64,000 nt of DNA from Deroplatys truncata. Lineage: Eukaryota > Arthropoda > Insecta > Mantodea > Mantidae. The DNA lies in the NCBI GenBank assembly GCA_030765065.1, contig CM060979.1:22225001-22289000 (forward strand). Reading direction: 5' to 3'. The notes beneath the pieces were generated by a model. It was not told the DNA's origin. It made no database searches and worked only from the letters and a program-made list of their open reading frames with translations. Positions 1 through 64,000 of this stretch are shown here, in pieces (position 1 is the stretch's first letter; each line of letters begins with the position of its first letter). The position numbers were made by a program, and so were the translations under genes.

Positions 1-894
1 GATAAACAAATTGGAAACAACTGGATTTCTGGTGAGTGAAAAAGGCAAAACTCGTTCATCTAGGCTTACCACGGTTGCTGTTGACGTAACAGCACGACTG
101 AATCAGTTACCCAAAAAAATCATTAAGACGTTTGTCGCAGGAGGCAGGGTACAGCTACTCAATGTGTCAGAGAATTGTAAAAAGTGCAAGCCTAAAGCTG
201 TATAGGATTACGGTTGTCCATCAGTTACAGGAACCAGATAAGGATAGACGACTGAATTATTGTCGTTGGTTTCAGGCGTTCATTGTGCAAAATCCTGCCA
301 TATTGTCCATCACATGGTTCACAGATGAAGCATGGTTCCATTTATCTGGCTATGTGAACTCAAATAACTCACGCTATTGGGCCAGCGAAAATCCACATAT
401 TACTCATGAAGCACCTATGCACCCGGTTAAAATCGGAGTTTGTTGCGCAATTCCGCACAGAGAATAGTTGGACCAAGTTTTTTTTTAAACAATGTGAACA
501 CTGCAGAGTACCAACGGATTTTCATGGAGTTAGCTGAGCAACTAGACGATGCAGAGCTGAGTCAAGGATATTTTCAGCAGGACGGTGCTACATGCCATAC
601 ATCAAATGAATCCATGGCACTAATTGCAAGTTTCTTTGACGACCGGATAATTTACAAGAACCTGTGGCCACCGAGATCTCCGGATTTGACATCGCCGGAC
701 TTCTTTCTATGGGGTTACTTAAAAGACAGGGTTTATGTCACACGTCCCTAGACATTGGACGATCTGAAGCACAACATTACACAGGAGATTCAATCTATTG
801 ACAACAGAGTCCTCCAACGAGTGGCCAGTAACATGGAATGACGTGTCGAGTTGTGCCTTATGCAGTATGGTGGACATTTTCAACATTTGCTATA
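1..894 (+). pseudogene. Broken DDE_3 (Tc1/mariner-like) transposase
   Basis: This is a decayed transposase of the Tc1/mariner-IS630 (DDE_3) group, which would cut and paste its own DNA element. The frame changes near 132 and again near 460, and in-frame stops lie at 749-751 and near 840. In order one sees the end of the helix-turn-helix region (CQRIVKSA, about 150-190), the first catalytic Asp in WFTDEAWFHL (about 315-345), the second in FQQDGATCHT (about 570-600), the third in SPDLTSPDFFLWG (about 680-715) and a conserved tail ending GGHFQHLL at 894. All three acidic residues survive, so inactivation is by frameshift and stop. The N-terminus runs off the window. I saw no right terminal inverted repeat after 894. 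Confidence 0.88.
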
Positions 895-2389
895 GAGGTA
901 AATAATCTACAAAACTCCTCTGCATTTCAGGTATAATAAGTTGTCACTAGTATAACTCGTTTTGAAACAATTAAAGAAACACATGTGTCGGTTCTTCATA
1001 AATCACTCTTTAAATGTCCTGGTTTTCTTCTAAGCAGATTTTCCTCTAAAAATATAGCCCCATACAAACAGACAACGCTTACACAAAACATTGCAAAACA
1101 ATTCAGATTTCCGGTTAACTGAAAGGTAAGACCTAATAATTAATAATATGATAGCCTAATAATTAAACGTTCGTATAATTAGCCAAATTAATATGTCAAT
1201 AATTAATGTAATATAAATAGTAATATCATTAATGTAATGTAACTAATACAATTACTATTATAATCAGTGCATCAATTGGTTACTAAAAGGACGGCCTGCA
1301 AAGTTTGAACACCTGTCAATATAAAAACAGGGTGCCAACTGAAGTGATAAGATCCGCAAGTACAATAATAATCACAGCCAGAATAAAAGTTAAGACTAAT
1401 CCGCTAATAAAACAAAATAAGAAGGAGATAAAAGAGAATATTAAAGATTAACAAAAGGGGGGAAGAAACATTATTACGAATGAAATAAAGTAAAGAAAGG
1501 AAACGCAGGAAAAGAAAAGACACAAGGAAATCGACCAGAGGGCAAAACACTTTAATAAATACAGGAAAGGCGACCAGGAGAAACAGTTAGGTTCTATTGA
1601 AATCGCCGGGAACTAGCCGGAAAGCGAAACAATGAAACGGATGTTCTAGGCACTCATGCGGACAGAAAATCAAATCAGCCGTTAATAATGTGAAACAGAA
1701 GAGACCCTCGCGGAGCACAAGGTGGCAGAAATTTAACCAATGGTAGGAAAAGCGCAGAGTAGCTAAAGAGCCAATAAGGAATAATAAAAGTCACGTGAAT
1801 AGTAACGCCAGGGAACGAAACTAAAAAAGAGGCGTGAAATAGATTTTGTCTAGGAGCAGGAGCGAGTTTACGACACGCGAAACATGGAACACTTCGTGTC
1901 GGGGAGAGCTAGGATGAGGACGTAAAAACTTTGTGTCGGAAGGGTCAGGGAGAACCAGAGGAAATACTTAGTGTAGTAAAAGATAGGGAAATCAGCAACG
2001 TGTAACAGTTTATATTATCACTAGGGAAAGCGATATACGATAGGAAATCGTCATCGCATAACAGTGAGAGATAGGGTAGCTAGGAATGACAAAAGTCATA
2101 TTGTGTATAACTAAGAAAGAGAATAAAATCCAGGGTAGAAGCACGGAAACTGTAACGGGGGAAAACATATAGGAATGCGTCCTGTATAAAGGGTCTTCAG
2201 TACGACAACAAGTGTGGATCTTCAGAATAAATGGGCCACTGAGAGGAGCTGTGAGTATAATTCATCTCCCATCCACACAATCCCTGAGATTAGAATCTCA
2301 CAACCACTTATCCTCTACCTGAGTAGCCAGCAATAATCTTTCCGTACCCGAAACCCTAAACCAAGTCCATACACACCAGAAAACGTTCC
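895..2389. other. No gene recognised; AT-rich and purine-rich sequence
   Basis: No coding similarity is visible. The sequence is AT-rich to about 1300 and then purine-rich with short stop-filled frames. Between about 1885 and 2090 there are loosely repeated phrases (CTTCGTGTCGGGGAGAG, CTTTGTGTCGGAAGGGTC), suggesting degenerate tandem duplication. A decayed LTR or leader is possible but I found no TG...CA pair with a duplication. Confidence 0.4.
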
Positions 2390-2643
2390 TTATTTTCCAA
2401 AACCCCCGCTACACAACGTTACAGATACAACATAACTAGCCTTTCCATCACATGTAACGGGTGCGTATTTGTGGAGAAGTTGCTGGTTGTAAACGGAACG
2501 TAACAACCTTTTTTTTCGAGTGGAAGAGAAAATTATGTAATCGCTACCCCAGCCCCGATGAGAATCGGGACTGAAAGTATGGGACTCACCACTAGCATAC
2601 CCACTATTCCATCGGAAGGAAAAGAAGAAGGAAAAAGAGGAAT

Positions 2644-3720
2644 TCAAGAGAGGATATGAAACAGCAACGCAATTACACCTGCGCATTCACGGAACGGATA
2701 TATTGGCCGGTCCGCTGGTCCTAAGGCAGGTGAAATGGGACTAAGCATGACCGGAGCTCTACTTACGACCTGGGGGATAGATACAGGAAGTATAGGGTGA
2801 AGGTGTTCTAGAAGTAGGCGGTGATCATGCCGCCGTGAGACTTTGTAGTTGGAAGCTGACTGTAAATCGGAGTCGGGAAGTCTCGTCCAGCATCGTCTAG
2901 ACGACTGCCATTCCCCCTTAATGTACCTTCTGAGTGTAAATGACTTTCTCATCAGCATCACTGAATTGATGAGCGTGTCGGAGTCTTGTTGAGGATCGAT
3001 GTACCGGATTTCGGAGACCACCTCCTCCAGGGCGCAGCAGTTCCGCTGGTATGTTCTCCAGCTTCTGGAGTAGTACAGGGCAGCGTCGGAGGTGATGTGT
3101 AGAGCCTGAGGAGCTGGTGTGAAGGTCTGCAATGACAGAGTCCGGCGTGGATGTAGTGGGCTCTCGACCCGGCCGGTGTAGAGCCCATGGTCTCCACAGG
3201 AGGCGCGGAAGCGGCGGCGTGAGTGAGGTGTGCCCTGCAATCGGCGATGAGTAACTCATTCCTGCAGTAGTGGCAGCGAGGACCGGCCTCACAGGTGGCG
3301 GCGAAGTGTCCGTACTAGCAGCAGCGGCGGCGCCGGCATGACGTATGCTGAACACTCCGGCTGGCCTAAAGCGGCGGGTTTTGCCCTAACAAGGGCAGTT
3401 GTGCGCCAGGATCGCCGAGTAACCGCCATCGTCCACGATATCGATCCTGACCAGCGGTGTGGGTTTCCGTTCGCTTTTAATCCTGGTCGCCCTGGCTGCA
3501 GAGAGCCAGATGCGCTTAGCGACGCTGAGCAGCAACGTTGCCGGGAGCTGGCGATGAATTCCCCTGACCACGGTGGAGAAGCGGGGCGGCGGCGAGTGTG
3601 GCTGAGCTGGTCGGCGGGCAGTTGTTGACCGCTTCGACTGTCGGCGGCAAGCTTGTTGGCTGCGGTGAGACCTGTCTTCCTCTTGCCCATGTTGACTGAA
3701 TGAAAGTTCGAATATCACCA
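2644..3720 (-). pseudogene. ORF1/Gag-like remnant with CCHC zinc knuckles
   Basis: A GC-rich block on the minus strand carries pieces resembling the nucleic-acid-binding ORF1 (Gag-like) protein of insect retroelements, which coats the element RNA. Reading from 3718 down, KRIWLSAARATRIKSE leads into RKPTPLVRIDIVDDGGYSAI, then after a frame change YGHFAATCEAGPRCHYCR (about 3315-3265), which has the GHxxxxC and CxxC pattern of tandem CCHC zinc knuckles. Knuckle 1 contains a stop, and knuckle 2 has lost its His and one residue (CHYCRNELLIADC). A low-complexity Ser/Pro/Thr-rich frame follows to 2644. No reverse transcriptase is next to it, so a non-LTR ORF1 and an LTR gag cannot be told apart. Open frames on the opposite strand here look like shadows. 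Confidence 0.45.
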
Positions 3721-3784
3721 GATTCTAAGGACTTGTCCCATAATGGTGGAAACATGTCAAATTTGCTGTGCAGTAACCTCTCGT

Positions 3785-3880
3785 ATATCGTAAGCCTGTA
3801 AATGTGTAATGAAGGTTTATCCCGATTAACAAGAAGTAGGTATAGGCTTTTATAAGAATAGTTTGTAAATAAATGCAACA
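3785..3880 (+). repeat. Small fragment of HINE-like 3' region
   Basis: The phrases AATGTGTAATGAAGGTTTAT, CGATTAACA, AAGTAGGTA and AAGAATAGTTTGT match, in order, the last 150 bases of subfamily B copies elsewhere in the window. The terminal repeat and hairpin are missing. Confidence 0.45.
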
Positions 3881-4923
3881 CACAAGGTTCCTTTTGTATA
3901 ATACACTAGTATTTATGTGCCTAAAATACGCTTGAATATCTTGCTCCGTTCACTGGTTCTATTCAGTGTGACATTAATTAAGCACGCTTTTCATATTCTC
4001 TTGTAATACATTCTTGTCCCAATAAAAGCCTCGCCCTTAGAAATATCATGGTAGCTGCAATTTTAAGTTACTCTTACGTCCATTTTACGTCCAGGCAAAA
4101 GAGAATGGATGTGTGCTTTTGCTTAGTCTTCGTTCCTACACCTCTGTCCCAGCGAGACGCTGAGAGCACAATTGCAATGCAATTCTGTTATGAAAGCTTC
4201 AATAGCTGGTTTGTATTTTCTTATGCACATCTCGTTTATTCAGAATGTTTGTGAGTTTAAGCGTCTTGTGTTTTAACGCCTCATGTACAGTGGCTGCACT
4301 TAGTATCGTGGTTGGCTGAGGTACACGTTGATTGCTTTTGCCACTGCCTGAGCTATCGACCCGATCCAGAATTACAAACAAACTTAACGCGTTTTCTTAA
4401 CGTTATCATTGTTTGAACTGTCGGTACAGAAAGCTTTTGGCTGTGACAAAGCAAGGGTAATGCTTTCGATTTCCAACAAGGCACGAAACTTATTCTTTAA
4501 CTATGATTTTTAACGTTCTCTACCACGTACACAGGGCGAATCACCTAAAACTTGCACAGCAAATATTCCGGAAATGGAAAGTGCTATTGATGTGCAGTTT
4601 TTACAGCATTGATTGATAGTCAGGGGCTCGTACATTTAGTCTATAAACAGATTTTAATAATACTGAGAAAGTATATTTTTGAGCAAAAATACAATTTTTC
4701 AAATGGAACAATGCCTAGTTAAATCAACAGACTAAAGGTAGGTTAAATTAGAATGTCAATGGCGTTTGTTGCAAGATTCTAGTGCAAGTGGTTTACGAGA
4801 AATCTTATTTTGAAACTTTTACGCACCGACACTTGCACAACCTGTGGTAGCACAAGCTAAAGAAAAACAAAAGGGAATTGCAATACTTCTGTGGATTATT
4901 ACAAGTAAAGAGAATATAGCCCT
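3881..4923. other. No gene recognised; possible transposon end near 4530
   Basis: No coding region is supported. At 4530-4560 the string ACAGGGCGAATCACCTAAAA followed by CTTGCACAG looks like the outer end of a DDE_3-type transposon and could be the missing terminus of the minus-strand transposase that ends at 4924. A mate was not found beyond 5775, where the coding sequence is cut off. Confidence 0.3.
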
Positions 4924-5775
4924 TCAAAGGTTGTGTTCAAAATGACCACCGGAAGCTTCAATACATGCTTCCAGTCTGCTATGGAAAGACTGCTGCACAC
5001 GTTCTAGCATTTCAGCGGAAATTTTAGAGCAAGCAGCAGTAATATGTCGTTTCGTATCGTCTGGTGTAGTTGGTACATCCTTGTAGACAGTGTCTTTCAG
5101 CCTTCCCCAGAGAAAAAGGTCTAAAGGGGTCAGATCCGGTAAACGGGCCGGCCAAGGTACAGGTCCCCTTCGTCCATTCCAACGATTTGGAGACAATCCG
5201 TTAAGACAAGCTGTAGTACTTCGTGCACTATGGGCTGGACAGCCATCATGTTGGTGCCACAGGCTCCTCCTAGTCTGCAAAGGAACGTCTTCTAGCATCT
5301 GTGGCAGATGGTCTGTCAGGAGGCTGCGATACTTGTGCGAGTTCATTGCTCCTTCTATGAACAAAGGGCCTAGGAGTTGATGTTCACTATCCCACACCAC
5401 ACGATTAAACTCCATGGACGCTGACGTTCCACCTGACGAAGCCAACGGGGATTGTTAACAGACGAATAGTGCATGTTTCTGCGGTTTACTTGGCCATCAT
5501 TAGTAAATGTTGCCTCGTCGCTAAACAAGATACATGATGAATCTGGAATATCATGTCTTAATACCCATGTACAAAAGGTAACACGACTTTCAAAATCGTT
5601 TCCATGTAGCTCTTGATGGAGAGAGATGTGATAGGAATGGAACTTATGTCGATGGAGAACGCGCAGTACACTTGCCTGACTTATACCCCTTCCACGTGCG
5701 ATTGTGCGGGAACTAATTTGCGGACCTACTGCAACGGCAGCCAAAACATTAATTTCTGCCTCTTCTCCAGTAAAC
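4924..5775 (-). pseudogene. DD41D-type DDE_3 transposase, 5'-truncated, one frameshift
   Basis: A transposase remnant whose product would be a nuclear DNA transposase of the Tc1/mariner-IS630 group. Reading down from 5775: GEEAEINVLAAVAVGPQ with the helix-turn-helix SSRTIARGRGISQASVLRVL (about 5730-5665), first catalytic Asp in LFSDEATFTNDG (about 5525-5500), the conserved VWCGIV, a one-base frameshift near 5380-5390, QLLGPLFIEGAMN, second Asp in HQHDGCPAHSA, and third Asp in PDLTPLDLFLWG, 41 residues after the second. It ends in HFEHNL with a stop at 4924-4926. The catalytic triad is intact. The start is lost where the sequence passes directly into HINE-like DNA at about 5766-5775. Confidence 0.9.
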
Positions 5776-6181
5776 CTTAAGCGACAGACGAAAACATGCT
5801 ACACAAAAAAATGTAGATACCTTTAAAACACACAATTTATTTCAAATAACTTTTTCCGTGGCATCAGCCATTTCCGAGATATCCGTTATTAATGGTTGGA
5901 AATGTCAATACTTATTCTTTCTTTTAAAGTCCTGTCGATTTCCAGTTCTTTCGATATCATGGAAAGAGTATGGAGTTTTACGTCTAGTTCTTAAACATTT
6001 GATTATCACAGTTCTGTTTGTATCTATAACGAAATGTGTAATGCAGCTATTTCCGGAAAGGTTTATTCGGATTAAAATGAAGTAGATAGCAAAATAAACT
6101 TTCGTAAGAATAGCTTGTTTACCCACTAATAAGCGATAAAGGGTAGAGAAAGTCATGTGAATGCTACACGTCAGGTCTTTT
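5766..6181 (+). mobile_element. HINE-like element, subfamily B, 3' half
   Basis: It begins at the interior phrase GTAAACCTTAAGCGACAGAC and keeps all of the subfamily B 3' half: GGCATCAGCCATTTCCGAGA, AACGAAATGTGTAATGCAGC, then the subterminal repeat GTAGAGAAAGT and the terminal hairpin region ending near GTCAGGTCTTTT. The 5' half is replaced by the transposase remnant. Confidence 0.85.
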
Positions 6182-6388
6182 TATGTTACCCAGGCTCTGG
6201 TGTGCGAGTGTTATCAGTGATTAAAATTACCAGTTCGTCCATTTTCAAGATTGAGACTGGACAGATCCTTATGTTGAAGTAGTTATTGTCTTGGAGTTTA
6301 TTTATTTAATCAGCTCCATGTATGAACGTCAATTTTGAAGTGAATTGTTTATTACGTAATATGCCGCTACGTAAGAGAAGCCGATTTT

Positions 6389-7081
6389 TGAAGATGTATT
6401 TTTGTTGTTACGCTCCAAGTTTAAAAATATTTATTAACTTTGTTATTAAACTGCTTCTATAGGTAGTATTTATGTTTATGTTTGCCTCGGCTGCTTCAGT
6501 ATTGTTTTTAGAGTCACGTATCTCTTAATTTATTATGTTTATTTTGCGATTCACACGAATAAGTAATATTTATTTAGAGAACACATCTTCCATCCGGTCA
6601 CTACCAAGGTCTGCCAGCTACTGAACATATTTTCAACCGTCCAAACCCGTAAACTTTTGTATTTCAAGTCTCTGATTGGCTAATCCTAGTCCAATAGAAT
6701 ATCTGCATTTTACTAAAGCTTTTTCTAGCTTGTTGATTGGCTAATTTTAAACTGTCACAAAATTTACATTATCGTTGCTCTAATCATGACTAGTAATATT
6801 TAAACTCCCAAATTCATTATTGTCTCAAGGTTAACTCATTGTTACCTTATTGTTAGCACCTTTAAGCTTATTATTCTCACAGCTCTTACACTATTAAACT
6901 AAGTCCTAATGCATTCACATAACATTATTAAACATGTTTACAATAATATAAGCATATGCAATGACTGTTACGTACATTTTTACAAATTATTAGATACACA
7001 TTGCTTCACGGGGGGCTGTTATTGAATTTATATATTATATAATTTAATTAAAATTATTCAAGTGTTAAAAATACTGCCTCA
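6389..7081 (-). mobile_element. Solo LTR, family 1, internally deleted
   Basis: On the minus strand this runs from TGAGGCAGTATTTTTAACAC (right end, 7081) to ...TCTTCA (left end, 6389), the same termini as the family-1 copies with target-site duplications. At 693 bp it is about 300 bp shorter than full copies; part of the region before the polyadenylation-like segment and most of the tandem 3' units are missing. The flanks (TTTT and ATGT) do not match, so no duplication can be shown. Confidence 0.8.
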
Positions 7082-7742
7082 ATGTGTCCGGTATATTGTT
7101 ACATGCTCGGTAGATGGTCTGAAAGTTCACATGAAAATTAAATTAATTTCTAGTATCCAGCACGTACAATGAGGGGACGTATACTTACTTGGCTGCAGAG
7201 GACCGAAACGTTGTGTGGAGGTTAAGAGGAAGACGTGGGTTTTCACTGTACAAAATCTTTAACACAAACCTACTCACACATTCCTGGATTTATTTCCCAA
7301 CCGTTTGGGGTTCCTACATTATTAAAAGTGGAAGGAGATGTCCACCGATCCAAAGCCCGGATTACACACGCGATCCGTTCCTCAGGAATCCTAACTGAGA
7401 GTGACGCTATCCCCCAATACTCGTGGCTAGCAAAGCTACCAGCCAAGAGTGACGTAAACAACAATGTAGAACAGTAACGTAACCCCCCAAATTATTAATA
7501 CGCCACAATATGATAATCACGTCAGAAAAATAACCGCAAAGATATAGTTCTTATGATTGGCGCAAAACGAATAAAAATAGGTTTTAACATTACACACACG
7601 ATATTTTTAAAATCTAATGCACTAGCATGTTTACGAGTTTAATAGAATTTATGCAGATGATATTGTTGATGTTCACCCTTTTGATTTTTTTTGTGCTCTT
7701 GACTTTGTGTTTTAGTATTATCCATTTAACAATCAAGGTCTA
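7082..7742. other. No gene recognised
   Basis: Only short open frames without recognisable motifs are present. No terminal repeats or tRNA-like boxes were seen. Confidence 0.4.
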
Positions 7743-7895
7743 CCGGAGCCGACGCTCCCCTCTTTTGCAGAGGGGACAGCGACAACCGAGTGTCTTTTCC
7801 TCTCGTGGGGGTTTCTATTAGGCCAATACCTGAAACTTAAAAAGGCCCCCCCTGCTTACGCAGGGACGGAAGTGAATGCGCCACTTATGCGCGTC
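7743..7895. repeat. Cluster of small perfect hairpins
   Basis: Four short inverted repeats follow one another: GGAGC-CGAC-GCTCC, CCCCTCT-TTTGC-AGAGGGG, CCCTGC-TTAC-GCAGGG and GCGC-CACTTAT-GCGC. The stems are perfect and 4-7 bp long. The flanking block to about 8330 is richer in GC than its surroundings and has open frames on both strands that I cannot assign. It could be a structured leader of an unrecognised element. Confidence 0.5.
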
Positions 7896-8936
7896 AATCC
7901 CAGAGGTGAAACTACAGAAGAACCTCAATGGGGCCGACAATGATCTAGCACATCGCCTAACAGCTCTCCAGGTTGGTACAGAAAACATTTAGATGTCTCA
8001 TGCCCCTCTGGATATTACCACTCAAACGTATCCAGTTTCCCACGGGTATCAGGAACCATTGCACCGTCGAGACCAACCCACTCCGAACAGCTCTCTTTCG
8101 GGAGGGGCTCAGATGTTCGGCCCGACCTATTACTAGTAACGTCATCTGTTCACGAGTGCTAGGTATACGCAGCACTCGCATCATGGCGGCTGAAGGGGTT
8201 GGAACCCCTCTAATTTGGGATTTCTTGTCTGTATTAATATTATAGAAGGAGAAAAACAATTGGGTGGATGTAGAGTAATCTAAAAAAACCCGCAACCGAT
8301 TTTGATAGTTCTTTACCATTGAAAATCCCTATTCACTCTCTCACGAACATGGTCTGAAAAACACCATAAATTATTGAACGATAAAGAAGGATTTACTAAG
8401 CCCTTGTACTTGAATACGAACACCTTGGAGTTATAAAAGAACATGCTTACGACGAAGACCGTGACTTTTAGTTACCATGGTTACCTTTAGTTTAGAATAC
8501 CATGAAGTAGAAAATAGTTGTTACTCCACAGAAAAAGCATGTAAAATAAAACAAAGGCCGTGTGCATTTAATTGCAAGCAACAAAAATGTAAATGGTCAC
8601 GATTTAGCAATTAAGACACAGTTAAACAAAAAAGAATCGAATCTGATTATAACGATTTGATACCAACGCCAATATGCAGGGTGTTTAAGGACCTCTGCGA
8701 CAAACTCTGAGGAGCGATAGATCTCGCAGAGAGGAACACTTTTTGTCAAGCAACCACCATCCTCCGACGCATCGTTACGGAGTTATTCACCCGTTTGAAA
8801 CGTATCCGATAGGATAGGTTTGAGAGGCACAGCCAGCACACTTTGACTCTGTTTACAACCACTGAATCAAATGACATCGCCTCTTTCTTGTGCTTACGTC
8901 TGGTTAGTTTGTTAGGTCTACACAGCCCAATTTAAC
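7896..8936. other. Unclassified block; possible transposon end near 8678
   Basis: The part to about 8330 has overlapping open frames on both strands with no recognised motif. The string CAGGGTGTTTAAGGACCTCT at about 8680 resembles the outer end of DDE_3-type elements and may belong to the transposase scrap that begins at 8937. Confidence 0.3.
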
Positions 8937-9258
8937 TCAAACGGGGGGCAAAACGAAAGGTCCCAGCAGATAACCACCAACGATTCCAGCCCAGATGTTT
9001 ACAGAATACCTTTGTTGGTGATGTCTAACGAACACTGCATGAGGCTTCTCAACATCCCGGATGTGGCTGTTCTTGCTGTTGAAGTGTCCGTCTCGTGTGA
9101 AGCAGGTCTCATCGATAAACAAGCCGTGCGCGGGAAATGTAGGATCTGCGATACTTCGTTGTAGGAACCACTGGGCAAACTGAACACGAGGTGCGAAGTC
9201 GTTCGGCCCCAGTCCCTGTACTTTTTGGAGGTGGTTGGCGTGGATCTGTTGTTCACAA
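8937..9258 (-). pseudogene. Transposase scrap with first catalytic Asp only
   Basis: This is the middle of a DDE_3 transposase: HLQKVQGLGPNDFAPRVQFA, then LFIDETCFTRDGHFNSKNSH with the first catalytic Asp (about 9120-9065), then NIWAGIVGGYLLGPFVLPP. It stops at 8937, before the second and third acidic residues, and its N-terminal DNA-binding half is absent. The frame is open across the fragment. It abuts HINE-like DNA on its right. Confidence 0.85.
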
Positions 9259-9271
9259 ACAGTGAGTTAAA

Positions 9272-9623
9272 TTGGACTGTGTGCTATTTTAATCAAAATC
9301 GTTAAATCCGCTTATTATAAAATCAGAATCTTCGAAAAAGTTTCCATGTAAAGGGTAGTTGGATTTACTTGAAAATCTTGTGTTACATCCTTGGAAGATA
9401 CTGAACTTAAGTATCAAGTTTGGTGTTTATTCGACTTTTCGTTTTTGAGTGCTGTTCACAGACACACGCACACGCACACATGGGTCGTTTTCTAAAAATG
9501 TCTTTTTTGGATTTAGGGGAGCCTTTAAACATGTATTCTCACTGAAATTTCGACATCGAATTTTTGGGTGGAATACAATAAATACTTCCTCTGCTTACTA
9601 TACGTAGTAGAGAATGTAAGAGT
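9272..9623 (-). mobile_element. HINE-like element, 5' part
   Basis: Minus orientation. It starts inside the element at TTTTAATCAAAATCG, passes the GT-rich microsatellite (CAGACACACGCACACGCAC) and ends with the 5' terminal palindrome and inverted repeat TACTATACGTAGTAGAGAA. The 3' half is absent. Confidence 0.85.
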
Positions 9624-9830
9624 GGATCTTTTTGAAGGACTTAGCTTACTTTTCACCTATGTTACCCTTTGTTGTATTGCATATATAGGGTAGTTAAATT
9701 ATATTCGAACCCACTCACGGTCTCTCGTTACTGCGTGAGACAGCCGGCAGTCACCGGGGAAATTACCGCGGCAGAGGCGGACTAAACTCCTTACCTTTTA
9801 ATAGATGCTGGAAATATTGACCTTCTGCTC

Positions 9831-10125
9831 TCAAACAGGCAGCTTATCTCGTGTAAATATTCTCATCCACTCTCCGAAGCTCAGCAACAGGAATTCTTGT
9901 GATTTATTGTTTTCTCTAAGTTCCTGTAGTGTGCGAGGATTGGAACAATACACTTTGTCTTTTAAAGAACCCCATAAATAAAAATCACAACTCGTTAGGT
10001 CAGGAGTACGAGTGGGCCACAAATCAACACTAATTATTCTGTTATCAAACACCTCTCTTATTGCATGTAGTGATTCGGCAGCCGTATGTGCTGTTGCAGA
10101 ATCTTGCTGGAACCAACCATATGAT
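9831..10125 (-). pseudogene. Transposase C-terminal arm (left)
   Basis: The minus strand reads QQDSATAHTAAESLHAIREV, then DNRIISVDLWPTRTPDLTSC, DFYLWGSLKDKVYCSNP and the tail. That is the second catalytic Asp (QQDS), the third (DFYLWG) and the C-terminus of a DDE_3 transposase. A frame change follows LRENN. The first Asp is not present because the sequence turns into the opposite arm. Confidence 0.85.
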
Positions 10126-10129
10126 AATA

Positions 10130-10548
10130 GAGTCCATATTCCTTGATGAAACAATAAATGCAGAGCGACATCAGAGGTTAATTCTGAGGCCATTTTGCAA
10201 TCGCTTGACAGAAGAAGAGAAATCGTATGGTTGGTTCCAGCAAGATTCTGCAACAGCACATACGGCTGCCGAAACATTGATTTATGGCCCTCTCGTTCTC
10301 CTGACCTAAAGGGTTTTGTTTTTTATTTATGGGGTTCTTTAAAAGACAAAGTACATCGTTCTAATCCTAGCACACTACAGGAACTTAGAGAAAACATTGT
10401 GCAAGAAATCACAAGAATTCCTGCTGCTGAGCTTTGGAGAGTGAGTGAGAATATTTACACGAGATATGCTGCCTGTTTGAGAGCAGAAGGTCAACATTTC
10501 CAGCATCTATTAAAAAATAAGGATGGTAGACCGTCTCTGCCGGTGTGA
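10130..10548 (+). pseudogene. Transposase C-terminal arm (right)
   Basis: The plus strand reads FLDETINAERHQRLILRPFC, then GWFQQDSATAHTAAE with the second Asp, then after about 40 missing bases IDLWPSRSPDLKGFVFYLWG, KDKVHRSNP and a C-terminal tail. The third Asp position is changed (GFVFYLWG against SCDFYLWG in the left arm). This arm extends further toward the N-terminus than the left arm and has a small deletion and frame changes. Confidence 0.85.
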
Positions 10549-10617
10549 TTTCCCCGGCTGTCTCGCGCAGTGGAGAGAGGCCGAGAGTGGGTTCGAATAT
10601 AATTTAACTATCCTATA

Positions 10618-11552
10618 TACACATATGTACACACATTATTGTATTGAATTGCAGGCTTTGTTATTATTATTGTTGTTTTTTCTGTTGAAACATTTGGTCT
10701 AAGAGCATAATCCTAGAAGGACGAAGGTTAAATCCAATCGCATAGCCAACAGAAGAAGGCAGATTCTGGCGGTTTCGAGAGACTCCTCAAACCTGTTGCT
10801 ATTCTAATGATGGATACACACAAGCAGGCTGCTTCATTATGCTTATATCTGATTAATTAATTTGGGCATGTATACCAGTGAAGTTCGTATATAAAACATG
10901 TTTCTTCCAAAGATGATCATGACAGTACTGCTACCGATTTTCAGCAACGAAGTGTTGTTGTTGGTGGAGAGGGAAAGAAGAAGAAAAGCTATTAAAGTTG
11001 GGTGAAGATGACGCAGACACTGGTGGACACATATGTAGACATCTGTGACCAAGCTATGTCATGCCTTACCACTGCCAAACTCTGAAAAAACTTGCCGATC
11101 TCGATAATTCGACCAGACAAGCGGTCCGACCAAGTTGTGCTAGACACGAGTCCTTCACTCCTCCTCTTTCTCCTCACTAAGGAGTAATCGCGGCGTTCCT
11201 CCAAAACTTCAAGAGAAAGTAGAAAAAGAAGTTGTTGAAGACATTTCAGGGGTCGGCTCCATCTTGCCAGGATTTTATCACCCTCTTCGTTCTTCTTTTC
11301 GTTTGCCACTTCAGATTTTTTCCCCCCTTTCTTGTACTTAAAGGTTAGTGCAGAAAACAGTGATGTGTATTTCAAAGTTTACCACAGAGAAGTACTTTTC
11401 TAAGTCGGATTTCCCTGGTGATCGCCTCCCATCATGCCATGAAGTTGCATCAGAAATATTACAGCTGTAGAAGATGATGTACGAAAGCGGTTTAACAAAT
11501 GAAAGAAATCCTCTTTGTGTGACAACCGCCGTGGATATCTGTTTCTAATATA
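10618..11552. other. No gene recognised
   Basis: The open frames here are short and lack motifs. The block 11060-11350 is less AT-rich, with pyrimidine-rich runs (CACTCCTCCTCTTTCTCCTC), but I cannot assign it. Confidence 0.4.
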
Positions 11553-11935
11553 AGAATTCTGATGTGTTACACTCACATGACTTTCACCACCTCTGTTGCT
11601 TATTACTGTGTATACAAACTATGCTTAAGAAATTTTATTTTCCGGAAATAGCTACATTTCGTTCATTAAATATTTTGTTATAGAAACAAAGGGAATAGCG
11701 ATGGTCAAATGTTTAAGAACTGGATGCTATATGCTGGCCATAACATTCCATACTGTTTCTATGACAACTGAAAATCGACAGGACTTTAAAACAATGACCA
11801 AGTATTGAACATTCGAACCATTAGCTGATGCCATGAAAAAGATATTTGAAATGAACTGTATTTAAAGAAATCCACATTTGTTGTAAAGTACGTTTTCGTC
11901 TATCGCTTAACGTTTACAAGTCGTACAAGATTACA

Positions 11936-12240
11936 TGGGCTGGCCCCGTAGCTCAGTCGGTAGAGCAACTGCCTGCTGTGCGAGGGGTCCCGGGCTCTAT
12001 TCCCGGCTCCGGGATGGGAGGTATTCTCTAGCCAAGATTAATCCCTATCATCCCCAGAGTCTAGAAGTATGAATGAGAGTGTGAATATGTGTATGATCTA
12101 ATGATTAAAAAACCAAAAAGTGCAAGAAACCCAACGAAAAGAGTTACACGAGTTAACACCGTTGCCAATAGGCAATAAGTTCCAAAGGAAAGGCCGCCGA
12201 TAAGACCAATGTAGATAAAGGCGGAGTATAAATGGAGCTT
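11936..12240 (+). mobile_element. tRNA-derived SINE (type 3)
   Basis: The head has a polymerase III A box, GTAGCTCAGTCGGTAGAGCA, and a B box, GGGCTCTATTCCC. The acceptor stem does not pair as in a real tRNA, and an unrelated body follows (GGGATGGGAGGTATTCTCTA...), so this is a SINE and not a tRNA gene. The right edge is set by the HINE that follows and is approximate. Confidence 0.75.
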
Positions 12241-13077
12241 AAAAATCTGATATATTACACTCACATGACTTTCTCTACTCTTGTACAAACTATTTTTACA
12301 AACGCTTATTCTCCATATGCTTCATGTTAATCGAGATGTTAATCTTATTGCTAATTTTCTTGTAGATTCAAGGGGAATTGGTAGGCTTTAAGCGATAGTC
12401 AAATATTTTAAGAGCTGGTTGCTATGTGGAGTATTCCATTCTCTTTGCATTACCAGGACAAAAAAAATGAATAGCGAATATGAGAAAAAGTATAAGTATT
12501 GGAAAATTTAAGGGAATAACAAGCAATATCTCGAAAACGGTTCACTCAACAAAAAAACTGTATATGACATAAATTGTGTATTTTAACGCGATCTACATAT
12601 TTTGTGTAGTAAAATTTTGTCTATCTCTTATGCTTTACCAGTTATGCAAAAGTCGTTCACAATGAAGAATACTTTTGGAGACATTCCCAGAAAATTCAAG
12701 ATATACATTTCATTTGTCATGAAAGTATCTTAACCATATGATATTTTAATCAAAATCGTTAGAAGCATTTTTGAGAAAATTAAAATTTTCGAAAAATGTT
12801 AAATGTAAAGGGTAATCTGGGGTGGGGTTTTTTCTTGAAAACCTTCGTGTCGCATCTCTGGAAGATACTGAACCTAAATGCCAAGTTTGGTGTTTATCCG
12901 ACTGTTCGTTTCTGAGTTATACTGTTGTCATACACACACGGACATGTTTCTAAAAATTCTTTTTTTGGTTTCGGGGGTCTCAAAACATGTATTTCCGGTG
13001 AAATCTCGGTATCGAATTTTTGGGTGGAATACAATACTTCCCCTACTTACTATACGTAGTAGAGAAAGTAAAAAAAA
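12241..13077 (-). mobile_element. HINE-like element, subfamily A, near full length
   Basis: It runs from AAATCTGATATATTACACTC, with its hairpin and the repeat ACTTTCTCTACT, to TACTATACGTAGTAGAGAAA. A deletion removes part of the 3' half relative to the 14164 copy. The microsatellite is short here (ACACACACGGAC). Confidence 0.9.
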
Positions 13078-13495
13078 AATTATATGACTTTTCCTGTGAA
13101 TGAAGCGGAATTCACAGGCTATTCCCAGAAAATTCAAGATATACATTTTATTTTTCTTTAATACATTGTATTTTAATTAAAATTGTTTGAATCATTTTTA
13201 AGAAAATAACAAATTTTTAAAAATGTTCCATGTAAAGAGTAGTCGCGGGTGGAGGGATTTTCTCGAAAATCTTCGTGCCGCATCTTCGGAATATATTTAA
13301 CCTAAATACCAAGTTTTGTAATTATCGAACATTTCTTTTTTGAGTTATGCAGTTCACAGACACACATACGGACCTCTCTCGAAAATGAATTTTTTATTCA
13401 GTGGGCCTATAAAAATGCATTTCTGGTGAAATATCAACTTCGAGTTTTTCGTGAATACTTCCCATACTCACTATGCGTAGCAGAGAAAGTAAAAA

Positions 13496-13847
13496 CAATC
13501 TATCACTGAATGTCTTCTCAGAAATCCTTAAAGGGCAAGTAGCTTTTTTAAATGTACAAGGTTGTCTGCGCACATTCATCTTGCCCTGTGATGACAAGCG
13601 ATGAGATTTTGAGAACAGCTAGGAAAAACATTTCGTGTACAAAACTGAGATTAGAGTTTATTTTTGATAAAATATATTGAACTTTAACACAATTATGGGA
13701 ACGAACAGGTGAAATGAAGAAGGGTAATTAATATTCCAGTAAATATTCTTTTCAGGGAACAAAATTGTTTTATTTTCTTTTAAGACGTTTTACTTTTTCT
13801 ACCACTTACCTAAAAGTTGGAAGAGTATTAAATACTATTCAAAAAAT
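13496..13847. other. No gene recognised
   Basis: AT-rich sequence between two HINE copies. Nothing further is visible. Confidence 0.4.
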
Positions 13848-14163
13848 CTGATGTGTTATACTCACATGACTTTCTCTACTCTTGTACAAACTATTTATAC
13901 AAACGCGTATTATCCATCTGCTCCATATTAATCGATATAAACATTTGCAGAGTCTATGTTATTGCTAATTTTCTTGTAGATGTAAAGGGAATATATATTT
14001 ACAAGGGCAATTTGGAAATACAGTAGCCTTTAAGCACATACATATCTCTTAATAGCTGGTTGCTAGGTGCAGCACCATTCCCTTTGCCACAGATTATAAC
14101 TCTTTGCATATCCAAGACAAAAAAACGAATAACGAATTCCCATTTGAGAAAATAAGTATTGAA
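13848..14163 (-). mobile_element. HINE-like element, subfamily A, 3' part
   Basis: The 3' end and the next 300 bp are present (TCTGATGTGTTATACTCACA to CATTTGAGAAAATAAGTATT), and then the next copy starts abruptly. The two copies share this 300 bp at high identity and lie head to tail in the same orientation. Confidence 0.9.
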
Positions 14164-15156
14164 AAATCTGATGTGTTACACTCACATGACTTTCTCTACT
14201 CTTGTACAAACTATTTTTACAAACGCTTATTCTCCATATGCTTCATGTTAATCGAGATAAACATTTGCAGAGTCTATCTTATTGCTAATTTTCTTGTAGA
14301 TGTAAGGGGAATATATATTTACAAGGGCAATATAGAAAAACAGTAGCCTTTAAGCACATACATATCTCTTAATAACTGGTTGCTAGGTGCAGCACCATTC
14401 GCTTTCCCACAGATTAATACTCCTTGCATATCCAAGACAAAAAAATGAATAACGAATTCCCATTCGAGAAAATAAGTATTGAAAAATTTAAGGAAATAAC
14501 AAGTAATATCTCGAAAATGGTTCACTCAACAAAGAAAATGTATATGACATAAATTGTGTATTTTAACGCGATCTACATTTTTGTGTAGTAAAATTTTGTG
14601 TATCTCTGATGGTTTACCAGTTATGCAAAAGTCGTTCACAATAAAGAATACTTTTGGAGACATTCCCAGAAAATTCAAGATATACATTTTATTTGTCATA
14701 AAATATCTTAAACATATGATATTTTAATCAAAATCGTTAGAGCCATTTTTGAGAAAATTAAAATTTTCGAAAAATCTTCCATGTAAAGGGTACTATGGGG
14801 TGGGGGGATTTTCTTGAAAACCTTCGTGTCGCATCCTTGGAAAATACTGAACCTAAATACCAAGTTTGGTGTTTATCCGACTGTTCGTTTCTGAGTTATG
14901 CTGTTCACAGGCACACAGACACACACACAGACACACAGCTAGACACACAGACACACACACGGACACACAGCTAGACACACAGACACACACACAGACACAC
15001 AGCTAGACACACAGACACACACACGGACATGTTTCCAAAAATGTTTTTTTTGGATTCAGGGGTCTCAAAACATGTATTTCCGGTGAAATCTCGGTATGGA
15101 ATTTTTGGGTGGAATACAATACTTCCCCTACTTACTATACGTAGTAGAGAATGTAA
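14164..15156 (-). mobile_element. HINE-like element, subfamily A, full length
   Basis: A complete copy of about 990 bp: 3' hairpin end AATCTGATGTGTTACACTCA, subterminal repeat ACTTTCTCTACT, interior, expanded microsatellite at 14911-15030, and 5' end TACTATACGTAGTAGAGAAT. It is a good reference for the family. Confidence 0.92.
14911..15030. repeat. 32-bp minisatellite within HINE microsatellite
   Basis: AGCTAGACACACAGAC recurs at 14937, 14969 and 15001, an exact 32-bp period, within (AC)n-rich sequence. It occupies the position where other copies have a short GT/GTCT run. Confidence 0.9.
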
Positions 15157-15650
15157 TAAAGCATTTTTAGAAAAGGATCCAAGTATGTGTGTGTGAAGAG
15201 AATAACTGAAGAACGGAAACTTCATTAAGTATTAATTTTAGTATTTGGGTTCAGGACCTTCCAAACATGCGACATGAGATTTTCAAAAAAATTCCCCCAC
15301 CGCAAACACAGAATTTTTTCAATAATTTTTATTTCTTAAAAATGATTCTAACGATTTTTATTAAAACACCATACGTTTAAAATATTTGCATTCACGTAAT
15401 ATTTAAATCTTGAATTTTTGGGGAATAGACTGTCAAGTTCTCTTGAGCTGAATGAGTTTTTTAATTTTGGTCAACCGAAAGCGATATACAAAATCATACC
15501 ACACAAAAAATATAGATCTGGGTAAAGCACAAAACTTATATCAAAACAATTTTTGTTTTGTGGAGTTAATAATTTTCGAGATATTCTTTCTTATTGATTT
15601 GAATTTTCAAATACTTATACTTATTTCAAGTCTTAAGTCTCTTTTCTTTT
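15157..15650 (+). mobile_element. HINE-like element, truncated at both ends
   Basis: The interior is recognisable from GCATTTTTAGAAAAGGATCC through AAATACTTATACTTATTTCA. Both terminal repeats are missing. It lies back to back with the full minus-strand copy on its left. Confidence 0.75.
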
Positions 15651-16076
15651 TTTTTGCTTTCTCTACCACATACATAGTAGGTAGAGAAGGTGTTGCATTC
15701 CACCGAAAAATTATAAATCGAGAATACATGTTTTGAGGCCTCCTAAATAAAAAAATTAGTAAAAATACGTGTGTGTCTGTGAATAACGTAACTCAAAAAG
15801 GAAAAGTCGGATAAATACCAAAGATACGACACAATTGTCAAGAAAATCCTCCCGCTCTTATCTACCGTTTACATGGAACATGTTTAGAAAATTTTGATTT
15901 TATAAAAAATGGCTCTAACGATTTTGATTGGAATACCACATATTAAAGGCATTTACATGAAAAATAAAATGTATATTTTGAGTTTTCTGGGAATAGCCTT
16001 GAAGTCCTATTTATTCGGAAGGAATTTTATATACTCTTGTATAACTGGTAAATGTTAAGCGATAAATCTCTTTAAA

Positions 16077-16980
16077 ATACGTTTTTACTTTCTCTACTAC
16101 GTATAGTAAGTAGGGGAAGTATTGCATTCCACCCAAAAATTCGATACCGAGATTTCACCGGAAATACATGTTTTGAGACCTCCTGAATCCAAAAAAAGCA
16201 TTTTTGGAAACATGTCCGTGTGTGTGTCTGTGTGTGTGTCTGTGTGTCTGTGTGTGTGTGTGTCTGTGTGTGTGTCTGTGAACAGCATAACTCAAAAACT
16301 AACAGTCGGATAAACACCAAACTTGGTATTTACGTTCAGTATCTTCCAGAGATGCGACACGAAGATTCTCAAGAAAATCCCCCCACCCCAGACTACCCTT
16401 TACATGGAACATTTTTCGAAAATTTTAATTTTCTCAAAAATGGCTCTAACGATTTTGATGAAAATATCATATGTTTAAGATAATGTCATGAGAAATGAAA
16501 TGTATATCTCGAAATTTCTGGGAATGTCTCCAAAAGTATTCTTCATTATGAACGACTTTTGCATAACTGGTAAACCATAAGAGATAGACAAAATTTTACT
16601 ACACAAAAAATGTAGATCGCGTTAAAATACACAACTTATATCATATACATTTGTTTTGTTGAGTGAACCGTTTTCGAGATATTGCTTGTTATTTCCTTAA
16701 ATTTTCCAATACTTATACTTTTTCTCAAATTCGTTATTCATTTTTTTATGTCCTGGACATGCAAAGAGAATGGAATGCGCCACATAGCAACCAGCGATAA
16801 AATATTTGACTATCGCTTAAAAGCTACCATATTCCCCTTGCATCTACAAGAAAATTACAAATAAGATTGACATCTCGATATCTCGATTAATATGAAGCAT
16901 ATGGAGAATAGGCGTTTGTAAAAATAGATTGTACAAGAGTAGAGAAAGTCATGTGAGTGTAACACATCAGATTTTTTGTA
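16077..16980 (+). mobile_element. HINE-like element, subfamily A, full length, nested
   Basis: It runs from TTTTTACTTTCTCTACTACG to CACATCAGATTTTTT. The 5' palindrome TACTACGTATAGTA, the GT/GTCT microsatellite (16218-16278), and the 3' repeat AGTAGAGAAAGT with its hairpin ATGTGAGTGTAACACAT are all present. Confidence 0.92.
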
Positions 16981-17202
16981 GTATAAACCATTTCTGAGCT
17001 ATCCGTTATTAAAGGTTCGAATTCTTCATTTCTTGGTCATTCTGTTCAAGCCTTTTCAACCTTCAGTTGTTTCTCGGGACTGCATGGAAACAGTATGCAA
17101 TTTTAAGGCCAGCGTATAACGTTTAGTTCTTAAGCACTTGACTAATGCTTTTCCCTTTGTACCTATAACGAAATGTTTAATGCAGCTATTTCTGCAAAGG
17201 TT

Positions 17203-17466
17203 TAAATTAAATTAAGTTTTATTTATGGACACTCTTTAACTACCAGGATTTTTAGCGTTACGTTCTATATTGGGCGTGAAAGACGGAAATTTTGCCTAAG
17301 AGGCCTCTTAATTAGGCTTGAAGTTCTTTTAGTGCCGTAAATCTACGAAAACGCGGCCATGCTAAGGATTTTTACGACCGAAAAAATCCATCGCCCTCCG
17401 CCGGGTTTTAACCCGCGACCTCGGGGACTAGAGACTAGCATGGTACCACTAGACCACGGAGGACGA
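17203..17466 (-). mobile_element. tRNA-derived SINE (type 4)
   Basis: On the minus strand the head GTCCTCCGTGGTCTAGTGGT contains an A box and CGCGGGTTAAAACCC a B box. The body matches the copy at 34134-34418, and the tail is TTTA-rich (left end TAAATTAAATTAAG). It sits in the HINE phrase CTGCAAAGGTTTATTTGG; the flanks AAAGGTT and AAAGGCTT are a slightly decayed duplication. Confidence 0.85.
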
Positions 17467-17718
17467 CTGAAAAGGCTTATTTGGATAGAAAAATAAGCTT
17501 TAGTGAGAATAGTTTGTATACCCACTAATAAACGATAGAGGAAGAGAATGCCATATGGAATGTATCAGATCAGATTTTTATATATTAAGATATCTTAACT
17601 ACCTACCCACACTTCTTTAACTGGTTACCCTCCTGTTTGTAGGAGCTACAAGCAATGTCTTGGGTCAGTAACCTGTTGAGGAGCAACCAAATTATGGAAC
17701 ATAGCATATCCAGATGTA

Positions 17719-19006
17719 AAGGGTCTTTCAACAAGAGTGTCCTATCTTTAACATGTGATAGCTGCAGTTGTTATTGAGTTACAGCAGTCACTTTTTTCAC
17801 GTGGTTACAGTTGTTATTGATAAATAGCCATGGAACGTTACAGCATTCAGCAACGCGTGGAAATTGTGAAAATTTATTATCAAAATGGATCATCTGTTCG
17901 CCAAACCTTCCGTGTATTGCGTGAAGTTTACGGTGTGCATAATCGTCCCTGTGAGAGAACGATTCGGCGTTTGATCGATAAATTTGAAAGAAGTGGTTCT
18001 GTCAGTGATCAAAGTACGCCTGTACGTAATCGACGTAAGCGCTCCAACGAAAACATAGGCGCCGTTTGTGAGAGTGTACTCGAGAACGGAAACAAATCAA
18101 TTGCTCGTCGAGCGCAAGAACTGGGGTTTTCGCCGACCACAACTTGGCGAATTCTGCATCTGGACTTGAAGTTTCACGCTTACAAAATGGTGTTCAAGAA
18201 CTAAAGCCCAACGACCATAGGTTGCGCCGTGTATTCGCTGACTGGGCTATGGAGCAATTGGAAGGATTTTTGTCGAAAAATCATCTTCAGCGACGAAGCC
18301 CACTTTTGGATGGATGGTTGTATTAACAAACAAAATTGCCGCTACTGGAGCAATCATAATCCAATGCAGATTCAAGAACGACTACTTCATCCCCAAAAGG
18401 TTACTGTGTGGTGTGGATTTTGGTACGGTGGAATCATTGGTCCATACTTTTTCTTAGATGAAGATGGAGAAGCTCTAACTGTCAATGGAGAAAGATACCG
18501 GGCTCTTATAAGGGACTATTTTTGGCCTCAATTGGATGGTATGGATCTCAGAAACATCTGGTTCCAGCAAGATGGTGCCACATGTCATAATGCTCTCGAA
18601 ACAATCGATCTTTTGAAGGAGAGGATCAGAGATTTCACCATTTCCCGTGGTGGTGAAGTTAACTGCCCCCCGAGGTCATGTGATTTAACGCCGTTGTATT
18701 ACTTCTTGTGGGGTTATGTTAAATCTCGAGTTTATGTCAACAAGCCAGAAACAGTAAATGATATTATGAATAACATCACGCGCGTTATTTGTGAAGTTGG
18801 ACCTAATTTACGTTCTTCTGTCATTGAAAATTGGGTCAAACGTATACGCGCAACCCAACGAAATCGCGGCGGTCACTTAACTGATGTTCCCTTCCACACG
18901 TAATGATATTAATTATGTTCCAAAATAAAAAAATAAATATACCTCTATCATTTATAGAACGCGTTTTATTCAAGTTCAAAGATAGGACACTTGTTGAAAG
19001 ACCCTA
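17719..19006 (+). mobile_element. DD41D-type DNA transposon with TIRs and TA target
   Basis: The terminal inverted repeats are AGGGTCTTTCAACAAGAGTG on the left and the complement of AGGGTCTTTCAACAAGTGTC on the right, both continuing into CCTATCTTT. TA flanks each end (17717-17718 and 19007-19008). Length is 1288 bp. It encodes one transposase on the plus strand. Confidence 0.92.
17830..18903 (+). pseudogene. DD41D-type transposase, two offsetting frameshifts, third Asp lost
   Basis: The transposase starts at ATG 17830 (MERYSIQQRVEIVKIYYQNG) with a paired helix-turn-helix to about 18180. The coding path shifts frame near 18185-18190, reads NDHRLRRVFADWAMEQLE, and shifts back near 18265 at CRKIIFSDEAHFWMDG (first catalytic Asp). 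It continues to VWCGFWYGGIIGPYFF, the second Asp in FQQDGATCHNA, and CDLTPLYYFLWG, where the expected third Asp is Tyr. The spacing from the second Asp to this Tyr is 41 residues. The stop is at 18901-18903. The element is otherwise nearly whole, so inactivation looks recent. The frame judgements are mine by eye. Confidence 0.92.
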
Positions 19007-19008
19007 TA

Positions 19009-20224
19009 CTTGATGAAAACGTTCCAGTAGCTTCTCACCATCGTGTTCTGACATCATACATCTGTATCTCGAACTTGTAGTGATTCAGTCTTTGCAAGGG
19101 CACCAAGATATTATTTTTGGTGTTTTATTTCTGTTTTTTGAGCCGAGTCGTGCAAATTAATTATTTCGGAGATGACTTCACGTCTTCAAATACCTCCTCG
19201 CGGTTTCTTTGATCGTTCGCCGTAACCAGAAGTTACTTGAGAGATTTGGGCACGTTTACGCGTAATTCCTGCGGAAAACTTCTTTAGAATTGGATAGTAG
19301 AGGAGGAAGAGCATAAAGAATGTAAGAAAACGCTCTGAGGAAGAAAGAAGTGCAAATTGGAGAAATAAATCGAAAAATCTGGTTATGCAATAAAAGTTAT
19401 GAAAAGCTTTCCTGAATATAAATGTAAAAGCGGAGTTTTCTTAGTGAAAGTTTGAGAACTGTAAATAAAGGAACAGGCACAGAAACTAAAAAGACAGAAG
19501 AAGAGCGAGAGAGAAGAAATAGCACAAGGCGGAAATAGAAAGGAAAAGCAAAATGCTATGAGTTTGATACGAAGAGAGGAAAAGCCATTGTTTTCGATTC
19601 TCGTGGCCGACTTTCCTGACCCATGTGTTTTATTCGGGGGTTTACCTGGGTCGCTAGGCGAATGTTGGGAAGGTTCATTGTATCTTTCAAATTTCCTGTC
19701 GTTCCATTTCACCTACATTATATTTAATTTCACCTTTCATCTGTCTGGTCTGTTTCAGGGTTCAAAATGTCGGCAGGAGTGTCGACGTTGCATGGCAAGG
19801 GAAACAGGATGCCTCTGTAACCTTTCGTCCTCCGGAATGCGGGCGGTGTCCGAGTCGCGGGGCCCCAGAGGATGTGCAAGCCCGCAGGGAGGAGGGGAGC
19901 CGTGTTCATCAGATGCCATCCGGGGTGGTATCTATCTGTAAATGGTAGGGACCCTGTCCTGTCCTGCCTCCTGGTCCGGCCGCCCTCTGTCTCCTCTCAC
20001 CTCTCGTGGGCACCCTGTCAGGGGCTCAGGCACAAAATAAATTGTAGGTCGAGGTGCTAGCTCACCCTCCGCATTGAGCCATAGCCCTAACATAATAATC
20101 GTCATGGTTTTGGCGATGCTGGCAGGATAAACCAAGTCACATCATAGAATGATTAACAATAATGAAGATGTTTGTGTGGAAATACTAGAACGTCACCTGT
20201 GCGTTTTATTTAATTCGAGTATAA
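19009..20224. other. No gene confirmed; GC-rich exon-like block at 19750-20050
   Basis: Most of this is AT-rich. At 19741-19760 a pyrimidine tract and CTGTTTCAG resemble a splice acceptor, followed by about 300 bp of GC-rich sequence with open frames (for example SKCRQECRRCMARETGCLC). I recognise no protein family and no matching donor, so no exon is called. Confidence 0.3.
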
Positions 20225-21207
20225 AGTAAATGTTTCCTAATAAATGGAAATTTGTTGAAGTGTGTCCAATTATAAGAAAGTTGACCCTTCTAAAGTTGAA
20301 AATTACAGACCAATTATCATTATTTCTGCCCCGGCTAAGATATTTGAGTAAATTCTATACAGTCGTATTTATACCCATGTTAAAAGTTACATATCTGACA
20401 ACCAACTTGGAGTTTTAAGTAAACGGTCTACGTTATCTAACACGATGAATTTTTCGCAGTTCGTTGACAATGTGCTTAACCAACAAATGCGTGTTGATAA
20501 AATTTACAGTGACTTTTCTAAGATTTTGATAGTGTCGATGATGATATCCTGTTATTTAAATTAGCTAATTTTGGTTTTTCGCTTTCAATGTTAAGACTAA
20601 TTTCCTCTTACTTAATTAACAGGAAACAGTATGTTTATGTTCATTGTCTCTCTACTATGTTTAACGTACCTTCAGGCCTGCCTCAGGGCTCAAACCTTGG
20701 ACTGTTATTATTTTTGTTATTTATTAATGATATAGGCGGCGCCGTGGCCGAGTGGTTAGACCGCTCGCCTCCCACCGAGGCGGACCGGGTTCAATCCCAG
20801 GGCCCTGCATGTGGGATTTGTGGTGGACGAAGCGGCGTCTGGGCGGGTTTTCTCCGCCATTCATTCCATCAACTGCTCCATCATCACCTTTCCTTTCATC
20901 CATTTCACCAACATTTCGCTTCATCTACTTCCTTCATCCCATACCAGGCATCGGGCTGATCACCCATCCTGGATATTCTGTCTGATCCATGAGTGTCTGC
21001 TCCTCGACGGGCTCTGACCCCAGGCACCCGCCTGTAAGTCCTGAGGGTGTAAGTCCTACATGAGAGGAGGGTAAACAGATAATGAATGAATGAATTAATG
21101 ATATAACTGTGTTAAATACCCGGAATTTTTGTTACTTTCGGACGATTCAAACTTATTTAAATCTGTTACAACGTGCGCAAATGTATCAGAGTTACAAGAA
21201 ATATATA
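20225..21207 (+). pseudogene. LINE reverse transcriptase fragment, split by a SINE
   Basis: A non-LTR retrotransposon reverse transcriptase, which copies element RNA at a nicked target. In order: ENYRPIIIISAPAKIFE (about 20300-20350), a region ending KIYSDFSK then FDSVDDDIL (first catalytic Asp area, about 20505-20545), SYLINRKQYVYVH, SGLPQGSNLGLLLFLLFIND (motif B, about 20670-20730), then beyond the SINE LLLSDDSNLFKSV (about 21131-21165), the YADD-equivalent motif with both Asp retained but Ala changed to Ser. Frameshifts and stops interrupt it throughout. It ends near 21207 at a simple TA run beside a mariner. Endonuclease and C-terminal domains are absent. Confidence 0.9.
20735..21093 (+). 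mobile_element. tRNA-derived SINE (type 1) with 12-bp target duplication
   Basis: The head has an A box (TGGCCGAGTGGTTAGA) and a B box (CGGGTTCAATCCC), then a 280-bp body and an AATG-repeat tail. The duplication ATTAATGATATA is perfect at 20723-20734 and 21094-21105, so both ends are certain. It interrupts the LINE reverse transcriptase just after FLLFIND. Confidence 0.95.
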
Positions 21208-21211
21208 TACA

Positions 21212-22465
21212 CACGAGGGCTGTCCCAGAAGTACCCGACCTAAAAAAGAAAACAAAAAGTTTGGGAAAAAACATCTTTATTTCTCTACATAGTCTCCTTT
21301 CAGCTCGATACACTTTTCCCAGCGATGTTCAAGAGCTTCGATACCCTGTTTATTGTGAGAACCGTCGAGTTCTGCAAAATAGCCATCAACTTCAAACTCC
21401 ACCTCTTCATTCTTGGCAAATCTTTTACCACCAAGTACACTGTTTTCAACTTAGGAAACAGAACATAATAAAAGGGGACTAAGTCTGGCGAATAAGGTGC
21501 AGCAATTTGAACTTTAACTCATTGATCCATAGCGACTATGGATGTGTGAACTGGTGCATTGTCTTGATCAAACAGAACTTTCTTTTTCGCTAAATGCGGC
21601 CGTTTTTGCTTGAATTCATCATCCAAACGCTCCATGATGTTTGCATAATACTCGCAAACGTTTGATTTTCTTTTTTGAAGATAATCAATGAAAATTATTC
21701 CACGCGCCTCCCAAAAAACTGATACCATGACCTTGCCTGCAGATGGAACCGTCTTTGCCTTCTTTGGAGCCGATTCTCCCCTTTCAGTCCACTGTTTAGA
21801 CTATTCCTTCGTCTCAGGTATGAAGTGATGGACCCATATTTTATCCATGATTATGAATCGACGCAAAAAACTCTACTTTATTGCAGCGAAACATCCTCAC
21901 GACGCTGTTTTTGTTTCATTGTGAGTAAACGCGGCACCCATCTTGCACACAGCTTTCTCATGTCTAAATTTTCAGTTAGTTAGTGTGCGATGTGGATAAC
22001 TTTTTGAATTGCCTACAATGTCTGATAGCTCGCGCACTTTCATTCGACGGTCATCCAATACCATTTTGTGGAATTTCTTCACAATTTCTGGCGTGGTCAC
22101 CTCATTTGGTCGACCACTGCGATGTTCGTCTTGGCAGCTCGTACGGCCTCGCTTAAACTCTGCCACCCAATATGTTACTGTTGTAAACGAAGGAGCAGAC
22201 TCCCCCAGAGTAGAATCTAGTGTTAGTTGGACTAAGACCTTTCAAATGAAGGTATTGTATCACATAACGATGACCAGTTTTATCCATGTTTACAAATTCG
22301 CTGAGAGAGTTCACTATTAATGACTACAAAACAATTACTAAACAACGTAGTATCGTCCAACTTCAAACTTCAGTTTCATAAGGGTGGTACTTTCTACCAT
22401 AATCATTTGTATGAAACAAGCCGCTATATGTACGTCAGGTCGACTACTTCTGGGACTGCCCTCGT
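21212..22465 (-). mobile_element. Mariner element with TIRs
   Basis: The left end CGAGGGCTGTCCCAGAAGTA and the right end, complement of CGAGGGCAGTCCCAGAAGTA, form the terminal inverted repeats. TA lies at the right boundary (TCGTA, 22465-22466) and near the left one. The transposase is on the minus strand. The left flank is LINE and the right flank is HINE-like, so one side has been rearranged. Confidence 0.9.
21277..22287 (-). pseudogene. Mariner transposase (DD34D type), degenerate
   Basis: About 337 codons, the usual mariner length, from MDKTGHRYVIQYLHLKGLSP at 22287 to GDYVEK and a stop at 21277. Features: helix-turn-helix with FKRGRTSCQDEHRSGRPNEV (about 22166-22105), VRELSDIVGNS, the WVPH-like region IWVHHFIPETKE with the first Asp (about 21850), second Asp in VLFDQDNAPVHTS (about 21560), and PYSPDLVPFYYVLF, where the third Asp of the usual PSDY has become Tyr. 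Several frameshifts occur near 22190-22220, 21870, 21510 and after LVVKDL. Confidence 0.92.
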
Positions 22466-22540
22466 ATTGTATTCCACCCAAAAACTCGGTCCAAAGATTT
22501 CAATGGAAATAGATTTTTAGACAGCATGCCTAAAAGTAGA
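22466..22540 (+). mobile_element. HINE-like 5' fragment
   Basis: TTGTATTCCACCCAAAAACT and AAAGATTTCAATGGAAATAG correspond to bases 35-110 of a plus-oriented HINE. The 5' tip would be expected to the left of the mariner but is not found there. Confidence 0.7.
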
Positions 22541-23155
22541 ACTTCTAACGGGGTGCACAACTTTGATTTCAAGTTCAGCCTACTGGCAATTACGCTTTGT
22601 ATTTGCACATATTTAATAAAACGAATTGGTTCGATTAGGTTTTACTTTTCATTTTGTTTTTTACATGATTAATTTCTCATGGCGCGCACGTTATCTGTTC
22701 ACAATACAAATCGTCATACTTAAATTTATCGCAATTCGTTGTAAAGTTAACCTACACGTTATATTCACAGCTTTCTTTGATCTAAAACGTTATTCTCTTA
22801 CCTAGTATAATATAAGTAAATATTAAATGGCGAAAATGATGAATTCTAAAGAAACTCAAATGGAAGAACCAGATGAAATTACAGAAGCAGCAGAAAGTTT
22901 AACATTAGAAGTAAATCTAGAAAGCAATATGATATAGCATTTAATGGCTTTATTGCCTAGTATAAGGCAAAACATTTTGAAAATAATTTCACTGAAAATG
23001 ACTGGTAGCGAATCAAAAAAAAAACTATAAAAACATCTGACATCTCTCCGTTTTAATGTCTCTCTTGTTTATCAACCGCGTTCTAAACGTGATCTCTGTT
23101 AGTTTCAGGAATCAATATAATATTATTCATATTTTACAAATTCGAGTGCTGTCTA
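22541..23155. other. No gene recognised
   Basis: AT-rich. One 36-codon acidic frame at 22827-22937 (MAKMMNSKETQMEEPDEITE...) is open, but nothing supports it as a gene. Confidence 0.4.
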
Positions 23156-23156
23156 A

Positions 23157-24058
23157 AATATCTGATGTGTTACACTCACATGACTTTCTCTACTCTTGTA
23201 CAAACTATTTTTACAAACGCTTATTCTCCATCTACTTCATGTTAATCGAGATAAACATTTGCAGACTCTATCTTATTGCTAATTTTCTTGTAGATGTAAG
23301 GGGAATATATATTTACAAGGGCAATATAGAAATACAATAGCCTTTAAGCATAGACATATCTCATAATAGCTGGTTGCTAGGTGCAGCACCATTCCCTTTC
23401 CCACAGATTAATACTCTTTACATATATAAGACAAAAAAATGAATAACGAATTCCCATTTGAGAAAATAAGTATTGAAAAATTTAAGGGAATAACAAGCAA
23501 TATCTCGAAATTGGTTCACTCAACAAAAAAAAATGTATATGACATAAATTGTGTATTTTAACGCGATCTACATTTTTGTGTAGTAAAATTTTGTCTATCT
23601 CTTATGGTTTACCAGTTATGCAAAAGTCGTTCACAATAAAGAATACTTTTGGAGACATTCCCAGAAAATTTAAGATATACATTTTATTTGTCATAAAAAT
23701 ATCTTAAACATATGATATTTTAATCAAAATCGTTAGAGCCATTTTTGAGAAAATTAAAATTTTCGAAAAATCTGCCATAAAGGGTACTCTGGGGTGGGGG
23801 GATTTTCTTGAAAACCTTCGTGTCGCATCTCTGGAAGATACTGAGCCTAAATACTAAGTTTGTTGTTTATCCGACTGTTCGTTTCTGAGTTATGCTGTTC
23901 ACAGACACACACAGAGACACACACACGGACATGTTTCTAAAAATGCTTTTTTTGGATTCAGGGAGTCTCAAAACATGTATTTCCGGTGAAATCTCGGTAT
24001 CGAATTTTTGGGTGGAATACAATACTTCCCCTACTTACTATACGTATTAGAGAAAGTA
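23157..24058 (-). mobile_element. HINE-like element, subfamily A, full length
   Basis: It runs from ATCTGATGTGTTACACTCAC to TACTATACGTATTAGAGAAA, with the family landmarks in order. The microsatellite is ACACACAGAGACACACACAC. One base of the 5' palindrome is changed. Confidence 0.92.
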
Positions 24059-24185
24059 AAAATAGTATATGCCACACGTGTTAAAATGGTTTTAGTTTGC
24101 TCGTAGGAAACCCTACTTTTACCCCTTGTATCATAATCTTCTATTTTAGGCCCCCTGAATCCCAAAAGTGTTTTTACACAAAGGA

Positions 24186-24186
<1 letters not shown>

Positions 24187-24234
<48 letters not shown>
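24187..24234. repeat. (TG)n microsatellite
   Basis: A pure TG run of about 48 bp, at the microsatellite position of the surrounding HINE. Confidence 0.95.
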
Positions 24235-24237
<3 letters not shown>

Positions 24238-24419
24238 AGCACAACACAAAAACGAAAAGTCCGATAAATACCAAACTATCTTCTGAAGAAGCGACTCGAC
24301 AGTTTCAAGAAAATGTCCTCACCTCAAACTACGCTTTACGTGGAGCATTTTTCGAAATTTTGTATTTTATAAAAATGGCATTAACGATTTTTATTAAAAT
24401 AGCACCTGATTTAACGTGG

Positions 24420-24900
24420 GGGTAAGTGAGCGACTTGGCACCGCGGTAACGTGTGAGGCTGGCATTCAGGAGGTCCCAGGTTAAATTCTTTTTGAACTTG
24501 AGTTTTTTGTGGGTTTCCCTGGTCGGTGGGGTGCTTTCTCTCCACTACGATTTGTTCTCCCTCATTCCCTTTCATTCCGTTTCCTTCTCAAGTTTCAGGT
24601 ATGCTTGCTTTCTGGTGTCGCAGCGTGAGACAGTGCTGGGCAGATGATGCAGTTGCTTGCTCCAAGAAAAGAGTATTGCCCATGGACACCAGAGGGCTGC
24701 CTAGGTAGTATGGGAGTTCATCGCCCACTCTGGAAGGCTCCGGCGGAGGGAGAGCTCTTCGAGCGAGGAAATATTAGGGGTTGCTTCACCTCATCCAATC
24801 CTGCTGCGGGTGGTAGCCACAATAGACTGTATACATCACGGTGTGCGAAATGTCTCCCCTCCGTTGTATATCATACATCCTATAACAAGGGAAAAAATGT
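24420..24900 (+). mobile_element. Long tRNA-derived SINE (type 2)
   Basis: The head GTGAGCGACTTGGCACCGCG and the B-box-like AGGTCCCAGGTTAAATTC are decayed tRNA promoter sequence. The 480-bp body shares CATTCCGTTTCCTTCTCA and the terminal phrase CCCCTCCGTTGTATA with minus-strand copies at 43945, 52300 and, more distantly, 54735. Confidence 0.8.
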
Positions 24901-25021
24901 AAATGGGAAAGTTGTGTGAATGTAATAATAAGATTTTTGGTAATATTAGCATAACCTGCGTGTCACTCATTTTATAAGAGAAGTTGGTATAACCCCAGAT
25001 TACGATGAAGTGCACAAAAGT

Positions 25022-25349
25022 CATCACTTCTAACGCTCCCTATATGGTCTATGGCCTTCGGGGAATACCTCATTCCACCAAGCGATGTCGACCCATTTCT
25101 GAGGTGGAGACGCCCAGCGGGCGGAATCCGTTGCCTGCGATGGTAGGGTGATGATGAGGATGGCGGTGGAATGAGAGGACCTACAGCTTTTACTGTGGAC
25201 TCCGAACCTCGTTGGGCCTTGAGGATACTTCACACGAGCAAGTCAAAGGCGAAGGCTTGGATAGGGCCGACTTAAAATCCGGGAATCGAACTCCGGACCC
25301 TCGGCACGAGAGCCGGAAACAAAACCACTGGGCTACCCCGGCGCCCTTA
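25022..25349 (-). mobile_element. tRNA-derived SINE (type 5)
   Basis: On the minus strand GGGGTAGCCCAGTGGTTTTG is an A box and CCGGAGTTCGATTCCCGG a B box. The body runs to the 3' end at 25022. The flanks TGCACAAAAGT (left) and TGCAAAAAGT (right) look like a duplication that has lost one base. Confidence 0.85.
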
Positions 25350-25926
25350 TGCAAAAAGTGGTGCGCAACTTTTAATTGTTTTCTTAACCCATTCTGTCAG
25401 TTTTCTGTATCTTTACGTTCAACTTTTCGATAGCGGTTTTATTTTTTCCTTTTCCTCTGATACCCCTAGACTTAAGGCAATTGTTTTGGATGATTAAAAA
25501 AATTATAATCCCTGAAAGAAAGCGGTAGAGAGGCTACCGAACATTCTCCTTTTAGATAAGAAAGAAAGGAAAAAGAAAAAAAAACTCGAGCAGAAAACTT
25601 AATTAACTTCATTGCAGCATGGTTCTTCGATCGTAACTTCTCTTCTGTGGCAGCTATCTTTGAAGCTGGCAATAATAATATAATATGTAATACTTATAAC
25701 AATATTACTACCTAACAGGCTCCTCTCTCCCCATTTATCTCTCTTGTCCCCTCTCCTCTTTCTCTCTCAGCAGCTTGACAGTCAGGAATCTTTAGGTGTT
25801 TTAAGCATTTTAAACTATACTGTTTAACAAGATAACCGAGAAACAACAGAATCTTTGCATGTCCCAACAATAACCTAAAATTTGCATAACTTCTTAAATG
25901 TTCATCTACTTGAAAATTTGTAAATA
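25350..25926. other. No gene recognised
   Basis: AT-rich with homopurine and homopyrimidine runs (for example CTCTCTTGTCCCCTCTCCTC at about 25740). No motif was found. Confidence 0.4.
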
Positions 25927-26757
25927 AAAGTCTGGTGTGATACATTCACGTGACTTTCTTTACTCTCTATCGTTTATTAATGGATATACCAACTAGCCTT
26001 ACTCAACCTTCTTTTTATATCTATCTCATTCCAAATGAATATTTTTCCTGAAATATCTATATTACACATTTCGTTATAGATACAAAGGGAATAGCGATTG
26101 TCAAATGTTTAAGAACTGGTCGCTATATGCTGGCCTTAAAATTCCATACTGTTGACAGGACTTCAAAGGAATGGCTATTGAACAATTCGAACCATTAATA
26201 GCGGATATCTCGGAAATGGGTGATGCCACAAAAAAGTTATTTGATATAAATCCTGTGTTTTAAAGGAATCTACATTTCTCGTGTAACACGCTTTCCTCTG
26301 TCACGTCATGTTTACCTGTTACACAAAATTATACAAATTTCCTTCGAATGAAGAGGACTTCACAAGCTATTCCCAGAAAATTTAAGATATACATTTTATT
26401 GGTCATGTAAATATTTTTAATGTATGGTATCTTAATCAAAATCGTTAGGGCCATTATTTAAAAAAAATTGTGAAAAATGTACCATGTAAAGGGTAGTTTG
26501 TTTTTTGAAAATTTTTGTATCGCATTTTTTAAAGGTACTGAACTTAAATAGCAAGTTTGGTGTTGATCCGACCTCTCGTTTTTGAGTTATGTTGTTCACA
26601 GACACACAAACACACACAAACTCGGATCTTTTTCTAAAAATTGGTTTCTGTATTCAGAGGGCCTCAAAGTATGTATTTGGTGAAATCTCGGTATAGAATT
26701 TTTGGATGGAATGCAATACATCCTCTAGCTACTAAATACGTAGTAGAGAAAGTAAAA
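25927..26757 (-). mobile_element. HINE-like element, subfamily B, full length
   Basis: It runs from GTCTGGTGTGATACATTCAC to CGTAGTAGAGAAAGTAAAAA. The interior has the subfamily B landmarks ACGTAATGAATTTT-like ends, TATCGTTTATTAATGGATAT and TACACATTTCGTTATAGATA. It can serve as the reference B copy. Confidence 0.9.
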
Positions 26758-26859
26758 ATATTAGAAAATATTAGTCAGAAAACTTATGATTTTATACATT
26801 TTATGTGACATTGAAAATTATATCAATGGCACTATGTAATGGGTGGCTCGGATAGATAC

Positions 26860-27371
26860 TGTGACGCAGCGGCTATGACCTAGGGTTATCGGGAGGTCGG
26901 TACCGCCAAGTCGGAGGTAAACAGAGATAAGCAACGCTCTCGGATACGCTATAGGCACAAAACCAGTATTTTCTGGAAGTTTATCCCCCTACTTCCAGAA
27001 TGTGTATCCAGGCAGTTCTGAAACGTTCTGTGGAAGAACAATGCCTATATGAACGATCGTTCTTGCGAGAGCACTTAGTTGAGTCAGTGAGCGAGAGAGT
27101 TAGCGAGTGCATTTCCAGTGTGACGAAAAGTGCCATTCTCCGAGCGAGTTTGTGATGTGAAGCGAAGTCTTGTGTTCGATTCCCCCGCGAGTGAACCGTC
27201 CAGAAGAGTCTTCACAAAGGAAGAGCAGTAACGGGGAGTTGAATTATTTCAAATTAATGAAATTATAGTGTGAACTAAGTGAAGTTTCATTGAAAGTTGA
27301 ACTAGATAAAAACCGTGAAGTGAGCTTGATAATTTAGAGAAGTGACAGTTGAATAACTGGACATAGTTACA
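26860..27371 (+). mobile_element. Solo LTR, family 2
   Basis: It runs from TGTGACGCAGCGGC to GGACATAGTTACA, 512 bp, with TG...CA ends. The flanks are ATAC (26856-26859) and GTAC (27372-27375), a 4-bp duplication with one change. It shares CGAGAGAG..., GTCTTGTGTTCGATTCCCC and the 3' end AACTGGACATAGTTACA with the copies at 29459 and 54022. No internal retroelement sequence is present. Confidence 0.85.
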
Positions 27372-27439
27372 GTACTGGGCAGTAGGTTGGGTGTCGTACT
27401 CCCTGGTGGTTGCTGGGGCGTCTATTCAGTGCTGGAAAC

Positions 27440-28032
27440 TGAAAGATGATGTTCAAAATCAGACCTGTCCTGCTCTGCACACAATGCGACTGTCCTCATT
27501 ACCCGTCCGGCACCTTGAGGAACGTTACAGGTATTATAGTTGTATTTACTGGACCAATTCTGTTTATGAGGTAATTTTTGGTACACACGACCTTTCAGAT
27601 AGCCCCAGAGAGGGCTACTCTGGGAGTTAAGACCCAGAAATCAACTGTCTTGTGTGCGGAAGTTGGATCCGAGAGATACTGCACATGAAATATCACTGGT
27701 CCCATATGTTAGAAGGGGAAGTCACTGCCGTGAGATATTCTGTCTTTGTTGAACAACATTCGGAGGATGTACTACCACTAGACATTCGTCGAGACGTGAT
27801 CTTTCAACAAGATGTCGTTAACTATGCCCATCCAAACGTTCAAAGTGGAGTCACCTTGAACGTGCACTGCTTTACAGCAATAAGGGTTTTCGTCAGCAAA
27901 ATGTTGTTCATTATGGCGGTTATGGTTGATGCTGCGACTGCTCCCAAACACGCATTCATCTGTCCATAAAATGGTTCTTAAAAAGGGATCACTGCCAACA
28001 TATGTCAACCTAAAATGTACATTGATAAACAA
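27440..28032 (-). pseudogene. DDE_3 transposase with an internal inversion
   Basis: Three parts of one transposase are out of register. On the minus strand 28032-27840 reads ILWTDECVFGSSRSINHNRH with the first catalytic Asp and then ADENPYCCKAV and STLNVW. On the plus strand about 27700-27840 reads YSVFVEQHSEDVLPLDIRRD and VIFQQDVVNYAHPN, the region of the second Asp. On the minus strand again, about 27640-27560 reads LWGYLKGRVYQKLP, just after the expected third Asp, followed by a stop-ridden C-terminus. The middle segment is therefore inverted relative to the rest. Frameshifts are common. No terminal repeats were found. Confidence 0.8.
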
Positions 28033-28082
28033 GAGCTGAGGGCAAGCATTAATGAAATGAGATGATTGTTATTTTATAAAAT

Positions 28083-28972
28083 GATAAAAGACTGATGTGA
28101 TGCACTCACGTGACTTTCTCTACCCTCTATCGTTTATTAGTGAGTATACAAACTATTCTTACTAAAGCTTATTTTTATATCTACTGCGTTTTAATCCAAA
28201 TAAACTTTTGAAGAAATAGCTACATTACACATTTCGTTATAGATACAAAGAGAACAGCGATAGTCAAATGTTTAACAACTGGATGCTATATGCTGGCCTT
28301 AAAATTCCATACTGTTTCCATGACATCGCGAGAAACAACTCAATGTTGAAAGGACTTTAAAGAGTGACCAAGAAATGAACCATTCGAACCATTTAATAAC
28401 GGATATCTCAGAAATGGATTATGCAAAAAAAAACTTATTTGAAATAAATTGTGTGTTTTAAAGAGATCTCGTACATTTCTCGTGTAGTACGTTTTCGTCT
28501 ATCGCTGAACATTCACCAGTTATACAAGATTATACTAAATTCTTTCCAAATGAAGAGAGCTTAAAAGGTATTTTCATAAAATTCAAGATATACATTTTAT
28601 TTGCCATGTAAATATTTTTAATATATAGTATTTTAATCAGAATTCTTAGAGCTTTTTTTTAGAAAATCAAAATTTTCGAAAAGTGTTCCATGTAAAAGGT
28701 AGTTGCGTGTGAGGGATATTCCTGAAAATCTTCGTGCCACTTGCTTGGAAGATACTAAACTTAAATACACCCCAAGTTCGGTATTTATCCGACTTTCCAT
28801 TTTTGAGTTATGCTGTTCACACACACACACACATGGGAATTTTTCTAAAAAATGCTTTTTTTGGATTTGGGGCTCTCAAAACATGTATTTCCGGTAAAAT
28901 CTCGGTATAGAATTTTTGGATGGAATGCAATACTTCTCTACCTACTATGTGCATGGCAGGGAAAGTAAAAAC
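28083..28972 (-). mobile_element. HINE-like element, subfamily B, full length
   Basis: It runs from AGACTGATGTGATGCACTCA to GTGCATGGCAGGGAAAGTAA; the 5' repeat has two changes. The microsatellite is a short CACACACACACACAC run at about 28818. Confidence 0.9.
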
Positions 28973-28979
28973 GGAATTC

Positions 28980-29445
28980 GGAAAGGAAAAGTACATAGAA
29001 GTTTGCAATAATGGAGAAAGGGAAGCATAGCATGGTTTAAGCTAGGGGTAAGGAAGCTTAGGAACGCAGAGGCAATATTATACAAAGAATATGCCCGATA
29101 CGCGGAGAAATTAAAGATGGAATGAACATTCTCATGGTATCTAAAGGAACAAATACTTATTAGAGAGAAATGGCTAAAAGTGATAGCCTTGTAAAATAAA
29201 TAAGAGGTCAGATAAGAGGTTAGGAGAATTCTTGTGCATTGTGAGGAGGAAATTGAAATGGGAAGTTGAGAGAAATTGAAAATAGTATGTGAAAAGAGGG
29301 AGAGTGAGGAAGATCGTAGAATTTAAGAATGTAGGAGATACAACTCAGAACGTAATATCGGAGTTATAGGGAACAAGTGGCCAGGACCAATCCCACTATA
29401 CCTCAAATGTGTAAATAAGCTAGCACAAACCTAAAATTAAAAACA
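28980..29445 (+). pseudogene. LINE C-terminal region scrap
   Basis: Plus-strand frames read EKYIEVCNN, then GSIAWFKLGVRKLRN, KLKME, TFSWYLKEQILIREKWLKVI and later LGEFLCIVRRKLKWE. This resembles the region after the reverse transcriptase of the LINE seen on the minus strand at 38480-39180, which reads EKYIDICNKLGREGFAWTRT and GVRNLKG. Stops and shifts are frequent and no catalytic residues are present. Assignment rests on the match between the two copies. Confidence 0.5.
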
Positions 29446-29778
29446 ATAAATTACATATTGTGACTTAGTCCAGCTTTCCCTATCACTTCACTAATGAGAT
29501 CTGGTCCAACGTTCTCTGTCAATTCACTTAGATCTTACTGCCACTTCACTAATATGGTATATTTCAATTTTCCCTGTCACTTCACTTTCCTTCACGACGT
29601 AGTGAAATACGTGCAAAGCGGTCTCTTCTTCAGATGATTTATTCACTGGAAGTCGAACACAAGATGTCTCTAATCTCTCGCATTGGCAGCAAACTGTCGT
29701 CCCAAAGCACTTGCAGAGCCATCCTTGGTATCGTAACAACAACGCACTAACTCGCTCACTTACGAAGATGCTCGCTTA

Positions 29779-31086
29779 TACAGGATGTATCTTTATTGGT
29801 GTCATATATTTGGGGGACGTGTTCCTGACATCAAAACAGTAAAAAACTTACATATGTATATGAGTCTGAAAATCAACCGTTTCGTTGTTATAGGTCAAAG
29901 AAGATGTATTCCATGAGTGAACAGACGGATATGCACTACACGTATGGCCGTGCAGACGGCAATGCAGCACGAGCACGTGAACTTTATGCAGAAAGGTACC
30001 CTCACAGGCAGTTGCCGTGTGCAAGAACATTCGCACGAATTCACCAACGCTTGAGAGAAAATCGTGTATTTGAGAGGAGTACTAGGGATGTTGAGAGATC
30101 AAGAGCGGTACGAGGCATTGAGCTTGAAGAACGAGTTCTTCGTGCTGTGGATGCAGACCCATCACAAAGCACAAGACGTATGGCTGTAAGGGAATGACTA
30201 TCTGGAGAATTCTTCATGAAAATCTTCTGTACCCGTATCATCTTCAACGTGTGCAAGGATTAAATGAGGCGGACTTTGAGCCAAGAATACGTTTCTGTCA
30301 ACGCATGTTTACAGCAGTGCGCTGTGTTCATCAATTTCCTAGTCTGTATCTTATTCACGGATGAGGCTGGTTTTACTCGCAACGGCATCTTCAATTTTCA
30401 TAACACTCTTAACTGGGCATTTGAAAATCCTAATGAAGTACGACAGGACAACCATTAACAGAGGTTATCTCAACGTTTGCGGTGGAATCATTCATGATCA
30501 CCTTATTGGTCCCTACTTCTTCCCTCCACGTCTAAATGGACAAACCTATCTCCAGTTTCTCAGAAATGAGTTGCATCGCTTAACCGATCATTTACCTCTG
30601 GAAATCGTCCAACGAATGTGGTTTTCACACGATGGTGCTCCAGCTCATTTCGGTATGATAGTTCGTAGGTTTTCGAATGATCGATTTCCGCAAAGATGGA
30701 TTGGTCGAGGGGGGGCTCATTGGTCTACTCGATCGCCTGATTTGAATCCAATGGATTTCTTCGTCTGGGGACATTTGAAGTCCTTGGTTTATGCGACTCT
30801 TGTACCTGATGTTGACATTTTGAGAGGACGTATCCAAACTGGATTTGACCAAATATGAAACACACCAGGAATTTTCAACAGAGTACGCCAGAGCATGGAA
30901 CGCAGGCTTACTGCATGCATCGAAGCAAGAGGAAGCTACTCCGAGCAACTTTTGTAACTTTCGATTTTGTGTTGTAACTCTGAAAAAAATGATTTTCAGA
31001 CCCATGTCCATATCAACTTTTTTTACTGTTTTGATGTCAGGAACACGTCCCCCAAATATATGACACCAATAAAGATTCATCCTGTA
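29779..31086 (+). mobile_element. DDE_3 transposon with long near-perfect TIRs
   Basis: The left end TACAGGATGTATCTTTATTG and the complement of the right end TACAGGATGAATCTTTATTG continue as near-identical inverted repeats for about 70 bp, to AACAGTAAAAAA. TA flanks both sides (29777-29778, 31087-31088). Length is 1308 bp. It sits inside a family-2 LTR and so is younger than that LTR. Confidence 0.95.
29904..30957 (+). pseudogene. DD40D-like DDE_3 transposase, frameshifted
   Basis: From MYSMSEQTDMHYTYGRADGN, a helix-turn-helix region (YPHRQLPCARTFARIHQRLR), then after a shift near 30195 TIWRILHENLLYPYHLQRVQ, the first catalytic Asp in LFTDEAGFTRNG (about 30352), a shift near 30450, GGIIHDHLIGPYFFPPRLNG, second Asp in WFSHDGAPAHFG (about 30620-30650), and third Asp in SPDLNPMDFFVWG (about 30740), 40 residues after the second. 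One stop follows FDQI at about 30856, and the normal end SYSEQLL with its stop is at 30957. The triad is intact, so damage is limited to about three frameshifts and a stop. Confidence 0.92.
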
Positions 31087-31273
31087 TAGTCACTGACAAT
31101 TTCCAAAGTTCTAGAGTGAAGAAGTGAAGAAGTGAATCCTTCAGAAGATTCTCGATATCGCTCGATAGCGTTCCTGGTGTTTACGGTGGGCGAGAGCGTT
31201 TCTTATCTCTCCCGGTCGGCACGTAGCCTTGTCACAGTATTGTTATGTAGTATAATATGAAGCTATTATTATT

Positions 31274-32076
31274 GCTTTCTCTACAGCGTACATAGTAGGT
31301 AGAGAAGGTTTTGCATTCCAACCAAAAATTTGTTACCGAGATTTCACCGGAAATACATGTTTCGAGACCCCTGAATCCAAATAAAGCCCTTTGGAAGTAT
31401 GTCCGTGTGTGTGTGTGTCTGTAAACAGCACAACTCAAAAATGAAAAGCAGGGCAAACACCAGACTTGCTATTTAGGTTTCGTACCTTCTGAAGATGCGA
31501 CACGAAGATTAAAAAAAAATTTCCACGCCAAACTACCCTTTACATGGAGCATTTTTAATTTTCTAAAAAATGACTAACGATTTTGATTAGAATACCATAA
31601 CTTTAAGATAGTTACATGACACAAAAAATGTGTAACTTGAATTTTCTGAGACTAGTCTTCATTCGGAAGGAATTTTGTGTTATAATATTGTATTACTAGT
31701 AAACGTTAAGCGATAGACCAATACGCACTTCACGAGAAATGTAGACCTCTTTTAAACTCACGGTTTATTCCAAATAGCTTTACATGTGGCATCAGTCATT
31801 TCCAAGACATCCATTATTAGTGGTTCGAATTGTTCATTATTTAGTCCTTCGTTTAAAGACCTGTCGAATTTCAACTGTTTCTCGCGATGTCATGGAAACA
31901 GTAAGGAATTTTAAGGCCAGCATATAGCGTTCAGTTGTTAAACATTTGACTATCGCGGTTCCCTTTGTAACTATAACGAAATGTGTAACGCAGCTATTTC
32001 CGGAAAAGGTTTATTTCGATTAAAATGAAGTAGATATGAAAATAAAGTTTTGTAAAACGGTAGAGGGTAGAGAAGG
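31274..32076 (+). mobile_element. HINE-like element, subfamily B, full length
   Basis: It runs from GCTTTCTCTACAGCGTACAT to GTAGAGGGTAGAGAAGGTC. The terminal hairpin after the 3' repeat is missing because the next copy starts within the repeat. Confidence 0.88.
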
Positions 32077-32077
32077 T

Positions 32078-32903
32078 CTACAACATATAGTAAGTAGGGG
32101 AAGTATTGTATTCCACCCAAAAATTCGATACCGAGATTTCACTGGAAATACATGTTTTGAGACCTCCTGAATCCAACAAAAGCATTTTTGGAAATATGTC
32201 CGTGTGTGTGTGTCTGTGAACAGCATAACTCAGAAACGAACAATCAGATAAACACCAAACTTGGTATTTAGGTTCAATATCTTCCAGAGATGCGACACGA
32301 AGGTTTTCAAGAAAATCTCCCCACCCCAGATTACCGTTTACATGGAACATTTTTCGAAAATTTTAATTTTCTAAAATATGGCTCTAACGATTTTATTAAA
32401 ATATAATATGTTTAAGATATTTTCATGACAGATATAATGTATATCTCGAATTTTCTGGGAATATCTCCAAAAGTATTCTTCATTGTGAACGACTTTTGCA
32501 TAACTGGTAAACCATAAGAGGTAGATAAAATTTTACTACACAAAAAATTTAGATCGAGTTAAAACACACAATTTATGTCACACATTTTTTTGTTGAGTGA
32601 ATCATTTTCGAGATATTGCTTGTTATTCCCTTAAATTTTCCAATACTTTTTCTCAAATGGGAATTCGTTATTCATTTTTTTATGCCCTGTATGTACAAAG
32701 AGAATGGAATACTCCACATAGCAACCAGCTCTTAAAATATTTGACTATCGCTTAAAGCTTACCATATTCCCCTTGCACCTACAAGAAAATTAGCAATAAG
32801 ATTAACATCTCGATTAACATGAGGCATATGGAGAATAAGCGTTTGTAAAAATAGTTTGTACAAAAGTAGAGAAAGTCATGTGAGTGTAACACATCAGATT
32901 TTT
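32078..32903 (+). mobile_element. HINE-like element, subfamily A, lacking the 5' tip
   Basis: It starts at ATATAGTAAGTAGGGGAAGT, just inside the 5' repeat, and ends with GTGTAACACATCAGATTTTT. The junction with the preceding B copy falls within the shared repeat sequence. Confidence 0.9.
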
Positions 32904-33471
32904 TTTCAAGTATAGATAACTAAACACAATAAACTCTTATGTTTAAACACAAGAGAGAGTTTCTTACGGTCTAGCAATAAGTTTCTAATAATTAGTTTGC
33001 CTAGCTGTTATAAGCATAAAAGTAGCTGAAGTGTTTTGCGAAGAGCACACTGTTCTAGTGTGGAGTGTACACATTATGGGTGGTGGAATGAGGTGCAAGG
33101 ACGAGCTGTCAAAACCATGAAGTGGAAAAGGATGAAGCGGGTGGTCGTGTCGACTTCCTCATCTCTTTCTTCACTCAAAAGTCCCCACGGCTGTAGCAGG
33201 AGGAAATTACATCGGCCATACAATAATAAGCGAATGGATATATATAATCGTAGAGCTGAGGAGGAGGAGGAGGAGGAGGAGGAGGAGGGAGGGGGCTCAA
33301 TCAACTGCCACATCCTTACAGGCAGAACAGCTCTGACGTCAGTAAGCAGTCTACTGTATTCCAAATTGAACTTTTCTATCGGGATCCTAGTACAAATTTC
33401 AACATTTTAATTCCTTCTCCTTTCAACGCCTATCTGTTACGCTCTCATTACTTTCTCTGCGCACTAGAGTT
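32904..33471. other. No gene recognised; (GGA)n run
   Basis: Unassigned sequence. A GGA/GAG repeat at 33257-33294 ending in GGGAGGGGG is a purine tract with G-quadruplex potential, and it makes poly-Ser or poly-Glu frames that are not real proteins. Confidence 0.5.
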
Positions 33472-33592
33472 TTTTCTCTACTACCTACTTAGAGTAAGTA
33501 GAGGAATTTGTTATCGCCCAAAAATTTTATATCGGGTTTTCGCCGGAAATGTATGCTTGGAGGGACCTCAAACCCCAAAAAGACATTACTAC
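33472..33592 (+). mobile_element. HINE-like 5' end, first part of a split copy
   Basis: TTTTCTCTACTACCTACTTA through CCAAAAAGACATTAC is the first 120 bases of a HINE. Its continuation is at 34881 (AGAAAAACGTCCGTGCGTGT), after the nested copy. Confidence 0.8.
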
Positions 33593-34880
33593 TTTTTACT
33601 TTCTCTACTACGTATAGTAAGTAGGGGAAGTATTGCATTCCACTCAAAATTCGATACCGAGAGTTCACCGGAAATACATGTTTTGAGGCCTCCTGAATCC
33701 AAAAGAAGCATTTTTGGAAACATGTCCGTGTGTGTGTCTGACTGTGAACAGCATAACTCAGAAACGAACAGTCAGATAAACACCAAACTTGGTATTTAGG
33801 TTCAGTATCTTCCAGAGATGCGACACGAGGATTTACAAGAAAATCCTCTCACTTCAAACTTCCCTTTGCATTGTATATTTTAACCAACTTTTTGTGTTTT
33901 AAAATTGCTCTAACGATTTTGATTAAAATACCATATATTGAAGATATTTACATGACGAAATGTATATTTTGAATTTTCTGGGAATAGCCTGTGAAGTCCA
34001 CTTCATTCAAAGGAATTTTGTGTAACTGGTAAAGGTTAAGCGATAGGCGAAAACGCATTGCACAAAATATGTAGATCTCTTTAAAAAACATAATTTATTC
34101 CAAATAACTTTATTTGTGGCATCAGCCATTTCCACGTCCTCCGTGGTGTAGTGGTTACCATGCTAGCTTCTAGTTCCCGAGGTCGCGGGTTCAACCCCGG
34201 CGGAGGTCGATGGAGTTTTTCGGGCGTAAAAATCCTTAGGAAGAGAAGTGAAGCCGGTGGCCCCGTGTCGTAGATTTACGGCACGTAAAAGAACCGCAAG
34301 CCTGATAAAGAGGACTCTGAGCAAAATTACCGGTCTTTCACGCCCAATATAGAATGGGACGCTAAGGACCATAGCAGCTAATGAGTGTCCATAAATAAAA
34401 CATTTAAATTTAAATTTAAGCCATTTCCGAGATATCCGTTGCTAATGGTTCGTATTGTTCATTTCTTGGCCATTCTTTTAAAGTCCTGTCAACATTCAGT
34501 TGTTTCTCGCGATTGCATGGAAACAGTATGGAATTTTAATGCCAGCATATAGCATCCAGTTCGTAAACATTTGACTATCGCTGTTCCCTTTGTATCTATA
34601 ACGAAATGTGTAATGTAGCTATTTCTGTAAAGGTTTATTTGGATTAAAATGAAGTAGATAATAAAATAAACTTTCGTAAGAATAATTTGTATTGTTTTCT
34701 GAGGCCAAGGACATTAAGAGCCGAATGTTGAGAACTAAAGAAGGTCGACTATGTAAATTATTACAATGAATAGGTCATCACTATTAAGACTGCTTCTTAT
34801 AATTATTTAATAATGTGTATAACCACTAATAAGTTATCGAGGGCAGAGAAAGTAATGTGTATGTTATACATCAAGATTTT
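33593..34880 (+). mobile_element. HINE-like element nested in another, hosting a SINE
   Basis: It runs from TTTTTACTTTCTCTACTACG to the 3' end at CAGAGAAAGTAATGTGTATG and ATCAAGATTTT. The interior is subfamily B. It carries the SINE at 34134-34418 and an unassigned insertion of about 120 bp at roughly 34694-34815. Confidence 0.85.
34134..34418 (+). mobile_element. tRNA-derived SINE (type 4) with 10-bp target duplication
   Basis: The head CGTCCTCCGTGGTGTAGTGG and B box CGCGGGTTCAACCCC lead into a body shared with 17203-17466 and an ATTTAAATTTAA tail. AGCCATTTCC is duplicated exactly (34124-34133 and 34419-34428) and is part of the host HINE phrase. Confidence 0.95.
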
Positions 34881-36245
34881 CAGAAAAACGTCCGTGCGTG
34901 TTTCTGTGAACCGCATAACTCAAAAACGAAAAGTCGGTTAAACACCAATCTTGGTAGTTAGGTTCAACAATTTCAAGGAATACACCGCAAAGATTTTAAA
35001 GAAAATTCCCCCATCCCAAACTACCCTTTACATGGAAACGTTTTAGAAATGGTTTGTTTCCTCAAAAAGGGCTGTAAAGATTTTGATTAAAATACCGTGT
35101 ATTTAACATAAGTAAAGGACAAATAAAATGTATGTCTTGAATTTTCTGAATATGAAGTCCTCTTCATTCGGAAGGAATTTTGTATAATTTTATATAACCG
35201 GTAATTTTAAGAGATAGACAAATGTGTACTACATAGAAAATGTGGATCTCTTAATTTATTTCAAAGAGCGTTTTGTGGCATTACCAATTTCCGAGATATC
35301 CCGTATTATTTGTTTGAGTTTTTCAACACACTTACTGTTTTAAGGTGCTGTCGCTATTCGGTTGTTTCTCGCGATGGACATCATATAGTGTCCCATTTTT
35401 AAATATATGACTATCGTTTCGGTTTCCTCTATGCTCCTTGTACACTCGCTTCCATTTATGCCGTCCCCGCCGCTTTGGGAAGCATTCTACTGGCCTTCAC
35501 AGGTGAGTATCTATAGCAAGGAGGAGGTGCGTGTATGTGTTTAGCTTTTCGTGCATGAAGTGGCGTCCTGTTTTACGTGCACAATTCTTGGTTATTCTCA
35601 TATGAATATACAACTTTGAGCAATAAATGTATTCATCACTTGCATAAATAACCATGTTTAAATATATGACTAAACAAAACCTTGTTTTGCACAATATCAC
35701 CATGAAAAAGTGTTTTTAAAGCTACAAATGTAAAATGAAATACGTTATGCTTTTTACTCTCAAATAGGAACGCATTTACTAGATATTATTTTAATATTCC
35801 TCCCAATCTCTATTCTTGCCTAATATCTGATTTAGTCACCTAGGCACTGAATCACTCGTCGTCCTCTGAGAACATTGTCATGAAATGTGGGAACATATAG
35901 GTTTAGAACCAGAGTTCTTTTAGCACCTGAGCGATTAGATTTCGGCGACTAAATCAGAAATTGGACAAGAACGAGACTGGACAGATTATTAAAATAATGT
36001 GTACTAAATGTGTCCTCTTTCGGAGTAAAACGGATAATTTACTTTACTTTTACACTAGGTTGCCATTATAAGTACTTTTCATGGAAAATTACGCAAAAAA
36101 GTGTTTTGTTTAATAGTATATTTAGATTTGGAAGATGATCCCATTAATGTCTAGTAAATGTGTCCTCTTTGAGAGTGAAAAGTGTAATGCATATGTAAAC
36201 ATATTTTTATCGTGGAGATATTGTGCAAAACATGGTTATATTTAT

Positions 36246-37424
36246 GGAATTAATTGTTCTTCCACACAAGCGTGTGTTGGACAGGGTTGGAAAGGTAGAA
36301 TCAGGCGAGTGAAAAATTCAATGCCATAGTTGCGATTTGATCCACGGATCTCTCGGTCTCCGTCCGATTGCTCTAACCACTGAGCTACCATGGCAACATG
36401 CTGGCATGCCACTAAATTCTCCAGCTGATTCGCGTTTTTACTTTCTCTACTACGTATAGTAAGTAGGGGAAGTATTATATTCCACCCAAAAATTCGATAC
36501 CGAGATTTCACCGGAAATACATCCCCCTGAATCCCATTTTTGGAAACATGCCCGTGTGTGTGTGTGTCTGTGAACAGCATAACTCAGAAACGAATAGTCG
36601 GATAAACACCAAACTTGTTATTTAGGTTCAGTATCTTCCAGAGATGCGACACGAAGGTTTTCAAGAAAATCCTCCCACCGCAGATTACCCTTTACATGGA
36701 ATATTTTTCGAAAATTTTAATTTTCTCAAAAATGTCTCTAACGATTTTGATTAAAATATCATATGTTTAAGATATTTTCATGACAAATGAAATGTATATC
36801 TCGAATTTTCTGGGAACGTCTCCAAAAGTATTCTTCATTGTGAACGACTTTTGCATAACTGGTAAAGCATAAGAGATAGATAAAATGTACTACACAAAAA
36901 AAGGTAGATCGCGTTAAAATACACAATTTATGCCATATACATTCTTTTTTGTTGAGTGAACCATTTTCGAGATATTGCTTGTTATTCCCTTAAAATTTTC
37001 AACACTTATACGTTTTCTCAAATTCGTTATTCATTTTTTTTTGTCCTGGTAATGCAAAGAGAATGGAATACTCCACATAGCAACCAGCGCTTAAAATATT
37101 TGACTATCGCTTAAAGCCTACCAATTCCCCTTGCATCTACAAGAAAATTAGCAATAAGATTAACATCTCGATTAACATGAAGCATATGGAGAATAAGCGT
37201 TTGTAAAAATAGTTTGTACAAGAGTAGAGAAAGTCATGAGAGTGTAACACATCAGATTTTTTCTGGTAAACCACAAGGAAATCTCAAATTGTATTGAGAT
37301 GGCATACCCAATGGCGACTTACAATGTTGTAAGTACTTGTCCCGGGCTTCATAGTTTCAACCACTATTAGGTCAGTTAATGGAATTAATTGTTCTTCCAC
37401 ACAAGCCGTGTGTTGGATCGGGTT
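36246..37424 (-). mobile_element. Compound tRNA-SINE bounded by 45-bp direct repeats
   Basis: A tRNA-like head on the minus strand (GGTAGCTCAGTGGTTAGAGC at about 36395-36375, weak B box GTGGATCAAATCGC) has a body ending at 36246. The end segment TGGAATTAATTGTTCTTCC...GGGTTGG recurs at the other side (37378-37424). The flanks TTATATTTA and TTGTATTTA look like a 9-bp duplication around the whole unit. It may be a SINE dimer. A HINE is nested in it. Confidence 0.65.
36432..37262 (+). mobile_element. HINE-like element, subfamily A, nested in the compound SINE
   Basis: It runs from TTTTTACTTTCTCTACTACG to AACACATCAGATTTTTT. It has a small deletion after GGAAATACAT. The microsatellite is GTGTGTGTGTGTCTGTG. 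Confidence 0.92.
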
Positions 37425-37800
37425 GGTTGTATTTAGTTATGTATTATTTTAACATTGTTATTGTAAGTGTTGAAGAGTAAAGCTATTGCTCAAAGTTATA
37501 CACGTAAATAATCTAGAACTGTACACGCAAATCAGGACGCCACTGCATACGCGAAAAATTAAACAGATACATGCACGTCCTCCTTGCTATACATACTCAG
37601 CTGTGAAGGCCAGTAGAATGCCTCCCAAAGCTGCGGGGACGGCATAAATGGAAGCGAGTGTACCTACAACGAAATGTACAATGAAACTATTTCTGCATAT
37701 GTATCTCGATTAACATGAAGTATATGAAATAAGTTTTCGTAAAATGCTTTTAAAAACTATATAACAATACATAATGCTGGCTAAAGAGTGTAATAAATCA

Positions 37801-38079
37801 GATTTGGTCCTTAGAAATACATCTGCTACGTTTACCCCATATTTTGCATTTATTTGTAAAAGATGGATCAGCAACAATGCTTTACAGACCTGGGAGGACA
37901 ATATACAGAAAATAAAGAACAGGTATAGAGGACGGCTACATAAATACAGCTCCTCGAAGGTAACACAGTATATCACGGAAGAGGGAGTAGCGCAATAGAT
38001 CACAGAACGGAATAGTCTGTGAGAAACTAAAGGCCGGGGTCTTCGGAGATTGAGGTAGAACTAAGTAAGAGACAGGCGT
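37801..38079. other. No gene recognised
   Basis: A plus-strand open frame of 74 codons (37774-37998) has no recognisable motif and begins in HINE remnant sequence. Confidence 0.35.
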
Positions 38080-38375
38080 TTCCTGAGGCACGTTGGCCGG
38101 CGTATTCGGATGCCTAGGTGATACTGCACAGCTCCAGGAACCTCCTGTAGGCGGAAGAAGAAACGACTGCTGTATAGAGAGGAAGGTCTAGTTGCTGGTG
38201 TAGCTGATGGTTGCGCACGAACCAGGGGGCATTGGTACCCAGCGCAGCACTTGTTCTGAACTACCTGCAAGCGATGTTGGTGCCATTTCCAAGCTCCACC
38301 CCAGATAGAAGCAGCGTAGGTCAGGATAGTCGAATGAGGGAACAGTATAACAATAGACAGGAATCAAGTCCAAAA
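38080..38375 (-). pseudogene. LINE reverse transcriptase C-terminal fragment
   Basis: On the minus strand the frames read LIRLS/PILTYAASIWG-type sequence (YCSLIR, LTYAASIWGGAW), then HRLQVVQNKCCAG, APWFVRNHQLHQQLDLPLYT and YRRFLELCSI. This is the familiar end of Jockey-type reverse transcriptases (LIRPVLTYAAPVW, LQ.VQNK, APWYVRN...LH.DL..P). At least two frameshifts occur within 300 bp. The catalytic part and RNase H are absent. It lies between a HINE and another LINE scrap of a different family. Confidence 0.8.
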
Positions 38376-38479
38376 GATGTATGTCTATTAGTATGAATGG
38401 ATTTTCTCAACACTCAGAACTGTATAATTAAATTACTTACATTTTAGACTATAATAAAATTTGAAAGTATTAGGCTATT

Positions 38480-39180
38480 ATCTATAAATTCATTTCTTGA
38501 TTGTTTGCCCATGCTAACTTATGGTCTCAATATACATAACTCCAGGTTTTCGATGTATTTGAGACCCACTGTCTACTTGCTTACATAATATATCTATAAT
38601 GACAACCACATGTTGCCCAATCTTCTTTGTAGTCGTTCTTAAAAACTTCTCCTTAATTTTACCCAAATAGTTTCCAATAATGTTTATATCTTTATCCCAT
38701 TTTACAGTCAGAATCTTCCTTATTAATACTTACCCATCCAGGTATTTCCATTTCTATTGCCAAATTTGTTCTCTCCATGTCTTTGTTTGATTACAATATA
38801 ATATACAGTGGAAATCCGTGTTCACTTCATCGCAGATTGGACATTTTCCTATATCCTGTTATGCCTTTCAAGTTTCTAACTCCTGTTCTCGTCCATGCAA
38901 ATCCTTCTCGCCCTAACTTATTGCATATATCTATGTACTTTTCCCTCTCCCATATTGTTTTTATTTCCCTACATATTTTCAAGAAGCTTTTCTCTGTTGT
39001 ACTGCCAAAATATCTTGTTCTGTCAATATCTTCTACCTTAATTTTACTTCTTTCCAAAAGCCTCTAATGTGATATTACATTTATCCACGCAACCCCCATA
39101 CCTATGGTTCCATAATTTTCTGAATTTGTAATAATCATAACCCTTTCCACTTATTTCTCTCTTGTATATGAAAACATTCT
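38480..39180 (-). pseudogene. LINE C-terminal region fragment
   Basis: Reading down from 39180 the minus strand gives frames with KREISGKGYDYYKFRKLWNH, then an open frame at 39057-38827 with KSFLKICREIKTIWEREKYI and DICNKLGREGFAWTRTGVRN, then CDEVNTDFHCILYCNQTKTW and IGNYLGKIKEKFLR. It matches the shorter plus-strand scrap at 28980-29445 in order and spacing. The Cys/His residues (CDEV..H..LYC) resemble the small zinc-binding motif at the C-terminus of many LINE proteins. The reverse transcriptase itself is not here. Family assignment is tentative. Confidence 0.55.
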
Positions 39181-39214
39181 TTGATAATATCGCTATTTTC
39201 CAAATTGGAAATTC

Positions 39215-39235
39215 TATATATATATATATATATAT
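39215..39235. repeat. (TA)n microsatellite
   Basis: A pure TA run of about 20 bases. Confidence 0.9.
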
Positions 39236-39246
39236 TATAGCTCTTG

Positions 39247-39900
39247 TGAAAATTTAATCTTGGTGAAGTACGTATCAAGAACACTTGGTGATACTATCGT
39301 AGGCTTAAAAGATTTATTGACTTTTGAGGCAATATTTTATATCATAACATGCTGTGAATGCCAGTGTAATCGGAGTATAAATTAATATTATTGTATGTAC
39401 ATGATTTTAGATGTTTGGATGCACGGCCTAACTGAAACTGACAATAGAAGTGGGTAACAATAAACCGAGGGGGTGTGAGTTGTTTATCACCAAGAAGAGA
39501 TAAACAAATGACGTCAGGGTAGCATGCCTTTTTTAGGCAATTCAAGGTGAAGGAGTATATATTCTCGAGCCATAAGCAAGTGTCGCACAGTTCGGAAGAA
39601 TCTCTCAGGAGGTGCACGTCGCAGAGTTAGTTACAAAAATGTAAAGTACGCGAAGTAATTGGTGCGCGGCAACTAAAACGGCTGTAGTTACATTCGGAAA
39701 TATTACAGTTTCAGTCAGGCGTGTATAAAGATTAAATATCTCAATTATTAATTAAGTGTGACGGCAATAAAGGTCTAGATTCAGATTCTTTTATCAGTGT
39801 TATCTTTTAGCAACAACTCCTTTCCGTTTACACGCCCTGCTTAGAGACACGTGCTCGACTGAGTTATAATAGCTAGCCGGAGGACAAAGAACCCAAATTA
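39247..39900 (+). other. Possible degenerate LTR (third family)
   Basis: The stretch starts TGTGAAAATTTAATC, has a TATA-like GAGTATATATTCTCGAG near 39555, and an AATAAA signal followed by GGTCTAGATTCAG near 39765. The order promoter, transcribed region, polyadenylation signal is that of an LTR. Beyond it, AATAAGCGCCCAACAAATAA weakly recalls a primer-binding site. No convincing duplication or second copy is in the window. Confidence 0.3.
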
Positions 39901-40081
39901 AAAATAATTAAAACAATAAGCGCCCAACAAATAAGATAACACAAGCCATTAAGAACTGCGACACTTTGTCAACCTCTCTCCAAGAATCATCTACTCCCCA
40001 TAGCTCTGCTCCATGTAACACATTGTTTTCTACTGTGGCGGAGTAAACTCCTTCATTGCCGGACATTTTTGTCCGGAAATG

Positions 40082-41014
40082 CTTTTACTTTCTCTACTAC
40101 GTACAGTAAGTAGGGGAAGTACTGTATTCCACCCCAAAATTTCATACCGAGATTTCACCGGAAATACATGTTTTGAGACCCCCTGAATCCAAAAAAAGCA
40201 TTTTTGGAAACATGTCCGTGGGTGTGTCTGTGTGTGTGTGTGTGTGTTTGTGTGTGTCTGTGTGTGTCTGTGAACAGCATAACTCAGAAACGAACAGTCG
40301 GATAAACACCAAACTTGGTATTTAGGTTCCGTATCTTCCAGAGATGCGACACGAAGGTTTTCAAGAAAATCACCCCACCCCAGATTACCCTTTACATGGA
40401 ACATTTTTCAAAAATTTTAATTTTCTCAAAAATGGCTCTAACGATTTTAACTAAAATATCATGTGTTTAAGATATTTTCATGACAAATAAAATGTATATC
40501 TTGAATTTTCTGGGAATGTCTCCAAAAGTATTCTTCATTGTGAACGACTTTTGCATAACTGGTAAACAATAAGAGATAGACAAAAGTTTACTATACAAAA
40601 AATGTAGATCGCGTTAAAATACCCATTTTGTCTCATATACATTTTTTTTTGTTTTCGAGATTTTGCTTGTTATTCCCTTAAATTTTTCGATACTTATTTT
40701 CTCAAATGGGAATTCGTTATTCATTTTTTTGCCTTGGATATGCAAAGAGTATTAATTACTCTGTGGCAAAGGGAATGGTGCTGCACCTAGCAACCAGCTA
40801 TTAAGAGATATGTATGTGCTTAAAGGCTACTGTATTTCTATATTGCCCTTGTAAATATATTTTCCCCTTACATATACAAGAAAATTAGCAATAAGATAGA
40901 GTCTGAAAATGTTTATCTCGATTAACATGACGTAGATGGAGAATAAGCGTTTGTAAAAATAGTTTGTACAAGAGTAGAGAAAGTCATGTGAGTGTAACAC
41001 ATCAGATTTTTTTT
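40082..41014 (+). mobile_element. HINE-like element, subfamily A, full length
   Basis: It runs from CTTTTACTTTCTCTACTACG to AACACATCAGATTTTTTT, about 930 bp, with all landmarks. It contains a long GT/GTCT microsatellite at about 40215-40275 and keeps the full 3' half seen at 14164. Confidence 0.93.
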
Positions 41015-41189
41015 AAAATTGATCTTATAACACTCATGGCCATTTTACATCTTATGTCTATTAGTAATGGATAGAGCCGAGACAGCCGGGCTGAAGCAAG
41101 GTTAACAGTACGGCTGACATGTGGGCGCTCGGTAAGGGTGGTGGACAGGGTACTTTATTGGAACAGGAGAAGGTAGTCGGGGAGTACAG

Positions 41190-41830
41190 GTATTATAGAT
41201 ATACAAGGATGGGAGAGAACGAGCAGTACGGAGAGAGAAAATTTGTGCCTGTCTTGTGGGGGTTCAGTGAAATGCTGCATATAGAGCACCGGTGAATAAG
41301 AGAATTAAAAAACAGCAATAGCTGTAAAGAACTGTGTATTTGGCATGTAACGCCATTTATGCAATCTCGAAGTTCAGAAGATCGGAAGTGAAAACACTGA
41401 ACAGAAGTGGAGCCAAGATGGAGCCTTGGGGAACACCAGGCTGAATGGATTTCGGTGAGGAGCATGTGCCACCTATACGGACAAGGGATGGTTGATCCAC
41501 AAGAAAACTAGCAACTACTCCCAACAAGTACTGGAGAAGGCAGTTTAAGTATAAGACTATCGTGTCACACTGTATCAAAAGCTTGGGTGGAATCCAAGGA
41601 CACTCGGTGTATACGGTTGATTTTCAAATCCATGAACACTGGATTGAGTGAATCGGAGCAATTGGTGGGTGGAAGGGTGATGTCAAAAGCCAATTTGAAA
41701 TGGCGGGATAATATTATTTCTAAAGGCAAATCCTTACTGTTCCCAACTTGCTGAGCCTAATGGAGAACAAAGCGATTATCTTCAAGCAAGCGTAGTATTC
41801 TATAGTGTAAGTTTGCCTATATATAGGGGG
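41190..41830 (-). pseudogene. LINE reverse transcriptase fragment, catalytic motif lost
   Basis: Down from 41830: RILRLLEDNRFVLHQAQQVG, SLDSTQAFDTV (motif A region, about 41600), VVASFLVDQPSLVRIGG, QPGVPQGSILAPLLFSVFTS with the motif B PQGS (about 41445), then EIAxMALHAKYTVLYS where the YADD motif should be and both Asp residues are gone, and LNPHKTGTNF (the INPxKT motif, about 41250). Stops and shifts are scattered. The 5' part and RNase H are absent. It is a different LINE from the one at 20225 judging by motif wording. Confidence 0.85.
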
Positions 41831-42955
41831 TGTAAACCAATTGGCAATAAAGGTTAAATGTTAAGTCCACGCTTGATTGATAACAGCACTTGCCATACAT
41901 TTAAGTTTACCGCTATTGATGCCATTCTTTTTTAATCTTAATTTATTCATAGACTGCACATTAGTGACAATTCAGTGATTTGTTCCTTTCAAATCCTCTT
42001 AGCGATATAATTTAACAATTATTTCACATAGTTTTTTCTAAAGCAGATTTTTATTACTTCTTTCAAGCACGCTGTTATTTTATAAATTAGGCATTTTTTG
42101 CGATTAGTTTTCGATTATTGAGAGTGGCTGAAAAGCTGTGTGAATAATTCCCATGTCCATTGGCGGCAGCGATGTAGAAGCCACTATATAAAACATTTAA
42201 TCCAACGCAATTTCATTGAAGCGCTAGCCATCATCCCAAATCCATCCCCACATTTGTTGTTAAATTATTAACAATTAACAACAGCATGCCGCGTGTATGA
42301 CACGGATTAAATTTAGCAACGAACAAGCCGGACATTAATTTCTGGCACATTCCGCACTGTAGTTAATTACCGCTGCTGTCATACCAGTTGCCGTTCGAAA
42401 CGGCTCGCTCATCACCGTCCATATGGATTTAACCTGAAATATTTCTCTTGGGGTTGGGCGAGATCCGGGATCGAAATGATTCATATCGGGCTACGTTTGT
42501 GTACGATGACAAAATTTGCTAAAAGCGCCGCACGAGTTTCGACTGTTAATTTTGCTTAAAACTCCGTTCTCACGTGCTCTTGATTCCATTAGCGTGATTT
42601 TCCTGATGATTTCCACCATAGAGGGTTAGTATTCAAGCGCGGTCTTTGCCTGTAGTGCTTTAGTCAAGGTTCTGCCGGACCTCATTGTACATTCCTCCTG
42701 ATTCTTTAACGGCAACTAGGATTATAAAATTACGTACACTATAATCCTTCCGGCCTGAGAATGGGTCCTAACCTAAACTATGCACGTAGTATCTCTCCGT
42801 GCTTGACGTTTCCTGAACACATGATGGAGCTTCCTCTCTCCCACAACAGCTGCTCAGATTTTAGGATTTCAAGCAAGTGCCATTGCTACCTTAACGACGC
42901 GCTATCATTCGCTGCAGCAGCACTGATTGTTAAAGAAATCAATACCTCTATAGTT
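41831..42955. other. No gene recognised
   Basis: No coding motif, tRNA-like box or family repeat was recognised over about 1.1 kb. It is among the few stretches that may be unique sequence. Confidence 0.4.
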
Positions 42956-43931
42956 TGAGGCAGTATTTTTAACACTTAAATAATTTCAGTCTAGTTATAT
43001 AACATGTAAATTCAATAACAGCCCACCTTGAAGCAATATGTGTATGTAATAATTTGTAAAATGTATGCAACAGTCATTGCATATGCTTATATTATTGTAA
43101 ACATGTTCAATAATGTTATGTGAATGCATTACGTAATTTAATAATGTAGGAGCTGTGAGAAATAGTTTAAAAGTTGCTAACAATGAGGTAACAATGAGGT
43201 AACCTTGAGGAAATAATGAGTTTGAGGGTTTAAATGTTACTTGTGATTCTTGGAAGCATTGATGTAATTTTTGTGAGAGTTTATAAAAATAGCCAACCAA
43301 CAACCAGAAAAAGCTTTAGTTAAATGAAGGTATTCTATTGGACTAGGATTAGCCAATCAGAGACTTAAAATACAGAAATTTACAAGTTTAGATGGTTGAA
43401 ATCAATTCAGTTGCCTCCAAACAGTGCTCATAACCAGACGTGTTGCTTCTAGACAGTGATCATAACCAGAAGCGCGATGTGTCCTCGAGAAATTAATTAC
43501 GTATTCGTGTGAGACAAAAATAGTATACTTGTTAAAAAGTGCAAGTATTAAATAAAAGAATCTCACAGCTCTCGATATCAGTGAACTGGTATTTAAATTG
43601 TGTCAAGGATTAATAAAAAGGAGTGAATTAAACTTTAAATCTGTGTAAGCCTACATTCTTGTCGTATCACAACCCTGCCAAGACTTCCATGTCTCTAACA
43701 ATAATACTGACGCAGCCGAGGCAAACATAAATATAATATTTAAAGAAACAGTAAAAATACATTTGGGGCGAAGGCTACCGGAAACTGTTTACTATACGTG
43801 CGGTTGCAACGAATTTCAAGTACGGCTACCCAACAGTTGAAATATAAGACAACTCGTTCAATACAAACTACTTCAAATTGACGCCCAAAGCGTGGTAAAA
43901 AAAAAATAACATAACAAACAATCATTTCCCA
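42956..43931 (+). mobile_element. Solo LTR, family 1
   Basis: It runs from TGAGGCAGTATTTTTAACAC to CATTTCCCA. Near the 3' end one primer-binding-site-like unit is present (CAAATTGACGCCCAAAGCGT). The flanks AGTT (42952-42955) and ACTT (43932-43935) differ by one base. A SINE begins about 14 bases downstream. Confidence 0.88.
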
Positions 43932-43944
43932 ACTTGTTGAAATT

Positions 43945-44418
43945 AGGTTATACAACGGAGGGCGACATCTCACCCACTGCGACCTACATAGATCTATTGT
44001 GAGTAACACATACACCAGGATGAAATGTAGCAACCACAGGAGGCTACAGGCAGCAAGAATACAGGTGCGCAGAAGTCCCTAACAGTTCCAGGCTCGAAGA
44101 CCCGCCCTACTACTGGAGATGGCTAGAGTGGACGATAAACGATCCGTCGACCAAGCTGCCTTCTAGTGTCCACGAGAAGTATTCATTCCTTTGTGCAAGC
44201 ATCCGTGTCACGAAACCTAAAAACACACCAGAGTGATGAGAAGGAAACGGAATGAAAGGGAAATGACGGAAAGAAAATCGTGGTAGATGAGAAACCACCC
44301 CAGCAATCGCCTAACGACCAGAGAAAACCGCAAAAAACCTAAGGTCAGAGTGGTCGATCGACGGGAATCGAAACCGTGACTTTCCGAATGCCAGCTCACA
44401 CGAGCCATCTCGCTCGGT
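43945..44418 (-). mobile_element. Long tRNA-derived SINE (type 2)
   Basis: Minus-strand head CCGAGCGAGATGGCTCGTGT and B box CGGTTTCGATTCCCG. The body includes CATTCCGTTTCCTTCTCATC, and the end CCCTCCGTTGTATAACC is at 43945-43960. Confidence 0.88.
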
Positions 44419-45271
44419 AATTGTTAAACTAAATGTACTAAACAATGGGTGAAACAATGTTATGGAATGTCTTTTATGAGTAAAAGTTTAGGTGTTAATC
44501 GGAGTCCTCGGTAACAGCATGGCACCCAGCTCGAAAACAGAAGTGGTGTTATCGCTTGAATCATCTTGCAGGTTTATAACCAGTCTCTATAACTTTGTCG
44601 CACAGACGCACCAGTTGCTTCCAAGGTTAATTTAATGGCATCCTTAACAATAACGCTTAAACAAAAAGTTAAATAAATCAAGTTTTTTGCCCACTTTTAT
44701 GGTCTTCGCTACTTCTATGTTTCATTACACTGCTCTGACCTACTATGCACTCAATGAAATTATGATCGCGACATAGCAATACTGATTACCACGACCGTTG
44801 CTTCGCTCCAGTAAACAACGCGGGAATACCGTTGTCTGCATGGTCATAATAATAAGCGGAAGATAATTACTTCAGTTATGTTTAAATGTATCCATTATTA
44901 AAATACTATGATTATTCACCGTCTGTATTATTTGAAGTACAAAATGGGCGATAATACATACAGTGCAGTAATTAACTATTTTTATTCGCTTGAAAGGTGT
45001 GCTGCGGTGGTGTCGTGTGCATTTGTTTATACCAGGATCCTTTGTGGGGCTGGGTGGAGTATGTAATTTTCACTATAGACGAGCAAAATGTAACACTTTT
45101 CACCAGTACCGCCTTAATTGTCTCGAGACTGCAGAAGAACTTATTGAAACTTCTACGTTATTAGAAACAGATTCCAGAAAAAGAGTTGAAGACTAATGTA
45201 CACAGTGTTATTTAACATTGAAGTTATCGTAGATTTTGTTTCATCCAACGTTAGCTGTAACATTGCACTAA
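44419..45271. other. No gene recognised
   Basis: A plus-strand frame at 44990-45196 (68 codons) is open but has no recognisable motif. Nothing repeats within the window. Confidence 0.4.
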
Positions 45272-45275
45272 ACTT

Positions 45276-45652
45276 TGAAGAAGGTTTGTTGCTTCACGTA
45301 TGCAAAGCCAATTTGAAGTAGGAGTTGTATTGTAGTTCAACTGTTGGGGAGCCGAACTTGAAGTAGTTGCAACCGCACGTATGGTAAAAAGTTTCCGGTA
45401 GCTTTCGCCCCCAAATGTGCTTTCCGGTGGCCTTTGCTCCAAATTTAAAAAAATATTAACTTTGTAATTTTGACTGCTTCTTTAGATATTATATATTTAT
45501 GTTTGCCTCGGCTGCGTCAGTATTTATATTTTTTTTAGAGACATGAATGTCTTAGCAGGGAGTGGTGCGACTGAAGAATGCAGGCTTACACAGATTATAA
45601 TTTTACTTCACTCCTTTTATTAATGCTTGACACTATTTAAATAACACTTCAC

Positions 45653-45700
<48 letters not shown>

Positions 45701-46283
45701 AGAGAGCTGTGAGATTTTTTTTATTAATTACTCGCAGTTTTTAATACGTAAACTATTTTTTTCTCACACAAAATACGTATTAAATTTCTCGAGAAGACAT
45801 CTCGCGTGCGGTTAGGAACACTGTCTACTAGCAACTGACTTCTGAATTTGTAAATTTTGCTCCATTTTAGTTTCTGATTGGCCAATCCTAGTCCAATAGA
45901 ATACCCTCATTTAACTAAAGCTTTTTCTGGTTGTTGATTGGCTATTTTATAAACTGTTACAAAAATTACATTATTGCTTCCAAGAACCACAAATAGCATT
46001 AAACTTTCAAATTCATTATTGCCTCAAGGTTACCTCATTGTTACCGCATTATTAGGAATTTTTAACCTATTATTCTCACAGCCCCTACATTATTAAATTA
46101 CGTAATACATTTACATAACATTATTACACATGTATACAATAATATAAACATATACAATGACTGTAATATACACTTTGTATATATTGTTACATACACATAT
46201 TGCTTTAAGGCGGGCTATTATTGAATTTATATATATTATATAATTAGACTGAAAATCATTTAAGTGTTAAAAATACTGCCTCA
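45276..46283 (-). mobile_element. Solo LTR, family 1, with perfect target duplication
   Basis: Minus orientation, 1008 bp, TG...CA ends, flanked by ACTT on both sides (45272-45275 and 46284-46287). The 3' end has one PBS-like unit (CTTCAAATTGGCTTTGCATA) before CTTCTTCA. A (GA)n expansion occurs within it. Confidence 0.95.
45656..45708. repeat. (GA)n microsatellite inside the LTR
   Basis: About 50 bp of GA repeats, where sibling LTRs have only CTCTCTATATC or CTCTCTCTATATC on the other strand. Confidence 0.92.
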
Positions 46284-46365
46284 ACTTTGCTGTGTTAAAG
46301 CGTTTAACAGGTGGAGAATGGCTGCCGCAAAGCAAGCTGTGACGCAGAGTTACTGTATTTGGAGG

Positions 46366-46700
46366 TTTTGAACGCCATGCCTAACCGAAAAGGAGTCTAC
46401 GTTATAATGAATTTGAAAATCTGAAAAATGATGACTTTTTAAAGCGATACAGGATGTTCAAAGTGGTCGCCAGAAGGGCTGTAGAGGAAATACGAGAGAG
46501 GTTAAAATACTACCAACAGAAATATGCCTCTTTCTCCTATGCTAAAGTGCAAAGTACTTTTGACATTGTATGCTACTGGCACTTTTATTTGAAGATAAGT
46601 TGATAGCTCTGGAATTTTCAAAGCTACCGTTTGTGGATTTATCTGAAAGGTTTCCGAAGCAATTACTTCAAGAAGCAACCATTAGTTTTGCTGGGGTCTG
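46366..46700 (+). pseudogene. PIF/Harbinger transposase N-terminal remnant
   Basis: Plus-strand frames read YNEFENLKNDDFLKRYRMFK, then VVARRAVEEIRERLKY (about 46400-46500), and after decayed sequence GIFKATVCGFI, a stop, and KVSEAITSRSN (about 46610-46670). The order is that of PIF/Harbinger (HARBI1-like) transposases: N-terminal FLxRYRM segment, then the helix-turn-helix xSKATVxxxxxKVSxAI. The catalytic DDE domain is missing; the sequence passes directly into the oppositely oriented Myb/SANT remnant. No terminal repeat or 3-bp duplication was identified. Confidence 0.82.
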
Positions 46701-46724
46701 TTGAATCCTCAATAAGTAACAAAA

Positions 46725-46945
46725 CACCTTCACCCACTTTATTTTCAATGTAGTGTCCACCAGCAGTTATAAATAATTCTAAACGCTCTTCGCACCTAAC
46801 GGTTTTGGTGCTGCGTTTTATGTTAGCCTAAAATTGCCGCAGTTGCTTACTGGGCCTGGGAGAAACTCGTGCTTTGCAATTAAATTCCTCTCGGATCTTT
46901 TCCCAGGCTACATCCATCTCCTGTAATTTAAGTCTTTTCTGCACT
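46725..46945 (-). pseudogene. Myb/SANT-like DNA-binding protein remnant of Harbinger
   Basis: On the minus strand one frame reads KRLKLQEMDVAWEKIREEFN, then CKARVSPRPSKQLRQF, a stop, ANIKRSTKTVRCEERLELFI and TAGGHYIENKVGEGVLL. The tryptophan and the WEKIxxEFN...RxxKQLxxxxxNIK pattern are typical of the Myb/SANT-like proteins that insect Harbinger elements encode beside their transposase. The single internal stop and the nearness of the transposase remnant, on the opposite strand, support one internally deleted element. It would bind the element ends and carry the transposase into the nucleus. Confidence 0.8.
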
Positions 46946-47191
46946 CGATAATTCCTCTATACTTAGTAACTAGCTCTATAATTAACGCTTTTTCGAACGA
47001 TGAAAAATTACATCCGCTGTATCTAGATTTTCAGTTAATATCGCGATTCTAATATAAAAAATCTGATGTGACACATTCAAATGGCTTCTCTACTCTCCAT
47101 CGTTTATTTGTGGGTATACAAACTATTATTACTAAACACTATTTTCTATCCACTAAATTTTAATCCAAATAAGCTTTTGCAGAAATAGCTA

Positions 47192-48472
47192 TTAGGGCGG
47201 GTAGAAAAGTAACGCACAATTTTTTTGCCTTGGTATTGCAGCTGGAATGTTGCAATTTCACACAGATAATGTTTGAAGTTTTCACTACAGAGGGTATTTT
47301 TTGTTTCATGTGCAGATCTTGCGAGAGAAGCGTGTACTACGCAACAAAGATGGCGCGCATGTTACTGTCGTCCACGTGTGAAGAGCAGAGAGGTATGGTC
47401 AGATATTTGCGGGACAAAGGACATAAATCTAGTGAAGTTCACAGGGACATGCGTGGCGTATATGGGGATGATTGTATGGACCGTAGCAATGTCTCCAGGT
47501 GGTGTGCATTCTTCCTAGAGGGGCATGTGAACATTAGTGATTTGCCATGTTCCAGGAGACCGGTAGCAGCTGCAACCCCGCAGAATGTCAGGGGCATTGA
47601 GGCGGCAACTGCGAACCTTATCGCAACAGTTCAACATTTCCTATGATATTGTTCATGACACGTTGAAATTTCGTAAAGTTAGTGCTCGCTGGGTGTCTAA
47701 GAACCTGACAGACAACCACAAGGGCTAACGAATGATGACGAGCTTGGATCACCTAACGCGGTACACCGCAGATTCCTTTCTGAAAGGAATCGTCACTGGT
47801 GATGAGTCGTGGGCATACCACTACACGCCCGAAACCAAGCAGGCAAGCGTGGAGTGGAGGCATGCTGGTTCCCCAGTGAAGAACAAATTCAAAGTGACTC
47901 AACTTGCTAGGGAAGTGCTTGTGACGTTGTTCTGGGATAAGCATGGTGTTGTATTGGTGGACTTTGCTGAAGACAGGGCCACTGTGAATGCTGCAGCCTA
48001 CATGAAAACTTTGGTGAAGCTGCGTCGTGCCCTTCGTGACAAACGCCACATGAATGCTGACGATGTCAAAATTCTTCACGGCAATGATCGCCCCATGTTG
48101 CTGCTGTTATTCCTCAGAAAATCACCAAATTTGGTTAAGAGATGCTCCAGCACCAACCATACAGTCCGGACTTTGCACCATCGGACGTTCATCTGTTTGG
48201 TCTCATGAAGAAATTCCTGGCCGGCCAACGCTTTGCGACAGATGCGGAAGTAAAATCAGCAGTCCGCAGATGGCTATACTCCAAGGAAACGGACTTCTAC
48301 GACAGGGCATATTGAAACTGGTATCACGATGGGAGAAATGTGTTGAGAAACTTGGTGACTATGTGGAAAAGCAGATAAAATGTGTTAGTCCATTTGTGAT
48401 TTTTGTTGCTGTTTTAACTATTAAGCTTTCACGTAAAAGAATTATTGTGCGTTACTTTTCGATCCGCCCTCG
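47192..48472 (+). mobile_element. Mariner element with TIRs and TA duplication
   Basis: The left TIR is TTAGGGCGGGTAGAAAAGTA and the right the complement of CGAGGGCGGATCGAAAAGTA, both continuing ACGCACAA. TA at 47190-47191 and 48473-48474 restores the host HINE phrase AGCTACATTACACATTTCG exactly. Length is 1281 bp. Confidence 0.95.
47353..48400 (+). pseudogene. Mariner transposase (DD34D type), second Asp changed to Gly
   Basis: It begins MLLSSTCEEQRGMVRYLRDK with the mariner helix-turn-helix (EVHRDMRGVYGDDCMDRSNV, about 47430-47490) and SRRPVAAATP. A frameshift lies near 47615-47630; then QQFNISYDIVHDTL, a stop after DNHKG, first Asp in VTGDESWAYHYTPETK (about 47790-47835), LVTLFWDKHGVVLVDF, KILHGNDRPM (about 48070-48095) where the usual HDN is HGN so the second catalytic Asp is Gly, then a stop in FG*E, third Asp in SPDFAPSDVHLFG (about 48165-48200), and after another shift KLVSRWEKCVEKLGDYVEKQ. 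It is dead by both catalytic substitution and frame damage. Confidence 0.93.
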
Positions 48473-49137
48473 TACATTACACATTTCGTTATAGATAAAA
48501 ATGTTTAAGAACTGGACGCTATACGCTGGCCTTAAAATTTAATACTGTTTCCATGCAATCGCAAGTACGGACTGAAAATTGACAGGAATTTAAAAGAATG
48601 GCTAAATATTGAACAATTCGAGCCACTAATAACATATCTCGGAAATGGTTGATGTCATAATTAAAGTTGTTGGAAATAAATTGGGAGTTTTAAAGAGATA
48701 TAAATTTTTTGTGTAGTACGTTTTCGTCTACTGCTTAACGGTTACCAATTATACAAGACTACACAAAACTCCTTCCGATTGAAGACGACTTCACAAGCTA
48801 TTCCCGAAAATTGAAGATGTACATTTTATTCGTCATGTAAATGTGTTTAATAGATGGTATTTTAATCAAAATCGTTAGAGCAACTTTTCAGAAAATAAAC
48901 AATTTCGAAAACTGTTCATGTAAAGGGTAGTTTCGGGTGGGGAAGCTTCTTAAAAATATTGGTGTAGCATCTTTAGAAGGTACTGGTCCTAAATACCAAG
49001 CTTGGTATTTAGTCGACATTTCGTTTCTGAGTTATGCTGTTAAAAGACACGCACATGGACATTTTTCAAAAAAATGTTTTATTTTTGGATTCAGGAGGCC
49101 TCAAAACATGTATTTCCGGTGAAATATCGATATAGAA

Positions 49138-49678
49138 AAGTGCCTCTGTCAGGATAAGGTAGATGATTATCGAGCATTAAAGAGTCTAAGAAAAAGAGAT
49201 GAAACATAGGAAGGAAAAAGGTCGTATGTTTTACGAGTTGTCAGTACTGTAGGATGATTTCAGTAACGGCTCTTCTCTGTTAGTTCCACATGACGCGCTA
49301 AAATGCAAATGTTACTGTGTGTTCTGTTTGCCAATGTCGTCGATGGCTGCAGCTTTTGTAATCACGTGAACGTTGTTTCGGCTTCACGTTATAAATTATA
49401 TGTTTATTCTAGTAGCGTCTCTCCGCCCTTGTCGGCAAATGTTAGTCCTGTGTGTGTTTCCCATATGGTTTTGGTTGGGAGTCAAGGGCCTCTGGGATTG
49501 GGGACGTTTACCTACGTCTAATGCGCTTAGCCACAGAGGGCGTATATGTTACATTGATGATATAGATATCAAAACCTAACCTATCACTTGCAAACATACA
49601 ACTTGGATGTAAGATTTTTCTGTAATAGGGCAATATTAAAAGTCAACAAGCAATTACTTCAATAAGGTAATGCAACTT
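49138..49678. other. No gene recognised
   Basis: A plus-strand frame at 49303-49521 (72 codons, hydrophobic and Val-rich) is open but matches nothing I know. The sequence may be unique. Confidence 0.4.
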
Positions 49679-50016
49679 TTTACTTTCTCTACCACGTACA
49701 TAGGTGGAGAAGGTATATAATTCCACCAAAATATTCAATACCGAGATTTCACTGGAAATATATGTTTACAGGTCTTCTGAACCCCTAAAGAAGCATTCTT
49801 AGCAAAAGGTGCATGTTATGTGTGTGTTTGTGTCTGTCTCAAACGCGAAAAATCGTATACCTGATATTTAAGTTCAGTATCTTCCCAAAATACGACATGA
49901 AGATCTTCAGAAAAATCACCCCCTCCCCAAATCTTTACATGAACGGTTTTTTAAAATTTTTATTTTCTAAAAAATTTCTCTAATGATTTTGATTAAAACA
50001 TCATATGCTTAAGGTA

Positions 50017-50836
50017 TAGGGTAGTTAAGTTATATTCGAACCCACTCGCGGCCTCTCTCTACTGCGCGAGGCAGCCGGCGGTCACCGGGAAAATTACGCC
50101 GGCAGAGGCGGACTAAAATCCTTATCTTATAATAGAAGCTGGAAATGTTGACCTTCTGCTCTCAAACAGGCAGCATATCTCGTGTAAATATTCTCGCTCA
50201 CTCTCCGAAGCTCAGCAGCAGCAGCAGCAGGAATTCTTGTGATTTCTTGCACAATGCTTTCTCTAAGTTCCTGAAGTGTGCGAGGATTGGAACGATATAC
50301 TTTGTCTTTTAAAGAACCCCATAAATAAAAATCAAAATCGGTAAGTCAGGAGAACAAGGGGGCCATAAATCAACACTAATTATTCTGTCATCAAACACCT
50401 CTCTTATTACATGTAATGATTCGGCAGCCGTATGTGTTGTTGCAGAATCTTGCTGGAACCAACCATACGATTTCTCTTCTTCTGTCAAGCGATTGCAAAA
50501 TGACCTCAGAATTAACCTCTCATATCGCTCTGCATTTATTGTTTCATCAAAGAATATAGGCCCTATTATTCTTCTAGCATTTATCGCACACCACACTTCA
50601 ATTTTCTGATCATAATGAGGCGTTTCATCACAAGAATTCCTGCTGCTGGACTTTGGAGAGTCAGTGAGAATATTTACAGGAGATATGCTGCCTGTTTGAG
50701 AGCAGAAGGTCAACATTTGCAATTATAAGGTAAGTATTTTAGTCCGCCTCTGCCAGCGTAATTTCCCCGGCGACTGCCGGCTGTCTCGCGCAGTAGAGAG
50801 AGGCCGCGAGTGGGTTCGAATATAATAACTACCTTA
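50017..50836. mobile_element. Palindromic DDE transposon derivative inside a HINE
   Basis: The left end TAGGGTAGTTAAGTTATATT and the right end complement TAAGGTAGTTATTATATTCG are the same transposon terminus. TA flanks both ends, and removing the element restores the host phrase CTTAAGGTATTTGCGTAA. The left arm carries most of a transposase C-terminal half; the right arm repeats only its last 100 bp. Same family as 9686-10615. Confidence 0.9.
50130..50625 (-). pseudogene. DDE_3 transposase C-terminal half in palindrome
   Basis: The minus strand reads PHYDQKIEVWCAINARRIIG (the VWCA segment just after the first catalytic Asp), PIFFDETINAERYERLILRS, second Asp in SYGWFQQDSATTHTAAES, then DRIISVDLWPPCSPDLPILI, where a frame change hides the third Asp (the other frame reads DFYLWG-like FDFYLWGSLKDKVY), and the C-terminus. 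The right arm (50626-50730, plus) repeats the end, IPAAGLWRVSENIYR and CLRAEGQHL. A CAG/CTG run of 5 units occurs at about 50214-50230. Confidence 0.87.
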
Positions 50837-51198
50837 TATTTGCGTAACAAATTCAATTTATACCTTTTCTGGGAATAACCTGTGAAGGCCTCTTCATTCG
50901 GAATGACTTTTGTGTAATTCATAAACTGTAAGAGATAGACAAAAACTTAGTGCACAGAAAATGTAGATCTGGTGAAAGTAAAAATTTATGCCAAATAAAC
51001 TTTCTTGTGTCGTTCAACATTTCCGAGGTAATGCTTGTTATTTTATTTGAATTTTGAAATACTTATACTTTTCTCAATCGCCAAATGTTCTTTTTTTCTC
51101 CTGGTCATGCAAAGAGAACCGAATTTCAAAGCCATGACATAGCGACCTGTTTTTACAAGATTCGACTATCGCTTAAGCCTATGTATCCACAAGGAAGT

Positions 51199-52132
51199 TA
51201 TGGCAGTATTTTTAACACTTAAATGATTTCAGTCAAATAATATAATATATAAATTCAATAACAGCCCGCTTTAAAGCAATATGTGTATGTAACAAAATAT
51301 AAAAAAGTGTATATTTCAGTCATTGTACATGTTTATATTATTGTATACATGTGTAATAATGTTATGTGAATGTATTAGGTACGTAATTTAATAATATAGG
51401 AGCTGTGAGAAAAATAGGTTAAAAGTTTCTAACAATGAGGTAACAATGAGGCAACCTTGAGGCAATAATATATTTAAAAGTTTAATAATGCTACTTGTGA
51501 TCCTTGTAAGCAATAAAGTAATTTTGTGACAGTTTATAAAATAGCTAATCAACAACCAGCAAAAGCTTTATTTAAATGAAGGTATTCTATTGGACTAGGA
51601 TTAGCCAATTAGAAACTAAAATGGAGCAAAATTTACAAATTCAGTAGTCAGTTGCTAGCAGACAGTGTTCCTAACCGGACGCGAGAAGCGTCCTCGAGAA
51701 ATTTAATACGTGTTCAGTGTGAGAAGAAAATAGTTTACCTGTTATAAAGTGCAAGTAATTAATAAAAAAATCTCTCAGCTCTCTCTCTATATCAGTGAAG
51801 TGTTATTTAAATCGTGTCAAGCATTAATAAAAGGAGTGAAGTAAAATTATAATCTGTGTAAGCCTGCATTCTTCAGTCGCACCACTCCCTGCTAAATACT
51901 GACGCAGCCGAGGCAAGTATAAATATATAATATTTAAAGAAACAGTCAAATTACAAAGTTAATATTTTTTTTAAACATTTGGGGCGAAGGCTACCGAAAA
52001 CGTTTTACCATACGTGCGGTTGCAACTACTTCAAGTTCGGCTCCCCAACAGTCGAAATATAATATATCTTCTTCAAACTGGCTCTCAAAGCGTGGGACAA
52101 ATAGCAATACAACAAAACAACCCGTTTCTCAA
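51199..52132 (+). mobile_element. Solo LTR, family 1, with perfect target duplication
   Basis: 934 bp, flanked by AAGT on both sides (51195-51198, 52133-52136). The first bases are TATGGCAG instead of TGAGGCAG, and the 3' end is GTTTCTCA. Near the 3' end a PBS-like unit reads CTTCAAACTGGCTCTCAAAG then CGTGGGAC. The host is the HINE phrase CTACAAG...ATTAGC. Confidence 0.92.
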
Positions 52133-52299
52133 AGTATACATTCATAATCCATTTCTGAAAATGTTTATCTCGCTTAACATAAAGTAGATAGCAGAAAATA
52201 AACTCTTGTAATGATAGTTTGTTGAATAATGAGTAGAGAAAGTCATGTAAGACGTAACGTTTTGCTTTCTTTACTACCTACCTCAAGTAGGATGAGGAT

Positions 52300-52794
52300 G
52301 TATTTATCGGAGGGGGACACCTCGTGCACTGCGGCCACCTTGAATTATTGTGGCTACACCTCCCGGGAGGCAAGGATGAGGTGAAAGAGCTGTAGGAGAG
52401 CCCAGGTTCATAGGCAGATAGGCCCGCAGAGACGCATAGGAATCCCTAGTAGTTCAAGTTTGAACACCCGCGCACCAGTAAAAGCGAGGAATCCCAAGAG
52501 GCCGACGAGACGGGTCAACACGCCCTGGCAATCATGAGGAGAAACCTTTCCAATTCGCAAGCATCCACGCTACTACCAGCACCGCAGGTCCTGAAATGTT
52601 AAAAGGAGAAATGAAATGAAATGGAAATGGTGGGAAATGAGAAATCATGGTAGAATACCCAACCCGCATTCGCCTAGATGACCAGGGAAAACTAAGAAAA
52701 ACCCCATGGTCAGAGTAGGCGGTCACCGGGCATCGAATCCGCGACCTCCCGAATGCGGGCCGTTGTCGCCTGAGCCATCCCGCTCGGTCCTAGA
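52300..52794 (-). mobile_element. Long tRNA-derived SINE (type 2)
   Basis: Minus-strand head ACCGAGCGGGATGGCTCAGG (A box) and B box GCGGATTCGATGCCCGG, body with TTCATTTCTCCTTTTAACAT, and end TCCCCCTCCGATAAATAC. Confidence 0.9.
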
Positions 52795-53016
52795 GTAGAG
52801 AAAGTATTGCATTCCACCCAAATATTCACCGGAAATACATATTTTGAGACTTTTCCTGACGAAGAAAAAAACATTTTTAGAAAAAGGTCTGTGTGTGGCT
52901 GTCTGAAAGGCATAACTCAAAAACGAACAGTCGTTGAATACCAAACTTGTACAAGCTAAGCATCTGCCAAGGCTGCGACGGGAAGATTTTCAAGAAAATC
53001 CCTACACCCCAATTTA

Positions 53017-53918
53017 TTACTTTCTCTACTACGTATAGTAAGTAGGGGAAGTATTGTATTCCACCCAAAAATTCGATACCGAGATTTCACCGGAAATACA
53101 TGTTTTGAGATCCCCTGAATCCAAAAAAAGGATTTTAGGAAACATGTTGGTGTGTGTGTCTGTCTGTCTGTGAACAGCATAACTCGGAAACAAAGAGTCG
53201 GATAAACACCAAACTTAGTATTTAGGTTCAGTATCTTCCAGAGTTGCGACACGAAGGTTTTCAACAAAATCCCTTCACCCCAGATTACCCTTTACATGTA
53301 AGATTTTTCGAAAATTTTAATTTTCTCAAAAATGGCTCTAACGATTTTGATTAAAATATCATATGTTTAAGATATTTTCATGACAAATAAAATGTATATC
53401 TTGAATTTTCTGGGAATGTCTCCAAAAGTATTCTTCATTGTGAACGGCTTTTGGTAAACTGGTAAACCATAAAAGATAGACTAAATTTTACTACACAAAA
53501 CATGTAGATCGCGTTAAAATACACAATTTATGTCATATACATTTTTGTTGTTGAGTGAACCATTTTCGAGATATTGCTTGTTATTCCCTTAAATTTTTCA
53601 ATACTTATTTTCTCAAATGGGAATTCGTTGTTCATTTTTTGTCTTGGATATGCAAAGAGTATTAATCTGTGGCAAAGGGAATGGTGCTGCACCTAGCAAC
53701 CAGCTATTAAGAGATATGTATGTGCTTAAAGGCTACTGTATTTCCAAATTGTCGTTGTAAATATATATTCCCCTTACATCTACAAGAAAATTAGCAATAA
53801 GATAGAGTCTGCAAATGTTTATCTCGATTAACATGAAATAGATGGAGAATAAGCGTTTGTAAAAATAGTTTGTACAAGAGTAGAGAAAGTCATGTGAGTG
53901 TAACACATCAGATTTTTT
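53017..53918 (+). mobile_element. HINE-like element, subfamily A, full length, nested
   Basis: It runs from ATTACTTTCTCTACTACGTA to AACACATCAGATTTTTT. It is very similar to the copies at 40082 and 14164, including the 3' block with ATTCCCCTTACATCTACAAG. Confidence 0.93.
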
Positions 53919-54021
53919 CATATGAGTAGTTTTCGCTTTTCTTATTTTCTCAAAATGTCTCTAACATTCTTATTAAAATAGCATATATTTAAGATATTTG
54001 CATGACAAATAGAATTCATAT

Positions 54022-54487
54022 TGTGACTAAGGCGCAAGCTTATCTGGAAGCTGGCGCTGGGCAGTTGGAGGAGTAGAGATAAGTAGATACAGTATCGCTC
54101 TCGCCCAGCAGAAACATCAGAATCGCTAACGACAGATCGTCGGAATATTTGAAAGTTTCCCTTCTCACCGCCTCCAGATCATTCTAGAGTGTTCTGTGGA
54201 AAATTCCAGCCGCTACATAAGCCAGCTTGTTCGCGAGCGAAGATGTTCGTTAAGCGAATGAGTTGGTGAGAGCGTTTCTGGTGCGACATAAAGTGCGGTT
54301 CTACAAGTGAGTTGGCGACGACATTGAAACGTACAGTGAGTGCTGCTTCCGCGAGAGATTAGAGACGTCTTGTGTTCGCCTCCCCAGCAGGTGAGCCATT
54401 CGAAGAAGAGGCCGCGTCGTGCGTATTTCATTATGCCTCTATGTCGCAAATAAAGAGGAGTGACAGTGAGAACTGGACAGAGTCACT
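54022..54487 (+). mobile_element. Solo LTR, family 2, with perfect target duplication
   Basis: 466 bp from TGTGACTAAGGCGC to GGACAGAGTCACT, where the final A of the usual TCACA is T. ATAT flanks both sides (54018-54021, 54488-54491). It contains AGTGTTCTGTGGAA, TGTTCGCCTCCCCAG and an AATAAAGAGG polyadenylation-like signal. Confidence 0.9.
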
Positions 54488-54734
54488 ATATATTTAGTTT
54501 TCTGGGAATAAAATGTGAACTTTTCTTCATTCTGAATGACTTTTGAATAACTGGTGGACCGTAAGAGATAGACAAAATCTCACTACACAAGGAATGTAGA
54601 TCTCATCAAAGCACAACATTTATGTCTAATTATTTTTTGTGGAGTTAAACATTTCCGAGATATTCCGTGTTATTAATTTGAATTTTCAAATACTTATGCT
54701 TTTCTCAACTGGTAAAACGTAAAGGTACAGAGGA

Positions 54735-55278
54735 ACGGAGGGGCAGAGCACCCTAAGTACGCCACAACGGCCATTTTTGCTTCTACCGGGACCCTTGGGA
54801 GGGAGGGATGAGGGAAGGGACCCGAGGGGGATCAGAACCGGATAACGACGGGCACAAGTACTGACGGTCCCTAACGTTTCCAGATCGTAGGCATCCGACG
54901 CCCCTTGGCCTATCTACAAACCACCGAACCTCTGGCGTTCCCCGGGGCGGGGTCCCTTAGGAGGCGGGTACCAACTCAGCAGTCGCGTAACGACGTCAGG
55001 GAAGGAACCTCTACAAAGCGCACAACCACCGTCCAGCCGCAACCCGCCGAACTCCGTCACCTGGTCCTACAACAATGAAACTGATGACAAGGAAGATCAG
55101 GGCTGCAGGAAATGGGCAGGAGATTCGTGGTAGAAAATGAACCACCCTAGCATTCGCCTGCGACCTGCGAAAACCACGAAAATCCCTTGGATGAAAGTGG
55201 GCCATTGCCGGGAATCGAACTCGGGGCCACCGAATGCTAGTCGCACACCGTAACGCGGTGTCATCTCGCTCGGTTCTG
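54735..55278 (-). mobile_element. SINE type 2 relative, long GC-rich body
   Basis: Minus-strand head ACCGAGCGAGATGACACCGC with TACGGTGTGCGACTAGCATT, B box CCGAGTTCGATTCCCGG, and end GCCCCTCCGTTCCTCTGTAC. Head and tail match type 2, but the centre is longer and GC-rich (ACGCGACTGCTGAGTTGG), so it may be a separate subfamily. Confidence 0.82.
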
Positions 55279-55299
55279 CACTAGTAAGTCGCTACAAGC

Positions 55300-56068
55300 T
55301 TTTTACTTTCTCTACCATGTACCTAGTGGGTAGAGAAGGTAATTGCATTCCACCCAAAAATTGGATACCAAGATTTCCCGGAAATACATGTTTTGAGGCT
55401 CCCTAAATCGAAATAAAGCATTTTTGGAAACAATCCGTGTGTGTGTCTGCAAAAACGAAACGTCGGATAAATGCTAACCTTGATGTTTAAGTGTTCCAAA
55501 GATGAGACACAAGGATTTTTAAGAAAATATCCCCACCCTAAACTACCGTTTACATGGAAAGATTTTCGAAAATTTTTATTTTCTAAGAAATAGCTCAACG
55601 ATTTTTATTAAAATGCCACATATTAAAGATACTTACATGACAAATAAAATATATATCTTGAATTTTGTGGAACTAGCCTGTGAAGTCCTCTTCATTCGGA
55701 AGGAATGTTTTATAATCTTGTATAACTGGTAAACGTTAAGCGATAGACGAAAATGTAGTAGACAAAAATTGTAGATCTCTTTAAAAATACACAGTTTATT
55801 TAAAATATTTTTTGTGGCATAAGCCGTTTCTGAGATATCCGTTATTAAAGTTTGAATTGTTCATTCTCCTTAAGTCCTATCAACATGCAATTGTTTCTCG
55901 CGATCTATGTTGAAATGTGTAACGTAGCTATTTTCGGAAAGATTTATCTCGATTCAAATTAAGTGGATAGGAAAATAAACTTTCGTAATAATAATTTGTA
56001 CACCCACTAATAAACGATAGGGGCTAGAGAAAGTCATGTGAATGTAACATATAAGATTTTTAGTAAAA
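55300..56068 (+). mobile_element. HINE-like element, subfamily B, full length
   Basis: It runs from TTTTTACTTTCTCTACCATG to GTGAATGTAACATATAAGAT. All B landmarks are present; the GT microsatellite is short (GTGTGTGTGTCTG). Confidence 0.92.
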
Positions 56069-57690
56069 GGTGTGTTTGTGTCTGTGAGCAGCATAACTTA
56101 AAAACGAAAAGTTATGGTAAATAACTTAAAATGACTATAAGAAAACAATAAATACCAAGCTTGGCATTTAAGATCAGTATATTAAGATACTGATGCGACA
56201 CGAAGATTTTCAAGAAAATCACTCTACCCCAAACTACGCTTTACATGGAACATTTTTTGTAATTTTGCATTCTCTAAAAATGGTCTTAACAATTTTAATT
56301 ATACTATATATTAGAAATATTTACATGGCAATTAATTGTGTATCTTGAATTTTCTGGGAATAGCCTCCGATGTGAGGCAGTATTTTTAACATTTAAATGA
56401 TTTCATTCTAATTATATAATATATAAATTCAATATCAGCCCGCCTTAAAGCAATATGTGTATGTAATAGTATATAAAAAGTGTATATTACATTAATTATA
56501 TATGTTTATATTATTGTATACATGTGTAATAATGCTATGTGGATGTATTACGTAATTTAATAATGTAGGAGCTGTGAGAATAATAGCTTAAAAGTTGCTA
56601 ACAATGAGGTAACAATGAGGTAACCTTGAGGAAATAATGAATTTGAAAGTTTAATAATGCTACTTGTGATTCTTGGAAGCAATAGTGTAATTTTAGTGAC
56701 AGTTTATAAAATAGCCAATCAACAACCAGAAAAAGCTTTAGTTAGATGAAGGTATTCTATTGGACTAGGAGTAGCCAATCAGAAACTAAAATGGAGCAAA
56801 ATTTACAAATTCAGAAGTCAGTTGCTAGCAGACAGCGTTCCTAACCGGACGCGAGATGTGTCCTCGAGAAGTTTAATACGTATTCAGTGTGAGACGAAAA
56901 TAATTTACGAGTTTAAAAAATGTGCAAATAATTAATCAATCATCTCACACTCTCTATATCATCGAAGAGTTATTTTAATCGTTTAAAGAATTAATAAATG
57001 GAGTGAAGTAAAATTATAATCTGTGTAAGCCTACATTCTTGTCGCACCACTCCCTGCTAGACATTCATGTCTCTAAAAATAAATACTGACGCAGCCGAGG
57101 CAAACATAAACATATAATATTTAAAGAAACAGTCAAAATTAAGAAGTTAATATTTTTTAAACTTGGGGCCAAGGCCACCGGAAAGTACCTTTGGGACGAA
57201 GGCTACCGGAAACTTTTAGCATACCTGCGGTTGCAACTACTTCAATTTCGACTCCCCAACAGTCGAAATATAATACACCTTCAAACTGGCTTTCCGTACG
57301 TGAAGCAACAAACCTTCTTCAAATTGGCTCCCAAATCGTGGGGCAAATAACAATACAACAAAATAACTTCTTCAGATGTTCTGTTCATTCGGAAGGAATT
57401 TTGTACAATCTTGTATAATTGTTAAACGTTAAGTGATAGACGAAAACGTACTACACAAAAATGCTGATCTCTTTGAAACACACACATTTCTAGTAACCGT
57501 TTTTGTGCCTTTAGCCATTTGTGAAATATTGGTTATTAATGGTTCAAATTGTTCAATACTTAGCTATTCCTTTAGTTCTGTTTATTAAAATAAAGTCGAT
57601 AGGAAAATGAATTTTCAATTTGTGTTCCTACTAAAAAGCGATAGAGGGTAGTGAAAGTGATGTGAATATAATACATCAGAGTTTTTTCTG
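56069..57690 (+). mobile_element. HINE-like element, 5'-truncated, hosting an LTR
   Basis: It starts at the microsatellite (GTGTGTTTGTGTCTGTGAGC) and runs to TTTCTGGGAATAGCCTCCGA TG (56372). It resumes TTCTGTTCATTCGGAAGGAA (57379) and ends GTGATGTGAATATAATACAT near 57690. Confidence 0.88.
56373..57374 (+). mobile_element. Solo LTR, family 1, with perfect target duplication
   Basis: 1002 bp, TGAGGCAG...CTTCTTCA, flanked by GATG on both sides (56369-56372, 57375-57378). Two PBS-like units precede the 3' end: CTTCAAACTGGCTTTCCGTA and CTTCAAATTGGCTCCCAAAT followed by CGTGGGGC. This copy sets the LTR boundaries. Confidence 0.96.
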
Positions 57691-57813
57691 AAATGTGCTC
57701 TATTAACTATTCCAGGGGCGCCATAAAATTTTTTTGGAAACTGTTGTTACAGTGGTTTAGTGGTATGCAGATGTTTTCGAATTTTATCTTTGTTGCGAAG
57801 AAGTCACGCGGTA

Positions 57814-58853
57814 CACTGGATTCAATTTATGCCTTCCCGGCAGCTTTGTGAGGCATTCTACTGGCCTTCACAGGTGGAGTATGTATAGCAAGGAGGAGGT
57901 GCGTGTATCTGCTTACCTTTTCGTGTATGCAGTGGTGTCCTGTTTTACGTGCACAGTTCCAGATTATTCACATATATAACTTTGAGCAGTAGCTTTACTC
58001 TTCATCATTTAAATAATATATAACTAAATAAAACCATGTTTTGCGTAATATCTTCACCAAAAATGTGTTTTTAATTGCAACATAATGTATAATTGAAATA
58101 TATTACACTTTTTACTCTCAAAGAGGACGCATTTACTAGACATTATTGGAATCATCTGTCTAGTCTAAATATACAACTAAATAAAACATTGTTTTGCACA
58201 ATTTCTCCATGAAAAAAAGTATTTTTATGGCAATATAATATAAAACTGAAGTAAAGTATCCTTTGTGCTCCCAAAATTACATATTTACTAGATACTGCTT
58301 TAATAATTTGTCCAGTCTCCGTTCTTGTCCAATACCTGATTTAGCCGCCTAGACACCTAATCGCTTAGGAGCTGGAAGAACTCTGACTCTAAACTTATAT
58401 GTTCCCACATTTCATGACAGTATTCCTAGAGCGCAACGAGTGATTCAGTGCCTAGGTGACTAAATCAGATATTAGGCAAGAATGGAGATTGGACAGATTA
58501 TTAAAACAATGTCTAGTAAATATGCCCTATTTGACAGTAACAAGTATGTATTTCAGTTTTACATTATGTTGCCATTAAAACACTTTTCATGGAGAAATTT
58601 TGCAAAACATGGTTTCATTTAGTTGTGTATTTAAACATGGTTATTATATAAAAGTAATGACGAGTAACGTTATTGCTCAAAGGTGTATATTCATACGAGA
58701 ATAATCTAGATTGTGCACGTAAAACAGGACGCCACTGCATACACGAAAAGGTAAGCAGATACACGCACCTCCTCCTTGCTATACACACTCCACCTGTGAA
58801 GACCAGTAGAATGGCTCCTAAAGCTGCGGGGACGGCATAAATGAAAACCAGTG
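57814..58853. mobile_element. Foldback/MITE-like element with long inverted arms, TA-flanked
   Basis: Left end CACTGGATTCAATTTATGCC, right end complement CACTGGTTTTCATTTATGCC. Inverted similarity continues through GGCATTCTACTGGCCTTCAC, AGCAAGGAGGAGGTGCGTGT and further inward. TA flanks both ends (57812-57813, 58854-58855). The interior has mirrored ACTAGA...TCTAGT phrases. It is non-coding, 1040 bp, same family as 35443-37660. Confidence 0.9.
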
Positions 58854-58855
58854 TA

Positions 58856-59464
58856 CTAGAGAGGCAAGCATAAACGGTTTGCTTCTGCTGCTTCGACCTC
58901 GAAATTCATTGGCTGTCTAACCTAATTAATTATTAGGGTTCTTCACTGTAGCAGACAGGAGTGAGTATGTTGGCCATATTTCAGTCTCCTTGAAATGTCT
59001 ACCTGGAGAAACTTAATTAATATCCATCTCCTCTTTATTTATTTATTTAATTAATTCTTTAGTTATTTTGCTCTAATTTCAGTGCAGAGAAAATAATGGT
59101 CATGGGTCTGAAATGAAGTTTTACTCACAACACAACATATGTTTTTGTTAAGTTATGAGGAATCCGGCCAGCATGCAATTCAATTGTATTTCTCTCGGAA
59201 TCTCGAAAAAACGTCATTCAACTGACTTCCTCAACCTTTATGTCTCATACTGTGATATTTTTATCACTCGTCCCTGTGACAAAACTCATCACTGATGCAA
59301 GTCCATCGATTTCCACAGATCCTAGACATTTCTCATTGTTGAGCTTTGTACTCAGCTGCCGCATAATTATTTATTTATTGTTGAATTAAAATGTATACAA
59401 ATCAATATTCGACTTTTTAAAACGGCAAATGCACATTTTGAGACTCCTAAAACAAAACAAAACA
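58856..59464. other. No gene recognised
   Basis: AT-rich and unassigned. It may hold decayed LINE sequence upstream of the RNase H domain, but no reverse transcriptase motif can be read. Confidence 0.4.
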
Positions 59465-59848
59465 AAACAAAAAAGGGACTATGAAAAAATACTTACAGAT
59501 GGTTCAAAAACTCAACATGGAGTAGGAAGTGCAACTGCCCTACCAAATGGAATTCATACAGAAAGGCTCCCAGATTACTTCTCAATTTATTCTAGAGAGT
59601 TATACGCTCTGAAACAAGCATTTTCATAAATTACAGAATCCCATAAACTACTATACACAATTTTTTTAATTCAAAAAATGCTATCTTAGCCACTCAAAAT
59701 ATACATACAGAAAAAAACTTATCTAAGAAATATAGATTCCATATAACCGTACAATGGAATAGGAGAGCACGTGATATTGTTTTGGATACCATCGCACCAA
59801 CAAATACGAGGCAATGAGAGGGCGGACGAAACAGCTAAAGCGGCCATT

Positions 59849-60990
59849 TGAGGCAGTATTTTTAACACAAATGATTTTACTCTATATAATATGTAAATTC
59901 AATAACAGCCCGCCTTAAGTAATATGTGTATGTAATAATTTGTAAAATGTATGTAACAGTCATTGCATATGCTTATATTATTGTAAACATGTGTAATAAT
60001 GTTATGAGAATATAGTACGTAATTTAATAATGTAGGAGCTGTGAGAATAATAAGTTAAAAGTTGCTAACAATGAGGTAACAATGAGGTAACCTTGAGTCA
60101 ATAATGAGTAAGAAAGTTTAACAGTACTACTTGTGATTCTTGGAGTAACAATAATGTAATTTTAGTGACAGTTTATAAAATAGGCAATCAACAACCAGAA
60201 AAAGCCTTAGTTAAATGAAGGTATTCTATTGGAGTAGGATTAGCGAATCAGAAACTGAAAAGGAGAAACATTTACGAATTCAAAAGTCAGTTGCCTGCGG
60301 GCAGTGTTTGTAACTGGATGCGTGATGCGTCCTCGAGAAATTTAATACGTATTCGTGTGAGACGAAAATAGTTTACGTGTTAAAAAAAGCAAGTATTTAA
60401 TAAAAGAACCTCACAGCTCTCTATATCAGTGAAGTGTTATTTAAATCGTATCGAGCATTAATAAAAGGAGTGAAGTAAAATTATAATCTGTGTAAGCCTA
60501 CATTCTTGTCGCACCAAAACCCTTGTAAGAGAAACGTGTCTCTAACAATAAATACTGACGCAGCCTAGGCAAACATAAATATAATATTTAAAGAAAGAGT
60601 TAAATTACATAGTTAATATATATTTTTTAAACTTGGGGCAAAGGCCACCTGAAAGTACATTTGGGGTGAAGGCTACCGGAAACTGTTTACTATACGTGCG
60701 ATTTCAACTACTGCAAGTTCGGCTCCCCAACAGTTGAGATATAATACAACTCCTTCAATACAAACTACCTCAAATTGACGCCCAAAGCGTGGTGCTAATA
60801 AATAACATAACAAAACATCTTATCAAATTGGCATTCATACGTGGAGCTAATAAAACACCTTCTTCAAATTGGCGCCCAACGTGGGGCATATACAACTCCT
60901 ACTTCAAATCGGCTTTTCCAAACATAGCAGCAACAAACCATCTTCTCATATTGGCTTTCCATACGTGGAGCTAATAAAACATCTTATTCA
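59849..60990 (+). mobile_element. Solo LTR, family 1, with five PBS-like units
   Basis: 1142 bp, TGAGGCAG...CTTATTCA. The flanks CATT (59845-59848) and CATC (60991-60994) differ at a wobble base of the same Ile codon in the interrupted LINE. The last 225 bp are a tandem array of five units of about 40-53 bp, each resembling CTTCAAATTGGC..CC..ACGTGG.GC. Confidence 0.94.
60870..60887 (+). promoter_or_regulatory. Exact tRNA-Lys-type primer-binding site
   Basis: TGGCGCCCAACGTGGGGC is complementary over 18 bases to the 3' end of a tRNA-Lys (the Lys-1,2 type used by several retroelements). It is the third of five tandem units inside the LTR 3' end, not outside the LTR as expected. Confidence 0.8.
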
Positions 60991-61077
60991 CATCCAAAAA
61001 CATTTAATGCAGAGATAACAACAAGCCATTCAGATTTAGGCCTGTACATCCGAACCAAAATAATTACTTCATGGATA

Positions 61078-62012
61078 AAAATCTGATATGTTACACTCAC
61101 ATGACTTTCTCTACTCTTGTACAAACTATTTTTACAAACTCCTATTCTCCATCTATTTCATATTAATCGAGATAAACATTTGCAGAAACGATCTTTTGAA
61201 ATACAAAGAGAATTACATTTTACACATAGTGACCAGTTCTAAAAAGGCTTAGGGCCTACTATGTTCCCCTTGTTTTGTATTTTCAAGGGCAACATAGAAA
61301 TACAGTAGCCTTTAAGCATAGACATATCTCTTAATAGCTGGTTGCTAGGTGCAGCACCATTCTGTTTGCCACAGATTAATACTCTTTGCATATCCACGAC
61401 AACAAAACGAATAGCGAATTCCCATTTGAGAAAAAGTATAAGTATTGGAAACTTTAAGGGAATAACAAGCAATATCTCGAAAATGGTTAACTAAAAAAAA
61501 TGTATATAAATTGTGTATTTTAACGCCATCTACATTTTTTGTGTAGAAAAATTTTGTCTATGTCTTATGGTTTATCAGTTATGCAAAAGTCCTTCACAAT
61601 GAAGAATACTTTTGGAGACATTCCCAGAAAATTCGAGATATACATTTTATTTGCCATAAAAGTGTCTTAAACATATGATACTTCAATCTAAATCGTTTGA
61701 GCCATTTTTGAGAAAATAGAAATTTTCGAAAAATGTTCCAAGTAAAGTATAATCTGGGGTGGGGGATTTTCTTGAAGACCTTCGTGTCGCATCTCTGGAA
61801 GATACTGAACCTAAATACCAAGTTTGGTGTTTATCCGACTCTTCGTTTTTGAGTTATGCTGTTCGCAGACACACACACGGACATGTTTCCAAAAATACTT
61901 TTTTTGGATTCAGGGGCCTCAAAACATGTATTTCCAGTGAAATCTCGGTATCGAATTTTTGGGTGGAATACAATAGTTCCCGTACTTACTGTACGTAGTA
62001 GACAAAGTAAAA
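61078..62012 (-). mobile_element. HINE-like element, subfamily A, full length, in a LINE codon context
   Basis: It runs from AAATCTGATATGTTACACTC to TACTGTACGTAGTAGACAAA and GTAAAA. Removing it joins TCATGGATA to ATATGGTCTC and keeps the LINE reading frame open (SWI-IWSQNQ), giving an insertion between A and A, that is T and T on the element strand. The exact split within the A run is ambiguous. Confidence 0.93.
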
Positions 62013-62539
62013 ATATGGTCTCAAAATCAGGGAAACAAGCTACTTACTGTAATAGGATCTTCAAACAACAAATGTACTTTTACAAACTTAAACAGGAAAC
62101 ATCAACTTATCATTTCCCGTTTAAGAATTGGAGATACAAAGATAACACACTCCTATCTGATCACCAAAGAAACTCAGCCGCGGTGTTCAACATGCAAAAT
62201 TCCATTGACAGTTTCCCATGTACTCGTAAGAATGCCAACGTTATAATATATAACATCCCAAATAATATTAGATATTGTAATGATTCAACAATGCATAAAA
62301 AGACTGTAATGTTCTTACAAACTATACAACTTTATATTGTAATATAATTATAACTATTCTTTAATTGTATTGTTCACATAAGAAAAACTTTATCTGTTTA
62401 TTACAAAATGATATTTTTATGTATATTCTTAGAAATCTATTAATGTTCAACCACCACTGTATTAATGTAAGAGTCGGGAATAGACCTTTGTGAGTTAAGG
62501 CGACTTAAAATAAATAAATTAATTAAAAAAAGTAATTTT

Positions 62540-64000
62540 TAGTAAAAGGTCGTGTGTGTCTGTGCTTGTGTGTCTTTAAACAGCATAACTCAAAAACGAA
62601 AACTCTGATAAATACCAAACTTGGTTCCAAAAATGCAACCTGAATATTTTCAAGAAAATGATCCCACCCCAAACTACTTTAAATGGAAACATTTTGTTAT
62701 TTTTAATTTTCATTAAAATGGTTCTAACGATTTTCTATAAATACCATATGTTGGAAATATTTGTGTGACAAATAAAATCTATATCTTGAATTTTCTGAGA
62801 ATTAAAGTCCTTTTCATTCTGAACAACTTTGGTATAAGTGGTAAACCGTAAGAGATAGACAAAATCTTATTACACAAAAATGTACATTTCGTTGAATCAC
62901 ACAGTTTATGTTTCGTAACATTTTCTTTGGTGGAGTTTACATACCATTTCTGAGTAAAAAGTGGATACCGAGATTACACCGGAAATACATGTTTTGAGGC
63001 CTCTGAATAAAAGAAAAGCATTTTTAGAAAAATGTCCATGTGTGTGTGTGTTTGTTTGTGAACAGCATATCTTAAAAACGAAAAGTTGGATAAATACAAA
63101 ACTTGGTATTTACGTTCAGGTCTTCCAAGAATGCGATACGAAGATTTTCAAGAAAATCCCTCCATCCCAAACTAGTCTTTACATGGAACATTTGTTTAAA
63201 TTTTTGATTTTCTAAAAAATGGCTAACGATTTTGATTGACACGTTATATATTAAAGATACTTACATGATAAATAAAATGTACAACCTGAATTTTCTGGGA
63301 AGAACCTCTGAAATCCTTTCGTTCGCAATAAATTTTGTATAATATTGTATAACTGGTAAACGTTAACCGATGGACGAAAACATACTACACAGAAAATGAA
63401 CATCTGCTTAAAACACACAATTTATTTCAGATAACCTTTTTTGTGGCATCAACCACTTCCGAGGTATCGTTTATTAATGGTTCGAATTGTTTAATACTTA
63501 GTCATTCTTTTCAAGTTCTGTCAATTTTCAGTTGTTTATCGTGATGTCATGGAAACAGTATGGAATTTGAAGACTAGCTTATAGCGTCCATTCTTAAACA
63601 TCTGACTATCGCTGTTCTCTTTGTATCTATAACGAAATGTGTAATGTAGCTATTTTTACAAAGGTTTGTTTGCAAAATATAGAAATAGAAAATAAGCTTG
63701 AGTAAGAGTGATTAGTATATCCACTAATAAACAATAGAGGGTAGAGAAAGACAAGTGAGTGTATCACATCTGATTTTGGTTGTTGATTTGAATTTTCAAA
63801 AACATACTTTTCACAACCGGTTAGTCGCTATTCGTTTTTTTCCTAGTAGTGATGCAAATTTTAAAGTCATCATATAGTCATCCGCTTTCTAAAAAAATCT
63901 ATCACTCAAGTCTACTGTAACCATCCTATACCTATGACGAAATGCGAAAATGAGTAATGAAGGTTTATATGTAAAAAGAAGTAGATAGAAGAATAAGCCT
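62540..64000 (+). mobile_element. HINE-like element split by another, running off the window
   Basis: It starts near the microsatellite (GTGTGTGTCTGTGCTTGTGT) and runs to CATACCATTTCTGAGTAAAA (about 62956). It resumes at about 63778 (GTTGTTGATTTGAATTTTCA) and continues to the window end in the AAAAAGAAGTAGATAGAAGA segment, about 60 bases short of the expected 3' tip. Confidence 0.85.
62957..63777 (+). mobile_element. HINE-like element, subfamily B, nested, lacking the 5' tip
   Basis: It begins GTGGATACCGAGATTACACC and ends GTAGAGAAAGACAAGTGAGT then GTATCACATCTGATTTT. Orientation is the same as its host. Confidence 0.9.

Follow-up and report, generated by a model that had tools for sequence, protein, structure and literature searches.

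A very abundant, probable HINE family with an open-framed Helentron partner, and a helper that may carry two 5' ends

The repeats that make up about a third of the window, a 64-kb stretch of DNA (G000:C5:22225001-22289000) from a genome of 4,289,915,091 bases on 818 contigs, are very probably HINEs, non-autonomous members of a family of Helentrons, that is, of endonuclease-bearing rolling-circle elements of the Helitron2 type (probability about 0.93). We base this assignment on 5' and 3' tips that the repeats have in common with an autonomous-looking Helentron, together with insertion into T runs without duplication outside the run. A sequence-only reading of the window had already placed the repeats among the non-autonomous relatives of Helentrons (DINE-1/INE-1 type), and the tips found on an open-framed Helentron as well as the T-run insertion support that placement.

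The family is evident from counts as well as from alignments. When as many as two mismatches are allowed, the window contains 62 occurrences of the 12-base 5' terminal repeat ACTTTCTCTACT; the expectation is 7.2 (sd 2.86), and none of 100 shuffles exceeded 15. A blastn search with the unmasked copy 16087-16980 returned 45 HSPs over 19,199 bp (30.0% of the window), the matches of its reversed control being confined to microsatellites. Masking the microsatellite in this single query left 29.4% of the window covered, and the masked young query combined with two older subfamilies covered 20,286 of 64,000 bp (31.7%) in 34 merged intervals; the reversed masked queries had zero matches in the window. 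Both the reality of the family and its reported share of about a third of the window were thus borne out. Pairwise comparison of 11 full or near-full copies separated a young group of nine, with mutual identities of 86-96%, from two older, divergent copies that are 69-74% identical to the young ones and 79% to each other. No stop-to-stop frame of at least 120 aa lies wholly inside any full-length copy in the window; the frames 28945-29322, 40030-40407, and 61853-62347 overlap copy ends and extend outside the copies. The sequence-only reading had seen no Rep/helicase partner in the window, and, in agreement, none of the matches listed from a genome-wide PF14214 search (150 of 291 candidates scored) falls inside it. 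The copies and their parts in the window are as follows.

12241..13069, minus strand: full-length HINE copy
13840..14167, minus strand: tandem-repeated 3' element part behind copy 14162..15154 (TRF: 320-bp unit x 2)
14162..15154, minus strand: full-length HINE copy singled out by the sequence-only reading (alignment and tip search)
14171-14187, minus strand: hairpin of copy 14162..15154
14189-14200, minus strand: 3' partner repeat of copy 14162..15154
about 14906-15029, minus strand: microsatellite of copy 14162..15154
15143-15154, minus strand: 5' tip of copy 14162..15154
16087..16980, plus strand: full-length young HINE, the query copy, 96-99% identical to its six best matches elsewhere
16087..16120, plus strand: 5' terminal repeat ACTTTCTCTACT and inverted partner AGTAGGGGAAGT, forming the 5' hairpin
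16213..16280, plus strand: GT/GTCT microsatellite
16741..16747, plus strand: T7 run (query 655-661), recurrent insertion site in sister copies
16938..16949, plus strand: 3' subterminal repeat AGTAGAGAAAGT
16951..16967, plus strand: 3' hairpin ATGTG-agtgtaa-CACAT, followed by CAGA and a T run
23155..24057, minus strand: full-length HINE copy
28086..28966, minus strand: older-subfamily HINE copy (71-74% to young copies)
31274..32078, plus strand: older-subfamily HINE copy (query 2-864), directly adjoined by the next copy
32077..32904, plus strand: HINE copy (query 7-891)
36440..37262, plus strand: full-length HINE copy
40087..41015, plus strand: full-length HINE copy
53019..53918, plus strand: HINE inside an older copy (left part query 194-304, right part 337-421), left flank TT only
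61077..62008, minus strand: full-length HINE copy
62956..63777, plus strand: HINE copy without 5' tip (query 49-889)

In the query copy, the inverted repeats at 16087-16098 and 16938-16949 are complementary at 12 of 12 bases, the 5' repeat standing at the very tip and its 3' partner subterminally with about 26 bases beyond it, just as had been described. The microsatellite, earlier placed about 120 bases from the 5' end, begins about 130 bases in. A "small palindrome" had been noted near the 5' tip; it is present but was understated, as the tip pairs with the adjoining AGTAGGGGAAGT into one long hairpin of -15.8 kcal/mol (RNA parameters). The 3' end runs in the order AGTAGAGAAAGT, small hairpin, CAGA, and Ts, so that the element has the tips 5' ACTTTC and 3' CAGATTTT and lies between T and T. 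The ATGTG...CACAT hairpin is kept in young copies and imperfect in several old ones, and in three of the listed copies CAGA is not immediately followed by T. The copy that had been given as 14164..15156 does carry the full architecture, including the hairpin and CAGATTTT, but aligns two bases away, at 14162-15154, and its 5' tip (ACATTCTCTACT) contains one mismatch. From this anatomy we infer a route in which the Rep protein of a Helentron would nick the 5' tip in trans, a helicase would peel off one strand, the 3' repeat and hairpin would serve as terminator, and the strand would be joined between T and T at a new site.

Genome-wide, TT directly precedes 168,868 of the 173,596 exact 20-base 5' tips (97.3%), in line with the proposed insertion between T and T, and the remaining 4,728 (2.7%) lack a preceding TT. 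The sole true, albeit paralogous, empty site for a HINE comes from autonomous Helentron copies: two of them (C9 and C5) read GGCTACTGTA-T8-CTATATTGCG, and a third (C8) holds the occupied version GGCTACTGTA-T6-[HINE]-T7-CTATATTGCG, from which we conclude that the element went into the T run with five Ts added. Target-site duplications of 2-9 bp, had they been consistent, were to count against the Helentron assignment according to the sequence-only reading; no consistent one was seen, as the empty site gains only these five Ts and the left flank is not repeated on the right at the copies whose left flank is TT only (53019, 15154, L002, and L010). At nested sites the gain is 4 to 7 Ts, judged against a T7 target. 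Since the targets are themselves T runs, a duplication made of Ts alone would look the same as Ts that the element brought along; the flanks read here thus exclude a fixed duplication longer than the Ts, while one consisting of Ts would be possible. The same doubt about T duplication is voiced for mite HINEs in the available part of PMC4067079.

Members of the family often insert into each other, presumably because each has T runs of its own, a T7 run around position 658 and another run at the 3' end. The best HINE matches (40 of 1,005 candidates scored) gave thirty loci for inspection; ten C15 loci with common flanks count as one, which leaves 21 distinct loci, 7 of which show nesting at the T run near 658. 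The matched copy sits inside this run of another copy in L003, L006, the C15 group, L018, and L025, and is itself interrupted there by another copy in L027 and L028; a neighbouring copy in L010 also lies at the run near 658. In L005, L028, and the C15 group, copies are joined head to tail at the T run that ends the element. In L090, the 3' end of a Helentron is followed by a HINE remainder and then by a second one, each resuming at the T run near 658. The ten C15 loci (L011-L017 and L019-L021; G000:C15, 105.59-107.50 Mb) repeat the same nested HINE arrangement with its flanks over about 2 Mb and represent a large segmental or tandem amplification.

The autonomous partner was sought with the PF14214 profile, which gave at least 152 matches in the genome (150 of 291 candidates scored); among the matches listed, the open frame reaches 1,000 aa or more in 30 and 2,000 aa or more in 18. 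They form two groups, one degraded, with stops in many members and scores up to 196 bits, and one young, at about 104 bits, with long open frames. The domain scan concerns one autonomous copy, C9, whose open frame of 2,324 aa contains Herpes_teg_N (1.9e-9) and DUF6570 (4e-17) at the N-terminus, followed by PF14214 (Helitron_like_N, 3.6e-28), PIF1 (8.9e-29), and a C-terminal endonuclease; the latter, Exo_endo_phos_2, scores 1.6e-6 when the C-terminal 235 aa are scanned alone and is not listed at 0.01 with a longer piece. The N-terminal part of this frame (L061-L062) also includes a long run of charged repeats, to which the length range of the long frames, 2,108 to 2,543 aa, is perhaps due. The helper protein scores best against a protein of the spider Araneus ventricosus (53% identity); 16 of the helper's 26 best relatives carry a species name, and 15 of these 16 are arthropods, with a snail second best, so that an arthropod host is probable.

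About 900 bases past the stop codon, the Helentron ends in TGTAGAGAAAGTtATGTGaatgtaaCACATCAGATTTTTTT, and this 3' end was found in 5 of 5 copies read there (C9, C13, C5, C8, and C1); the 20-base 5' tip has an identical reading in C9, C5, and C13. The C9 3' tip matches the HINE at 94.9% over 39 bp, and a Rep-helicase element with the 3' end of the HINEs, for which the sequence-only reading had suggested a search, was therefore found, complete with PIF1 and endonuclease. The sharing of the last 30 bp that was to be looked for holds for this 39-bp tip but does not extend to the subfamily: identity between C9 and HINE 3' ends drops from 90% over 40 bp to 80% over 50 bp and 70% over 60 bp, below the threshold of 80% over the last 60 bp that PMC4067079 sets for one subfamily, so that the sequenced Helentron belongs to the same family and a different subfamily. 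Moreover, HINE positions of about 755-852 have no clear match in the 12-kb stretch that holds the sequenced Helentron. Given this gap and the 70% value, the true partner may be another autonomous subfamily that stands closer to the HINEs.

The inner 5' end of the Helentron is 84-85% identical to HINE 1-747 in four copies (C9, C5, C8, and C13). All four of these copies, read upstream, carry a HINE piece that ends at 658 directly ahead of the Helentron 5' tip. This outer piece is 92-97% identical to young HINE 1-658 (in C8 only from 205); the 5' tip of the piece itself is visible in C9, C5, and C13, whereas the fetched stretch of C8 starts inside the piece. C9 and C13 agree at the inner junction but not in their outer flanks, and in neither of them does a HINE remainder follow the 3' end. 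Because both outer flanks of C13 come from one old inverted HINE split near query position 125, and neither outer flank of C9 is HINE, C9 and C13 seem, as far as their junctions tell, to have moved as a composite that reaches from the HINE 5' tip to the Helentron 3' tip. The copies with a HINE remainder behind the Helentron are harder to place. The remainders of C8 and C1 are 98.1% identical, and in these two a Helentron may lie within a complete HINE; that of C5 is 91.5% and 92.5% identical to them, and C5 is consistent with the composite unit but ambiguous, since each of two nested copies is a possible source of the remainder.

If a Helentron sits within a HINE, copying would start at the 5' tip of the surrounding HINE and run on to the 3' tip of the Helentron inside; the product would be autonomous and have two 5' ends, of which the outer stems from the HINE. 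We speculate, at slightly less than even odds, that the T runs of the short elements are preferred landing sites for the helper, that the helper is copied from the outer HINE 5' end, that the non-autonomous derivatives in this way keep supplying the autonomous lineage with new 5' ends, and that the dominant autonomous lineage is a chimera with two 5' ends. It is unlikely, though worth considering, that the composite is no mobile unit and that C9, C13, C5, and C8 arose from separate insertions into HINEs at the same T run or by segmental duplication: the T run is a recurrent target, the nearly identical C8 and C1 remainders leave room for a Helentron in a complete HINE in at least these copies, and loci sharing flanks, as by segmental duplication, do occur elsewhere in the genome (the ten C15 loci). 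Against this stand the inner junction common to C9 and C13, the absence of a HINE remainder past their 3' ends, their unlike outer flanks, and the derivation of both C13 flanks from one old HINE.

As to the identity of the short elements, we consider it very improbable that they derive from an endonuclease-less Helitron2-type element or from canonical Helitrons rather than from Helentrons. Older Helitron-like copies with the motif RGLPHAH are also present in the genome (7 of the 20 degraded loci L031-L050, the other 13 having no match in the motif search), but canonical ends (5' TC, 3' CTRR, and insertion between A and T; PMC5148889) are absent from the copies read, and the element that shares its tips with the HINEs has both an endonuclease and the RGS signature. 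Its Rep motif VEFQMRGSPHEH (RGSPHEH) occurs in 10 of 10 young loci (L051-L060), and the S or L at this motif position distinguishes Helentron from Helitron according to PMC4067079; SP was found in 99 of 120 listed relatives, the remaining 21 giving no match in the motif search. That a DDE transposase, of Tc1/mariner or other type, moved the repeats as a MITE family has hardly any probability left, for although the 12-bp inverted repeats look like terminal inverted repeats and Tc1/mariner-type frames are present in the window, the 3' repeat is subterminal, neither TA nor another fixed duplication was seen, TT precedes 97% of the tips, the empty site gains Ts only, and the partner with the same tips encodes Rep, helicase, and endonuclease, which largely refutes this reading. 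Among the sequences compared here, no DDE element bearing these tips came up.

Beyond the window, the exact 30-base 5' tip of these HINEs occurs 65,403 + 65,635 = 131,038 times in the genome, and its reversed control 0 times; this copy number is very high and exceeds that of the mite and fly families. The mean density is 30.5 exact 30-base tips per Mb, compared with 5 in the 64 kb of the window, which is richer in the family than the genome average. In 17 stretches of 3 kb taken at fixed positions, the family covers 7,958 of 51,000 bp (15.6%, bootstrap 6.4-25.6%); 7 of the 17 have any family match, and three exact 30-base tips were present where about 1.6 are expected from the genome mean. Two samples scaled by tip density gave about 8-12% of the genome, and we thus put the family's share of the 4.29-Gb genome, as a rough estimate, at about 8-16%. 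The loci L031-L050 had been tried as a background sample, in which one young query matched 932 of 69,411 bp, and were set aside, as they were chosen around another element and, we think, lie largely inside it. Viral contigs gave 0 exact matches to either tip pattern. On G000:C1, near 8.177/8.187 Mb and 13.833/13.843 Mb, 5' tip groups of similar spacing lie in mirror image on opposite strands, which suggests inverted duplications.

Other repeats share the window with the HINEs. Tc1/mariner-type transposase pieces (DUF4817, Mos1 HTH_48, and DDE_3, the DDE_3 match being under the curated cut-off) lie at 17824-18204, 47173-47646, and 50309-50722, and 6 of the 10 scanned window frames had no Pfam match. 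A weak RVT_1 match at 20522-20959 (21 bits, under the cut-off) is perhaps the remnant of a non-LTR retrotransposon. The tRNA-like sequence at 36322-36394 (Rfam tRNA, 31.2 bits, just above the cut-off; no ARAGORN call) is perhaps the head of a tRNA-derived SINE, and a stretch near 17390-17465 resembles it by eye. An 11-base unit (TAACAATGAGG or a rotation) forms four short tandem arrays at 43178-43220, 51431-51469, 56599-56640, and 60066-60091; its presence in four separate arrays suggests a dispersed repeat carrying a minisatellite. Besides, a 40-base unit is repeated 4.5 times in tandem at 60808-60990.

The closest known systems are the HINEs of the mite Metaseiulus occidentalis and DINE-1 of Drosophila, which, as far as the available part of PMC4067079 describes them, have subterminal repeats of 12-15 bp, a microsatellite, and a 3' stem-loop as here, T-rich targets without any target modification found, variable terminal Ts, and an autonomous Helentron partner; DINE-1 also has the 5' inverted partner. 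With the Helentrons in that source, the present element has in common the order of Rep, PIF1, and endonuclease domains and the RGSPH.H signature; a second frame, coding for RPA, is present in the mite element. It differs in its N-terminal charged repeats and Herpes_teg_N-like domain (PF04843), a domain also found in some of the listed relatives, and in the HINE piece ahead of the 5' end of the autonomous copies read upstream. Several 5' termini on one 3' terminus are described for FoHeli, a Helitron2 of Fusarium oxysporum, and PMC5148889 suggests that they arise when elements insert into their own kind and copying then starts at the leftmost 5' end, the same route as considered here for the composite helper. 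According to the available part of that paper, fungal Helitrons showed no endonuclease and their duplicated 5' parts are typically shorter than 200 bp, whereas the outer part here measures about 658 bp and stems from the non-autonomous partner. A very high share is likewise seen in gomphocerine grasshoppers, where PMC7486953 gives a helitron contribution of 7-20% across repeatomes, a figure for all helitrons and not for one family. HINEs and Helentrons have been published before, as have Helitrons in high abundance and double 5' termini. The system described here is thus of a known kind; with its size, its open-framed partner, and the composite, it is a good example, though one with precedents.

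To our knowledge, rolling-circle transposition of Helentrons is known mostly from sequence comparison, and the open-framed, recent-looking partner offers a natural donor-helper pair that could serve its study. The nested copies supply insertion sites before and after the event, and the family itself accounts for a considerable share of the 4.3-Gb animal genome. Moreover, the two-ended helper would be a clean animal example of the model put forward for fungal Helitron2 elements in PMC5148889.
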